From NCBI RefSeq assembly GCF_910592395.1, contig NC_088323.1, positions 15,051,501 to 15,115,500 on the forward strand: a DNA stretch of 64,000 nt, given 5' to 3'. Positions 1 through 64,000 of the stretch are shown here, one piece after another. Under the pieces are notes generated by a model. That model did not search any database, was not told the origin of the DNA, and worked only from the letters and a program-made list of their open reading frames with translations. The stretch comes from Lineus longissimus (Eukaryota; Nemertea; Pilidiophora; Heteronemertea; Lineidae). Positions within the stretch are counted from its first letter, which is position 1. Each line of letters starts with the position of its first letter. The translations under genes were made by a program, and so were the position numbers.

Positions 1-184
1 CTCAGCTCCTAGGACACTTCCTTGATCACTCAATTAAAATGGTTAAATCTCAATTATAAGGGTAAAACCTTACAACTCCTCCACAGAAATTCGTAGCAGA
101 GAAGTTCCATTGGGTAGGCCTAATCTCATCTGTTGATGATCCAACTCATTGAAATCTCAGTCGTGTCCACATGGCATTTTGCTG
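1..184. other. Unassigned sequence before repeated segment
   Basis: No gene or repeat is recognised here. Similarity to the copies at about 49.8 kb and 51.5 kb starts near position 185. Confidence 0.4.
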
Positions 185-274
185 TTAATGGGGCACGTCA
201 TCATCACGTACATTCGGAAAAAAACTCCATAACGAGACCCAATTCCACTGTCTGAAATTTTTTTATTCGGCACT

Positions 275-1837
275 GTGAATAATATAACCTGCACACCACG
301 CACATTTCTATGTGTGCATTTCCATGATGGAACCTGTGCAGCCTTAGACTTACTAGATGTCAGAACAGCTTCCTCGTCAATCTATGCTCATTATGCCTTG
401 TTGTCAGATGATGAACTGGACCACACGGCAGATGATTATCGTGCTCCACTTGCGGATGGTGGTGGGGAAGATGTCTTTATCTGGATAGGTATATCCTGAA
501 ATTTGATAGGTTGAAGTCAGATGTATTATAATTAATTTAGCAGGTCTCCAGCATTTTCCTGGAATTTGGTATTTTTTTGCAAAGAGACAGGAAAAGTTGA
601 GAAAATTAACACCTTGTAGCCTAACCCCTTAACTCCCCCCCCCCCGTAGGCCATGCAAATCTTATGACCCCAAACTTAATCAACATGCTTAGCAGGATCT
701 ATAATTCTTTCATAAAACACAGCAAACCAGATTCCCAGCTGTCCAAACGAAAATTATAAAATGTTACTTCAGGTCACCTATGGCTGAAATCCAACGGTTG
801 AAAATAATGTGGCTCGCCTTAAATACCGGCAAATTTTGGTTTTCTAATGAGAAAAGCTTTATAACCACAAAAACTTCATTAAGTATCAAATGACACACAA
901 TGTCATCTCTTATACTCTCACCAACTCTGTCTCACTCTTAAGTAATTCATGTATTATTTGACTGCTTTCATTACTTATTGCATTCTTTCATCCATTTTCA
1001 CCACTTGCACTGCACATACAAAAATTTAAATGATTCAAAAAGATGTCCAGCATGCAGTGCTCCCTCCCCCCCCCCCCCCCCCACTCAGCAAATTTAAGGG
1101 GGGCCGCTGCTCGTACCAATATTCTGAAATGACCCCCCCCCTTTCTAGGGGAGTGCCATCTAAATTTTGACCCACTTTCTCGGGGACTTTTTAACCCATT
1201 TATACCATGTCATCTCCACTATTTATGAGTTTTTATACGGAAAACAAGCTAAAATGAGTAAAGTGTCACACATTTTCGTGAAAAACAACCCTTTTGACGA
1301 GTTGCAAGAACTCTTTCTGAAAAGGTACCCCCTTTTCTCATTTTCTCGGGGATTTGACACCCTAGATTTTAACACAAAATGACCCCCGTCCCCTAGAAAA
1401 CTGGAACGCGCACGCGGCCCCCTAAACTATCTGAATTGGGGGGGGGGGGGGGGGCTGTGCTGGTATACATTTGAATAACACATTACAATCATCCCCCCCC
1501 CCCTCCCCCCAATCAAATGGATTGACACCCATTTATCAGTTGGCCCAAAAAAGCGTTGTAAACTTCGTCCGGGATCTGAGCGACTTATTCAACATGCAAG
1601 CTACAAATAACTTAATGTATTGTGGGATAGAGTACGCCTACCTGGCCTAAGAAACCCAGTTCTTTTGTTTTTCCAGTTGTCGGTGTAGGAGACAGAGGGC
1701 TTAGCATTTTTGTGAATGACTTCATCATTGGATTGTTTTTTGGGGGCCACCTCGACACTGTCAAGTGGAAGGAAGCCTATTTAATTCAATGTGCGATTTA
1801 CATAGATCACCCTGGTGTAAAATGGCATAAACGATAG
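275..1837 (+). CDS. Uncharacterised two-exon gene, copy A (partial)
   Basis: Exon 1 (ATG at 275 to 488) codes for an acidic stretch including SDDELDHTADDYRAPLADG and ends TGG ATA G before a GT donor. Exon 2 (1677-1837, after a pyrimidine-rich tract and CAG) continues in phase with GVGDRGLSIFVNDFIIG, GHLDTVKWKEAYLIQ and DHPGVKWHKR, then TAG. The join is phase 1 and keeps the frame open, and copy C keeps the same structure. I do not recognise the family. Upstream sequence that is open in copies B and C is broken here: the frame starting at the ATG near 208 hits TAA after an A-run change. The start may therefore be internal, or this copy may be dead. No signal peptide is visible; exon 2 has a short hydrophobic patch. 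Confidence 0.5.
1020..1520. repeat. Poly-C / poly-G tracts in the intron of the two-exon gene
   Basis: Runs of C near 1066-1081, 1129-1141 and 1494-1510 and a G run at 1437-1454 flank a block ending in pyrimidine-rich sequence. The same block recurs at 53000-53450 with different run lengths. No gene is seen in it. Confidence 0.6.
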
Positions 1838-3069
1838 ACATATTGCTCCTGTCTGACTTACCTCTCTAGCTATTCTGTTTAAACTATCCCAGCCGCAAGA
1901 AATTGAAATTTTTTTTGTTTATCTCATGTATCTCTCTGATGAAAGGCATGAATCAAGACTGATGTAGGTTTATGTCACTCGCATGGAAAGACCTTTCGGG
2001 ACACTCATCATGTGACCACTGACTGTTCAAGAGATAGGCCTACTTTGAAGTGCCAAGCGCTATATATATCCAGAATGAGGTGCTCCAGAAGATATGGATG
2101 TTATTGACAAAGAGTGAAGGCTGACGCTCACCTTATCTAGTCTTTCGGTTCATTTCTGAGATAGTTACCAAAACATGGCTTGGTGAAATAGTTCACAAGC
2201 CACGTAAGGCCATGCTTGAAAAAATTGAGATGATAATGGTAAAATGAAGCTGAAAGCACCCCGGATCTGAATTCCAAAGCATTTCTTTACCAACACCCAA
2301 AATCCTGATGAAACTCTTGTAATAAGACATCACTTTTGATGCAAAAACTGTTGAGTTGCACAGAAAACTTGCGTGCACCCGAAACAGCCCAAGTTGATAT
2401 AGTGCTTTTGCATCGATACAAAAACTGTCAAGGAGAAGGAGGCCTCCAGGTCTCCAAAAGTTAAATGACGATGGTTTCTTGTAAATTCTCTCTTATCTAG
2501 TCATTCAGTTTATTAGTTTATCAGCTGTTACCAACCGCTGGCAAAAATTTATAAGCTGGCAGAACAGAAAATTCTAAAATTTTGAAAATACCCCAGTTTG
2601 ACGAACAGAAAATTTTTGCAGCACAGGTATAAAAGCTTCGAAAATCAATGTATGAATGATCATCAATATATGTCATAGAAGCAGTCCACATTGTGTGTTT
2701 TGATATTGACGTCATTTTCATGTATGTCAAGGTGGTCTATTATTTCTAAAGTGTTTGTCATATCTTTCTAGTAAAATGTATGGTGTGGTATTGGTAATGT
2801 TGCCCACTACAGCTGGTCGGCATTTGGGTCAGAGTTGTTGGGTCTTCATGACTTCACCACCTCTCTGCTGCCAATGAACTTCCTCTGTCTCGGCCCTGGG
2901 CCGAAGAAACTGTGGGGGAAATATTCAAATAGGAACGACAGTATGACAAGATCAAAGAAATGCTGATGGTGCGGGCAGTAAGTAACGTAGCAGCTGGGTT
3001 GTTGTTGCTGCTGGTGATCGCGTCAAGAATCAAACACCGAATTGGCAGAGGCACTGCACCTGTTGTTTT

Positions 3070-3500
3070 GACAGTCATAGAGAGGTTGCACACCATTACG
3101 ACTCCAACTCTGACTTCAACTGAATTTGAGGCTGACAGTCATTTAGTGAAATCTTCAATTTAACTAAATTGTTGAACGCTTTTATATTGATAAATTACCT
3201 GTATTTATAAAAATCCAAATTAATTGGACCTGTAATAAGACGGATATGATGAAGTCGTCATCCAAGTCGTTGGAAACCACCAAAACTTGGAATACGACCT
3301 CATAATTTCCTCCTTATGCACAGGTCCGATCTGGAACTTTGAAATCCTTCTACATGCACATATAAGCTTACACGTAGTTTATCAATATGAAAACATTCGC
3401 CACTTCATTTGAATCGAAGTTGTCACAAGATGACAGTCATTCACTCTCAAAGTTGAAGTCAGAATGGGAGTCGTAATGATGCGCAACCTCTCTATTGCCC
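3070..3500. repeat. Inverted repeat of a coding-like segment
   Basis: Plus-strand 3075-3150 reads as IERLHTITTPTLTSTEF with DSHLVKSSI. Minus-strand 3495-3420 reads as IERLRIITTPILTSTL with DCHLVTTSI. The two arms diverge at the DNA level but keep similar residues. The left arm is also in copy C (55000-55087) with only two synonymous changes over the 67-codon ORF at 2960-3163; the right arm is specific to copy A. It may be a fragment of an old mobile element; no family is recognised. Confidence 0.5.
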
Positions 3501-3738
3501 CAACTAAACCGAAGTGTCTTCTGATAACAAACAAAGACAATAACAAAGTAACACTGTTACAGTTTGGTGACAAGAGGTCAGTCAAGTACCTTAGGCCAGT
3601 TCTATCTAAAAAACACTAAATGGGACATGATTATTGATCGGCAATAACCTTTCAATTTAGTTCAGAACACTCGAAGATCCACACCTTCTCCATATTATTT
3701 GTCTCAAGTTTTGACAAGATATTAGAACACACTTGAAC

Positions 3739-3924
3739 TACAGTAGAACCTCTCTATTAAGGACACACTCTGGACTGACAAGATAGTGCTGTCCTTAATA
3801 GAGTGGTGTCCTGATTAGAGAGGTCAAATTGAATTGAAACAGCCGATTCGGGACAAAAACTAGTGTCCTTAATGGAGAGGTTGTCTTTAATTTAGAGGTG
3901 TCTGCTAAGGGGGGTTCCTTTGTA
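3739..3924 (+). mobile_element. TA-targeting MITE (CAGTAGAACCTC ends)
   Basis: The element starts TA-CAGTAGAACCTCTC and ends GGGGGGTTCCTTTGTA. Inside are the family hallmarks: CTCTCTATTAAGGACAC, the inverted TCCTTAATAGAG, and a spacer with CAAATTGAATTGAAAC. TA flanks and CAGTRGAACCTC termini fit non-autonomous Tc1/mariner-pogo elements. The same family occurs at least ten times in the window. Confidence 0.8.
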
Positions 3925-4117
3925 CAGAGTCAAGAATCTACACAGTACACATGCCATAGTTGAAAGGACAGATGGACATCTGATGCCACAACAACTTGAC
4001 CGAAAAGAGGCTGCGATGAGGGCATATTGTAATGGCCTTATTATGTAAATGTTGAAACGTGTCAAATGAAACAGCCAAAATAAACAAACCATACAAATGC
4101 CCCACTCATTCAAATTT

Positions 4118-4200
4118 ACCAATTTCTTCAGATAGGCGAGCACCAAAACATTTACAACAGAGGGGCGAACATTGATGCTGTTAGACTTGGCGCTAGGGTG
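4118..4200 (+). pseudogene. Degenerate copy of VPS50 penultimate-exon start
   Basis: The stretch CCAATTTCTTCAG followed by ATAGGCGAGCACCAAAAC, then ACAACAGAGGG and GATGCTGTTAGACTT, mirrors the acceptor and first 60 bases of the true exon at 43410 (ATATGCTAGCGCCAAAAAG, ACAACAGAAGG, GATGTTGTTAGACTT). It decays after about 65 bases and has no donor. Confidence 0.6.
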
Positions 4201-4429
4201 GGTACCTGAAAGTTGGCAACAGATGGATGGGCGGTGATGCTGCGATGATTGTCCCAATCCAAAAATGGTGTCCTCTTTGAAAACCCATTCATTTGAATCT
4301 TTCCTATTTACGACAGTAGAGTGAAGCATATCCCTGAATGTAAATACAGCCCATTCATTCTTTTAAAACCCATTCAGCGAACATCTGTTTTGCCTTGATT
4401 TTCCAGGTAAAGCACTTAATTTCACAATT

Positions 4430-4676
4430 AGGGTGTCTTCAAGAAGGATTCCCATCCTGCAGGAGATTCTCCTCCCATATATCAGAGCCGGGTGACTTCA
4501 AGAAGGATTCCCGCCCTGGAGGAGACTGTCCTCCCATATTTTAGAGCCGGGTGTCTTCAAGAAGGATTCCCGCCCTGGAGGAGACTGTCCTCCCATATTT
4601 TAGAGCCGGGTGTCTTCAAGAAGGATTCTCATCCTGGAGGAGACTGTCCTCGCATATATTAGAGCCGGGTGTCCAC
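4430..4676 (+). repeat. Small 59-bp satellite array (4 copies)
   Basis: Four copies of the unit that makes the large array at 10.4-12.65 kb, marked by GGGTGTCTTCAAGAAGGATT and GGAGGAGACTGTCCTCC. Right-hand flanking sequence (4680-4760, including CAGAATACAACAGG) resembles the spacer inside the large array at 11100-11160. Confidence 0.9.
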
Positions 4677-4679
4677 AGA

Positions 4680-6429
4680 TAGAACTATATCATAATCTGT
4701 CAGAATACAACAGGACTGGGCACGTTTTCTATGAGTACGGTTTCCTCCTCTACACCGTACGGTCTTGGCCGAAATGGTAAATACACAATGTACGTCATTG
4801 TCAGTTCAAGTCAGTGTGTGTGATTTTGACAAGATGCAGGTTTCGGCAGCTATACGACTGACGAAATACGAAGTGCAAGTATCTATGGAGTAATCTAGTC
4901 CTAAGCTAATTCATTAATGCGACACTCGTAAATCATCTTTTGTCCTATGTTGTAGGAGGAATCGGCTAAATTTTTGAAAATCGCTAATGAAATGCATTTA
5001 CAAACTTTGCCCTTCGCAGCTCTTCGTGAGGCTTGCGAAACCTGGCTTGTATATTTCTATGGCCATATAGCTCCGTTCATGTGCATGTTATGCAATAGCC
5101 CAGACCCACCTTTGACAATACCATCCAATTGGTCTAATGACATAACAATACAAGTTGGCGCTAAGCCGCCGGCCTGTCTTTCGTGGGGTAGAGGAATAGT
5201 GCTCGGATGGTGTGACGTCAAATGTATTGTCTTTGGTCATGATCGGTCTCGGTTGATTTGAACGCAAGTCAGTTGGTGTGTGAGTGAACTGTGCAGAACA
5301 TCGCTGGAAAACTTTTTCCGATTTCAAAGGTAAAATTCCCTTCAACATTTCGGAAATCAAGTTAAAAGAGCTGCAGCAGAAGGTAGGGCCCAGTATCCAT
5401 GATTGGTAATTGTTTGAATTGGTTTCAACAGGTTTTTATTGGTGTAAAAGTCATGCAGTCGAGCCGAGAAGGAACTGCGCAGTTAGAAATTTCAGTCGCA
5501 ATTATTCACGGTAAGGCAGGACTTATGTGCATAATTGGAAGGCTTTTGATTCCAAACCTTGTCATATGATTTTTCAGAAATGCTTTAAATTTAAACAATC
5601 ATTCATTTGGCTCCACTATCCCGACTGTGGTGTAGCACCCGACTGTAACTGGCATGAATAGGGAATACGCTGGTTATGGATGTCAGATCGTGGTTCCTTG
5701 ACAATTGCAAACAATTTCACTGGACGTAACCCACGCGGCGACACCGAGGACCGCTGGCTGATCTATTGATATGTTCGTAGTAGGGTGTCAAAGTCGGGGA
5801 GACGAAGAGCCACTCGTCTCTTGTAGGGGGTTCATTGAAAGTGTTTGCATTTGTTAGCCTATAAACACAAGATTTTAATCCTTCAGTCCCGTGTTTGGCG
5901 GAGAAACTAATCTTACAGAAGGCCCAGTCATATTTCGTCATTGACGGTATCTCTGGGAGGCCCTGTGTGCCGTTGATCCAATATACATTGAGGCTGTTGG
6001 AGAGACTTCTTGTCTAAGCAGTACCATTCCGCCCCCTCTAAGGCATACAATGGTAACTTATAAACACAAGATTTTAATCCCTGTCTCGGGTGTCTTTGAG
6101 AGAACTGATCATACACAATTCCCAACCCACTCGTCAGGCAGCTGACAGATTACCTGGGTCGAACGTATTACTGTGATGTTTTCGAAGAGATACTTGTGGC
6201 TGTTGGAGAGACTTCTTGTCTAAACAGTACCATTCTGCCCTCTCTAAGGCATACAGTGGTAACTAATACATTAACTGCGAAATGAACGCAGGTTGAATAC
6301 AGTGAGTTAATCATTCAAACAATATCAAACGTAACCATGATGATACTTTTTACTGGGTGACCCATGCCTGTGGGATGTTTGATCCAACATACTTTGAGGC
6401 GGTTGGCGATCATTCTAGTCTATTGTTTG
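4680..6429. other. Gene-poor stretch with degenerate repeats
   Basis: No convincing exon on either strand. A motif GCTGTTGGAGAGACTTCTTG with flanking CAGTACCATTC recurs near 5993 and 6200, with a weaker version near 6398, so 5960-6400 is an old tandem repeat. Confidence 0.5.
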
Positions 6430-6941
6430 GGTAACCGGAAAAACGCCGACCGACCAACCGACCGACTGACCGACTGATCTGCCAACCTACCGTCATATGC
6501 AGTATCCCTTTCGCTTCTCTATAGCACATGTATCTGTGTAGTGCCCAGCGCAATGGACGTGATGGAGTCCGACGTGTCTGACAGCAGCATCTCCAGTCAA
6601 TTATACCGGGAAAACGAGCCCACGCGGTAAGGAACTGATAACGATACTCTAAAGATATGCTTTGTCTACATGGTCGGTGGATATAAAAAACTTGATTTGG
6701 GCCTAGTATATGCACTGTAGTTTTTCTACTCGAGTGTCTCGACCGATGCAATGCATGAACTGCAACGCGCAACATGCATTTGTTGTCATTTGACCAGCTT
6801 ACGTGCGCTTGTTTACAATTTCTTTGCATATGACCTGCTATCGTGGATTGGATATATCACATTGACTTATGAGTAGGTTGGCAGGTCAGTCGGTCGGTCA
6901 GTCGGTCGGTCGGTCGGTCGGTCGGCGTTTTTCCGGTTACC
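6430..6941. mobile_element. 512-bp MITE with 9-bp target site duplication
   Basis: Both ends carry the inverted repeat GGTAACCGGAAAAACGCCGA, followed inward by tandem CCGA/CGGT units (6452-6475 and 6885-6925). The direct repeat TATTGTTTG flanks it exactly at 6421-6429 and 6942-6950. A 9-bp target duplication is typical of Mutator-like elements; hAT elements usually give 8. There is no transposase inside, so it is non-autonomous. Family assignment rests on duplication length alone. Confidence 0.8.
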
Positions 6942-6950
6942 TATTGTTTG

Positions 6951-8740
6951 CTAGCATAGCGCCTCTTGTGATTTAAAGGTAAGGAGGCATACCAAAAGCG
7001 GTCAGCATGCTATTGCCAAGAAAGTAGATTCGGTAATTCTATTCAAACTTGGATTGTGATTGGCTAACTGAAACTTTGGCCTTGTTGGAAAGTATGGTAA
7101 GGAAATCTTGATTTTTATAAATATGACCCTGAAACCCACCTGAACCTTGATCTGTCTCATAATTTCACAGGCTTAGTGCAAGGATGAGTCCGACCCACGA
7201 GATGTGAGAGGGCGAATGGTTGTCAGCCTTCCGTGGCAGTGCCCAGCAGTCCTAGGCCAGCAGCTCAACCCGGTAGGAATAGGTAGAATCCGTACATTGA
7301 AAACAACTTCTGCTAGAATGAGAAAAAGTGCAGTTAATGGTATTTCGCCGTGCAAGCAAAAGAAACAGCTAGCCAAATGAGAAACACGGGTGTCAAGTGA
7401 TGGTCTGTTCGATAGACTCATCAGGCTAATAAATGCAATCCGTGTACAATCATTGGGCCACGCAAATAACGTACTGCAGAAGAAATTCACATATTAGATG
7501 GGGAGACTGATCGTTGGGGCATACCAAATACAAATGACGATTGAATAATTGTTTCTCCCAAATCTGCAAGTCTACTCCCAGTTACGCTAGAATGAGTTTT
7601 GAACTAACACTCCATAACCCTTATATCGATATATTTTCTCTCATCTTCAGAGGGATGGACCGACTCCCTTCCCGCGGCTGAACCCGGCATCCTCCCATCG
7701 TTGTATACAAGCCACCTGTCCTACTTCTACCGGCATCGTGACTAGTCCTCCATGGTGACGAACAGTAACTCTGGACCTAGAATGCTTAGAAATCAGGATG
7801 TATAGATGTAACAGAAATGAACAAGGATAGAGTATTCCGTAGGGAGTTTTCGCAAAAGAGTAGGGACAATCCAGGATGAATGAGTGCACCTGTAACAGTT
7901 TTAAATGCCCTAAGATATAGTGTTCTGGGGACTGATGAATAAATTATGCGCATTAATCTCTTAGGTGTTGATGTACACCAACCAACAGGGAAGGACTTGT
8001 TGCCAGAGGGACATTTCCTACCACTCCACTGGAATAGAAATCCTACCTAACTGTAGCGCCACCTGTTCCCACATGTGGTGCCCACGTACAGATTGTTGTT
8101 AGAATATCTTTTTGTAAAACCTTTTCATGATATTTGACCAATGTATCAGGACGTTGAATATCTAAATTTGTCCTAAACATATCAAATAAAGAATGATAGT
8201 TTCACAATCAGTGTTGTTCTTTGTACTACCGTCAGAAGGGTCTATTCCTGAGCCAGGACAAAGTTTGGTACGTCTTTCCCGGGTGATAACGCCTTTCAAA
8301 AACCAATGGGCAACAGCAGCGCCCCTGTGGCGTGTTGGGTACTTTTTCTGAGACACCGCAGGAGGGAATGTACACAAATCTAGCCCGTCTTCTCAAATGC
8401 TTTCAACTGTCACAACCAGCGACACTGGTGACAGTGACCAACCAGCTGATGACATCCTGTAAACCCGACCTCTCCCACAGGGTCACTGCAGTCTCTATTT
8501 GTCCCCAATATTCGGTAGACTCTTTCACCAGTCTCCTCCATTCACTCATTAGAGACTGGTACTTGACGGCATTTCACTCGTCATGAACTAGATTTGGGGG
8601 CGTAAGCTTCCGGTGACCGGTCAAGTGTTTGTCGGGGAGTAGATTTATCTCGTTTCAATTTAAACTGGGTCAACGTGGTCCTATCGTATTTTAAATAATT
8701 CCGTAATCTTAGGATAGAGGCGCTGCCTCTTTTTACAAAT
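6951..8740. other. No recognised gene
   Basis: Only short, non-conserved reading frames. Two exon-like bits (7200-7275 ending before GTAGGA; 7652-7750 after CTTCAG) are visible on the plus strand, but neither translates into a recognisable protein. Confidence 0.4.
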
Positions 8741-8744
8741 ATGT

Positions 8745-8850
8745 GAAACCGGCGAGCACTGTGATTGGCTGATTGGTTCACATTTTCACAAGTTCCTTTC
8801 CCGTCCCAATAAAAGGGTGCAACGGGGTTCTCGCAGGGGAGTCCGAAGCC
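8745..8850 (+). promoter_or_regulatory. Possible promoter: paired CCAAT boxes and TATA-like site
   Basis: Two inverted CCAAT boxes (ATTGG at 8764 and 8772, 8 bp apart) precede a CCAATAAAAGG TATA-like stretch at 8806-8816. This order fits a plus-strand core promoter starting near 8840. No known gene follows, so this is weak. Confidence 0.3.
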
Positions 8851-9964
8851 GAATTTCACAGAAGAAAGACCGCAGTCGAGCCTTTGTGCAGCGCACATGT
8901 TTGAAGTGGGCGGAAGTTGCCCAGGTTCTTGTACTAAAATGCATCCATGTGGAGTTACGGATGTTTATCTTACTATGTCTTACACCTAGGATCTTGTACT
9001 ATTACATTTGTGTAGAGGGAGAAAAGTGTGATACTAAAGCCGAAGGCAGTGTAGCAGACGGAGTAGTCCTTGTTCGTGATTGTGTTACTTCAGACACTTG
9101 TCTCGTTATGAATTGTCTTCAGCTGGTTGCTACGTGGAATGGATAATGTCTCCCTGGGCTATCCCTCTCTGATGTGTTGGAGGACTCAGACTTGCACTTG
9201 CAGCACTGTATGGGTGTCTCTTAGATACCGTCGGATCCAAGTAGCATATGCTAGCTACTAAAGAAAACTCGACTCAATTCGAGGAGGTCACCTTTCCCGC
9301 GACATGTTTTTCACAAAGATAAGTGAAAAACCAGGAATACCAAAGCTCTCACTATTGACAGTGCATCCACAGTATGCACTGAAAATGTATGGCTCGCCAC
9401 GGGTAAATCAACCAGGCCTCGTCGACCCTCCGCTGCGGGTTGCCTGGACTACCTACTCGGTTGTTTTGAGGAAGGACCTCTACCACTCTGTCATGTGAGC
9501 AGCCATGCGGTAGGTAAGCTACATGAAACCCAAGAGTACCAATTAACAAAATGAAGCTATTTATTACATGACAATAATGAAGGCATTTAATGCCCAAAGC
9601 ATATTCAGACTTAAATACAAAACAAAGATATCTACATCAGTTTTACATCAAGTACAATGTATACAAAAATCTAATCTCAGGCGCACGCCTGTAAAACCTA
9701 TATGGCTCTTCGCCACAGGGCTCTTGATTTGCCTATTCCATCTTATGCACTAAATGTCCATTGGCAAGTAATGTCACTCTCGTACTGTGGCACAGAAACA
9801 ACAAAATCTCACGTACGAATGAATGGTTCGATATCCTCAAGCGCAACAGTCCTAGTCAATCCTATGCTAATATTGTCCGAAAGTCTCTATTGCTGAAGCC
9901 ACACAGAACCTACGTCTGATAACGTCCCACGCGTTACAGCATTTCCTTTGGGAAGATGCAACTC
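8851..9964. other. No recognised gene
   Basis: The open stretch at 8817-9146 (109 codons) and its neighbours match nothing I know and have no clear splice structure. Confidence 0.4.
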
Positions 9965-10435
9965 TATCCCACGAAATTCAAGATGGCTGCCACTAGGGGG
10001 CGTCTCACGTTGGGGTCTTAATCGATTAGTGATCCTTACGGGTCCAGTCACCTATATGCCAAATTTCATGTCTCCATCGATAACCAGTATGTATATATGG
10101 GGTGACAAATAATTATAGGCCCTCATGGTGGCAGCCATCTTGGAATCCACTATGGCGGCCATATTACGGCTTTCCCATTGGTTCCGTTGAATTCGTCATA
10201 CCTGAAAACCTAGGGTAAGCCGCCAAAATTATACCTGTACCTGCAATAGATTCCGAGATATTGCAGGAAACGGGCCAAAAATGGCGGCCATATTGGATTC
10301 CAAGATGGTGACCGCAAGGGGGCGTAAGAAGTTAGGGTCTTATTCGATAAATGGCCCCTAGGGGCTGTTCCACCATCCTACCAAATTTCATGCTTTCCCC
10401 ATTAAAATGCACAATTCTAAGCTTAGCAGCTGGAC
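9965..10435. repeat. Paired repeat with CTCF-like and YY1-like motifs
   Basis: Two diverged direct copies (about 9975-10090 and 10290-10400) each run AAGATGG, then a GGGGGCG core, then GGGTCTTA with TCGAT, then CCAAATTTCATG. The cores are GCCACTAGGGGGCG (9989-10002) and ACCGCAAGGGGGCG (10311-10324), close to the CTCF core consensus. Between them lie ATGGCGGCCATATT-type motifs, partly in inverted orientation. Function is inferred only. Confidence 0.4.
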
Positions 10436-11012
10436 TATAATCCTGGAGGTGACTGTCCTCTCATATATTAGAGCCAGGTGTCTTCAGGAAGGATGCACAT
10501 CTTGAAGGAAACTGTCCTCCCATATATTAGACTAGGGTGTCTTCAAGAAGGATTCCATCCTTGAAGGAAACTGTCCTCCCATATATTAAAGTACGGTGTC
10601 TTCAAGAAGGATTCCATCCTTGAAGGAAACTGTCCTCCCATATATTAAAGGACGGTGTCTTCAAGAAGGATTCCATCCTTGAAGGAAACTGTCCTCCCCT
10701 ATATTATAGTACGGTGTCTTCAAGAAGGATTCTCATTCTGGAGGAGACTGTCCTCCCATATATTAGAGCCGGGTGTCTTCAAGAAGGATTCTCGCCCTGG
10801 AGGAGACTGTCCTCCAATATATTAAAGTACGGTGTCTTCAAGAAGGATTCTCATTCTGGAGGAGACTGTCCTCCCATATATTAAAGTACGGTGTCTTCAA
10901 GAAGGATTCTCATTCTGGAGGAGACTGTCCTCCCATATGGTAGAGCCGGGTGTCTTCAAGAAGGATTCTCGCCCTGGAGGAGACTGTCCTCCAATATATC
11001 AGAGCCGGTGTA
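10436..11012 (+). repeat. 59-bp satellite array, left block
   Basis: About ten units. Copies here vary more (CTTGAAGGAAACTGTCC versions alternate with CTGGAGGAGACTGTCC versions) than those in the right block. Long reading frames across it are a by-product of the repeat, not genes. Confidence 0.95.
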
Positions 11013-11174
11013 GAAGTTTAAAATGTCCTAGGATAAAATGTCCGGGAACAAAGGATTCTATTATGCGCTTCAATCTCTAAGCTATTGACGGTCAGGGTCT
11101 CTATAGAACCATATTGCAGAATACAATAGGGCCGGACACTTTTTCCAGGGGGGACACTTTTTACTTTTACACCG
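11013..11174. other. Spacer between satellite blocks
   Basis: A non-repeat spacer containing GAACCATATTGCAGAATAC resembles the sequence flanking the small array at 4680-4760, suggesting both arrays belong to one larger dispersed element. Confidence 0.5.
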
Positions 11175-12650
11175 GGAGTCTTCAGGAAGGATTCCTACCT
11201 TGAAGGAAACTGTCCTCCCATATATTAGAGCAGGGTGTCTTCTTGAAGGATTCCCACCTTGAAGGAAACTGTCCTCCCATATATTTGAGCCGGGTGTCTT
11301 CTTGAAGGATTCCCACCTTGAAGGAAACTGTCCTTCCATATATCAGAGCTGGGTGTCTTCAAGAAGGATTCTCATCCTGGAGGAGACTGTCCTCCAATAT
11401 ATCAGAGCTGGGTGTCTTCAAGAAGGATTCTCATCCTGGAGGAGACTGTCCTCCCATATATCAGTGCTGGGTGTCTTCAGGAAGGATTCCTACTTTGAAG
11501 GAAACTGTCCTCCCATATATCAGAGCCGGGTGACTTCAAGAAGGATTCCCACCTTGAAGGAAACTGTCCTCCCATATATAAGAGCCGGGTGTCTTCAGGA
11601 AGGATTCTCATCCTGGAGGAGACTGTCCTCCCGTATATAAGAGCTGGGTGTCTTCAAGAAGGATTCTCATCCTGGAGGAGACTGTCCTCCCATATATCAG
11701 AGCCGGGTGTCTTCAAGAAGGATTCTCATCCTGGAGGAGACTGTCCTTCCATATATCAGAGCTGAGTGTCTTCAGGACGGATTCTCATCCTGGAGGAGAC
11801 TGTCCTCCCATATATCAGAGCAGGGTGTCTTCAAGAAGGATTCTCATCCTGGAGGAGACTGTCCTCCCATATATCAGAGCCGGGTGTCTTCAGGAAGGTT
11901 TCTCATCCTGGAGGAGACTGTCCTCCCGTATATAAGAGCTGGGTGTCTTCAAGAAGGATTCTCATCCTGGAGGAGACTGTCCTCCCGTATATAAGAGCTG
12001 GGTGTCTTCAAGAAGGATTCTCATCCTGGAGGAGACTGTCCTCCCGTATATAAGAGATGGGTGTCTTCAAGAAGGATTCTCATCCTGGAGGAGACTGTCC
12101 TCCCGTATATAAGAGCTGGGTGTCTTCAAGAAGGATTCTCATCCTGGAGGAGACTGTCCTCCCATATATCAGAGCCGGGTGTCTTCAAGAAGGATTCTCA
12201 TCCTGGAGGAGACTGTCCTCCCATATTTCAGTGCTGGGTGTCTTCAGGAAGGATTCTCATCCTGGAGGAGACTGTCCTCCCGTATATAAGAGCTGGGTGT
12301 CTTCAAGAAGGATTCTCATCCTGGAGGAGACTGTCCTCCCATATATCAGAGCCGGGTGTCTTCAAGAAGGATTCTCATCCTGGAGGAGACTGTCCTTCCA
12401 TATATCAGAGCTGAGTGTCTTCAGGACGGATTCTCATCCTGGAGGAGACTGTCCTCCCATATATCAGAGCAGGGTGTCTTCAAGAAGGATTCTCATCCTG
12501 GAGGAGACTGTCCTCCCATATATCAGAGCCGGGTGTCTTCAGGAAGGTTTCTCATCCTGGAGGAGACTGTCCTCCCATATATCAGAGCAGGGTGTCTTCA
12601 AGAAGGATTCTCATTTTGGAGGAGACTGTCCTCCCATATATAAGAGCAGC
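11175..12650 (+). repeat. 59-bp satellite array, right block (about 25 copies)
   Basis: Highly regular 59-bp head-to-tail units. Each has two short inverted repeats: AGGAT-TCTC-ATCCT and GGAGGA-GACTG-TCCTCC. A block of several units (11640-11900) reappears at 12295-12560 with the same variants in the same order (for example GAGCTGAGTGTCTTCAGGAC), showing higher-order duplication. Confidence 0.95.
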
Positions 12651-13515
12651 GATAATCATCGCAGGATTCAGCAATAAAAATCTAATTTTTTTTGCAGGGT
12701 GCTACCGAGATGGACACATGGTACAGAAGGGTCATTTTCATAACCTTTCCATTAGATAAACTGGCAATGAAATGAGCAGAAGAATTTTGTCAAACAATCA
12801 TGTCACTTATTATCTCACTCCTCCCCAAACAACTGTACAAAGTAATGGTCGAAAGTAACATTCACAGTGAAATGGAACTTGTCTTAGCGGATGTCTCTAC
12901 TAGGCACTTCCTCTAGTTTTGCTCCCAAAGTGGTCGTTTCCATTCAATTTGACATCTCTATGCAGGACACCTCTCTAATCAGGACACCACTCTAGTAAGG
13001 AGAGCATATGTCAGTCCCGAGGGTGTCCTTAGTAGAGAGGTTCTTTTTACTGGCACATAAAGTCGATTTTCAATACTGTAAACCATGAAAATTTCACAAC
13101 GCTATAATTTGGCGCATTTTCTCACTTTGCATTTGGCGAGAGACTGAATATTGTGATTGCTGCCAAAATGTTATTGTTAATGCATTCGAGGTGAAATTTG
13201 TGCATATCAACAGCAAAAATTCATAAAAAGCTTGCAAAATACACAGTTTTACGGCAAACCGCCGAAGATTGACGGTACTGGTTTTTTAGCTAGAAGGTTT
13301 TTAAACCACTTTGGGTGATTCAACTGACATCAGGTCTGACAAAAGGGACATTTGAAGCCGACAGAAGTCAGGTAATGATTGACACATGAAGATATTTACA
13401 ATATACGACAGCAAGCGGCCTCGCCGCTCATCTTATCCTATCAATACTCTATTCGCACTATCAATGTTAGCAGAAACATTGATGTTCAGTGTTCCCACAA
13501 GGCCTTTGTCAGGGT
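12651..13515. other. Intergenic, with a MITE fragment
   Basis: 12885-13050 is a worn copy of the CAGTAGAACCTC MITE family (CTCTAATCAGGACACC, CAGTCCCGAGGGTGTCC). The rest shows no gene. Confidence 0.6.
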
Positions 13516-13775
13516 GGCCCAGCCTACCTTGGTAGCTTACCACCCTACCTAGGTAGAGCCACCCAACCTTGGCAGCTCACCTACCTACCTAGGTAGAGCC
13601 ACCCTACCTTGGCAGCTTACCACCCTACCTAGGTAGAGCCACCCTACCTTGGCAGCTTACCACCCTACCTAGGTAGAGCCACCCTACCTTGGCAGCTTAC
13701 CACCCTACCTAGGTAGAGCCACCCAACCTTGGCACCTTACCACCCTACCTAGGTAGAGCCACCCAACCTTGCTCT
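13516..13775 (+). repeat. 40-bp tandem array (about 6 copies)
   Basis: Unit contains ACCCTACCTAGGTAGAGCC followed by ACCCTACCTTGGCAGC. CTACCTAGGTAG is a perfect 12-bp palindrome in each copy. It lies 260 bases beyond the NDUFS1 stop codon. Confidence 0.95.
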
Positions 13776-14031
13776 AGAACTTTGTGGACAGTTCCTATAG
13801 AGCCGTGGTACCTCAAATTGCTGGCCACTCTACCTAGTGTGGCACACTGGCTAAACGTCGAAAGCTTTTATACACAACTCATAATCACCAGTACAACTTG
13901 TCGGACAAAAAAAGATTATCACTAATCCGTGCTTTAATCTGTCTCCTATCCTTCAAAAAAGTGTTGCTTACATCACAAACTGAAAGCCTCATTGAAAACT
14001 AATGGTGTCCATGCACAATTATGAACCCTGT

Positions 14032-14178
14032 CTATCCCGAGCCTTCTTCTGCTAAAGTCGCCTTCACGCACTTGGCCATCGTCTGTGACGCTCGGGTTAT
14101 AGAGTCCGTGATGAAGAAATCTTTCAGAGTTATCTGTTCTGGTTTCAGGGGTGTAGGACTCAATTTGGCAGAGACGGT
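14032..14178 (-). CDS. NDUFS1: NDUFS1 terminal exon
   Basis: Acceptor TTTTATTGCAG precedes ACCGTCTCTGCC. It codes for the conserved [17 protein letters not shown] tail and ends in TAG at 14034-14032. Confidence 0.93.
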
Positions 14179-16044
14179 CTGCAATAAAAAGAGGAAGGAT
14201 TGCAAGGAATGGGAAGGGAAGAAATGGAGGAGACAAAAAGCCCTGTTGCGTTGCGGTCCGCTGATTGTAACTTTGCTAATAAATTCCAAACTTGTTTTAG
14301 AATAACATACGGATGTATACCAAGGGCCAACCTGTAGGCTACAACGTATGAATACTTGAGGGTCTGTCGGATGAGACTAAAAGCTGTGGTCCCTTGTACC
14401 TGAGTGTCTATGCCAGGGCAAGTAAAAGATCCTACATAGGTGGACAGTAGCCTAGTGGACTCCATACCTCTGACAAAGATTCAATAGGGTTATGACGCCA
14501 GTAGTGATATGATATGATGAAGGGTGATCTCACTAAAATGTCCATAGCATGGTCGAACGTCGATAATATTACCTACATGACGTACAATGAGGCATCAATT
14601 GCTAAATGCTACTTTCACTTACATCAGCTAACTCCTTAGCCTGTTGGAAGTAGTTAGCTTCTTGTGCCTCATCATAGCAAGTCAGAGTGGGCGAGATGTC
14701 CTCCATCCGATCGCGGACGTCGTCTAATTTTTCATAGGGCAGCGTTACACCCGCGATCTGAAAATCAAGATCAGTCATTTAAAAATGTGTTTTCCTTGTA
14801 CTTTTTGCCAATAACGCTAAGAAGATGGGTCTTGTCCCACAAAAAAAGCTGGATAGGACTCTGAGCTTTAAGATTATTTTGACTATGTGATATAATGTCA
14901 ATCCATCACTTGACCAGCGGAATTCTTCGTGGCATGGACAAGACAAGTCACCATCATCCCCATTCTTCAAAGTCAGAGTGTAGCTGGAAGAAAGCGGTCA
15001 CAGACGCAAACCTCCACCCTTGGAGAGTAAGCAGCTCTAGCACATGGCTGGGAATGTAATCATTTTGACTGATCAGAAAGCCTAAACTTGGACTGAATAT
15101 GTCAACCCAGAGCTCAATCTAAGCCAGCCTCAGTCATCTCCAGGTTGGCGCTCAGAGCTTCAGCTGAAGAATGCACACGAACATCAATGAATGTCGTTGT
15201 CAAATCAGCAGCCAAGAGTGACACAATTCTAGCAGAACATAAGTACCAACAGAGTCTGCACTTCGGCTAGGACACCAAATGATAACATTTCACTTTGATG
15301 TACAGTAGAACCTCCCTTAATGGACACCTCTCTATTAAGGACACCCTCTCTATTAAGGAGCCCCTCTCTATTAAGGAGCCCCTCTCTATTAAGGAGCCCC
15401 TCTCTATTAAGGACACCCTCTCTATTAAGGACACCCTCTCTATTAAGGACATCCTCTCTATTAAGGACACTCGTTTTGATCCCAAATTGGTTGTTTCCAT
15501 TGAATTTGACTTCTCTAATCAGGACACCTCTCTATTAAGGACAGCACTTGTCACTCCCGAGGGGTGTCCTGATTAGAGAGGTCACATTGAATGGAAACAA
15601 CCAGTTTGGAATCAAAACTAGTGTCCTTACTAGAGAGGTTGTCCTTAATAGAGAGATGTCCTGATTAGAGAGGTCACATTGAATGGAAACAACCAATTTG
15701 GAACCAAAACTAGTGTTCTTACTAGAGAGGTTGTCCTTAATAGAGGGGTGTCCTGATTAGAGAGGTCACATTGAATGGAAACAACCAATTTGGAACCAAA
15801 ACTAGTGTCCTTAATAGAGAGGTGTCTACTGAGGGAGGTTCCACTATATTGAAAATGATAAAACGTACTTCAGAGAGAGCTCGGAGAATTTTCCAATCTT
15901 CCCGTGCCATTCCCGGTGGGGTGATGGCCTGGCGACCCTCCTGGGCACGCCCTTCCGTGTTCACGTACGTTCCCGACTTCTCCGTATAGGCGGCGCCGGG
16001 GAGGATGACATCGGCGGATGAGGCGCCAAGGTCTCCATGGTGAC
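14032..16044 (-). CDS. NDUFS1: NDUFS1, last three coding exons (5' part absent)
   Basis: This is the C-terminal end of the 75-kDa iron-sulfur subunit of mitochondrial complex I (NADH dehydrogenase, N-module, matrix arm). Minus-strand exons are 16044-15869 ([48 protein letters not shown]), 14757-14623 ([19 protein letters not shown] through [13 protein letters not shown]) and 14178-14032 ([30 protein letters not shown], stop TAG). All junctions are GT-AG and in phase. These are conserved family motifs and I see no damage. Together they cover about 150 of an expected 720-730 residues. No earlier exon appears to the right, where this minus-strand gene should continue, before VPS50 exons begin at 19948. 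The gene is therefore cut off in this assembly, or this is a partial copy. Confidence 0.93.
14367..14445 (+). repeat. SINE fragment in NDUFS1 intron
   Basis: GAGACTAAAAGCTGTGGTCC followed by CTTGTACC and GTCTATGCCAGGGCAAGT matches the middle of the SINE at 31250-31330 (GAGACTTTAAACCATGGTTC, GTCCATGCCAGAACCAGT). Confidence 0.55.
14623..14757 (-). CDS. NDUFS1: NDUFS1 penultimate exon
   Basis: Begins ATC GCG GGT after TTTTCAG and ends GCT GAT before GTAAGTG. 135 bp, in phase on both sides. Confidence 0.93.
15301..15848 (+). mobile_element. Expanded MITE with 18-bp internal repeats
   Basis: Starts TACAGTAGAACCTCCCTTAA and ends AGGGAGGTTCCACTATA. The left half holds nine 18-bp units (CTCTCTATTAAGGACACC and an AGGAGCCC variant). 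The right half holds three repeats of GATTAGAGAGGTCACATTG with GGAAACAACCA. It ends about 20 bp from the donor of the NDUFS1 exon at 15869. Confidence 0.8.
15869..16044 (-). CDS. NDUFS1: NDUFS1 antepenultimate exon (first seen in window)
   Basis: Acceptor TTATCTAG; the first two bases (GT) complete a split glycine codon, so an upstream exon ending in G is required but not found. Ends CTG AA/GTACGT in phase 0 for the next exon. Confidence 0.92.
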
Positions 16045-16124
16045 CTAGATAAACAAAGCAGAGAAAAGCAACGTTTATGACAAGGAATCCCTGTGTTCTA
16101 TAATACAGTGATTTGCACTCACTC

Positions 16125-16275
16125 CAGACCCTAGTTAGTAATTTTCGGAACGATCAACATCTTCGATAACCAGCTGGCAGAGTCATCCTCAGCAGAAATC
16201 ATAACACCCCTCTTCCAGCTGGTTATCAATTTTTGACTCATCCAGCTGGTTAGCAAATCTCAAATATCTACTGAT
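16125..16275. promoter_or_regulatory. Three CCAGCTGG E-box motifs
   Basis: AACCAGCTGGCAGAGTC, CTTCCAGCTGGTTATC and ATCCAGCTGGTTAGC lie within 100 bp. CCAGCTGG is an 8-bp palindrome with the CAGCTG E-box core. This may equally be a small decayed repeat. Confidence 0.3.
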
Positions 16276-16849
16276 GATGTGCAAGTGTTAAAAATACCAT
16301 AAAATTGTTTTCAATAGTACAACTAGAACTGAGATTTCACAGGAGCACCTGTGAATTCATGACTCCAGGGTTGTTTTGAGGGCGATATCGTAAGAGTTGG
16401 TCTTGAGTATGGGAACCTGAAGGTCCGTGAGGCACCTGGGGAGAGAAGACTAGTTGAAGTTGAACGATGGGATCTGTTCATGGAGAAGAAGTGTTGAGTG
16501 GCTTTGTATCGTGTACTCTTGCTGGTGGTTGAAGGAACACTACTATTGATCTCATTATATGTATACCATTTTTAAATACAAACAGGTGAAAACAGATCAC
16601 ATCATATATATTCCTGGGCATAAATTAAAATAGGAGTGCGAGAACAAGGTTTTTTTAGCAGGAGGAAAGCGAGAACATTTTGCGCCGTCGTATTCCGATT
16701 TGACTGGTTAGTGGTGAAATCTGCTTTTACTTTTGCAAATTAACATATTCGTTTTACTAGTTCTAACGTTGTCTGAATTAAAGATGCTTTCCCAATGAAA
16801 CCGCCAAGCCAGTTCGTATGACCTCGTTTTCATTTCCCGCGTATCGGGT

Positions 16850-17262
16850 GATCAGAACGAGGCATGAATGAAACATGGCGCCTAGCGGTCAATCATTGAG
16901 TGACGTCACTACTATGGAATTTACTACGAAAACTCATGAATGAAAGATCGCATGACTCACGTGATTCTCACATGATTCTCAATAATAACAAATTGAACTG
17001 CGCATGCTCGGGCACTGGGGGCGGAGCTACAAATCTGAACTCGAATAGGAAGTTGGAAGTTTGACTTTCTCGGGCGGTGAAAGTCGAAAAGTTGAATAAA
17101 TCGCTCGGCGGTTCCAGTTCCCTTTGACTGGTCTGGCAAGAGGCATTGCTAGGAAAACGTGACGTCATTTTGGCCATTCTTCTTACCGCACGCCCTCCCT
17201 CTCCGTAAAACTTCCTGAAATGGTGTGAAGTGGGAGGGCGCACAATGGGAACCACACTGCCA
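16850..17262. promoter_or_regulatory. Promoter-like region (CRE, CACGTG, NRF1-like, GC box)
   Basis: Two perfect CRE palindromes TGACGTCA (16901-16908 and 17160-17167), TCACGTGA (16957-16964), NRF1-like TGCGCATGC (16999-17007), a GC box GGGGGCGGAGC (17016-17026) and ACATGGCGCC (16874) cluster in 300 bp that is richer in CpG than its surroundings. The position fits a housekeeping promoter between divergent NDUFS1 (minus) and VPS50 (plus). Binding is inferred from consensus only. Confidence 0.45.
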
Positions 17263-18270
17263 CGATGTTAATAGTTTCTATTTATAGAATTCAGCGGGAG
17301 AGATTTTTTTAAAAAGCACGGAAAAAGTAGATTAACTCGGCTAATCTCAATGGATTTTACCCAGGAATGTTTTCAACAGCGGTCATTAGTCAGACCCGTC
17401 AGAAAAGACGTAGTCGAACCGAGTACGTAATAAACACACTGCATGCGCTTAAACCATAACATGAATTGCTTTTAAAACACTACCATGTTAACAAGTACCC
17501 TTTGCGGTTGATGAAAAACATATTTTAAGGCCAAATCCATAGACGGAAATTGGTTAAAATCTCAAGTGAATTTGGAGGCCGTTTCGAAACCAACTTGATT
17601 TCGAAGACGGCTTGTTTTAGACAGTCTAAAAATAGGTTTAGAGATTACATCCTCGCGAAAACATGTCATTGCATGTTACATGTGTAAACCTCTGACAACA
17701 ACGGCGCCATTTTGTGCAAAAGGGCGCACTTTTTAACATCATCAAAATTGCCGTGACGAAAAAAGAGCATCAAGATATATTTTTTTATCTTTCTGAAATT
17801 ACGAAATAATATTATCAATCACCAAAGGAATATCCCTATTGAGAAATTTGATGTAATTTTTGTTTTTATTCAATAGTTATCGGTCACCTCCTCACATATT
17901 GCTGCCAGGGGTGAAAGACTTGGGTAGAGAACGACTCTCTGGTGTGGAGATTGATTATTGCACGTGACAATAATATTGATGGTGGAAGATGCCGGCTTTG
18001 CGATTTTCTCGTCAATAATGTCTAAATATGACTTTATTTCTTAGTTGATTTCGAATTTGGTGGATATAAACACTGTACAGCTACATAAAGAATACATTAA
18101 TTTGGTAGATTCTGTAGATACCTGTTGACTTTTTATAAAATTTGCACATAGTCGTAGCGTTTTTCCGGGTTCTTTGATATGCAAATGTAGCCTACATTTC
18201 CACGTGCTTTCATCTACTCGGTATTTCTGATATCCTTGCATCGACGTATATATGGCGTAAATCCGATTGT
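17263..18270. other. No recognised gene
   Basis: Neither the missing NDUFS1 exons nor the first VPS50 coding exon could be found here. Confidence 0.4.
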
Positions 18271-18274
18271 CTTA

Positions 18275-19030
18275 GCCAATTTACGTCTTGGAACTGGCTA
18301 TTCGAACCGCCATGGTGCATGGGGCTATTGTTTCCGGTCTTATTCGCACCGTCAGAAACAACCAATGAGAGCGCTTCTTAGCAAATGACCCGGATCACCC
18401 GCCCTTTCCAAATCATGCCAAGCTAGGCCCTATTGCATATAATGTTCTGTAGAGGCATGGAGGTATAAATAATTATTTATACCTCCATGGTAGAGGGGAT
18501 GATAGGGTGTGGGTGTGGCGAAGACCGAAAGGAACATGCACATGCACCCCCCCCGTCCACCCTTAAGAGGAGAATGCCAAACGAACTTGGACCACCCACA
18601 TTGACATGCACCCCCCCCCCCGATATGCATGCCCTGGCTCCTATGGCTATTACATCTTGTGTGATGCTGCTTCTGACAGGGCCGGCTGGCCTGGCTGGAA
18701 GTCAAGGACCCTACCCACACCCGGAGCCAGGAGTAAAGGCACTTCCAACACTCGTCACAAACAAACACCACCTCAATCATGAATTAGGCCTACTTTCCTG
18801 TTACCCACCATCATCCATGTCACCACGGTGCGATCTATTTATTCACTCCATATTATTCGCACCATCACGGTACGGTACCTTTCTCTCACCGTAACGGTGT
18901 GATCTATTTTTTACTGTACAGTAATTCGCCCCGTCGCGGTACGACCAATCACTGCTGAATGTATAATTCACACCGTGACGGTACGGCCAATCATAACCAC
19001 CGTCGTATTCACACCGTCGGGGTACGAATA
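18275..19030. promoter_or_regulatory. CCAAT boxes with CACCGT-type palindromic repeats
   Basis: CCAAT occurs at 18276, 18362, 18945 and 18987. A motif of the CACCGTNACGGTRCG type recurs about every 40 bp near 18821, 18861, 18889, 18929, 18971 and 19011, often next to CCAATCA. This may be a regulatory array upstream of VPS50 or a decayed tandem repeat. Two C-runs lie near 18548 and 18611. Confidence 0.35.
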
Positions 19031-19384
19031 GCCACGGCCATACGTCTATGGTTCATTCGACTATTCATGACCATGTTCATAGGCCTTTTCGACACAAGCC
19101 AAATCAGATCCTTAAAAAATCAAATGTGCACATTCAGAACATGTCGTCAGAAGGCCTATGCCGAATTTGGACAATGCCATGAGCCACTATTAACCCTTTG
19201 TTCCAGGAGAAACATGGAGACATATCTTGACGACTTCTTTGATGTCCAGGACGGCGACGCGATGATGTTTAATAATAGAGACTTGTATAGCGCTAAATCC
19301 AACAGGTTTCAGTCACAAAACGTTCACATTATTACCCCTAGCTGTTGGCCTGTACATTCCTGATTCAAGCTCATCTCTCTGAGA

Positions 19385-19612
19385 GTATCACAGGTCCGAG
19401 CTGCAGCTGCAACAAAAAAGTAACATTCATAGTTTGCCATCCCTGCAAGCTAGGTACCCATTTACTCCTGGTAAGGCTGGTTGGAGAGAAGCAAGTAGGG
19501 GCCTAGGGTAAAGTGCTTGCCCACAACGACGAAACAGCGGTGACCCTTCTGGCTCCGAGAATCAAACCCAGGACCTCCTGATCATGAACCCGGTGCTCTA
19601 ATAATCATCACC
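19385..19612 (-). repeat. tRNA-derived SINE, minus strand
   Basis: Read on the minus strand, a tRNA-like head (AGAGCACCGGGTTCATGATC, then box-B-like GGGTTTGATTCTC) is followed by GTGGGCAAGCACTTTACC and CAGGAGTAAATGGGTACC, a central block of a type found in many animal SINEs. Boundaries are approximate. Confidence 0.65.
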
Positions 19613-19947
19613 AGGAAACGATCTTAGTACTGGTGGACGCTGTTTAGGATGCCTGCTGCTGGATCCACCCATGCGAGCCAGGAAATCGACAGTATATCAC
19701 ATGGATAACGATAGTGATTCTCAGTGTTTCAATTGAGCTCGAGACACCAAATATTATTTAAAGCTGGTACATCACGGGAAGTATTTCAACCAACACGAGA
19801 TGCTCCAAGTTTAGAAATTGAGACACTTGTCCTCAATTTCAACTTACTCATACTGGAAAGCTGAAAGAGGAGGCAACTTGAAATTTTGTCTGGAAACACA
19901 AAAATTAGTCTGAATGAACCTTTACTGATCCTTTATCCAATTTACAG

Positions 19948-20028
19948 CCTGATGTCAAGTCGCCCGTCGATGACCTTTCGCCTCAACACTTCGCTGCTGA
20001 TCCTGCGGTCTCAAAGTTCAAAGTTCAC
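19948..20028 (+). CDS. VPS50: VPS50 exon (first identified)
   Basis: [19 protein letters not shown] aligns loosely with the LKSP-type N-terminus of syndetin. Acceptor TTTACAG, donor GTGAGT, phase 0. Confidence 0.75.
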
Positions 20029-23000
20029 GTGAGTATGGCTAACCTCAAATGGCGGTCGCACTATTCCGAACATAACAGACTAAACCTGACTTTCAGTTTT
20101 CATATAAAGATTAAAAACTTTTTATGACCAGGAAGAAGAGAATTATAATGCTGCTTCTTTGGAAAGTTCATCACATTTGCAGATCTATTTTAGTTTGGAA
20201 TGTAACGAAATTACCAATTATTCCACTCTTGTCTCTCGGTATTTCCTCACAGGCTCAGACCAGTCAGGAGTTCCCCAATGACCCCCAAGCTGACCAAGAA
20301 GCGATAGATAGCATTGAAAAGGATTATTTCAATGGAGATGACTTTGACGCAAGTCGCGCTGAATTGGATGTAAGTCTTGTTACCTTGTTTTGCCCTGTCA
20401 GAATAACTGGACTTCTGTACGGTAAAAAGCGTGTGTACAAATTCCTTGGGCAGGGCGTAAAAGCTGCTGTATATGTTGACTATGCGCCACCCATGAGAGG
20501 AGTGTGCAATATATCGCCACTCTTTAATGGGAATTAACATCATGACGTAACTAGCGATAAAATGCAGAAGTGGCAATAGAATGTACAATGTCAGCCCTTC
20601 ATCAATTTCAGAAACTCCCTGATGTTCTTGAGCTTCAAGCGATTGATCAGGACAGGAGCAAACTACGCGGTCAGCTCCGGGCCGTCTCCAAGAAGGTGTC
20701 TGAGTTAGTCCTGGAGAACCACCCCGCATATGCTGCGGAGTTGATCCGAGTCATGGAGTTACAGCAGTCACTCCAGACGGCAAGCGTTGTCTGCGCGAAT
20801 GGCAGAAGGTGAGTGCTGTACAACTGCAATCAGGGATGTGAAATTTCTGATTTTAGGTGGATTTCAGAACTTTTTCTCATACTTTATGCTGAATTTGATA
20901 ACTGGCAGGAAAAGAGCACTTTCTCACCTCTCCGTGAATCTTTGAATTTTTTCAAATTTTGCCAAAAATAAGTGTTTAAGAGCTTTTTTTGTGGAAGTGA
21001 GTGCTGTTCAAAGGACAAGATTTTTACAAGAAAAAGTTTCAGATTTTTTTCTCGAGTTATTTGCATTCTTCAGCATTGTTGTCTGTAGCACTCATGTATT
21101 TTAAGTGATTCCTCCTTGTTCAACCTTCGTCAAGAAATAACTGTACAGAGCCGAAAATGTCAAAATTCAATGTAATACACCCAAAGGTTGTTTGTGCTCC
21201 AGAGCCCAAGCGATGTTTGTGCTCCAGAGCCCAAGCGATGTTTGTGCTTCAGAGCCCAAACGATGTTTGTGCTCCAGAGCCCAAGCGATGTTTGTGCTCC
21301 AGAGCCCAAACGATGTTTGTGCTTCAGAGCCCAAACGATGTTTGTGCTCCAGAGCCCAAGCGATGTTTGTGCTTCAGAGCCCAAACGATGTTTGTGCTCC
21401 AGAGCCCAAACGATGTTTGTGCTTCAGAGCCCAAGCGATGTTTGTGCTCCAGAGCCCAAGCGATGTTTGTGCTCCAGAGCCCCAAACGATGTTTGTGCTC
21501 CAGAGCTCAAACGATGTTTGTGCTCCAGAGCCCAAGCGATGTTTGTGCTCCAGAGCTCCAAACGATGTTTGTGCTCCAGAGCCCCAACAATGTTTGTGCT
21601 CCAGAGCCCAGGCGATGTTTGTGCTCCAGAGCTCCAAACGTTGTTTGTGCTCCAGAGCCCCAAACGATGTTTGTGCTCCAGAGCCCAAACGATGTTTGGG
21701 CTCCAGAGCCCCAAATGATGTTTGTGCTTCAGAGCCCAGGCGATGTTCGTGCTCCAGGGCCCCAAACGATGTTTGTGCTCCAAAGCCCCAAACGATGTTT
21801 GTGCTTCAGAGCCCAAACAATGCGGACAAATTATGAATGGACTTTAGTCATGTACATTTTATAATTCTGAAATTTTACACCATTCGGTTACCTCTTATCC
21901 GGCTTTGTTTGTCCTGTGTCAAGGTATTTGTCCAATGCGAAAGAGGACTTCACCACAGCCAGCCTGGGCCTCCTTGCCAACTATAGGAAGAGACAGCAGT
22001 TGGTTGGACTTCTCAAATCGCTGAAGACCATCAAAACTCTGGTACAGTAGAACCTCTCTATTAAGGACACCCTCGGGACTGACCAGTGCTGTCCTTAATA
22101 GAGAGGTGACCTGATTAGAGAGGTCAAATTGAATGGAAACAACCAATTTGGGATCAAAACTAGTGTCCTTAATAGAGAGGTTGTCCTTAATAGAGAGGTT
22201 GTCCTTAATAAATAATAGAGAGGTTGTCCTTAATAAGGAGGTTGTCCTTAATAGAGAGGTTGTCCGTAATAGAGAGGTGCCCACTAAGGGAGGTTTCACT
22301 GTATGTTTAGAAGGCATATTTCTTCAGCTGCTTGACTTGGAAGCGATACAAGTCAAAACAAAAAAATAACTCTATGACATGTCATCAACCCTTTATTGTT
22401 TGCCTCATTGGAGCACTCTTATTAGTAAACAACCTTGGTAAACAGCCTGGGTTTGTATTTTAAGGTAAATTAGAAATTATTGGGTTGTACTTATAATTCC
22501 CTCGTTGTTGATGAACTGAATGTGTTTCTGTTTTCAGCAAAGGACAGACATCCGACTTCGTGAGATGTTGGAAGAGGAGGATTATCCTGGAGCCATCCAG
22601 TTGTGTTTAGAGTGTCAAAAAGCTGCAAGCACATTCAGGCACTTCCATTGCATCAGGTAACTATAGAGTGTCAAAAAGCTGCCAGCACATTCAGACACTT
22701 CCATTGCATCAGGTAACTATAGAGTGTCAAAAAGCTGCAAGCACATTCAGACACTTCCACTGCATCAGGTAACTATAGAGTGTCAAAAAGCTGCCAGCAC
22801 ATTCAGGCACTTCCATTGCATCAGGTAACTATAGGGTGTCAAAAAGCTGCCAGCACATTCAGACACTTCCATTGCATCAGGTAACTATAGAGTGTCAAAA
22901 AGCTGCCAGCACATTCAGACACTTCCATTGCATCAGGTAACTATAGAGTGTCAAAAAGCTGCCAGCACATTCAGACACTTCCACTGCATCAGGTAACTAT

Positions 23001-26000
23001 AGAGTGTCAAAAAGCTGCCAGCACATTCAGACACTTCCATTGCATCAGGTAACTATAGAGTGTCAAAAAGCTGCCAGCACATTTAGACACTTCCATTGCA
23101 TCAGGTAACTAAAGTAATGTTCACCGTGCTAAGAATTTTTTCATATTACTCCTCTCAGATTTCTGCCTGAAATTCATGAGAACCCTTCCCATCCGGTCGT
23201 GCCGACTATTAGGGAAATGGCAGTTGGTTGATGCTTTTGCTGCGAGTGACGTGCAAGGCATGTCATGTGCATGTCACCACATGTCACCACATGTCACCAC
23301 ATGTCACCACATGTCACCACATGTCACCACATGTCACCAAAGCTTTGTGTACCTGGTGCATGCGCAGCGGAAGAGGAGGTGTTTTTTTGTGGAGACTAGT
23401 TTCGGACAGTCGGTGTTCAGTTTGTGTTCTTGGGACGTTTTCATTCGGGAGTTTTATTTGAGGCAAAGTTATATTTATAAAGTCTTGACACGAATTGCTA
23501 AACGGGACATGAGCCTGGCCAGCCAGCATTCATTCAGGGTTTCATGTTTTATCACGAGGAGACTCGAGACGTGTATTCAGCTGCATGGGTTGCATCATCC
23601 GTACATGTTGGAGGTAACGCCCGTGGTTATGGAGACAAAGCAGTAGTGGTTTCCCACAAGACGGAGAGTCGTGTCGTGAGTTTATCGTGAGAGAACTGAG
23701 CATCTTTTCAACCTTGGCGTGTTAGTGACGTACATAGTACGTCATACATTTCTTAAATTGGAACACATCAGGTCTTGGTGGCTGCCTTTCCATTCTTCCT
23801 CACATCAATTCTTTTCTCCCCTTGCAGTGAGCTGAGTTCAAAACTCAAGGACACTTTGGAAATGATCGAAGAGGCGCTGGATGTGGCTCTGTCTAAAACA
23901 TGTAACAACTTTGATACGCGTCATTACGAGAAGGTCCAGACTGCTTATAGGCTGCTGGGAAAAACACAGGTAAGTTGTCTTGGAAGATTTTGCCATGTCT
24001 GGTTAGGGTCCTGTATCTGACCTGGTGGGTAATGGGTTCGATACATTGAGTGATATGAATAAAGACCAGCAAATGCTTTTATCTAAAACTCCATGTACAT
24101 TTACACTAGGCCTTTCTGTACAAAATTGTAGTAAAAGCATTTACTTGTCTTTATTCATATCACCCCTTGTCTTTCTTCGTGTATCTCCGCAAATGTGTCA
24201 AGTTTGATTCAAAAATACCATCATTTCCATTAGAAAAATCCGCCCCTATCCAGCCCCTCGAAAGAATTCAACGAAGGGCTCCAATGAAAAAAGTTGTTTT
24301 GACTTGATTTGCTCATCTAATACCTGGAAAATATGTTTTTGCTCGAAGTTAGATTAACCAACCTTTGAAGAATTTGGCCCAGTAATTTTCGTACTGTAGC
24401 CCAATAGGATTTATAAACATTTACTTCTTAAAAAAACCTTTAAGTATACAGCAGTATCAGATGAAGTGTGTCACCACCCCTAAAAACTTGTTGGTAATCG
24501 AGGTTTTTACTTGTTTTGGCGCCAAATCTTTGAAAGTTCATCAAAATCGTCTTTATTGTTTGTTGCAGACTGCCATGGACCAGCTGAATATGCACTTTGC
24601 TAGCGCCATTCATAACACCGCGTTCACAATCGTCATCGGTTATGTTGAACTCTGCTCAGGGACGGAAGACAGCAACTTTCAGAAAAGACAATATCTGGAT
24701 TTATGCGAGGTGAGGAGTAATTCTTTAAAGGGTAACTCGTGTCAAATTTCACCACATAATGTTTTAGCTGTTTTTGACTAATGACTACGTCACTTTCTCA
24801 TAAATCGGTAAGGTTTTCAAATCGAAATGCACATTTTCTAGAAATTGATGGTTTAATCCCGCCCGGACGGCTCACTTCGATGCCGTTTTCGTTGATGACG
24901 TCACAACATGAACATTTTCGCGGTCGCGGTGGTTTACATTCAGCGATTTTATAATAAATCTAATCAAAAATGGACAATTTTAGCTTTACATTTGTGATCA
25001 ATAATTAAAAACGGACGTATTTCCGCAAAGTTGTAAATCACATCATAGTATCACTTTAAGTAGCCTAAAAGCCTAGTGGTAAACGGCTTATACCATTTGT
25101 TTGTACTTCAGTAGTCAACTTCTTGAAAATGATACGCACTACTGCTGTTCCAGCACCTTAGCAAAATTACCATTTTTGCAGATTAAATGATATAATATCA
25201 AAAATATGTAAGGCGAGCCAATATATTTTTGATGATACAATAGAACCTGTCTATTAAGGACACCCTCGAGGCTGACAAATGCTGTCCTTGTTAGAGAGGT
25301 GTCCTTATTAGAGAGGTCAAGTTGAATGGAAGCAACCAATTCGGGACAAAACTAGTGTCCTTAATAGAGAGGGTGTCCTTAATAGAGGGGTGTCCACTAA
25401 AGGAGGTTCTACTGTATCTAATAATATTGAGTGTCTAAACCAGTTTCATTTGTATATGCAGCACATCAGTCCGGACTTGTTTACACCATGTCTGATTGAC
25501 TTGTGCAAGGCATTATGGGAAGTCATGAAGAGTTATTATCAGACGATGTTATGGCATGAAAAACATGACTTGGAGCCGACGGATCAAGGTTCGTTGATAT
25601 GCATTTATTGGACGGGTATTTGTTGATTTTCGAAAAAATAGATATCCTGTTACGTATATCTGGAGAATAACACCTCCTACAAGTGAAGAGTGAATGCTGA
25701 AGGTGATGAAAAAGAATCATATAGAAAAAAATAACTTGTTGATTGAAAAATTGACAGATCTCTTTGTTAGTTTTTCCTTTTGAAAAAATGTCTGCTAAAA
25801 CGCTTAACCCGTCTTGGTGGAGGAATACTCCCTGGAGAATAAAACCTCCGAGTAGAGACTGAACGCTGGAGAAGAAAAATCATGTTGAAAAAAGCCATTT
25901 TATCAATCAAAACTGATCGTTTTATAGAATGAAATTATCTTTCCACAGAGTCTGGCAGCAGCAATGTTGAAGCTGCATTCAATCGGCGTTACATCAAGCA

Positions 26001-29000
26001 GAAGCTGGAACATGGTCTTGGGCGGATATGGCAGGATGTCCAGCAAAAAGTTCGACTATATGTGCTTAAGACTGATCTATCATACTTCAAGTTTGATGAG
26101 TTTATCAAAGTTTTAGATTTGCTGAATAGGTAAGTTAGGGTGGCTACAGACTGGAATCCTGTCCTCGTTGGAGTTTGCGAGTCTTGGATTATGTTTTCAA
26201 AGCTTAGATAACAAAATTATGAAATATAAAGTCAGTCACAGGTTGTGATTGTTGGCCCTATCATGTAGCTTGGCTTATTGGATGTCCCAAGGTATGTTAC
26301 TGGAGAACTATACTGCTCGATTGTACGCAACCTATTAAAGGAGCACTTGTTTATGAAGACCAGGGTGTCTTGCCCCAGTCGTATAGTTTAAGGCATTGAT
26401 ACAGAACTACCGGTATTGGGTGTCTCACAAAAACGCCAGGGTGGAGCTAAAATGTGGATCAATATTTTAGCTCCACCCGAGTGGTTTGGGTGAGACAATC
26501 AACACTGACAGTGAGGTATCAATTTCTATTCTAAGACGTCTCAAATTAAATATCGAATAATGTGGTTTGAAATGCTTCCACATTTTGCACCAACCCAGGT
26601 GTTTATGGAAGCCTAACCATAACCGCTGAATTCAAAACGAGGCTTTGTTTGCGCATAGTGCATTTACACTGTAATGTGCGGTTTATTCTATAAAACCCAG
26701 GTGTTTTAGAATTATGTGTCATAATCCATCTGTGAGAATTGTATGCCTCTAGAAAAACGAGTTTGATTCCAACCAGAAAGAAATTCTGTTTGTAAAAATG
26801 TCCAGAGTAGTTTCGGGCAGAGGTGGAGTTTTGTATTGTCTTTAACAGTCACCTTAGAAAATCTTCAGACGAGCAACCAGTGGAGACTGGCTCCGTGACT
26901 GAATTCTGTCACGTCTTAAGCTGGTGTAATGTACAAAGCAGTCACCTCAGAAAGTCCTTTAGGTGGAGCAACCGTTGATTTTGTTGTGAGGTTGCAGCTT
27001 GCTTACATTATACTTTAAATTCTCTTTCTTTAGGCTCATAGAAATTGGCGAAGAATTCTGTGGTAGTAAATCCGAGGCTTTACAGGAATCGATACGAACG
27101 CAAAGTCTGAACTATTTCAAGAGTTACCACCGGGCGCGGATGGACGAGCTGCGCATGTTCCTGGAGAATGAGGGATGGGAACTCTGTCCGGTCAAATCCA
27201 GTTTCGCTACGACTCAGTTGCAGGTATTGTTAAATTGTAAACTCCTAACTTCACTCCTGTCTGTAAATATCTTAAAGGGTCTGTATATAGTATTTAAAAT
27301 CGTTTGAAATACAGTTATCCTATAAGACACCAGAGAGATAACTCAAAAGTGATCAAATTTCTGTGCAGAAAAATTACCGTGTAGAATATATCTGCCATGT
27401 CTTGGCGCTTTATAATGTAGAACATTCTCAAAGTGCTTTTTGTCTATTGCCCGGTCTAAGCTGCTTGAAACATTTCAGTAGAACTCGGATGACCTGCTAA
27501 AACAGCACTTCAACCTGAGCAGGTGTGTCTCTTACCTGAGTGGAGTTGGGCCTATTAGGTAAAGAGACGTGTCTAGAGTCTCACACCGACATTGGGGGTT
27601 GAACCAGGGACCTCTTGGTCGCTAGTTTAGAGGCCCAAGCTACTCCATCACCGTGGATGTATTTGGCCTGATATCGACTCATGAGTTTCTGGATAACAAG
27701 ACCTTTTCACCCCCATATCTCTGTATAGACTCCTCTAAGTAATGCATCAGAAGAGTCCATTTGGGAAAGTTGGGGTGTATTGGTTGGTCTCTCTGGTAGG
27801 GTCATTTCGTGTGAATGTTTTAACTTTTCCGTTCTGATTTTCAGGAGTTTCGTTTCTTGCGACATAAGTGTAATAAGATGAGTCCGGCTGGTCAAACCAT
27901 CTCCTCCCAGTCTGTTGACCCTGAGAAACCGGTCCGGCCAAATTACGGCTATTTCCAAAAATATCTCGATGTCGGGAATCCTTTTGATGTTCAGATCGAG
28001 GATGAGGAGACTGAAGACGTTTTGGCGACCAACGGGGTAGGTAAAAACAAAGCGGACAACTCTCTATTAATACAACCTCTCTAGTAAGGACACTAGTTTT
28101 GATTCATAACTGGTTGTTTCCATTCAATGTGACCTCTCTAATCAGGACATCTCTCTATTAAGGACAACCTCTCTAGTAAGGACACTAGTTTTGATTCCAA
28201 ACTGGTTGTTTCCATTCAATGTGACCTCTCTAATCAGGACACCTCTCTATTAAGGACAACCTCTCTAGTAAGGACACTAGTTTTGATTCCAAGCTGTTTG
28301 TTTCCATTCAATGTGACCTCTCTAATCAGGACACCTCTCTATTAAGGACAGCACTTGTCAGTCCCAAGGATGTCCTTAACAGAGAGGTTCGACTGTATTG
28401 GACATTGGGGGTGTTCACACAAACCAAACTTATCTAGATTAATCTGGACTGGTCCAGATTGGTCTGCTTTGTAAACGTGTGCCATTGTGATCTGATTTGG
28501 TCGGTTTGGTTCACAGTGGTGTAATAGGTGTACCGTACCCTCGCCACTTTTGGTCCACTTTTTTGCATTGTGTTATTATGGGGCACATAATTTACTTCTT
28601 GCAAATTCATGACATTGCGAGCGATGATATCTGGTCTTGTCTGGTTTGGTTTGTTGTGTTTTCTTCAAGGTTTTTGCAAATAACCTCGATTTGTAAAAGA
28701 AAAGTAAAATTGCAAAACACACTTTTTTGGTCATTTCATGATCCGCCAACATTTTGAAAAATTTTTGATTAGAAAACTATGACAACGTTTTTTCTTTTTT
28801 TTTGTGGGCAATTTTTATTTTACGCAAAACGTGATTTTTCACAAATTGTGCAAAAATGAAAACACGAACATTTGGTGTTTTTCACGAATTAAATTTTGAT
28901 GTAATTTCAGTATGGAGGTGGGCAAGGCCGCCAAAACTCGATGGAAGAGATTGAAAGTGACAGTGATGAGGATGTCCCTGACGAACTGAAACAGGGCTTC

Positions 29001-31102
29001 ATTGATGAGAATACGGGTGACACGCCGAGTAGGCCAATGTATCGACGACGGAAACTCAGTAATAAATCTGGTGCAAGGCTCCCTCCAATTATCACCAACA
29101 CAACTCTCACTCTGCTCAGGCTTTTTGGTTAGTTTGCTGTTAGTTTGCTGTTGTTTGTTGTTTGTTTGCTCTTTGCTGTTTGCTGTTCGTTTGTTTGTTT
29201 GTTAAGTATCACCAGAAGTGAAGTATCATCTTTACGATACACATGCCCTCTTACCTCCAAATTTTCGAGCAAAATGAGTAGACCTCTCTATGTGATGTTG
29301 CCAGTTATTATCTTGGTCACGATCAGCCTACTGTTGTCTACCAAGGTCACGTTCCTCGCCTCTGGCAGTCTCCTTTCACTAAATTTTCAAACTTCTCCTC
29401 AGAGCGGGTCGTTGCTGATAGACTCTCATGAAGAGATAACGCCAAAATCTATATCTGTAATAGAAGGGGTGTCCTGCTACAGAGGTGTCTGCTAAGGGAG
29501 GTTCCACTGTACTTGTGTAACCAATACCTTATCCATTTCCGTGTTTATTTTCAGGTTAATACATGCAGATGATGAACGTGTTGAAACCCATTGCATTTGA
29601 TGTGATGATCTGTATGTCAAAGCTATTCGACTACTATCTATACGCTGTAAGTAAACAAAAAAACACCCAAACAGACCTGTGCCTTTTATTGTTATGTTTT
29701 TTGTATTAAAGGGACAATATAGGCATTGACAAACGACACAAACAAAGCACAGCTTGCTAAAGCTAGCTCTTTTAAAATGCTAAATGTCACCCCTTCCAGC
29801 AAACCCATTTCAAATCTCTGAAACCTCGTACCCATGGCTTGTTCTGATGCAATGCTAATGCTCCCATGTACGGAATAAACATCATTGTCCGAGGTTACAT
29901 CACTAGGGTATGTATTGAGAGCTATTGCACAGTGATACATCGCTGTCCTGTTCGTGATGTGATGTAATGGAATAGGCCCGCTCTGTTCGTGATGTGATGT
30001 CATGGAATAGGCCCGCTCTGTTCGTGATGTGACGTCATGAAATAGGCCCGCTCTGTTCGTGATGTGACGTCATGAAATAGTCCCGCTCTGTTCATGATGT
30101 GACGTCATGAAATAGGCCCGCTCTGTTCGTGATGTGACGTCATGAAATAGGCCCGCTCTGTTCGTGATGTGACATCATGAAATAGGCCCGCTCTGTTCAT
30201 GATGTGACGTCATGAAATAGACCCGCTCTGTTCATGATGTGACGTCATGAAATAGGCCCGCTCTGTTCGTGATGTGATGTCATGGAATAGGCCCGCTCTG
30301 TTCATGATGTGACGTCATGAAATAGGCCCGCTCTGTTCATGATGTGCTGCCGTACCGACCCCGTTACCCCGTTACATTTCGTTGATGAATGAGTAACGTG
30401 ATGTAATGTTCTTCTTCAGGTCTACAGCTTCTTTGCCATTGACGCAGTAAGTCATCACAAATAATATTGATTCGGTGTTAAAGGGCAAATCCATTCATGT
30501 TAATTGTTTTTTCTAGTGGCTGTGGTAAAAAGAAATAAACAATACCGTATTGCAGTTATCATGCAAGCAAATTCGCTAAAACTTGGCAGGAGTTTTTGTA
30601 TATAGGTCTACACAATGGCGTTGCTGATTTGTTTTCTCCAGAGCATGTATCAATGCAATAGGGAGCACCAGATAAGCTTTCTCACAATAGGTGGCTCTGG
30701 TGTACTAATGAGTATAGGAAATTGACTTCAAACAAGATCATTGGCAACAACCAACACTGAAAGTGACATAACAATTTCAATTCCCAAACAGGGCATTGAA
30801 ATGCAACTTTGAGAGATTTTTGACTTTTTCGATATTTTGGACCAACACAAGCGATTTTGACAAAAAACGCTGTGGCTAAAAACAAGTCAGAGTGTATCAA
30901 CAAGCAAGCTGTCTAAGATTTCCAGAAGATTATCAAAATGATCCTGAATATTTTTTTAAATTGTCATTTTTCAATTCAGAGCGAATCTTCTGGGCGTTCT
31001 TTGGGCAGCCGCTTAAGGACGACGTTAAAACGGATCGAGGATAATCTCATTCTACTGGAGCCGCAGTTTGGGTCGCCCCCACCTACGGCTGAGGAGATAA
31101 GG
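19948..31102 (+). CDS. VPS50: VPS50 (syndetin), 15 exons of the N-terminal and middle part
   Basis: Syndetin is the EARP-specific subunit that, with VPS51-53, tethers recycling-endosome carriers and serves dense-core vesicle maturation. Exons: 19948-20028, 20253-20369, 20612-20808, 21924-22041, 22538-22656, 23828-23969, 24569-24709, 25462-25588, 25949-26129, 27034-27223, 27845-28036, 28911-29127, 29555-29646, 30420-30446, 30980-31102. All junctions are GT-AG and phases agree. Hallmarks are [85 protein letters not shown] and [14 protein letters not shown]. About 688 codons are present. Defects: an in-frame TAA opens exon 29555; the first coding exon (about 11 residues in relatives) was not found; and about 165 codons after 31102 are missing. 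Several introns are filled with repeats. Transcription or function of this copy is uncertain. Confidence 0.95.
20253..20369 (+). CDS. VPS50: VPS50 exon
   Basis: Contains [18 protein letters not shown], a conserved N-terminal syndetin motif; donor GTAAGT. Confidence 0.93.
20612..20808 (+). CDS. VPS50: VPS50 exon
   Basis: Codes for [19 protein letters not shown] and [11 protein letters not shown], an N-terminal coiled-coil region; ends phase 2. Confidence 0.95.
21186..21830 (+). repeat. 25-bp minisatellite (about 25 copies) in VPS50 intron
   Basis: Unit GATGTTTGTGCTCCAGAGCC plus CAAGC or CAAAC. Because 25 is not a multiple of 3, one unit cycles through all three frames, giving long spurious reading frames on both strands. 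It ends about 95 bp before the next VPS50 exon. Confidence 0.95.
21924..22041 (+). CDS. VPS50: VPS50 exon whose donor lies in a MITE
   Basis: [20 protein letters not shown] through [11 protein letters not shown]. The donor reads CTG/GTACAGTAG: the TACAGTAG is the first 8 bases of the adjoining MITE (22043-22303). Confidence 0.95.
22043..22303 (+). mobile_element. MITE inserted at a VPS50 splice donor
   Basis: TACAGTAGAACCTCTCTATT to AGGGAGGTTTCACTGTA, with family-typical internal palindromes. Its terminal TA is the +2/+3 position of the VPS50 donor. Confidence 0.9.
22538..22656 (+). CDS. VPS50: VPS50 exon with amplified 3' end
   Basis: [19 protein letters not shown], then [20 protein letters not shown]; donor CATCAG/GTAACT. 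The last 46 bp plus the donor are the founding unit of the array at 22611-23106. Confidence 0.95.
22611..23106 (+). repeat. Nine tandem copies of exon 3' end plus splice donor (56-bp period)
   Basis: The 56-bp unit runs from AGTGTCAAAAAGCTGC through CATTGCATCAG/GTAACTATAG. GT donors fall at 22657, 22713, 22769, 22825, 22881, 22937, 22993, 23049 and 23105, exactly 56 apart. Later copies read GCCAGC for GCAAGC and ACAC for GCAC. Reading through any donor meets TAA at once (AGG TAA). Confidence 0.97.
23270..23339 (+). repeat. 10-bp repeat (7 copies)
   Basis: ACATGTCACC units in tandem, with the palindrome ACATGT in each, inside a VPS50 intron. Confidence 0.95.
23828..23969 (+). CDS. VPS50: VPS50 exon
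   Basis: [20 protein letters not shown], then [15 protein letters not shown]; acceptor CTTGCAG, donor GTAAGT. Confidence 0.95.
24050..24163. repeat. Hairpin-forming inverted repeat in VPS50 intron
   Basis: Arms GTGATATGAATAAAGAC with AATGCTTTTA and the inverse TAAAAGCATT with GTCTTTATTCATATCAC surround a 45-bp centre. It is either a small MITE or a foldback element. Confidence 0.7.
24569..24709 (+). CDS. VPS50: VPS50 exon
   Basis: [19 protein letters not shown], then [12 protein letters not shown]; phase 0 both sides. Confidence 0.95.
25236..25416 (+). mobile_element. MITE in VPS50 intron
   Basis: Ends TACAATAGAACCTG and GGAGGTTCTACTGTA; the right end is 45 bp from the next exon acceptor. 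Confidence 0.8.
25462..25588 (+). CDS. VPS50: VPS50 exon
   Basis: [20 protein letters not shown], then [13 protein letters not shown]; donor CAAG/GTTCGT is weak but in phase. Confidence 0.93.
25640..25890 (+). repeat. SINE tail fragments
   Basis: GGTGGAGGAATACTCCCTGG, CACCTCC and GAATGCTGAAG-type blocks appear twice and match the 3' tail of the SINE at 31109-31515. Confidence 0.55.
25949..26129 (+). CDS. VPS50: VPS50 exon
   Basis: [20 protein letters not shown], then [20 protein letters not shown]; among the most conserved syndetin segments. Confidence 0.95.
27034..27223 (+). CDS. VPS50: VPS50 exon
   Basis: [20 protein letters not shown], then [20 protein letters not shown]; acceptor CTTTAG, donor GTATTG. 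Confidence 0.95.
27480..27655 (-). repeat. tRNA-derived SINE, minus strand
   Basis: On the minus strand GGAGTAGCTTGGGCCTCTAA (box-A region) and CCTGGTTCAACCCCC (box B) are spaced as in a tRNA promoter but do not fold as a full tRNA. Confidence 0.6.
27845..28036 (+). CDS. VPS50: VPS50 exon
   Basis: [19 protein letters not shown] followed by [11 protein letters not shown], the acidic linker of syndetin; donor GGG/GTAGGT chosen to match the family. Confidence 0.9.
28058..28397 (+). mobile_element. Compound MITE in VPS50 intron
   Basis: Three repeats of CTAGTAAGGACACTAGTTTT with AATGTGACCTCTCTAATCAG; right end AGAGAGGTTCGACTGTA, left end worn. Confidence 0.75.
28911..29127 (+). CDS. VPS50: VPS50 exon
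   Basis: [20 protein letters not shown] (acidic), then [13 protein letters not shown]; ends TTT G before GTTAGT (phase 1). Confidence 0.93.
29128..29210 (+). repeat. TTTGCTG/TTTG microsatellite next to donor
   Basis: Repeats of TTAGTTTGCTG and then TTTGTTTGC begin at the splice donor of the preceding exon. Confidence 0.7.
29457..29511 (+). mobile_element. MITE right-end fragment
   Basis: GCTAAGGGAGGTTCCACTGTA-type terminus with GGTGTCCTGCTACAGAGG; it ends 43 bp before the next exon. Confidence 0.6.
29555..29646 (+). CDS. VPS50: VPS50 exon with in-frame TAA
   Basis: [20 protein letters not shown], then KLFDYYLYA, is the conserved syndetin segment. With the G left by the previous exon the start reads G/GT TAA TAC, so the lysine that precedes YMQMMN in relatives is a stop codon (29557-29559). 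I saw no alternative acceptor that keeps the frame. Confidence 0.9.
29945..30345 (+). repeat. 35-bp array carrying CRE palindromes
   Basis: About eleven 35-bp units (GAAATAGGCCCGCTCTGTTC plus the GTGATGTGACGTCAT part). Seven contain a perfect TGACGTCA; others have TGATGTCA or TGACATCA, the products expected from CpG decay. Confidence 0.95.
30420..30446 (+). CDS. VPS50: VPS50 27-bp microexon
   Basis: VYSFFAIDA between CTTCTTCAG and GTAAGTC, in phase 0; it matches the residues after YYLYA in syndetin. Confidence 0.85.
30980..31102 (+). CDS. VPS50: VPS50 exon (last before the gap)
   Basis: [20 protein letters not shown], then PPTAEEIR; donor AGG/GTAAGA, phase 0. Confidence 0.93.
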
Positions 31103-31108
31103 GTAAGA

Positions 31109-31515
31109 GTAGTGGTCCAGCTTCATAGCCGAGTGGTTAACACTGCTGGCTACCACGCAAAAGGGCCCGGGTTCGATCGTGGGGAGAATCAAGGATTGTA
31201 TTTCTGGATGAACCGGCGTGGCTTTCAAGGAACTAAAATTTCTGGCTCTTTACTGTCCTTGCGAATGAGACTTTAAACCATGGTTCCTTGTATCTGGTGT
31301 CCATGCCAGAACCAGTTAAAGACTCCACCAAGTAAGAAACATGAATAGCTTGCGTTGACTCAACCTCTCGCCGCAGTCGGATTCACTAGGCCATTAAACC
31401 CAATTGGCGCATAACTGTAGTGGCATGCATAAACGCTCATCCCGCCTTGGAGGAGGAATACTCCCTGGAGAAAAGCACCTCGGAGTGCGGAGTGAATGCT
31501 GAAGAAGAAGAGGTA
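31109..31515 (+). repeat. tRNA-derived SINE with GAAGAAGAA tail
   Basis: A tRNA-like head has box A (TAGCCGAGTGG) and box B (GGGTTCGATCG). Then come a central block (GAGACTTTAAACCATGGTTC, TGTCCATGCCAGAACC) and a tail with GAGGAATACTCCCTGG, GAATGCTGAAGAAGAAGAGG. It begins 6 bp after the last VPS50 exon of the 5' part. Confidence 0.8.
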
Positions 31516-32794
31516 CTGCTCTGAGTCCCACAGTTTCACAAAACTTTCGACGTTGTCGTGGTCATAGTCTCTTACCGTGCAACGACAGACCAACCAGGAA
31601 GGCATCATAATGCATATAGTGATTTTATTAAATCCAGAAGGCATGAGCCTCAGTTAAAAATACACAATAAAATTTCAATACAAAACATGTTTTGTGATAC
31701 TAATAGATGGCACTACCTGTTAGAGTCAATTAAGTATTGCTAAAAGAACTTAATGTTTCCAGAACTGCTGAAAAAGGTTGGCATAATCCTCTGGTTGGAT
31801 ATGTAACCATCTCAAATAAACCAATGTTAGGCTACACCAATTATTATATCTGTGTAGCGGGCAGATTTGGGATCAATTGTACTTGTAGGTGGGAGGAATA
31901 AAAATAAAAATAACAACTTGGCCTGAATAAAATTAAAATAATAAAAGTTCTCTGTCATCAGAATGAATATTAGGGCGAGAAATATTCCAAATTTTTATTC
32001 TAAAAATGGCAAAACCAATGTAGGAGGGCCCGCTATACAGATAAAATAATTGGTGTGGCCTCAAATATGACATATAACACTTGTTGTTTCAAAAAATGTG
32101 CACACGTCGAACAGAATGACGAAAAAACCTTGTTACACATGAATTTGTCTGTCACATGCGGGTGATGAAAAACTGTAAACACTGTTTCAAATTATGAAAA
32201 ACTACGTGAAAGGTGAATCATTTCCTCTGCTGAGGGCATCATTGGCAAGCATGTCGGCGACAGATTGCGCATAACCAATAGTTACCTGGTTGTTTTTGAC
32301 ATGACTGCCCGACAGTTCATCACGTGGGGGTGACCCTGAAAACATCTGAAATCATCCTAAAAATGATGTTGTCGTTTATCATCGTCATTTTGTTTTGTTG
32401 TGTGCGCTTGGTTAAAATGACAGCTAGGTCTCAAAACACACTGCTCCAACAAATATTGAATGCAATATTATACAGACCAATTTTTTTATTTGAATTAATA
32501 AGAATATGACAACCTGATAATGAATTCAAGAAAAATGACACTGTCATAACTTCTGTATCAACAACTGATTGATGAGAATTTACAACTCGCGGCTAAAACT
32601 GCAAAATATTCGCGCCAATTTAGTTTTGCAATTTGCGAACATTTCTTAGACATTCAAACTTTTCATGAAAATTTTCTTTGTGGGAATGCGCAACCAACTC
32701 TTGTTTTTCCACTCAAGAAATACATTTTCTTAATGTTTATTTCCACTAATCATTGTTATTTGCAAATCTGCCACCAGCCCATAAAATAGGTTTA
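31516..32794. other. AT-rich, no recognised gene
   Basis: I looked here for the missing VPS50 exons and found none on the plus strand. Confidence 0.5.
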
Positions 32795-33262
32795 CATTTT
32801 ATCAACTCAGCTATATCCATACAATAGGTTGACTTTTGATCAACTCTACTATATCCCTTGAATAGGTTTACATTTTATCAACTGAGCTATATCCATACAA
32901 TAGGTTGACTTCTTATCAACTCTACTTTATCCCTTGAAAAGGTTTACATTTTATCAACTCAGCTATATCCCATACAATAGGTTGACTTTTGATCAACTCT
33001 ACTATATCCCTTGAATAGGTTTACATTTCATCAACTCAGCTATATTCATACAATAGGTCGACTTTTGATCAACTCTACTATATCCCTTGAATAGGTTTAC
33101 ATTTTATCAACTCAGCTATATCCCATACAATAGGTTGACTTTTGATCAACTCTACTATATCCCTTGAATAGGTTTACATTTCATCAACTCAGCTATATTC
33201 ATACAATAGGTTGACTTTTGATCAACTCTACTATATCCCTTGAAAAGGTTCACATTTTATCA
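32795..33262 (+). repeat. 77-bp tandem array (about 6 copies)
   Basis: Unit alternates ATAGGTTTACATTTTATCAA with ATAGGTTGACTTTTGATCAA, so each 77-bp unit is itself two related halves. Confidence 0.93.
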
Positions 33263-34265
33263 ATGAACAGTGGAGCTTACTTTTAGCGAACAGTCAAAAC
33301 TATTCAAAAATTTTTCGCCATCTGTACTATTAGGATGAAACTAATCCTCCTCAAGTGCGTTGGGAGAGAAAGTGCTGGTGAATTGATATTTTGGTAGGGC
33401 ATGATGTGCTATGCCTGTCACCTGACTAATATAAGACCATGGGGACAAGTGTCATGACATGCTGTGCTTGCATCCACGGCAAAAGTAGAGTTCAGCCCTC
33501 TTTAAAAAATAAACTTGCAACACTGCACCAAAAACAAAAAGAATCTGGAACCGGAACTTAAACTTAACGTCACAGAAAGCACAGTAAAACAAACAGTTTT
33601 CTGTTGCACAACTCAAGTTTAAAATAAATGACTTAACTACCGCTCATGACAACAAAACTTAGAAATAATACAGGAAGCGTTACGAATATAAACAGTCATT
33701 TTGCAAATACATTACATAGAATTCATGAAATACACAAGCGCAATACAAAAAATACCGAGTCAGACAGCACATTCTTATCAAACTAGCACCTCAAGCTCAA
33801 CTCGCTGCGGAAAATCGTGACATTTTTGGAGGTGTATTTTTTCTGGAGATTTTAGTGATGCTTAGACAAACGCTGACTTGAAGGCGCAAAACTTTCAACT
33901 ATAATTCGATCATTACAGGCTTACGTTGTTTGTTTTCTTTATTGGTTTTTCCATGAAATCGACACACGCCGCCTGAGAAAATTGGCCTTATTTAGCATAT
34001 TCGTGATGGTTGAAACAATACACATATCTCTCAGTATTCTCATATGACAAACTGAGGACACACATAATTAACATGCAGCGTTTGGGAAAATTGATACACA
34101 CACTAATTGCATACAGATGGATTGGTGTCACCTGGTGTTAGAAATAGGAAACAGATGCAGTTGGACAAATAGCAAATATAATTGAACAACAGAAACAACG
34201 TGATATTTAGTCTATCACCAAGTGAAATGAGCTAATTTACCGACTTTTTGAAGCGTTTTACTACA
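33263..34265. other. No recognised gene
   Basis: Unique-looking AT-rich DNA without clear exons. Confidence 0.4.
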
Positions 34266-36272
34266 CCAAGTGGCCCATGCCTCTACTCAAATGGCTGCAT
34301 CCCCCCAATGGCTGCATCTCCCCAATGGCTGCATCTCCCAAGTGGCCCATGCCTCCACTCAAATTACTGCATCCCCCCAATGGCTGCATCTCCCAAGTGG
34401 CCCATGCCTCCACTCAAATGACTGCATCTCCCCAATGGCTGCATCTCCCAAGTGGCCCATGCCTCCACTCAAATGGCTGCATCCCCCCAATGACTGCATC
34501 TCCCAAGTGGCCCATGCCTCCACTCAAATGGCTGCATCTCCCAAGTGGCCTATGCCTCCACTCAAATGGCTGCATCCCCCCAATGGCTGCATCTCCCAAG
34601 TGGCCCATGCCTCCACTCAAATGGCTGAATCTCCCCAATGGCTGCATCTCCCAAGTGGCCCATGCCTCCACTCAAATGGCTGCATCTCCCCAATGGCTGC
34701 ATCTCCCAAGTGGCCTATGCCTACACTCAAATGGCTGCATCCCCCCAATGGCTACATCTCCCAAGTGGCCCATGCCTCCACTCAAATGGCTGCACCCCCC
34801 CCCCCCCAATGGCTGCATCTCCCAAGTGGCCTATGCCTCCACTCAAATGGCTGCATCTCCCAAGTGGCCCATGCCTCCACTCAAATGACTGCATCTCCCC
34901 AATGGCTGCATCTCCCAAGTGGCCTATGCCTCCACTCAAATGGCTGCATCCCCCCCCCAATGGCTGCATCTCCCAAGTGGCCTATGCCTCCACTCAAATG
35001 GCTGCATCTCCCAAGTGGCCCATGCCTCCACTCAAATGACTGCATCCCCCCAATGGCTGCATCTCCCAAGTGGCCCATGCCTCTACTCAAATGGCTGCAT
35101 CCCCCCAATGGCTGCATCTCCCCAATGGCTGCATCTCCCAAGTGGCCCATGCCTCCACTCAAATGACTGCATCCCCCCAATGGCTGCATCTCCCAAGTGG
35201 CCCATGCCTCCACTCAAATGGCTGCATCCCCCCAATGGCTACATCTCCCAAGTGGCCTATGCCTCCACTCAAATGGCTGCATCTCCCAAGTGGCCTATGC
35301 CTCCACTCAAATGGCTACATCTCCCAAGTGGCCTATGCCTCCACTCAAATGGCTGAATCTCCCAAATGGCTGCATCTCCCAAGTGGCCCATGCCTCCACT
35401 CAAATGGCTACATCTCCCAAGTGGCCTATGCCTCCACTCAAATGGCTGAATCTCCCAAATGGCTGCATCTCCCAAGTGGCCCATGCCTCCACTCAAATGG
35501 CTGCATCCCCCCCCCAAATGGCTGCATCTCCCAAGTGGCCCATGCCTCCACTCAAATGACTGCATCCCCCCAATAGCTGCATCTCCCAAGTGGCCCATGC
35601 CTACACTCAAATGGCTGCATCCCCCCAATGGCTGCATCTCCCAAGTGGCCCATACCTCCACTCAAATGACTGCATCCCCCAATGGCTGCATCTCCCAAGT
35701 GGCCCATGCCTCCACTCAAATGGCTGAATCTCCTAAATGACTGCATCTCCCAAGTGGCCCATGCCTCCACCCCAATGGCTGCATCCCCCCAATGGCTGCA
35801 TCTCCCAAGTGGCCCATGCCTCCACTCAAATGGCTGAATCTCCTAAATGGCTGCATCTCCCAAGTGGCCCATGCCTCCTCCCCAATGGCTGAATCTCCTA
35901 AATGGCTGCATCTCCCAAGTGGCCCATGCCTCCACTCAAATGGCTGCATCTCCCAAGTGGCCCATGCCTCCTCCCCAATGGCTGAATCTCCTAAATGGCT
36001 GCATCTCCCAAGTGGCCCATGCCTCCACTCAAATGGCTGCATCTCCCAAGTGGCCCATGCCTCCTCCCCAATGGCTGAATCTCCTAAATGGCTGCATCTC
36101 CCAAGTGGCCCATGCCTCCTCCCCAATGGCTGAATCTCCCAAATGGCTGCATCTCCCAAGTGGCCCATGCCTCCACCCCAATGGCTGAATCTCCCAAATG
36201 GCTGCATCTCCCAAGTGGCCCATGCCTCCTCCCCAATGGCTGAATCTCCCAAATGGCTGCATCTCCCAAGGT
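34266..36272 (+). repeat. 2-kb compound minisatellite (38-bp and 17-bp units)
   Basis: The 38-bp unit AAGTGGCCCATGCCTCCACT plus CAAATGGCTGCATCTCCC is interspersed with a 17-bp unit CAATGGCTGCATCTCCC. The right third switches to a CTCCTCCCCAATGGCTGAATC variant with its own higher-order period. Reading frames of 100-300 codons on both strands are artefacts of the repeat. Confidence 0.97.
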
Positions 36273-36805
36273 CATGGTGTGAAATTTCTCAGTACACTTT
36301 TACATACAGAGTTTCTCTTACAGTAAATTTAAACCCTTTCTTCTAGAGGCATGACATTTTCACAGATGAATAAATGATACATAAGTGAAATGATTGGCAA
36401 AAAAAAATCATCGTGTCATTGTAAATGAGTGGTCTTGTATTAAAATACATTGTGTTACATGTAGTTCAAGCATTGTACTAGGTCCCAGGTAGTGTACTGG
36501 GGACTGAAAAAACGTGACGTAGCCGAAAATCACCGAGTGCTGACAAGATTTGTCCAACTTGTTACTTCACCTAGTGACTCTGCCTCCTCACTTCTCCAAT
36601 GCCAGTGGCTCCACCGCGCAATTATTAGGATAATACTCAAAACATGCAGCATGTAACCATCAAAAACTAACCAACAACTTAATCCAGGATTTGGCTGACA
36701 GAGCTAGCATTAGGACAAATGTCCCCCCCCCCCCCCTCAAGATTGCGTATTCTGATATTTGGGGCCATCTTAAGAATGCTTGAGTTCTCCGAACTTCCTT
36801 CAACC
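36273..36805. other. 3' flank of the ankyrin-cGLR gene
   Basis: No gene; a C-run lies at 36723-36736. I found no clear polyadenylation signal for the minus-strand gene here. Confidence 0.4.
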
Positions 36806-39800
36806 TTACTGTCCTGGTTTTAAAGGCAGCGATAGAATTTCTAATACTGTTGCGTCATCCGGATCCAAATCCAGGCGACATGGTGGTTCGCCGAGGTTTG
36901 CATTCACATTTCCTGGTGGCTCTTGGTTCAATTCCTCCTTGTAAAGTCCACCAACAAAGGCCTTCATGTGTGCTGCCACCTTGTGAGATTTAGCTGCATT
37001 AATGTTAACCCCTTGTAGCAGGTTGACCTTGGGCATCCAGAATATTGGGATGGATCCACGTGAGAGATAGTACTCCAGCTGAGAGTACAGTATGTAGGCC
37101 ATCTCCACCAGGGGGCGCTCATGGTCAAGGAAGTCTTCCACGTTGTGCATAAAGACAGTTTTCAGAAGATAACTTGTGAGGAATTTGTCGACAAAATGTA
37201 ACATGCCGTCATCTTTCACGACAACTTGACAAACGACCGGATCCCTGAGACATTTTGCCAAGATGTAGGCATTCTTTACCCTGGCTGGTAAGTCCTTGAT
37301 GTGCGCGACCTCGAGCTGAGAAAATGTGACACGGAAGAGTCTCTCACGTTCAGCTTCTTTGAAAGTCTTTCCGAATGAGCTCCCTTGGTGTGGAGGTCTT
37401 ACAACCAACTGGTAGCCCTGTTTCTTGAGGTCGTAATATCCCATCATCCAGGTTTTCTCAATGGCTTCATCCGGCCAGTCATTTACTTGAAGCACGGGTA
37501 CAACGTCTATCGACACCACCAGACTGCGTTCGTCCTCCTTCCATCTCAATTGGATGACCGTGCTTGCACTGCCACCACCAGCAACAGCTGAAGGGCTTGA
37601 AACGATCATGTCATCACTTGAATCAATGAAAGACCAAATAAGAGAATGAACCGACTTACTGCTTTCAAAAGTAATCCATCCGTCACACCTTCTGTAACCA
37701 TGGCAAACATCTGTAATGTCACTGATGGGAATATCATCTATGCGCTTGACTGTGTAGTCAAATTCATCAGGGAATCCCACCTTGGTTAATTCGGCTGAAC
37801 CTCCAGTGAGTGTCACAATCCATGAGAGTTTAGCAAAGATCGCCCTAATTTTGGTATCAATGGTTTCGTTCAGCTCATTCAGTTTATCCTGATTTAGGCT
37901 CTGGACCGAACCCAAACCTGGGAATTTGATCAAACTGGAAGTGGAAATTCTTTTCCTCTCTTCTACTTCATGCGGTGAAAGGGCCATCCTGAAAATGTCC
38001 CAATTAATGTCTTCACTAAAAGAAAGATTGTGGTGATCCCTCAAATCCTCTGCATGTTGTTTTAATTCAACAATGAGGAGATACTTGTAAATATCAATAG
38101 ATCCACTTTGAGATAAACATTGTGCAAGTTCGACATTGCTGAGGAAAGACAATGTTGCACCCAATGAGCGAAGCATTCGGACACATTCAAAATGACTATG
38201 TGAGATAGCTGTGGCTAAAGGAGACTGTCCGTTTTGACCTACATAGTCTAAACCTGGTGTTTTGTTCATTTTCTCTAGAAAAATTATAACCTCTTTCTGT
38301 CCATATCTCGCTGCCAGCAGTAACCATCTTTCAATGGTTTTCTTAAGGTCGGCTTCATAAGTGATATTTTTCAAAAAGTATTCAATGACATTAATCTGTC
38401 CATGTATCACACAGTTGTACCGAGAAGAAAATCCATCATTATCCTTACTCGCGATGTCTGCGCCATGTTCAATTAGAATCTGGACAATTTCTGTTTGACC
38501 TACTGTTGCCGCTTGGTTTAAAGGAGATTTCCCCTTGTTATCTTTACTCTCTATATCAGCTCTCTGTTGGTGCAATGTCTCCATCGACTTTTCACAATCT
38601 ATAGTTGTGTGGAGTGGGCTGTGGCTGCTCAGAACACTTGCCTCCGGCATTTCACCTCTTTCTAAAAGAAGTTTCACAACACTCTCATGTCCATTATCTG
38701 ATGCAATCCAAAGGGGAGAACGCCCATTATCTGTTTTACTCTCTATCAGTGCTCCTCTGTCTAGGAGGAGTTTCACAACACTCTCACGTCCATTCTGTGA
38801 TGCAATCCAAAGGGGAGAACGCCCATCATCTGATTTACTCTCTATTAGTGCTCCACTGTCTAGGAGGAGTTTCACAACACTCTCATGTCCATTAAATGAT
38901 GTAGTCTGAAGGGGAGAACGCCCATCATCTGATTTACTCTCTATCAGTGCTCCTCTATCTAGGAGCAGTTTCACTACACTCTCCTGTCCATGATGCGATG
39001 CAACCACAAGGGGAGAACGCCCATCACCTGATTTACTCTCTATCAGTGCTCTTCTATCTAGGAGCAGTTTCACTACACTCTCATGTCCATTCTGTGATGC
39101 AATCCAAAGGGGAGATTCCCCTTTATCTGATTTACTCTCTATCAGTGCTCCTCTGTCTAGGAGGAGTCTCACAACACTCTCATGTCCATTATATGATGCA
39201 GTCCAAAGGGGAGATTCCCCTTTATCTGATTTACTCTCTGTCAGTGCTCCTCTGTCTAGGAGGAGTCTCACAACCCTCTCATGTCCATTCTGTGATGCAG
39301 CCCAAAGGGGAGAACGCCCATCGTCTGATTTACTCTCTATCAGTGCAACTGTGTCTAGGATGATTCCCACAACCCTCTCATGTCCATTATGTGATGCAGC
39401 CCAAAGGGGAGAACGCACAACATCTAATGTACTCCTTATCAGTGCAACTGTGTCTAGGAGGAGTCTCACAGCCCTCTCATGTCCATTTTGTGATGCAATC
39501 AAAAGGGGATAATGCCGACCATCTGATTTACTCTCTGTCAGTCCACAACATTTTAAGAGTTTTACGGAAATGTTATTTCCTTCCCCTGAATCATTATTAA
39601 GGTACAGGTATAGAAACACGACCAAGACGATCGCAGCCAAGACCACGAACCCGACCCCGACAAAGACCACGACCACGACAAAGACCACGACCACGTCCAT
39701 GACCCCGAACCCGAACACGACCAAGACCGCGACCATGACCATGACCACGACCACGACCACGTCCTCGACCCCGAACACGACCAAGAACAAGCCAACGAAC

Positions 39801-40081
39801 CCGAACATGACCAAGACCAGGACCTCGACAAAGACCACGACCACGTCCATGACCCCGAACCCGAACACGACCAAGACCGCGACCATGACCATGACCACGA
39901 CCACGACCACGTCCTCGACCCCGAACACGACCAAGAACAAGCCAACGAACCCGAACATGACCAAGACCACGACCTCGACAAAGACCACGACCACGTCCAT
40001 GACCCCGAACCCAAACACGACCAAGACCGCGACCGCAACCGCGGCCACGACCCCGACCGCGACTAAGCCAGAAGCATCCAT
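36806..40081 (-). CDS. Hydrophobic N-terminus, ankyrin repeats and cGAS/Mab-21-like nucleotidyltransferase (cGLR)
   Basis: A single uninterrupted frame of 1091 codons from the first in-frame ATG (40081, context GCAATGG). The frame stays open for eight more codons, with an in-frame TGA further upstream. Order: Val-rich hydrophobic region (about 4-161) built on 50-residue repeats and ending in VVLAAIVLVVFLYLYL, a plausible membrane helix; about 14 ankyrin repeats (182-640); linker; Mab-21/cGAS nucleotidyltransferase (about 700-1040). The active site looks complete: GGS (760-762), PDEFD with E773 and D775, and VVSIDVVPV with D859. The helical lobe has RVKNAYILAKCLRD. No cGAS-type zinc thumb is obvious. 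By family knowledge such enzymes sense nucleic acids or other ligands and make cyclic dinucleotides; ankyrin repeats bind proteins. Product and ligand cannot be read from sequence. It sits antisense within the VPS50 locus. Confidence 0.85.
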   Translation of the reverse strand: MDASGLVAVGVVAAVAVAVLVVFGFGVMDVVVVFVEVVVLVMFGFVGLFLVVFGVEDVVVVVVMVMVAVLVVFGFGVMDVVVVFVEVLVLVMFGFVGLFLVVFGVEDVVVVVVMVMVAVLVVFGFGVMDVVVVFVVVVVFVGVGFVVLAAIVLVVFLYLYLNNDSGEGNNISVKLLKCCGLTESKSDGRHYPLLIASQNGHERAVRLLLDTVALIRSTLDVVRSPLWAASHNGHERVVGIILDTVALIESKSDDGRSPLWAASQNGHERVVRLLLDRGALTESKSDKGESPLWTASYNGHESVVRLLLDRGALIESKSDKGESPLWIASQNGHESVVKLLLDRRALIESKSGDGRSPLVVASHHGQESVVKLLLDRGALIESKSDDGRSPLQTTSFNGHESVVKLLLDSGALIESKSDDGRSPLWIASQNGRESVVKLLLDRGALIESKTDNGRSPLWIASDNGHESVVKLLLERGEMPEASVLSSHSPLHTTIDCEKSMETLHQQRADIESKDNKGKSPLNQAATVGQTEIVQILIEHGADIASKDNDGFSSRYNCVIHGQINVIEYFLKNITYEADLKKTIERWLLLAARYGQKEVIIFLEKMNKTPGLDYVGQNGQSPLATAISHSHFECVRMLRSLGATLSFLSNVELAQCLSQSGSIDIYKYLLIVELKQHAEDLRDHHNLSFSEDINWDIFRMALSPHEVEERKRISTSSLIKFPGLGSVQSLNQDKLNELNETIDTKIRAIFAKLSWIVTLTGGSAELTKVGFPDEFDYTVKRIDDIPISDITDVCHGYRRCDGWITFESSKSVHSLIWSFIDSSDDMIVSSPSAVAGGGSASTVIQLRWKEDERSLVVSIDVVPVLQVNDWPDEAIEKTWMMGYYDLKKQGYQLVVRPPHQGSSFGKTFKEAERERLFRVTFSQLEVAHIKDLPARVKNAYILAKCLRDPVVCQVVVKDDGMLHFVDKFLTSYLLKTVFMHNVEDFLDHERPLVEMAYILYSQLEYYLSRGSIPIFWMPKVNLLQGVNINAAKSHKVAAHMKAFVGGLYKEELNQEPPGNVNANLGEPPCRLDLDPDDATVLEILSLPLKPGQ
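38640..39550 (-). repeat. 99-bp DNA repeats coding for near-identical ankyrin units
   Basis: Nine consecutive 33-residue units share SPLWIASQNGHESVVKLLLD with ALIESKSDDGR. Period is exactly 99 bp and variation is low, unlike the diverged ankyrin repeats further downstream in the protein. Confidence 0.9.
39630..40060 (-). repeat. 150-bp minisatellite coding for the hydrophobic N-terminus
   Basis: The landmark CCAAGACCGCGACC occurs at 39721, 39871 and 40021, a 150-bp period. Nested inside are GACCAC-type hexamers. All three minus-strand frames are largely open, as is one plus-strand frame, because of base skew. Confidence 0.9.
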
Positions 40082-42300
40082 TGCATCAGTCACTTTTTTC
40101 TCCACATCTATGACGACATCTCATTCGATGTCTGTAGCCCTCTTATCAAACAGGAATTAATTATCAGTGTCAGATAAGCCTTCTTTGGTTTGCGAGCTGT
40201 GTAATTCGGTGCCGTGTAAATGAAATATACATATATCCTTCTGTGGTTAAAGTGGGCTTTACCAGGTCTTCCTTCACAATCTTGAACTTGAGGCCAGCTA
40301 AACTCTGTAAATCAAATAATTACAAAACCTAACACATTTGTTTATTTATTTTTTTCAGGTATAGATTAGAGATTTAATCCATGCTTGCTTTTTTAAAAGA
40401 TCAAACCGTCTTTTTCATCATTTTTTCGGTTGCTCGTTCAACAACATTCATTGCAGGTCACTGCTACAAATATATATATCTCGATTGCAAAAACCTCTTC
40501 ATCAAATCGTATCATGGCCCAAGCCTTAGGAGATCATCAAATTTAGATAGGAAAAGGCATTGGTTAAAAAAATTAAAAAGAAGAAACTTTTTCATGCAGC
40601 AGCAGGCTGTTGTGCAGTGCTATACATATGTCTTCTTCTGCATTCTGATTGTTTTAGATGCACACCAAACAGACATTGGCAACAGATTCGGCTGTCCAAG
40701 GGAGGTCTCCTTCCGAGCCCCACAGCTTTGTGATCAGGGTGGTGTCCTTTGGTCAGTATTTTGCTCTATTCAGCTGCCCTTTGTATGTACTGTGTCGACG
40801 TAATTAAGCTGGTTGAGGGGTCCCTGTGCTAAAGCCTATTTTAAGCCCAGGTTTGACAGACCCGGCTCAACCTAATTGCGTCGACACAGTATATGTGTGT
40901 TGAAAAGAGTTTGCAAAAATGCTAGAACTAGTTACAAGCGTCATTACAAAGAATGAGGGTTGTGGATTTTAGGGTTCGCATTATGGGGTTTAAGCAAGAA
41001 CATAGCACTTGACTCTTACCTTTGTGTTCTTTAATGCATCTAGGATTCGTTTTTCTTAAGTTTATGCTGGCATCTATGTCAATTCGTGGGGGTAAATCTT
41101 GTTGACAATCATTTGCAGCCTCTATCAAGGTCAGATATGTGTTCCTTTGACTTCGATTGACTCGCGTATTCTGCTTTTATTGATGAGTTATAACTGTTTG
41201 AAGAATATAAAACGTGGTGGTTAGCATGATGGTTTGTTTAAGGATAGGTATTTCTGAGGTCGAGGTTTGTTCTTCTTCTGTTTCATAAGTAAACAATTTT
41301 TCGGAAGACCGGGTATATTTTGCAAGCCTCTCGCTGAACAAGCATGATTTTTGCCATGTTTGGAGAGCCACTTGCCGAACAGCACTGAAAATCAACCCAG
41401 TTTGGCAAGCCCCGCTTTAAATATCAATGAGTTCGGCTCTCCATTTAGGGCAAAAAAGGACTTTAGGACTTTCGAACTTTCGGGGTCTTCCTACGTCTAA
41501 ACATTTTGCAGATTTACGAGATGAGTTTGTAAATAAAATTCAAAAATATTGTGGCAGAGTTCGTATCACTGGATTGAGGTTAGTCCTTATGAATAAGGAG
41601 TACTTGTCAATCCCACAGCTGTCCACCAAAAATGTAGCGGTAAAAGGGCTTATAATATTTGTCACCGTATAAACTTCGCAACTCTGAACTCGAACCCAAA
41701 GACTAAACCAACTAAGATATTTACATTATTTATTATCCACCTCCCTCTAACCTCATATCTACAACCGACACTAAAATATTACAAAAATAAGGCGCACAAT
41801 AAAATATCAACAAGAGATCATATAAAAGAATCTTACCATGCTGTAAGGTCAAGGGTGAAGTCAATTAGAAATGCTCTGGCGCTTTTCAAGAGAAATATCT
41901 TGTTTAGCTACAGAGGGTAAAGGTTGGTTTTCTGGATCTGCCAGGACTTACTAAAAACATATGAACATCATCATTTATACCTAATTGCACACACCCCTAA
42001 TGGGTAAATAGCCTAGCCCAAATATCAGGCTCTGAGCCAACTAGCACTCAATAATTAAGGAAATAACCAATCAGTACACAGCAGCATCAATACAAGATTA
42101 TCAGACAGGGCCAAGGGCAGGGGCCTAGTAACCAGCTGCTAATCAGGAAGATCATGAAAGGGGTCAAACAGCTTAAAGGATAGAGATTATAAAACAATGG
42201 AAAGGGGCGATTAAGAAGGAAGGTGTTGAAACTTATAATGGTTAACGATCGAAACACAGAAATAATAATTACAGATATAGTAAGCAATTCCTAATATTGT
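40082..42300. other. No recognised gene (one small hairpin element)
   Basis: Reading frames at 40381-40803 (140 codons) and 41427-41672 (81 codons) match no family I know. No VPS50 exon is seen here. Confidence 0.4.
40790..40889. mobile_element. 100-bp hairpin MITE
   Basis: Perfect ends CTGTGTCGACG and CGTCGACACAG, extended by an imperfect AATTA-GGTTGAG arm, flanked by TA on both sides. Confidence 0.65.
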
Positions 42301-42468
42301 CACATTGATAAATTACCTGTATTTATGAAATTCCAAATTAATTGGACCTGTTATAAGACGGATATGATAAAGTCGTAATCCAAGTCGTAGGCAACCACCA
42401 AAACTTGGAATACGACGTCATAATTTCCTCCTTATGCACAGGTCCGATCTGGAACTTTAAAATCCTTG

Positions 42469-42759
42469 TACAGTGGAACCTCCCTTAGCGGACACCTCTC
42501 TATTAACGTCAACCTCTCTATTAAAGACACTAGTTTTGGTCCCAAGTTGGTTGTTACCATTCAATTTAACCTCTCTAATCAGGACACCTCTCTATGGACA
42601 CATTCTGGACTGACAAGATAGTGCTGTCCTTAATAGAGTGGTGTCCTGATTAGAGAGGTCAAATTGAATTGAAACAGCCAATTCGGGACCAAAACTAGTG
42701 TCCTTAATAGAGAGGTTGTCTTTAATTTAGAGGTGTCTGCTAAGGGGGGTTCCTTTGTA
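42469..42759 (+). mobile_element. MITE (copy in unit D)
   Basis: TACAGTGGAACCTCCCTTAG to GGGGGGTTCCTTTGTA; the same insertion is at 55275-55564. Confidence 0.85.
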
Positions 42760-42954
42760 CAGAGACAAGAATCTACACAGTACACATGCCATAGTTGAAA
42801 GGACAGATGGACATCTGATGCCACAACAACTTGACCGAAAAGAGGCTGCGTTCAGACGTTCGCGATGAGGGCATATTGAAATGGCCTTATTATGTAAATG
42901 TTAAAACGTGTCAAATGAAACAGCCAAAATATACAAACCATGCAAATGTCCCAC

Positions 42955-43330
42955 TCATTTAAATTTTCCAATTTCTTCAGATAGGCGAGCGCCAAAACAT
43001 TTACAACAGAGGGGCGAACATTTGATGCTGTTAGACTTGGCGCTAGGGCGGATACCTGAAAGTTTGCAACAGATGGATGGGCGGTGATGCTGCGATGATT
43101 GTCCCAATGCAAAAATGGTGTCCTCTTTGAAAGCCCATTCATTTGAATCTTTCCTATTTACGACAGTAGAGTTGGGCGTATCCCTGAATGTGTATACAGC
43201 CCATTCATTCTTTCCAAACCCATTTATTTTAATTTTTCCCATCTCTTCAGAAATTCGAGCGCCCATAAATGTCCATCAGATGAGCAGACGGGGATGCTGT
43301 GATGCTGGGGTGGATACCTGAATATGAATA
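42955..43330 (+). pseudogene. Two degenerate copies of a VPS50 exon start
   Basis: TCCAATTTCTTCAG/ATAGGCGAGCGCC (42966-42992 region) and CCCATCTCTTCAG/AAATTCGAGCGCC (43240-43265 region) precede the true TCCAATTTCTTCAG/ATATGCTAGCGCC at 43397-43422. Each is followed by decaying exon-like sequence and GGATACCTGAA, then AAACCCATT before the next copy. Confidence 0.7.
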
Positions 43331-43409
43331 CAGTGATAATTGTATCACTGCAAAAACGGTATCCTCTCTATAAAAAACCCATTCATTTGAATCTTTCCAA
43401 TTTCTTCAG

Positions 43410-44622
43410 ATATGCTAGCGCCAAAAAGTGTACAACAGAAGGTAGGGCGTTGATGTTGTTAGACTTCCAGCAGTTTTTGATGAAGCTTGAGAAGTTGACA
43501 GAACTGCGCCCAATCCCAGAACGCGAATATGTTGAAACCTACATCAAGGCCTACTACCTTCCCGAGGACCAGTTAGAGACCTGGGTCAAAGACCACAAGG
43601 TAATTATAGCTTAGTTCAAACGCTTTAATCAATGGAAAAATTCATTCTGAGCGCAACTGCTCTAGAGAAATGACGATTTGTGCAGAATATGAGCCCGTAT
43701 GCTAATTGCATATGTAAAACATGTCACATCATGACGACGCTATTCTTCTGGAGCTTTATGCAACGTCATTTTTCGTGACATTTCTTCAATGACGCGAAAC
43801 CCCTGTTCAAAAAAGGTGTCGTAAAATATCCTATGCTGTTGTATCGGGTCTTTTTCTCGCGCGGCTGTGGCCGGAATGAACTTTTGAATGTATCAAATAG
43901 CTTGGACTTGATGTAACAATCAATTTGAGGAAGGTTTGATAAAATTTCGAGAGCAATTGTGAAAATGAGAGCGATTTTCAAATTTCTGAACATCTTGAAC
44001 TAATCTAAAGTCTTTTCCTATCTCCCTGTTGACTCTTTCTTGTTATAAAACTGAAAGATAGACATATAGATGCAAGTTTCAATCTTGGAATCATGGATGA
44101 CCCATGCTAGACTCTATGGTATTTCTCACAAATATTAGAATAATCCTTATAAAAAAACAAACTTGGAATCATGGATGATCCATAGTAGACTCTTACAACT
44201 CTATTACTCACAAATATAAGAAAAACTATAAAAAAACAAACTTTGAAGATTTGGCCAAGTCACCCAAAAGGAGCTTATGAAAGCGACTATAGGGATATAT
44301 AGTGGAACCTCCCTTAGCGGTGCCCTCTCTATTAAGGACACCATTTCTAGTAATGACACTAGTTTTAGTCAATAAAATTAGTTGTTTCCATTCAATTTCA
44401 CCCCTCTAATCAGGACACCTCTCTATTCAGGACAGCACTTGTCAGTTCCGAGGGGTGTCCTTAATAGAGAGGTTTTACTGTACATGTAAAGTCATTTCCT
44501 CTTTTCTCTGTTTCCAGGAATACACCACAAAGCAGATCATATCGTTCGTCAATTGTCTACCGCATATCAACAAGAGAGCGCGACAACGCATCATCGGGGT
44601 CATTGAGGAAACACGTCGATAA
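43410..44622 (+). CDS. VPS50: VPS50 last two exons (unit D, intact stop)
   Basis: Exon 43410-43599: [37 protein letters not shown] and [20 protein letters not shown]. Exon 44518-44622: [20 protein letters not shown] then [13 protein letters not shown] and TAA. This is the conserved syndetin C-terminal domain end, of normal length. The first base of exon 43410 needs a phase-2 partner. Joining it directly to 31102 (phase 0) gives ATA TGC TAG, a stop, so exons between are missing. Confidence 0.95.
44299..44482 (+). mobile_element. MITE 35 bp before the last VPS50 exon
   Basis: Ends TATAGTGGAACCTCCC and GAGAGGTTTTACTGTA; the same insertion is at 57109-57293, so it predates the duplication. Confidence 0.85.
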
Positions 44623-44804
44623 CACGTTTACATAAACGATATCTTGGCCCTACATGTATTGATATTTCTGAGCTTTCAGACAACGCGCACGTAAATACCT
44701 TGACGGAGAATACAGCATGCAATCAATTTCAAACTGAAGTTGATCGGGGAATTTCAAAATGTTTTCATACCATTCGTGTACATTGGAATCTTCCTCAATA
44801 GCGA

Positions 44805-45020
44805 CCGCCTCTGTTACAAGGACACCTCTCTTATAAGGACACTGATTTTTTGGTCCCAAATTTGAAATCGACAATGAGAGTACTAGCTGGCTTTTGATTT
44901 TGAAATGTTCACATACCATTCGTGTACAGTGGAATCTTCCTTAATAGTAGACACCTCTGTAATCAGGACACCTCTCTTTAAGGGGACAGCATTACTCAGT
45001 CCCAAAGGTGTCCTTAAAGG
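44805..45020 (+). mobile_element. Variant MITE pieces
   Basis: CAGTGGAATCTTCCTTAATA and GTAATCAGGACACCTCTC with CAGTCCCAAAGGTGTCC: a diverged branch of the same family, also at 60920-61150. Confidence 0.6.
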
Positions 45021-45439
45021 AAGAATACGGGCAGGAGCCAGGAAGAACAGATAAAGTTACACAAAATTGCTAGGTGACGCTCTGATCTCACAGTACATCA
45101 AAACTATTTGCGCTTGTATCAGCAATATAGTGATGTTGTTTAATCGAACACAACCTGGACCCTAAATTGGTAAAAAAGTCACACAGAGACGGAAAGTTTT
45201 ATCCCCTATCTCCTGCCTATACTCCCCCTTTAAACTGTGATTATTGAAAAGACAGAAAATTCTATCTTCAAAAATTATATTTGAACATTGTACAGTTAGT
45301 GTCTTAAAGTTTATCTGTAGAAACCATCAGTTTTGAACTGATTTCTTTAATGCATAATATCTGTTGTACTATATTTGCAGCTATCTATGCACATCCTGTA
45401 TCCCCCCCTTCCCCCTGCTCAGGCGATATCATGATTTGG

Positions 45440-45845
45440 CAGGATTGCAGAGAGCTCTATACTGTGTGCATGAGTTTAAGCCAGCCATGAGCTGTCTTTA
45501 CCATACACACCTATGTGTAGGGCCCTTTGTTGGCTTAAATCAGTGTACACAGTTGATAGAGGTCGGCCAGAGTATGGGACTGCCGAGAGCTCCATACTGT
45601 GTGCATGGTTTAAGCCAGCCATGAGTTGTCTGAATGATGTAAAGACCTATGTGTAGGGGCATTTTGTTGGCTTAAACCAGTGCACACAGTCGATAGAAGT
45701 CGGCCAGAGTATGGGACTGCAGAGAGCTCTATGCTGTGTGCATGGGGTTAAGCCAACCATGGGCCGTCTTAATTACCATATAGACCTATGTGTTGGGGCC
45801 TTTTGTTGGCTTAAACTGGTACACGCAGTTGATAGGAAGTGAAAG
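45440..45845 (+). repeat. 136-bp tandem array (3 copies)
   Basis: Units marked by GAGAGCTCTATACTGTGTGC, TTTAAGCCAGCCATGAG and TTTGTTGGCTTAAACCAGTG; the counterpart at 61580-61870 has lost about one unit. Confidence 0.9.
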
Positions 45846-46689
45846 CACTCGAGTTTGTAAATATATGCTATTGTGCATGTGACCCATCAGATTAAAGCAG
45901 GTTGAAGTTTGCCTGGCCTAGTATCGGGCGATCACTGACACTTAATACAGGATATGACATGAAGTCAGGGCTTCACCCTTTAGATACCAGTGTATAAATA
46001 CCCCTTGGCTACACTCGGTATAAACCAGTAAAGCCATTTTTCTGTCCCAAGATACGATACCAGAGAATAGCAATGCTCAAATATGCACAATGTACTATTA
46101 TACCCAAATTCAAATTCAAATTTAAATTCAAATTTGATTAAAAATCAAACATATCACAGAGTGACACGTATGCGGCAAGATAAGGACTGCATATTAGGTA
46201 CAAACACAGGAAGTGAAATAAATTACAAAATATTTAATGGAAACTACTAAGATAGGGTCCCATCTTTCTCAAATTAAACATATTACATGTATTCACAAAG
46301 TTAAGAACATGAATCAAAACATCATTATCGTGACTTCCAAGTATTTTATAAAACATCAACAGATGTACAAGGGTGACCTCCCGTACAGGAAGAACACACA
46401 TTACCACTCATTTATGAAAACGGATTTTTTTTCGTTTATGTGTCTGTAATGTCATGTCTGTATCGCCAGAGGAAAGTGTTAAGACTGAGCAGTCGTTCTG
46501 TATGTACAAATATACCGTGGACCTACATGTATTTTCCTTGTAAGATTGTACATTGTATATTGACCTTGTATCATGTCAAAAAGTAATATATGTCATACAT
46601 TTTAATTATATACTTGTAAATATCAAGAATTACTGGTAAAGAAGTAATAAATATTGTAAAGGAAAAGTAGCTTGTTTCTCAAATCAATG

Positions 46690-47830
46690 GAACTCATGGA
46701 CCTCAGCTGTGAGGTCTAGTTTGAGGTCCAGATTGACTGAGGGATCCCAGGTGTGAGGTTGAGATAATAAAAACATATAAATCTTGATATGAGGTTTTCT
46801 TGGAGTTCATTCAGGTACCTCAGCTGTAAGGGCTAGTTTGACTTGGGTGTCCTAGGAGTAAGATTGAGATAGGAAACACATCGCGGTAGTGATTTTGGAG
46901 TTCACTCGGGTACCTGAGATGTGAGGTCCTGATTGACTGAGGGATCCCAGGTGTGAGGTTGAGATAGTAAAAACATTTAAACCTTGATATGAGGTTTTCT
47001 TGGAGTTCATTCAGGGACCTCAGCTGTGAGGGCTAGTTTGACTTGGGTGTCCTAGGAGTGACATTTAGATAGGAAAACACATCGCAGTAATGATTTTGGA
47101 GTTCACTCGGGTACCTGAGCTGTGAGGATCTGATTGACTGAGGGATCCCAGGTGTGAGGTTGAGATAGTAAAAACATTTAAATCTTGATATGAGATTTTC
47201 TTCGAGTTCCTTCAGGGACCTTAGCTGTGAAGTCTAGTTTGACTCGGGTGTCCTAGGAGTGAGATTGAGATAGGAAACACATCGCAGTAGTGATTTTGGA
47301 GTTCACTCGGATACCTAAGATGTGAGGTCCTGATTGACTGAGGGATCCCAGGTGTGAGGTTGAGATAGTAAAAACATTTAAATCTTGGTATGAGGTTTTC
47401 TTCGAGTTCCTTCAGGGACCTCAGCTGGGAGGCCTAGTTTGACTTGGGTGTCCTAGGAGTGAGATTGAGATAGGAAACACATCGCAGTAGTGATTTTGGA
47501 GTTCACTTGGGTACCTGAGCTGTGAGGGTCAGATTGACTGAGGGATCCCAAGTGTGAGGTTGAGATAGTAAAAACATTTAAATCTTGATATGAGGTTTTC
47601 TTCGAGTTCATTCAGGGACCTCAGCTGTGAGGGCTAGTTTGACTTGGGTGTCCTAGGAGTGAGATTGAGATAGGAAAACACATCGCAGTAGTGATTTTGG
47701 AGTTCACTCGGGGACCGGAGCTGTGAGGTCCTGATTGACTGAGGGATCCCAGGTGTGAGGTTGAGATAGTAAAAAAATATGAATCTTGATATAGGGTTTT
47801 TTTGGAGTTCATTCAGGTACCTGACTTGGG
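46690..47830 (+). repeat. 200-bp satellite (5-6 copies), dimeric
   Basis: Landmark GAGTTC(A/C)TTCAG recurs at 46803, 47003, 47203, 47403 and 47603, exactly 200 bp apart. Each unit is two related halves of about 100 bp: one with CTAGTTTGACTTGGGTGTCC, one with CTGATTGACTGAGGGATCCC, sharing GGAGTTCA, GAGATAG and CAGCTGTGAGG-type blocks. Confidence 0.95.
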
Positions 47831-47965
47831 GATACCGCGAGGGACTGTGTCACTCAATACAGCATTTCTTGACTGACAGTATAGAAGAGACCACCAGCCC
47901 AGATGGGGTTAATATCGCCATAAAAGTTAAATACTCTCCCAAACGATGACAATTCCAACAAAAAA

Positions 47966-48146
47966 AATATTCCCACGGTCTGAACCAAACGGGCTGCAAG
48001 GGTTAATAAACAACCTTGTACCCAGGATCAAAAAATGAAAATTGCTGGTGTAGCCTACCGTTTCAAGAATTTTTTAACTCTTTCCTAGGAACAAGGTTTG
48101 CATTTACCCCTTTCATCCCGTTTGGCTCTGACCGTGGGAATATTTT
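47966..48146. mobile_element. Hairpin MITE inside the satellite
   Basis: Ends AATATTCCCACGGTC and GACCGTGGGAATATT with long imperfect arms (CCAAACGGG / CCCGTTTGG; CAACCTTGT / ACAAGGTT). The second copy at 63318-63496 has a damaged right end. Confidence 0.75.
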
Positions 48147-48239
48147 GTTTTTGCAAAACTTCTGCCTTATGAAATGAATATACCCTGTTTTCCTCAAAAT
48201 TAACCCCCTCTGTGTGAAATCATTACTCATCAATGTAAA

Positions 48240-48530
48240 AAGTCTGAATCTTATAAGTTTTCTTGGAGTTCCTTCAGGGACCTCAGCTGTGAGGCATAGT
48301 TTGACTTGGGTGTCCAAGGAGTGAGATAGAGATAGGAAAACACATCGCAGTAATGATTTTGGAGTTCACGTGGTGACCTGAGCTGTGAGGTCCTGATTGA
48401 CTGAGGGATCCCAGGTGTGAGGTTGCGTTAGGAAAAAGATATAAATCTTGATATGAGGTTTTCTTGGAGTTCATTCAGGTACCTCAGCTGTGAGGTCGAG
48501 TTTGACTTTGGGGTACCACGAGGGACTTTG
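48240..48530 (+). repeat. 200-bp satellite, continued
   Basis: One and a half further units of the 200-bp satellite after the hairpin element, ending at CGAGGGACTTTGTCACTC. Confidence 0.9.
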
Positions 48531-48769
48531 TCACTCAATACAGCTTTTCTTGACGGACAGTATAGAAGAGACCACCAGCCCAGATGGAGTTATTGCCATA
48601 GAGCATATTTCTATCAATACCAGTATTGGGAGAAATACATTTGTGGAACCCCTCTAGGGACTATATTAATTAACCAGGCCTTCCAGGATCGCTTACAACC
48701 ATGCAAATTTCCCGCCTTCAGGTCAAGGCTGCACACTTCGCTGCACACGCCCGTGGCAATCAAAATTAT

Positions 48770-48845
48770 TTTCCGCGGCACGTGACCTGAGACGGCCAAT
48801 CAGCGTTGGTGTTGCCCCGCGTCCTTTCATTCCAATTTATTATTT
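48770..48845 (+). promoter_or_regulatory. Promoter-like CACGTG and CCAAT pair
   Basis: GGCACGTGACC (48779-48784 core) and GGCCAATCAGCG (48796-48800 core) lie 17 bp apart upstream of the repeated two-exon gene. Assignment to a gene is inferred. Confidence 0.35.
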
Positions 48846-49360
48846 CTTGAAGGCAACACCACGCTCGTTATTTCTTCTTGGGGTGGTTTTTGCCCAACTC
48901 CATGGTTTTTTCATGGCCCCTTAGCATCCAGCTACTTGTTGTAAATACCAAAATCATCTGCGCTGGAATTTCAATATCTTTTCGGGGCCCATCATTACTA
49001 TAAATCTTCAAATAAAAAGTCACTCAGTGTCCTTTTTTGTCCATATCCGGCTTGTGCTTCTTTCTGTTCACAGCCGCGTAAGTGCACAGAGGAAACTGGT
49101 ATTTTCCTCAAATAATCGTCAGAGCTACCCCTTCACAAAAAACATCGGACATTTACATTTGAACAAGTAGCAATTGGGATAGAGGTCTCATTAGGGAGTT
49201 TTTTTTGTATTCATGCGCGACCAACCCGTAGTTCCTAAAATCATTGCTTTCTCGGCCCTCACAGTATGGCAGTGTTGATTCAGCAGTTGTTTTGGCAAAG
49301 ACATGTTTTTTTGGAGTTTCTGAAACCTAGACCGCTACTCAATAGGAGACTAACAAGAAA
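48846..49360. other. No recognised gene
   Basis: Neither exon nor repeat identified between the promoter-like site and the first tandem copy. Confidence 0.4.
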
Positions 49361-49558
49361 CTACGCATTTACTATTGTTTAATTCCGACGTATGTGTACA
49401 CTGAACTTGGGATGTGCGTCGGCCCCGTGTTGAAATGCCGTCCAGTGCCAGTTGGTGCGTTTTTGTGCAAAATTCAACATATCTCAAAAGTTAAATGGTT
49501 GACCCTCGTTTTTAATTTTGATTTTTGTGTAGCGTAAGCAACTGTCTTTCTTGGGAGA

Positions 49559-49813
49559 ATGGTCACTGTAAAAATTATTCAGGAAGTATGTATAATATTT
49601 GGGGTTTTTCGTGATTGTCCGGCCCAATTGGCAATATTGCTATTTGGGATGGTGAACAGAGCTAGGAGCAAATGCAACGCTTATGATTTATTTAAAGAAA
49701 TAAAATGCCCGATTGAACATCCTGCAGAATCAGGGGAATCGGGCGTTTCCAGTGATATACGACACAAGTGGGTTGTCCTCATGCATTCACTTTGGAAACG
49801 CATTTTAAAATAG
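49559..49813 (+). CDS. Small ORF upstream of the acidic exon (copy B)
   Basis: Includes NRARSKCNAYDLFKEIKCP and IRHKWVVLMHSLWKRILK, then TAG. The copy C counterpart (51327-51512) is open with two changes in the shared part. Family unknown; it could be a separate small gene or an upstream exon. Confidence 0.3.
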   Translation: MVTVKIIQEVCIIFGVFRDCPAQLAILLFGMVNRARSKCNAYDLFKEIKCPIEHPAESGESGVSSDIRHKWVVLMHSLWKRILK

Positions 49814-49829
49814 ACGTTACGTCCTGTTA

Positions 49830-50130
49830 ATGGGGCACGTCATCATCACGTACATTCGGGAAAACCTCCCTAACAAGACCCAATTCCACTGTCTGAATTT
49901 TTTTTTATTCGGCACTGTGAATAATATAACCTGCACACCACGCACATTTCTACGTGTGCATTTCCATGATGGAACCTGTTCAGCCTTAGACTTACTAGAT
50001 GTCAGAACAGCTTCCTCGTCAATCTATGCTGATTATTCCGTGTTGTCAGATGATGAACTGGACTACACGGCAGATGATTATCGTGCTCCACTTGCGGATG
50101 GTGGTGGGGAAGATGTCTTTATCTGGATAG
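49830..50130 (+). CDS. Uncharacterised gene, exon 1 only (copy B)
   Basis: ATG at 49830; reads NITCTPRTFLRVHFHDGTCS and SDDELDYTADDYRAPLADG, ending at the TGG ATA G/GTATAT donor. Its exon 2 is absent before copy C starts, so this copy is truncated or could only splice across to the exon at 53603. Confidence 0.45.
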
Positions 50131-50499
50131 GTATATCCTGAAATTTGATAGGTTGAAGTCAGATGTATTATAATTAATTTAGCAGGTCTCCAGCATTTTC
50201 CTGGAATTTGGTATTTTTTGGCAAAGAGACAGAAAAAGTTGAGAAAATTAACACCTTGTAGCCTAACCCCTTAACTCCCCCCCCCCGTAGGCCATGCAAA
50301 TCTTATGACCCCAAACTAGATCAACATGCTTAGCAGGATCTATAATTCTTTCATAAAACACAGCAAACCCGATTCCCAGCTGTCTAAACGAAAATTATAA
50401 AATGTTACTTCAGGTCACCTATGGCTGAAATCCAATGGTTGAAAATAATGTGGCTCGCCTTATAAATACCGGCAAATTTTTGTTTTCTTTGACAATCAA

Positions 50500-50945
50500 T
50501 TCATTTTGGTATGTACGTTGGGGGCGACTAGAGGAAGGTTTCTTTCGAAAACCGGCTCATTTTGATTCTCAATATGGTCACCAGGGCGGCGTGCTTGAAA
50601 TAGGTTTCCGTCAATTTCGAGGAGAACGTTCGTCCGATCAAATTCGTTTTTGGTATGTACGTTGGGGGTGACTAGAGAAGGGTTGCTTTCGAAAACCAAC
50701 TCGTTCTGATTCTCAATATGCTCACCAGGGCAACGTGCTTGAAATCGGTTTCCGTCAATTTCGAGGAGAACGGCTTGGAGGATGGAATCAATTTTTAGTG
50801 GGCGTAGGCCTAATGCAGTTTTGTAAGGGGAAGGTTCCTTTCGAAAATCAGCGCGATTCGAAATTCAATATGGCCGCCACGCTCACATACTCAAAATAGG
50901 TTTCCACAATTTTAATTTCCATATGCAAACTAGCCACTCCACTAA
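50500..50945 (+). repeat. 144-bp tandem repeat (about 3 copies)
   Basis: GGTATGTACGTTGGGGG recurs at 50508 and 50652 (144 bp), with TTTCGAAAACC and GTTTCCGTCAATTTCGAGG in each. Confidence 0.9.
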
Positions 50946-51528
50946 GCCAACTTCATCATTATCTCACCTTCAACCTTAATAGGCTGAGGGGTTATGCTCG
51001 CTTTGCGATGCTATTTTTGGAGTTTCTAAAACCTCGAGCGCTACTCAATAGGCGGCTAACAAGAAACTACACATTTTACTGTTGTTGCCGACGTATGTGT
51101 ACACTGAACTCGAGATGTGCCTGTTGAAATGCCGTCCAGTGCCAGTTGGTGCGTTTTTCGCTGATTTGTGCAAAATTCAACATATCTCAAAAGTTCAATG
51201 GTTGACCTTCGATTTTTTTTTTTTGTGTAGCATAAGTAACTGTCTTTCACGGGAGAATGGTCACTGTACGAATTATACAAGAAGAAATGTATAATATTTG
51301 GGGTTTTCTGTGATTGTCCGGCCCAATTGGCAATATTGCCATTTGGGATGGTGAACAGAGCTAGGAGCAAATGCAACGCTTATGATTTATTTAAAGAAAT
51401 AAAATGCCCGATTGAACATCCTGCAGAATCAGGGGAATCGGGCGTTTCCATTGATATACGACACAAGTGGGTTGTCCTCATGCATTCACTTTGGAAACGA
51501 ATTTTAAAATAGATGTTACGTCCTGTTA

Positions 51529-53763
51529 ATGGGGCACGACATCATCACGTACATTCGGGAAAAGCTCCCTAACAAGACCCAATTCCACTGTCTGAATTTT
51601 TTTTCATTCGGCACTGTGAATAATATAACCTGCACACCACGCACATTTCTATGTGTGCATTTCCATGATGGAACCTGTTCAGCCTTAGACTTACTCGATG
51701 TCAGAACAGCTTCCTCGTCAATCTATGCTGATTATGCCTTGTTGTCAGATGATGAACTGGACTACACGTCAGGTGATTATCGTGCTCCACTTGCGGATGG
51801 TGGTGGGGAAGATGTCTTTATCTGGATAGGTATATCCTGAAATTTGATAGGTTGAAGTCAGATGTATTATAACTAATTTAGCAGGTCTCCAGCATTTTCC
51901 TGGAATTTGGTATTTTTTGGCAAAGAGACAGGAAAAGTTGAGAAAATTAACACCTTGTAGCCTAACCCCTTACCCCCCCCCCCCCCCCGTAGGCCATGCA
52001 AATCTTATGACCCCAAACTTAATCAACATGCTTAGCAGGATCTATAATTCTTTCATAAAACACAGCAAACCCGATTCCCAGCTGTCTGAACGGAAATTAT
52101 AAAATGTTACTTCAGGTCACCTATGGCTGAAATCCAATGGTTGAAAATAATGTGGCTCGCCTTATAAATACCGGCAAATTTTGGTTTTCTTTGACAATCA
52201 ATTCATTTTAGGTATGTACATTGGGGGTGACTAGAGGAAGGTTTCTTTCAAAAACCGGCTCATTTTGATTCTCAATATAGTCACCAGGGCGGCGTGCTTG
52301 AAATCGGTTTCCGTCAATTTTGATGAGAACCGTTTGTCCGATCAAATTCATTTTTGGTATGTACATTGGGGGTGACTAGAGGAAGGTTCCTTTCGAAAAC
52401 CGGCTCGTTCCGATCATCAATATGGCCACTAGGGCGGCGTGCTTGAAATAGGTTTTCGTCAATTTCGAGGAGAACGTTCGTCCAATCAAATTCGTTTTTG
52501 GTATGTACATGTACGTTGGGGGTGACTAGAGGAGGGTTGCTTTCGAAAACCAGCTCGTTCTGATTCTCAATATGCTCACCAGGGCAACGTGCTTGAAATC
52601 GATTTCCGTCAATTTCGAGGAGAACGGCTTGGAGGATGGAATCAATTTTTAGTGGGCGTAGGCCTAATGCAGTTTTGTAAGGGGAAGGTTCCTTTCGAAA
52701 ATCAGCGCGATTCGAAATTCAATATGGCCGCCACGCTCACATCTTCAAATAGGTTTCCACAATTCTAATTTGGCAATACCGGCAAATTTTGGTTTTCTAA
52801 TGAGAAAAGCTTTATAACCACAAAAACTTCATTAAGTATTAAATGACACACAATGTCATCTCTTATACTCTCACCAACTCTGTCTCACTCTTAAGTAATT
52901 CATGTATTATTTGACTGCTTTCATTACTTATTGCATTCTTTCATCCATTTTCACCATTTGCACTGCACATACAAAAATTCAAATGATTCAAAAAGATGTC
53001 CAGCATGCAGTGATCCCGCCCCCACCCCCATAGCAAATTTAAGGGGGGCCACTGCTCGTACCAATATTCTGAAATGACCCCCCTTTCTGGGGGATTGCCA
53101 TCTAAATTTTGACCCCTTTTCTCGGGGACTTTTTAACCCATTTATATCATGTCATCTCCATTATTTATGAGTTTTTATACTGAAAACAAGCTAAAATGAG
53201 TAAAGTGTCACACATTTTCATGAAAAACAACCCTTTTGACGAGTTGCAAGAACTCTTTCTGAAAAGGTACCCCCTTTTCTCATTTTCTTGGGGATTTGAC
53301 ACCCTAGATTTTAACACAAAATGACCCCCGTCCCCTAGACAACTGGAACGCGCACGCGGCCCCCTAAACTATCTGAATGGGGGGGGGCTGTGCTGGTATA
53401 CATTTGAATAACACATTACAATCATCCCCCCCCCCCAATCAAATGGATTGACACCCATTTATCAGTTGGCCCAAAAAAACGTTGTAAACTTCGTCCGGGA
53501 TCTGAGCGACTTATTCAACATGCAAGCTACAAATAACTTAATGTATTGTGGGATAGAGTACGCCTACCTGACCTTAGAAACCCAGTTCTTTTGTTTTTCC
53601 AGTTGTGGGTGTAGGAGATAGAGGGGTTAGCATTTTTGTGAATGACTTCATCATTGGATTGTTTTTTGGGGGCCACCTCGAGACTGTCAAGTGGAAGGAA
53701 GCCTATTTAATTCAATGTGCGATTTACATAGATCACCCTGGTGTAAAATGGCATAAACGATAG
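51529..53763 (+). CDS. Uncharacterised two-exon gene, copy C (intact)
   Basis: Exon 1 51529-51829 (ATG, then NITCTPRTFLCVHFHDGTCS, SDDELDYTSGDYRAPLADG, DVFIWI) and exon 2 53603-53763 (GVGDRGVSIFVNDFIIG, GHLETVKWKEAYLIQ, DHPGVKWHKR, TAG) join in phase 1, giving about 153 residues. Exon 2 differs from copy A by two conservative residues (L/V, D/E). Conservation of frame and splice sites across copies suggests a real gene, but I recognise no family. It is acidic in the middle and basic at the end, with no signal peptide. Confidence 0.5.
52200..52770 (+). repeat. 144-bp tandem repeat (about 4 copies)
   Basis: GGTATGTAC landmark at 52211, 52356 and 52500; same unit as at 50500-50945. Confidence 0.9.
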
Positions 53764-55274
53764 ACATATTGCTCCTGTCTGACTTACCTCTCTAGCTATT
53801 CTGTTTAAACTATCCCAGCCGCAAGAAATTGAAATTTTTTTTGTTCATCTCATGTATCTCTCTAATGAAAGGCATGAATCAAGACTGATGTAGGTTTATG
53901 TCACTCGCATGGAAAGACCTTTCGGGACACTCATCATGTGACCACTGACTGTCCAAGAGATAGGCCTACTTTGAAGTGCCAAGCGCTATATATATCCAGA
54001 ATGGGGTTCTCCAGAAGATATGGATGTTATTGACAAAGAGTGAAGGCTGACGCTCACCTTATCTAGTCTTTCGGTTCATTTCTGAGATAGTTACCAAAAC
54101 ATGGCTTGGTGAAATAGTTCACAAGCCACGTAAGGCCATGCTTGAAAAAATTGAGATGATTATGGTAAAATGAAGCTGACAGCACCCCGGATCTGAATTC
54201 CAAAGCATTTCTTTACCAACACCCAAAATCCTGATGAAACTCTTGTATAAGACATCACTTTTGATGCAAAAACCGTTGAGTTGCACAGAAAACTTGTGTG
54301 CACTCGAAACAGCCCAAGTTGATATAGTGCTTTTGCATCGATACAAAAACTGTCAAGGAGAAGGAGGCCTCCAGGTCTCCAAAAGTTAAATGACGATGAT
54401 TTCTTGTAAATTCTCTATTATCTAGTCATTTAGTTTATTAGTTTATCAGCTGTTATCAACTGCTGGCAAAAATTTATAAGCAGGCAGAACAGAAAATTCT
54501 AAGATTCTGAAAATACCCCAGTTTGACGAACAGAAAATTTTTGCAGCACAGGTATAAAAGTTTCGAAAATCAATGTATGAATGATCATCAATATATGTCA
54601 TAGAAGCAGTCCACATTGTGTGTTTTGATATTGACGTCATTTTCATGTATGTCAAGGTGGTCTATTTTTTCTTAAGTGTTTGTCATATCTTTCTGGAAAA
54701 TGTATGGTGTGGTATTGGTAATGTTGCCCACTAAAGCTGGTTGACATTTGGGTCAGAGTTGTTGGGTCTTCATGACTTCACTACCTCTCTGCTGCCAATG
54801 AACTTCCTCTGTCTCGGCCCTGGGCCAAAGAAACTGTGGGGGAAATATTCAAATAGGAACGACAGTATGACAAGATCAAAGAAATGCTGATGGTACGGGC
54901 AGTAAGTAACGTAGCAGCTGGGTTGTTGTTGCTGCTGGTGATCGCGTCAAGAATCAAACACCGAATTGGCAGAGGCACTGCACCTGTTGTTTTGACAGTC
55001 ATAGAGAGGTTGCACACCATTACGACTCCAACTCTGACTTCAACTGAATTTGAGGCTGACAGTCATTTAGTTAAATCTTCAATTTAACTAAATTGTTGAA
55101 CGCTTTTATATTGATAAATTACCTGTATTTATGAAATTCCAAATTAATTGGACCTGTAATAAGACGGATATGATGAAGTCGTCATCCAAGTCGTAGGCAA
55201 CCACAAAAACTTGGAATACGACGTCATAATTTCCTCCTTATGCACAGGTCCGATCTGGAACTTTAAAATCCTTG

Positions 55275-55564
55275 TACAGTGGAACCTCCCTTAGCGGACA
55301 CCTCTCTATTAAGGACAACCTCTCTATTAAAGACACTAGTTTTGGTCCCAAGTTGGTTGTTACCATTCAATTTGACCTCTCTAATCAGGACACCTCTCTA
55401 AGGACACATTCTGGACTGACAAGATAGTGCTGTCCTTAATAGAGTGGTGTCCTGATTAGAGAGGTCAAATTGAATTGAAACAGCCAAGTCGAAACCAAAA
55501 CTAGTGTCCTTAATAGAGAGGTTGTCTTTAATTTAGAGGTGTCTGCTAAGGGGGGTTCCTTTGT
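55275..55564 (+). mobile_element. MITE (copy in unit E)
   Basis: Ortholog of 42469-42759, with a few indels. Confidence 0.85.
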
Positions 55565-55779
55565 ACAGAGTCAAGAATCTACACAGTACACATGCCATAG
55601 TTGAAAGGACAGATGGACATCTGATGCCACAACAACTTGACCGAAAAGAGGCTGCGTTAAGACGTTCGCGATGAGGGCATATTGAAATGGCCTTATGTAA
55701 ATGTTGAAACGTGTCAAATGAAACAGCCAAAATAAACAAACCATGCAAATGCCCCACTCATTTAAATTTTCCAATTTCT

Positions 55780-56130
55780 TCAGATAGCCAAAACATTTAC
55801 AACAGAGGGGCGAACATTTGATGCTGTTAGACTTGGCGCTAGGGCGGATACCTGAAAGTTTGCAACAGATGGATGGGCTGTGATGCTGCGATGATTGTCC
55901 CAATGCAAAAATGGTGTCCTCTTTGAAAACCCATTCATTTGAATCTTTCCTATTTACGACAGTAGAGTGGGGCGTATTCCTGAATGTGTATACAGCCCAT
56001 TCATTCTTTTAAAACCCATTCATTTTAATTTTTCCCATCTCTTCAGAAATTCGAGCGCCCATAAATTTCCATCAGATGAGCAGGCGGGGATGCTGTGATG
56101 CTGGGGTGTATACCTGAATATGAATACAGT
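55780..56130 (+). pseudogene. Degenerate VPS50 exon starts (unit E)
   Basis: Same pseudo-exons as at 42955-43330; the first has lost the bases GGCGAGCGCC after the CAG. Confidence 0.6.
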
Positions 56131-56205
56131 GATAATTGTATCACTGCAAAAACGGTATCCTCTCTATAAAAAACCCATTCATTTGAATCTTTCCAATTTC
56201 TTCAG

Positions 56206-57448
56206 ATATGCTAGCGCCAAAAAGTGTACAACAGAAGGTAGAGCGTTGATGTTGTTAGACTTCCAGCAGTTTTTGATGAAGCTTGAGAAGTTGACAGAAC
56301 TGCGCCCAATCCCAGAACGCGAACATGTTGAAACCTACATCAAGGCCTACTACCTTCCCGAGGACCAGTTAGAGACCTGGGTCAAAGACCACAAGGTAAT
56401 TATAGCTTAGTTCAAACGCTTTAATCAATGGAAAAATTCATTCTGAGCGCAACTGCTCTCGAGAAATGATGATTTGTGCAGAATATGAACCCGTATGCTA
56501 ATTGCATATGTAAAACATGTCACATCATGACGACGCTATACTTCTGGAGCTTTATGCAACGTCATTTTTCGTGACATTTCTTCAATGACGCGAAACCCCT
56601 GTTCAAAAAAGGTGTCGTAAAATATCCTATGCTGTTGTATCGGGTCTTTTTCTCGCGCGGCTGTGGTCGGAATGAACTTTTGAATGTATCAAATAGCTTG
56701 GACTTGATGTAACAATCAATTTGTGGAAGGTTTGATAACATTTCGAGAGCAATTGTGAAAATGAGAGTGATTTTCAAGATTTCTGAACATCTTGAACTAA
56801 TCTAAAGTCTTTTCCTATCTCCCTGTTGACTCTTTCTTGTTATAAAACTGAAAGATAGACATATAGATGCAAGTTTCAATCTTGGAATCATGGATGACCC
56901 ATGCTAGACTCTATGGTATTTCTCACAAATATTAGAATAACTCCTTGTAAAAAACAAACTTGGAATCATGGATGATCCATAGTAGACTCTTACAACTCTA
57001 TTAGGCCTACTCACAAATATAAGAAAAACTATAAAAAAACAAACTTTGATGTCACATAGTTTTGGCCCAGTCGCCCAAAAGGAGCTTATGAAAGTGACTA
57101 TAGAGAAATATAGTGGAACCTCCCTTAGCGGACCCCTCTCTATTAAGGACACCATTTCTAGTAAGGACACTAGTTTTAGTCAATAAAATTAGTTGTTTCC
57201 ATTCAATTTCACCCCTCTAATCAGGACACCTCTCTATTCAGGACAGCACTTGTCAGTTCCGAGGGGTGTCCTTAATAGAGAGGTTTTTCTGTACATGTAA
57301 AGTCATTTCCTCGTTTCTCTGTTTCCAGGAATACACCACAAAGCAGATCATATCGCTCGTCAATTGTCTACCGCATATCAAAAAGAGAGCGCGACAACGC
57401 ATCATCGGGGTCATCGAGGAAGCAGCCCTAAATGTATTGATATTCTGA
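56206..57448 (+). pseudogene. VPS50: Duplicate VPS50 last two exons with altered C-terminus
   Basis: Exon 56206-56395 differs from the unit D exon by one residue (Y to H in PEREHVETY). Exon 57329-57448 reads [20 protein letters not shown] then IIGVIEEAALNVLIF and TGA. A deletion of about 40 bases relative to 44608-44650 removed the original ETRR-stop, so the frame runs five codons further into former 3' UTR. No upstream VPS50 exon accompanies it, so it is either an orphan duplicate or an alternative 3' end. Confidence 0.85.
57109..57293 (+). mobile_element. MITE before duplicate last exon
   Basis: Counterpart of 44299-44482. Confidence 0.85.
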
Positions 57449-57557
57449 GCTTTCAGACAACGCGCACGTAAATACCTTGACGGAGAATACAGCATGCAAT
57501 CAATTTCAAACTGAAGTTGATTGGGGAATTTCGAAATGTTTTCATACCATTCATGTA

Positions 57558-60500
57558 CACTCATGGTCAAAAGTAAATGGACACCAGTTTTTCTTGAATT
57601 CCTCAAAAACTAGGCTAAGCAGACACATTCACCTAACACCGATTGTAGCAAATGATCTTGGCTATTGAATAATGCTAAAATTTTAAAAATATGTTTAGTT
57701 TTGCCTTTGATAGGAGAAATTTGGTAAATGTCTCTTTTTCACTACTTCTTTATTAGCAGGAATTCACCAATAAAAATTACATCCTCATGTTCGACTCACG
57801 AAGGCCTTTCATAATATATCCAGTTTTTGAAATAATTCAAACTAGAAATGTGGTTTTTGGCCACTTTTACGGTAATGATTTGGATCATGCTTGACACATC
57901 TACGACATGGTCCCTCCTTATCTATTGAACAGACCTTTTGAGTGAATGAGTGGGCATTGTGTTTTTCATGGCAGGGTGGTCAACAGACCTTTTACAAAAG
58001 GTGGACATTATTATCTAAATTTGAATATTGACAGGCCTATTCAATTATTATTGTGGTGGGTTGTTGATCAATTTGAATGCTTTTAAGAAGTGACTTGTGG
58101 TCATTTACCTTTTTGTGTTCATTTTAAATTTGAATTTATATTGGAATGAATTGATCAACTGGTAGTTTCTTGCATGGCCCATTGTAGGCTTATTTGTGAG
58201 GCGTAACCTTGTGGTGGTAGATCAATTTCATTGCCCTTTCAGGGTTCGTGGGTATATTCCACTCTTTGTGGCCATTATGCACCATCATTATCTAGTCCAT
58301 TTTAGGCCTATTTGAAAAATAACAAATGCATAGTGCATCTTCATAGGCTTTTTTAAAAATAACAATGAAATATAAATGGATGTAGGCTTATAAAGGGGGA
58401 GTCTTCATGATGAAAAGTCAGAAAGCAAAATGCCACGAACACAAGAAGCTGTGGAGCTTGCTCCAAACAGAAGAGCCGACATCATTCAGCTGAGAGAAGA
58501 CGGTCTCTCTCTTCGTGCGATTGCAGCCGCTATTGGTTGTAGTAAGTCGACAGTATCAAACATAATCAGGAGATACAGAGAGGAAGGGGACACCAGGAGA
58601 AGGGATAGACCGGGGTGACCGCATGCCACCAACGACAGGATAAATAGACACATAGGCAGGAGATCAACAGAGAACCCTTTCTTGTTACCAAAACAGCTAA
58701 GAGTAGAGATGGGTATGGAGGCCAGCACCTGCACCATTTAACGGCGGCTGGTGGACGTTGGTCTGAATGGGAGAATTTCAGCCAAGAAGGACATGCTGAA
58801 TGAAGGCCACAGGAATCAACGCTTGGCATTTGCAGAGGTATTTATTGCCATACTTATAAATAAATTATTACTATAGACAAAAAATGTATAGTATTGCCTT
58901 TAGGGACCCCTGCAATGTAGGCCTATTTTTGATGATTCGGCCTGGCACTCCGTAATTTGATACAACCAATCAAAAAAGACCAATTTGAAATAATCGATGG
59001 TCATATGAACTGATTTGAAACTAAATGGTCATTTGCTACCCCCTCCTTCACCCTGCTTTGAACCGTAATATTTACCGCTTTATATTTTGTCTTTCCAGGC
59101 CCATCGTGACTGGACAGTTGACCAATGGCAGCAGGTCACATTTGATGTTGGTGAGTTTGGCCAAGTGTGGATACGAAGACGTGTTAATGAACGGTTCCTG
59201 AGAAACAACATCCAAGAAGTGAAGAAGAGTGGAAGATTTAGTGTGCCAACGTGGGCGTGGATGGACAACTCTGGGAACGGGACAATCCACCGAATAGATG
59301 GACGTTTCAACCAACATCAATACAGACAGATATTGGAACGGTGTATCCCGGAGTTCCGGCAGCATTTTCCAGATGGATTCCCTTTCCAGCATGACAGGTA
59401 AGCCTTCTTAACTTCTTAAAACATGATGCTTGTGTTATTATTGTAAAAGACACGAGTCACATTTTCTGGTTGGGCGGTAAAGAGGAAGAGAAACTGATAG
59501 TAGCCAAAATGATTGAAAAACCTAGCAAATTCCCCACTTTAATACTGAGCCGTGCATACAAATTGCATGCATCAGATGGTCGCCAAAATAATAAACCGGG
59601 ACGGATAATTAACTTTTCTAAACACCCACATAGCGCCAGCAAAAATCCTAATATAAATGTGTTCATATTTTAAATTTCAGGTCTCCAGTCCACACGGCTC
59701 GTGTGATCCGAGGCTTCCTAGAAGAACAGCAACTAGTCGTTATTGATTGGCCGCCCAAGGGATGCGACATGAGCCCAATCGAAAACGCTTGGGCTCAAGT
59801 TCTGCATGAGATTAATCATATTGGCATCAACAACCAGGACGAACTGTGGGTGCGAGTAGAAGAGGGATGGAACAACCTGCGGAGGAATGTGAACTATTGG
59901 GCTACTTTAATTAACTCTATGCCAGAGAGGATGGCAGCTGTTGTTGAAGCAAGGGGAGGGTGGACAAGGTATTAGGCTGTGTAGTATTGTTGAGGGGAGG
60001 GTGTATGAAATCATATATTTGCAGGTAATAAATCATTTGGTATGAAATAAGATCTTTCAATTTCATTTTCAGTGAACAGTTTGCCATTAGTCCTCTATAT
60101 AGTGTAAAAGTTGAAAACAGACGTGGCTTGTCAGGCCCTCTTAATCACTGTCCCCAAAATAACTGTCGCCATTCCTTTAGCATAAATTAGCGTAGTAGGC
60201 TACTCGTTCCATACAGTCAATTAAAATGGTTACGTGCAGGGCAAGCTATACTGATAAAGTGTGATATAAAGGACAGACAATGTTTCCAGGACACCCTGTA
60301 GACTCTTCATAACAAATAACAATCAACATCTAGGCCACTTCATGTCACTTGAATAATTGTGTTGGGATTCCCAGATTAGTAATCTGACATGACCAGTTAA
60401 TTAAAATGACAACCATGTAACGCAATTGGTAATAGACCTGACAATAATCGTTGGGCCTGTGCCGAGTCATTGTGAAACAGACATATCACAATACAAGACA

Positions 60501-60911
60501 ATTGGCATTCATTCACAACCACTTCACTTCATTTGGAGTTGACAATGGTTTAATGGGACTATGTCAAAGGTGTCTCCAGTGGGGTAAAAATCATTACCGT
60601 AAAAGTGGCCAAAAACCACATTTCTAGTTTGAATTATTTCAAAAACTGGATATATTATGAAAGGCCTTCATGAGTCGAACATGAGGATGTAATTTTTATT
60701 GGGGAATTCCTGCTAATAAAGAAGAAGTGAAAAAGAGACATTTACCAAATTTCTCCTATCAAAGGCAAAACTAAACATATTTTTTAAATTTTAGCATTAT
60801 TCAATAGCCAAGATCATTTGCTACAATCGGTGTTAGGTGAATGTGTCTGCTTAGCCTAGTTTTTGAGAAATTCAAGAAAAACTGGTGTCCATTTACTTTT
60901 GACTATGAGTG
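57558..60911 (+). mobile_element. Tc1-like transposon, 3354 bp, with 323-bp inverted repeats
   Basis: Inverted repeats 57558-57880 and 60589-60911 begin CACTCATGGTCAAAAGTAAA and differ at only a few positions. TA duplicates flank it (57556-57557, 60912-60913). The empty site is visible in unit D (CATTCGTGTACATTGGAATC near 44772), showing insertion at a single TA after the VPS50 3' end was duplicated. It holds one broken transposase gene. Confidence 0.97.
58430..59975 (+). pseudogene. Tc1-type transposase (DD34E), two introns, two nonsense codons
   Basis: Exons 58430-58837, 59099-59397 and 59681-59975 total 333 codons, the usual Tc1 size. The N-terminal helix-turn-helix reads LREDGLSLRAIAAAIGCSKS, then VSNIIRRYREEGD. 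The catalytic part has TFDVGEF, then HDRSPVHTA and, 34 residues after that Asp, the Glu in DMSPIENAW. Introns have GTATTT-TTTCCAG and GTAAGC-TTTCAG borders and keep phase; the second splits the codon just after the second catalytic Asp. In-frame TGA (58616) and TAA (58739) both fit C-to-T changes (CGA, CAA). The copy is therefore inactive unless supplied in trans. Confidence 0.92.
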
Positions 60912-61560
60912 TACATTAGAATCTTCCTCAATAGCGGCCGCCTCTGTTACAAGGACATCTCTCTTATAAGGACACTGATTTTTGGTCCTAAATTTGAAAT
61001 CGGCAATGAGAGTGCTTGTTGGCTTTTGATTTTGAAATGTTGACATACCATTCGTGTACAGTGGAATCTTCCTCAATAGTAGACACCTCTGTAATCAGAA
61101 CACCTCTCTTTAAGGGGACAGCATCACTCAGTCCCAAAGGTGTCCTTAAAGGAAGAATACGGGCAGGAGGCAGGAAGGACAGATAAAGTTACGCAAAATT
61201 GCTGATAGGTGACGCTCTGATCTCACAGTACATCAAAACTATTTTCGCTTGTATCAGCAATATAGTGATGTTGTTTAATCGAACACAACCTGGACCCTAG
61301 ATGGGTAAAAAAGTCACACAGAGACGGAAAGTTTTATCCCCTATCTCCTGCCTATACTCCCCTTTTAAACTGTGATTATTGAAAAGACAGAAATTCTATC
61401 TTCAAAAATCATATTTGAACATTGTACAGTTAGTGTCTTAAAGTTTATCTGTAGAAACCATCAGTTTTGAACTGATTTCTTTAATGCATAATATCTGTTG
61501 TACTATATTTGCAGCTATCTATGCACATCCTGTACCCCCCCCCCCCCTCTTCCCCCTGCT
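60912..61560 (+). mobile_element. Variant MITE pieces and flank (unit E)
   Basis: 60920-61150 matches 44790-45020. The rest is collinear with unit D and has no gene. Confidence 0.6.
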
Positions 61561-61574
61561 TAGGCGATATCATG

Positions 61575-61870
61575 ATTTGGCAGGATTGCCGAGAGCTCTA
61601 TACTGTGTGCATGAGTTTAAGCCAGCCATGAGCTGTCTTTACCATATATACCTATATGTAGGGCCCTTTGTTGGCTCAAACCAGTGTACACAGTTAATAG
61701 AGGTCGGCCAGAGTACGGGACTGCCGAGAGCTCTATACTGTGTGCATGGTTTAAGCCAGCCATGAGTTGTCTGAATGATGTAAAGACCTATGTGTAGGGG
61801 CATTTTGTTGGCTTAAACCAGTGCACACAGTCGATAGAAGTCGGCTTAAACTGGTGCACGCAGTTGATAG
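61575..61870 (+). repeat. 136-bp tandem array (about 2 copies)
   Basis: Shortened counterpart of 45440-45845; a fusion at GAAGTCGGCTTAAACTGG marks the lost unit. Confidence 0.85.
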
Positions 61871-62869
61871 GAAGTGAAAGCACTCGATTTGTAAACATTA
61901 TTGTGCATGTGACCCATCAGATTAAATCAGGTTGAAGTTTGCCTGGCCTAGTTTCAGGCGATCACTGACAATTAATACAGGATATGACATGAAGTGCTTC
62001 ACCCTTTAGATACCAGTGTATAAATACCCCTTGGCTACACTCGGTATAGACCAGTAAAGGCCTTTTTTCTGTCCCAAGATACGATACCAGAGAATAGCAA
62101 TGATACACAATGTATTACAAAACCCAAATTCAAATTCAAATTCAAATTTGATTAAAAATCAAACATATCACAGAGTGACACGTATGCGGCAAGATAAGGA
62201 CTGCATATTAGGTACAAACACAGGAAGTGAAATAAATTACAAAATATTTAATGAAAACTACTAAGATAGGGTCTTCTCCTTTTTCAAATTAAACATATTA
62301 CATGTATTCACAAAGTTAAGAACATGAATCAAAACCTCGTTATCGTGACTTCCAAGTGTTTTATAAAAAACATCAACAGATGTACAAGGGTGAACTCCCG
62401 TACAGGAAGAACACACATTACCACTCATTTATGAAAACGGATTTTTTTTCGTTTATGTGTCTGTAATGTCATGTCTGTATCGCCAGAAGAAAGGGTTAAG
62501 ACTGAGCAGACGTTTTGTATGTATAAATATACCGTGGACCTACATGTATTTGCCGAGACAGAGTCATGCGATGAGGAAAACTGGGATACATGGCCGACGG
62601 TCGCCACCGGAGGGGCAGAGTACAGTAGGCCGACTGGAGATCATGGATTTACCAAATAATTGACTTCGTCTTCCTTGTAATATTGTGCATTGTATATTGA
62701 CCTTGTATCATGTCAAAAATTAATATATGTCATACATTGTTAATATCAAGAAGTAATAAATATTGTAAAGGAAAATAACTTGTTTCTCAAATCAATGGAA
62801 CTATTTGAATATTTGATCAGTGATATGGAGATTAGAAAAAAGCCTCAGTCTTGATTTTTGGAGATCACT

Positions 62870-63175
62870 CATGGGACCTCAGCTGTGAGGTCTAGTTTGA
62901 GGTCCAGTTTGCCTGAGGGATCCCAGGTGTGAGGTTGAGATAGTAAAAGCATATAAATATTGATATGAGAGTTCATTCAGGGACCTCAGCTGGCCTAGTT
63001 TGACTTGGGTGTCCTAAGAGTGAGATTGAGATAGGAAACACATCGCAGTAGTGATTTTGGAGTTCACTCGGATACCTGAGCTGTGAGGTCCTGATTGACA
63101 GAGGGATCCCAGGTGTAAGGCTGAGATAGGAAAAAAAAATCTTGATATGGTTTCCTTGGAGTTCATTCAGGTACC
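62870..63175 (+). repeat. 200-bp satellite (unit E, first block)
   Basis: Fewer copies than unit D (about 1.5 against 5-6), showing copy-number change since duplication. Confidence 0.9.
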
Positions 63176-63317
63176 TGACTTGGGGATACCACGAGGGACT
63201 GTGTCACTCAATACAGCATTTCTTGACTGACAGTATAGAAGAGACCACCAGCCCAGATGGGGTTAATATCGCCATAAAAGTTAAATACTCTCCCAAACGA
63301 TGACAATTCCAACAAAA

Positions 63318-63496
63318 AAATATTCCCACGGTCTGAACCAAACGGGCTGCGAGGGTTAATAAACAACCTTGTACCCAGGATCAAAAAATGAAAATTGCAG
63401 GTGTAGCCTACTGTTTCAAGAAACTTTTAACTCTTCCCTAGGAACAAGGTTTCCATTAACCCCTTTAATGCTGTTTGGCTCTGACCGTGGGAAAAT
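63318..63496. mobile_element. Hairpin MITE (unit E)
   Basis: Counterpart of 47966-48146; left end intact, right end changed after GACCGTGGGAA. Confidence 0.65.
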
Positions 63497-63504
63497 TGGT
63501 GTGA

Positions 63505-64000
63505 ACAGGTGTGAGGTTGAGATAGTAAAAACATATAAATCTTGATATGAGGTTTTCTTGGAGTTCATTCAGGGACCTCAGCTGTGAGGGCTAGTTTGAC
63601 TTGGGTGTCCTAGGAGTGAGATTGAGACAGGAAAACTCATCGCAGTAATGATTTTGGAGTTCACTCGGGTACCTGAGCTGTGAGGTCCTGATTGACTGAG
63701 GGATCCCAGGTGTGAGGTTGAGATAGTAAAAAAATATAAATCTTGATATGAGGTTTTCTTGGAGTTGCTTCAGGGACCTCAGCTGTGAGGCCTAGTTTGA
63801 CTTGGGTGTCCTAGGAGTGAGATTGAGATAGGAAAACTCATCGCAGTAATGATTTTGGAGTTCACTCGGGTACCTGAGCTGTGAGGTCCTGATTGACTGA
63901 GGGATCCCAGGTGTGAGGTTGAGATAGTAAAAACATATAAATCTTGATATGAGGTTTTCTTGGAGTTCATTCAGGGACCTCAGCTGTGAGGCCTAGTTTG
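63505..64000 (+). repeat. 200-bp satellite (unit E, second block, runs off window)
   Basis: About 2.5 units with the same two-half structure; continues beyond the window edge. Confidence 0.92.

Follow-up and report, generated by a model that had tools for sequence, protein, structure and literature searches.

The window is the whole 64,000 nt stretch of DNA that was analysed, C16:15051501-15115500 of the Lineus longissimus genome (391 Mb, 30 contigs). It contains a gene, here called ANK-cGLR, that lies antisense between two exons of syndetin (VPS50). Its frame begins at the ATG at 40081, the first in-frame ATG after a stop, and ends with its own stop at 36806–36808, which gives a protein of 1091 aa. 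The first-pass annotation had the position and length of this frame exactly right and its overall observation is confirmed; it left unstated that the gene is on the minus strand. The features of the locus are collected in Table 1.

Table 1. Features of the ANK-cGLR locus (positions are those of the window).
Feature	Position	Strand	Basis
ANK-cGLR gene, uninterrupted frame of 1091 codons	36806..40081	-	ORF reading, homologues, same frame in paralogues
Hydrophobic Val-rich N-terminus, residues 1–165, 6/60/150-bp minisatellite	39587..40081	-	Hydropathy, tandem-repeat scan
Ankyrin solenoid, ~15 helix pairs, residues 192–670	38072..39508	-	Pfam, AF2 model
Near-identical 99-bp tandem array within the ankyrin domain; positions 3, 5, 10, 13 hypervariable	38655..39542	-	Tandem-repeat scan, repeat comparison
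cGAS-like nucleotidyltransferase (NTase) domain, residues 712–1050	36932..37948	-	Profile matches, predicted fold
G760-G761, at the site of the NTase GS motif (Ser to Gly in the window clade)	37799..37804	-	Alignment
E773-F774-D775, catalytic acids 1 and 2	37757..37765	-	Alignment
D859, catalytic acid 3	37505..37507	-	Alignment
Fast-changing NTase segment, residues 765–838, pN > pS among chromosome-16 copies	37568..37789	-	pN/pS scan
Mab-21_C helix-bundle match, residues 964–1030	36992..37192	-	Pfam
5′ flank common to three paralogous loci; long pieces 97.4–98.4% identical	40121..45499	.	Flank alignment; one short piece at 93.8%, coverage of L009 incomplete
Exon of syndetin/VPS50, the host gene (opposite strand); Vps54_N match	23757..24017	+	Domain match
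Syndetin C-terminal exon, Syndetin_C match	43303..43611	+	Domain match

The C-terminal part of the protein has a Pfam match to Mab-21_C (30.0 bits, cut-off 24.1) and profile matches to cGLR1 and cGAS chains, and its predicted structure matches the cGAS/CD-NTase fold, in line with what had been proposed from the letters alone. The Pfam model of the NTase core scores below reporting for the window protein and passes in P0001, a protein with the same C-terminal end. The three acids E773, D775 and D859 had been numbered correctly and are identical in all ten aligned proteins. For the GS motif the first reading has to be amended: the two glycines are present, but they are not an intact GS preceded by an extra glycine, as the motif serine itself corresponds to Gly761 in a gap-free alignment. 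GG in place of GS is found in 7 of 53 loci, which form the window clade and have a single origin on the tree (support 100/99), and the triad is present in all seven. The NTase had been described as intact. This holds for the triad and not for the GS serine, although G[S/G] is accepted in the Methods of a cGLR preprint (Li et al., PMC9980059). In the parts of that preprint that bear on classification, a strict h[QT]GS motif is used in the Results and the relaxed G[S/G] in the Methods. None of the 53 loci in the genome has the strict motif (the window protein has LTGG), and 26 of them, including the window, have the relaxed [E/D]h[E/D] X50-90 [E/D] triad with a G[S/G] loop. By homology, predicted fold and the relaxed motif, the window protein thus falls in the cGLR class; its gene is genuine, with an open frame, and represents a variant form within a known superfamily. 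Judged from the motif, the change from Ser to Gly may weaken catalysis; paralogues with GS and the full triad are present in the same species. Among the chromosome-16 copies, residues 765–838 have pN values of 0.123, 0.191 and 0.084 vs pS values of 0.053, 0.084 and 0.055, and residues 938–1050 are strongly conserved in all five (pN at most 0.023).

Ankyrin repeats are recognised by Pfam with high significance (Ank_2, E 5.7e-96). A full-length AF2 model contains ~15 helix pairs, one of them atypical for ankyrin, which is close to the ~14 repeats counted in the first-pass annotation. With a pLDDT of 61.6 this model is too weak to position the ankyrin domain relative to the enzyme, and the N-terminus is modelled with low confidence. 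The same domain order was found again, in a single open frame, in the paralogous loci that were fetched; given this recurrence the arrangement is more than chance.

Residues 1–165 are hydrophobic along their whole length. The description of this part as Val-rich and hydrophobic therefore stands, with the qualification that these residues are translated from a DNA minisatellite (periods 6/60/150 bp, 39637–40063). Three of the other chromosome-16 copies (L009, L010 and L013) have different hydrophobic N-termini following a related start. Hydrophobic and mutually unlike N-termini are thus seen in four of the five copies; L012, which belongs to the same clade, has none, and by the same hydropathy measure there is none in the more distant relatives P0003–P0009. 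As hydrophobicity is kept while the sequence changes, the N-terminus suggests a putative membrane anchor in the chromosome-16 clade, as had been supposed.

The genome contains 66 matches to Mab-21_C. This number is a lower bound, since a locus fetched as an ankyrin-only control (L064) turned out to end in a cGLR domain that scores below the Pfam cut-offs. A genome search with the L064 domain gave 78 matches, which merged into 74 loci, 68 with open frames of 600 codons or more and 22 with 1500 or more. Of the 74 loci, 39 fall into nine clusters (neighbours less than 150 kb apart), within each of which all members share a strand, and the other 35 are scattered. Twenty loci, including that of the window, were retrieved at 10 kb, and in each the NTase is contained in a single stop-to-stop frame (832–2789 codons). 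Repeat matching detected ankyrin repeats in 18 of 18 loci tested, and the other two fetched loci are ankyrin-like by eye; at loci not fetched whole, the ankyrin fusion is deduced from frame length. In four of the 20 (L014, L018, L020 and L022) the first Met is found 187–759 codons into the frame, which may mean that an upstream exon is missing or the start truncated.

Chromosome 16 carries five copies, the window gene among them, and four of the five are spaced 60–74 kb apart. The 5′ flank of the window gene is 97.4–98.4% identical to those of L009, L010 and L013 in long pieces (93.8% in one short piece). Its 3′ flank is 98.3–99.1% identical over 349, 441 and 319 aligned bases, with long gaps in two of the three alignments because those frames end elsewhere. 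The coding ends are 95–96% identical, and the syndetin C-terminal exon is present beside three copies too. L012 has no flank in common with the window gene. The 505 nt downstream of the gene contain no AATAAA or ATTAAA, and the longest A run is 4. We conclude from the shared flanks and the lack of a downstream poly(A) run that the window gene arose by segmental duplication, and that its precursor already had an intronless coding frame. The retrocopy origin or recent mobility suggested at first pass is thereby rejected for the chromosome-16 copies: non-coding flanking DNA is shared at 97.4–99.1% identity (short piece aside) with three of the four paralogues, and no poly(A) remnant is seen. Beyond chromosome 16, the same-strand clustering points to tandem copying. 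In ten pairwise comparisons of the region after the ankyrin repeats, dN was 0.028–0.067, dS 0.048–0.094 and omega 0.51–1.11. Both rates are above the flank divergence (~0.02), and since silent divergence in the coding region exceeds that of the flanks, gene conversion from more distant copies may account for part of the coding variation.

The five chromosome-16 copies contain 8, 14, 8, 16 and 3–4 matched repeats, in total 49 (47 distinct; another matching gave 50). Mean identity to the consensus is 0.85 in the window (7 repeats) and 0.87–0.91 in three copies (7–15 repeats), and the variation is concentrated at repeat positions 3, 5, 10 and 13. For the selection test, distinct repeats were put into disjoint nearest pairs, as shared ancestry would otherwise be counted twice. 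The first set, 42 chromosome-16 repeats ending in ESK or ESN (21 pairs), had 48 replacement changes at these four positions, where the silent rate predicts 10.5 (omega 4.56, p 3.4e-17, a value that is not independent because the positions were picked on the same data); omega at all other positions was 0.88. Taken singly, position 3 did not reach significance here (p 0.16); raised values were also seen at positions 1 and 9. Two further sets were tested with positions 3, 5, 10 and 13 fixed beforehand. In 225 repeats from 13 other loci omega was 2.47 (p 1.4e-15; rest 0.68) and in the 27 repeats of L064 it was 3.64 (p 3.3e-5; rest 0.96). The Poisson p values of all three sets take no account of gene conversion between repeats. 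Further high positions were 1 and 14 among the 13 loci and 1 and 31 in L064. A set of positions based on DARPin design (2, 3, 5, 13, 14, 26, 33) gave omega values of 2.48, 1.98 and 1.97 in the three sets (rest 1.01, 0.60 and 1.11; third p 0.014). A mutation hot spot at position 10 is unlikely, because the third base is T in 42 of 42 codons even though Thr, Ala, Val, Pro and Leu tolerate any third base. The pattern at these fixed repeat positions is thus a diversifying one. In two ankyrin genes without a cGLR domain (L065 and L066) the repeats are diverged, and only 1 and 3 of them match the repeat pattern, too few for the selection test.

Three protein searches returned 9, 7 and 9 results, the first two scoring only the 7999 and 8000 candidates that shared most words, and two of the three favouring long proteins. 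All matches in the first and third were L. longissimus or JGI metagenome proteins; the second included two ray cGAS at E ~1e-5 and P0013 (ENA source) at E 1.4e-9. Among the matches listed, 16 of 17 non-vertebrate proteins have ankyrin domains. The Pfam labels EPSP_synthase and Response_reg on P0007/P0008 lie inside ankyrin repeats and were taken as spurious. Vertebrate cGAS is ~15% identical to the window NTase, and the window protein and the 12 other non-vertebrate rows aligned lack the zinc-thumb Cys pair seen in Mobula cGAS. Vertebrate cGAS is not known to carry an ankyrin array.

The architecture had been put forward as possibly new. By itself it is not, as ankyrin-cGLR fusions are already described in the consulted portion of the preprint by Li et al. 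(PMC9980059). The animal cGLRs treated in those sections resemble the window family in cGAS fold, catalytic triad, ankyrin fusion and gene-family expansion. The window family differs in being mostly ankyrin-bearing, whereas 87% of the cGLRs in their survey are single-domain, and in its near-identical repeats with hypervariable positions, the hydrophobic N-termini of some members and the GG of the window clade. The triggers identified there are dsDNA and dsRNA, and some enzymes have no assigned trigger. A term search did not find "Nemertea" in the main text of PMC9980059, nor cGAS, STING or cGLR in the main text of a paper on Lineus ruber immunity (PMC9835746). In the small part of the literature matches viewed, by title and start of abstract, there was no report of a nemertean or hypervariable-ankyrin cGLR. 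What should draw a specialist's attention is how large the family is, that its single-frame genes are copied in clusters, and that certain repeat positions diversify.

We propose, with a probability of about 0.58, that the protein is a cGLR in which the ankyrin array is the sensor, the hydrophobic N-terminus the membrane tether and a cyclic nucleotide the output, within a diversifying repertoire that would serve immunity. Sensing would then be a task of the ankyrin array, and not of the NTase, or not of the NTase alone. The variable residues would lie on the concave face of the solenoid, by analogy with DARPin design, and would bind a fast-changing protein ligand, most likely one derived from pathogens. 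The hypervariable positions, with omega above 1 in three sets, agree with the earlier suggestion of the ankyrin part as a putative binding module. Binding or clustering would switch on the C-terminal cGAS-fold enzyme, and the resulting cyclic nucleotide would be read by STING. A STING ligand-domain exon is present in the genome as the sole match (30.1 bits, cut-off 27; single exon). With about half of its ~70 related loci in tandem clusters, and with repeats homogenised everywhere but at the contact positions, the repertoire would diversify.

Other explanations share part of this evidence. In the chromosome-16 clade the ankyrin surface could still bind a ligand while the enzyme, for want of the GS serine, is dead or altered, the NTase serving as a scaffold or decoy and perhaps regulating active paralogues. 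The GG of single origin and the excess of pN over pS next to the active site both point that way; we nevertheless regard it as unlikely, as the triad is kept in 7 of 7 GG loci, residues 938–1050 are strongly conserved and the preprint Methods cited above (PMC9980059) admit G[S/G]. The variation among repeats might instead reflect recombination or gene conversion among 99-bp units under relaxed constraint, with no selection for ligand binding. Near-identical repeats in variable number (8, 14, 8, 16, 3–4) and a silent divergence that is higher in coding DNA than in the flanks (dS 0.05–0.09 vs ~0.02) would fit such a process. It has a slim chance of being right, because relaxed constraint should not drive omega above 1, and all three sets of repeats give omega values of 2.5–4.6 at positions 3, 5, 10 and 13 (rest 0.68–0.96).

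Expansion to ~70 loci and diversifying sites would not be expected of developmental Mab21 genes, and it is very improbable that the protein is a non-immune developmental Mab21-like protein with an ankyrin array that binds a host partner. That idea draws on the Mab-21_C homology and on the developmental roles of Mab21L1-type proteins mentioned in the consulted text of PMC9980059. A retrocopy or a decaying pseudogene is largely refuted and hardly credible: the frame without introns, the N-terminal minisatellite and omega values that for some pairs approach or exceed 1 had made it worth considering, but the flanks on both sides are common to three of the four paralogues (L012 being the one without), the downstream DNA lacks a poly(A) run as well as AATAAA and ATTAAA, the frame is fully open with the C-terminal end of P0001, and the NTase reads through a single open frame at every one of the 20 loci retrieved.

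If the proposed sensor function is right, the cGAS-STING system would have a protein-sensing arm that acts through a diversifying ankyrin surface. A wider and more tentative reading, to which we give somewhat less than even odds, is an NLR-like, self-diversifying repertoire built on cGAS chemistry, in which ~70 ankyrin-cGLR loci, with frames intronless wherever checked, would sense proteins, some from the membrane, besides nucleic acids. The nearest likeness is to fungal NLR-like receptors, which in the sections of Dyrka et al. (2014, PMC4986451) used here have highly internally conserved ANK, TPR or WD repeats. Near-identical tandem repeats in variable number are common to both, and the positive selection at concave-face positions reported there may have its parallel in the replacement excess at fixed repeat positions in the window family. 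According to the same sections, high internal conservation occurs in only 0.8% of metazoan repeats; the window repeats reach the fungal level (similarity of at least ~85% across >100 aa) by an identity measure that differs from theirs. The fungal repeats sit on NACHT/NB-ARC proteins (PMC4986451), whereas those of the window sit on a cGAS-type enzyme, and the window protein has no Pfam match to NACHT or NB-ARC. Animals and fungi would then have converged on repeat-based diversity of recognition, on unrelated signalling cores.

Of the Syndetin/VPS50 exons in the table below, the first two enclose the ANK-cGLR gene, which runs antisense to them and in which an ankyrin array precedes a cGAS-like nucleotidyltransferase (NTase). 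The window holds two copies of the syndetin C-terminal exon, which is also present at three paralogous loci. The repeated blocks inside the window are probably parts of the segmental duplication. A MAAL_N Pfam match on the minisatellite array at 10440–12650 was regarded as spurious. We also saw a weak DDE_3 transposase match at 59652–59972 (+), scoring 23.6 bits, below the cut-off of 28.6, which is possibly a Tc1/mariner remnant.

Features in the window and at loci of the same genome
Feature	Position	Strand	Remark
Syndetin/VPS50 exon	window 23757–24017	+	
Syndetin/VPS50 exon	window 43303–43611	+	
Syndetin/VPS50 exon	window 56099–56407	+	
Repeated block pair	window 182–4376 with 49824–56022		91–97% identical DNA
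Repeated block pair	window 42304–44610 with 55110–57421		91–97% identical DNA
Repeated block pair	window 44776–48144 with 60909–64000		91–97% identical DNA
Minisatellite array	window 34266–36270		long
Minisatellite array	window 10440–12650		long
Minisatellite array	window 21180–21822		long
L064	G000:C12:1862500–1868300		giant ankyrin frame, 1759 codons
L002	G000:C14:752051–752338		cGAS-like NTase, looks conventional (GS, EDD)
STING ligand-binding-domain exon	L063:5055–5228 (G000:C11)		

The frame of L064, one of eight same-strand copies on contig C12, ends in a divergent cGLR domain that scores under the Pfam cut-offs. In the second paralogue group (L014–L026), the distance from the second to the third catalytic acid falls outside the X50-90 published in a cGLR preprint (PMC9980059) at 11 of the 13 loci. 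Their protein relatives P0006–P0008 carry an insertion of ∼75–80 residues between these acids, and L024 is without it. On the tree L002 grouped with Mobula cGAS, but as both are long branches we are unsure of this grouping.

The ankyrin-cGLR architecture was also found in the JGI metagenome proteins P0009, P0011, P0012 and P0018; the first three are ∼32–38% identical to the window domain, and P0018 is 34% identical to P0011.
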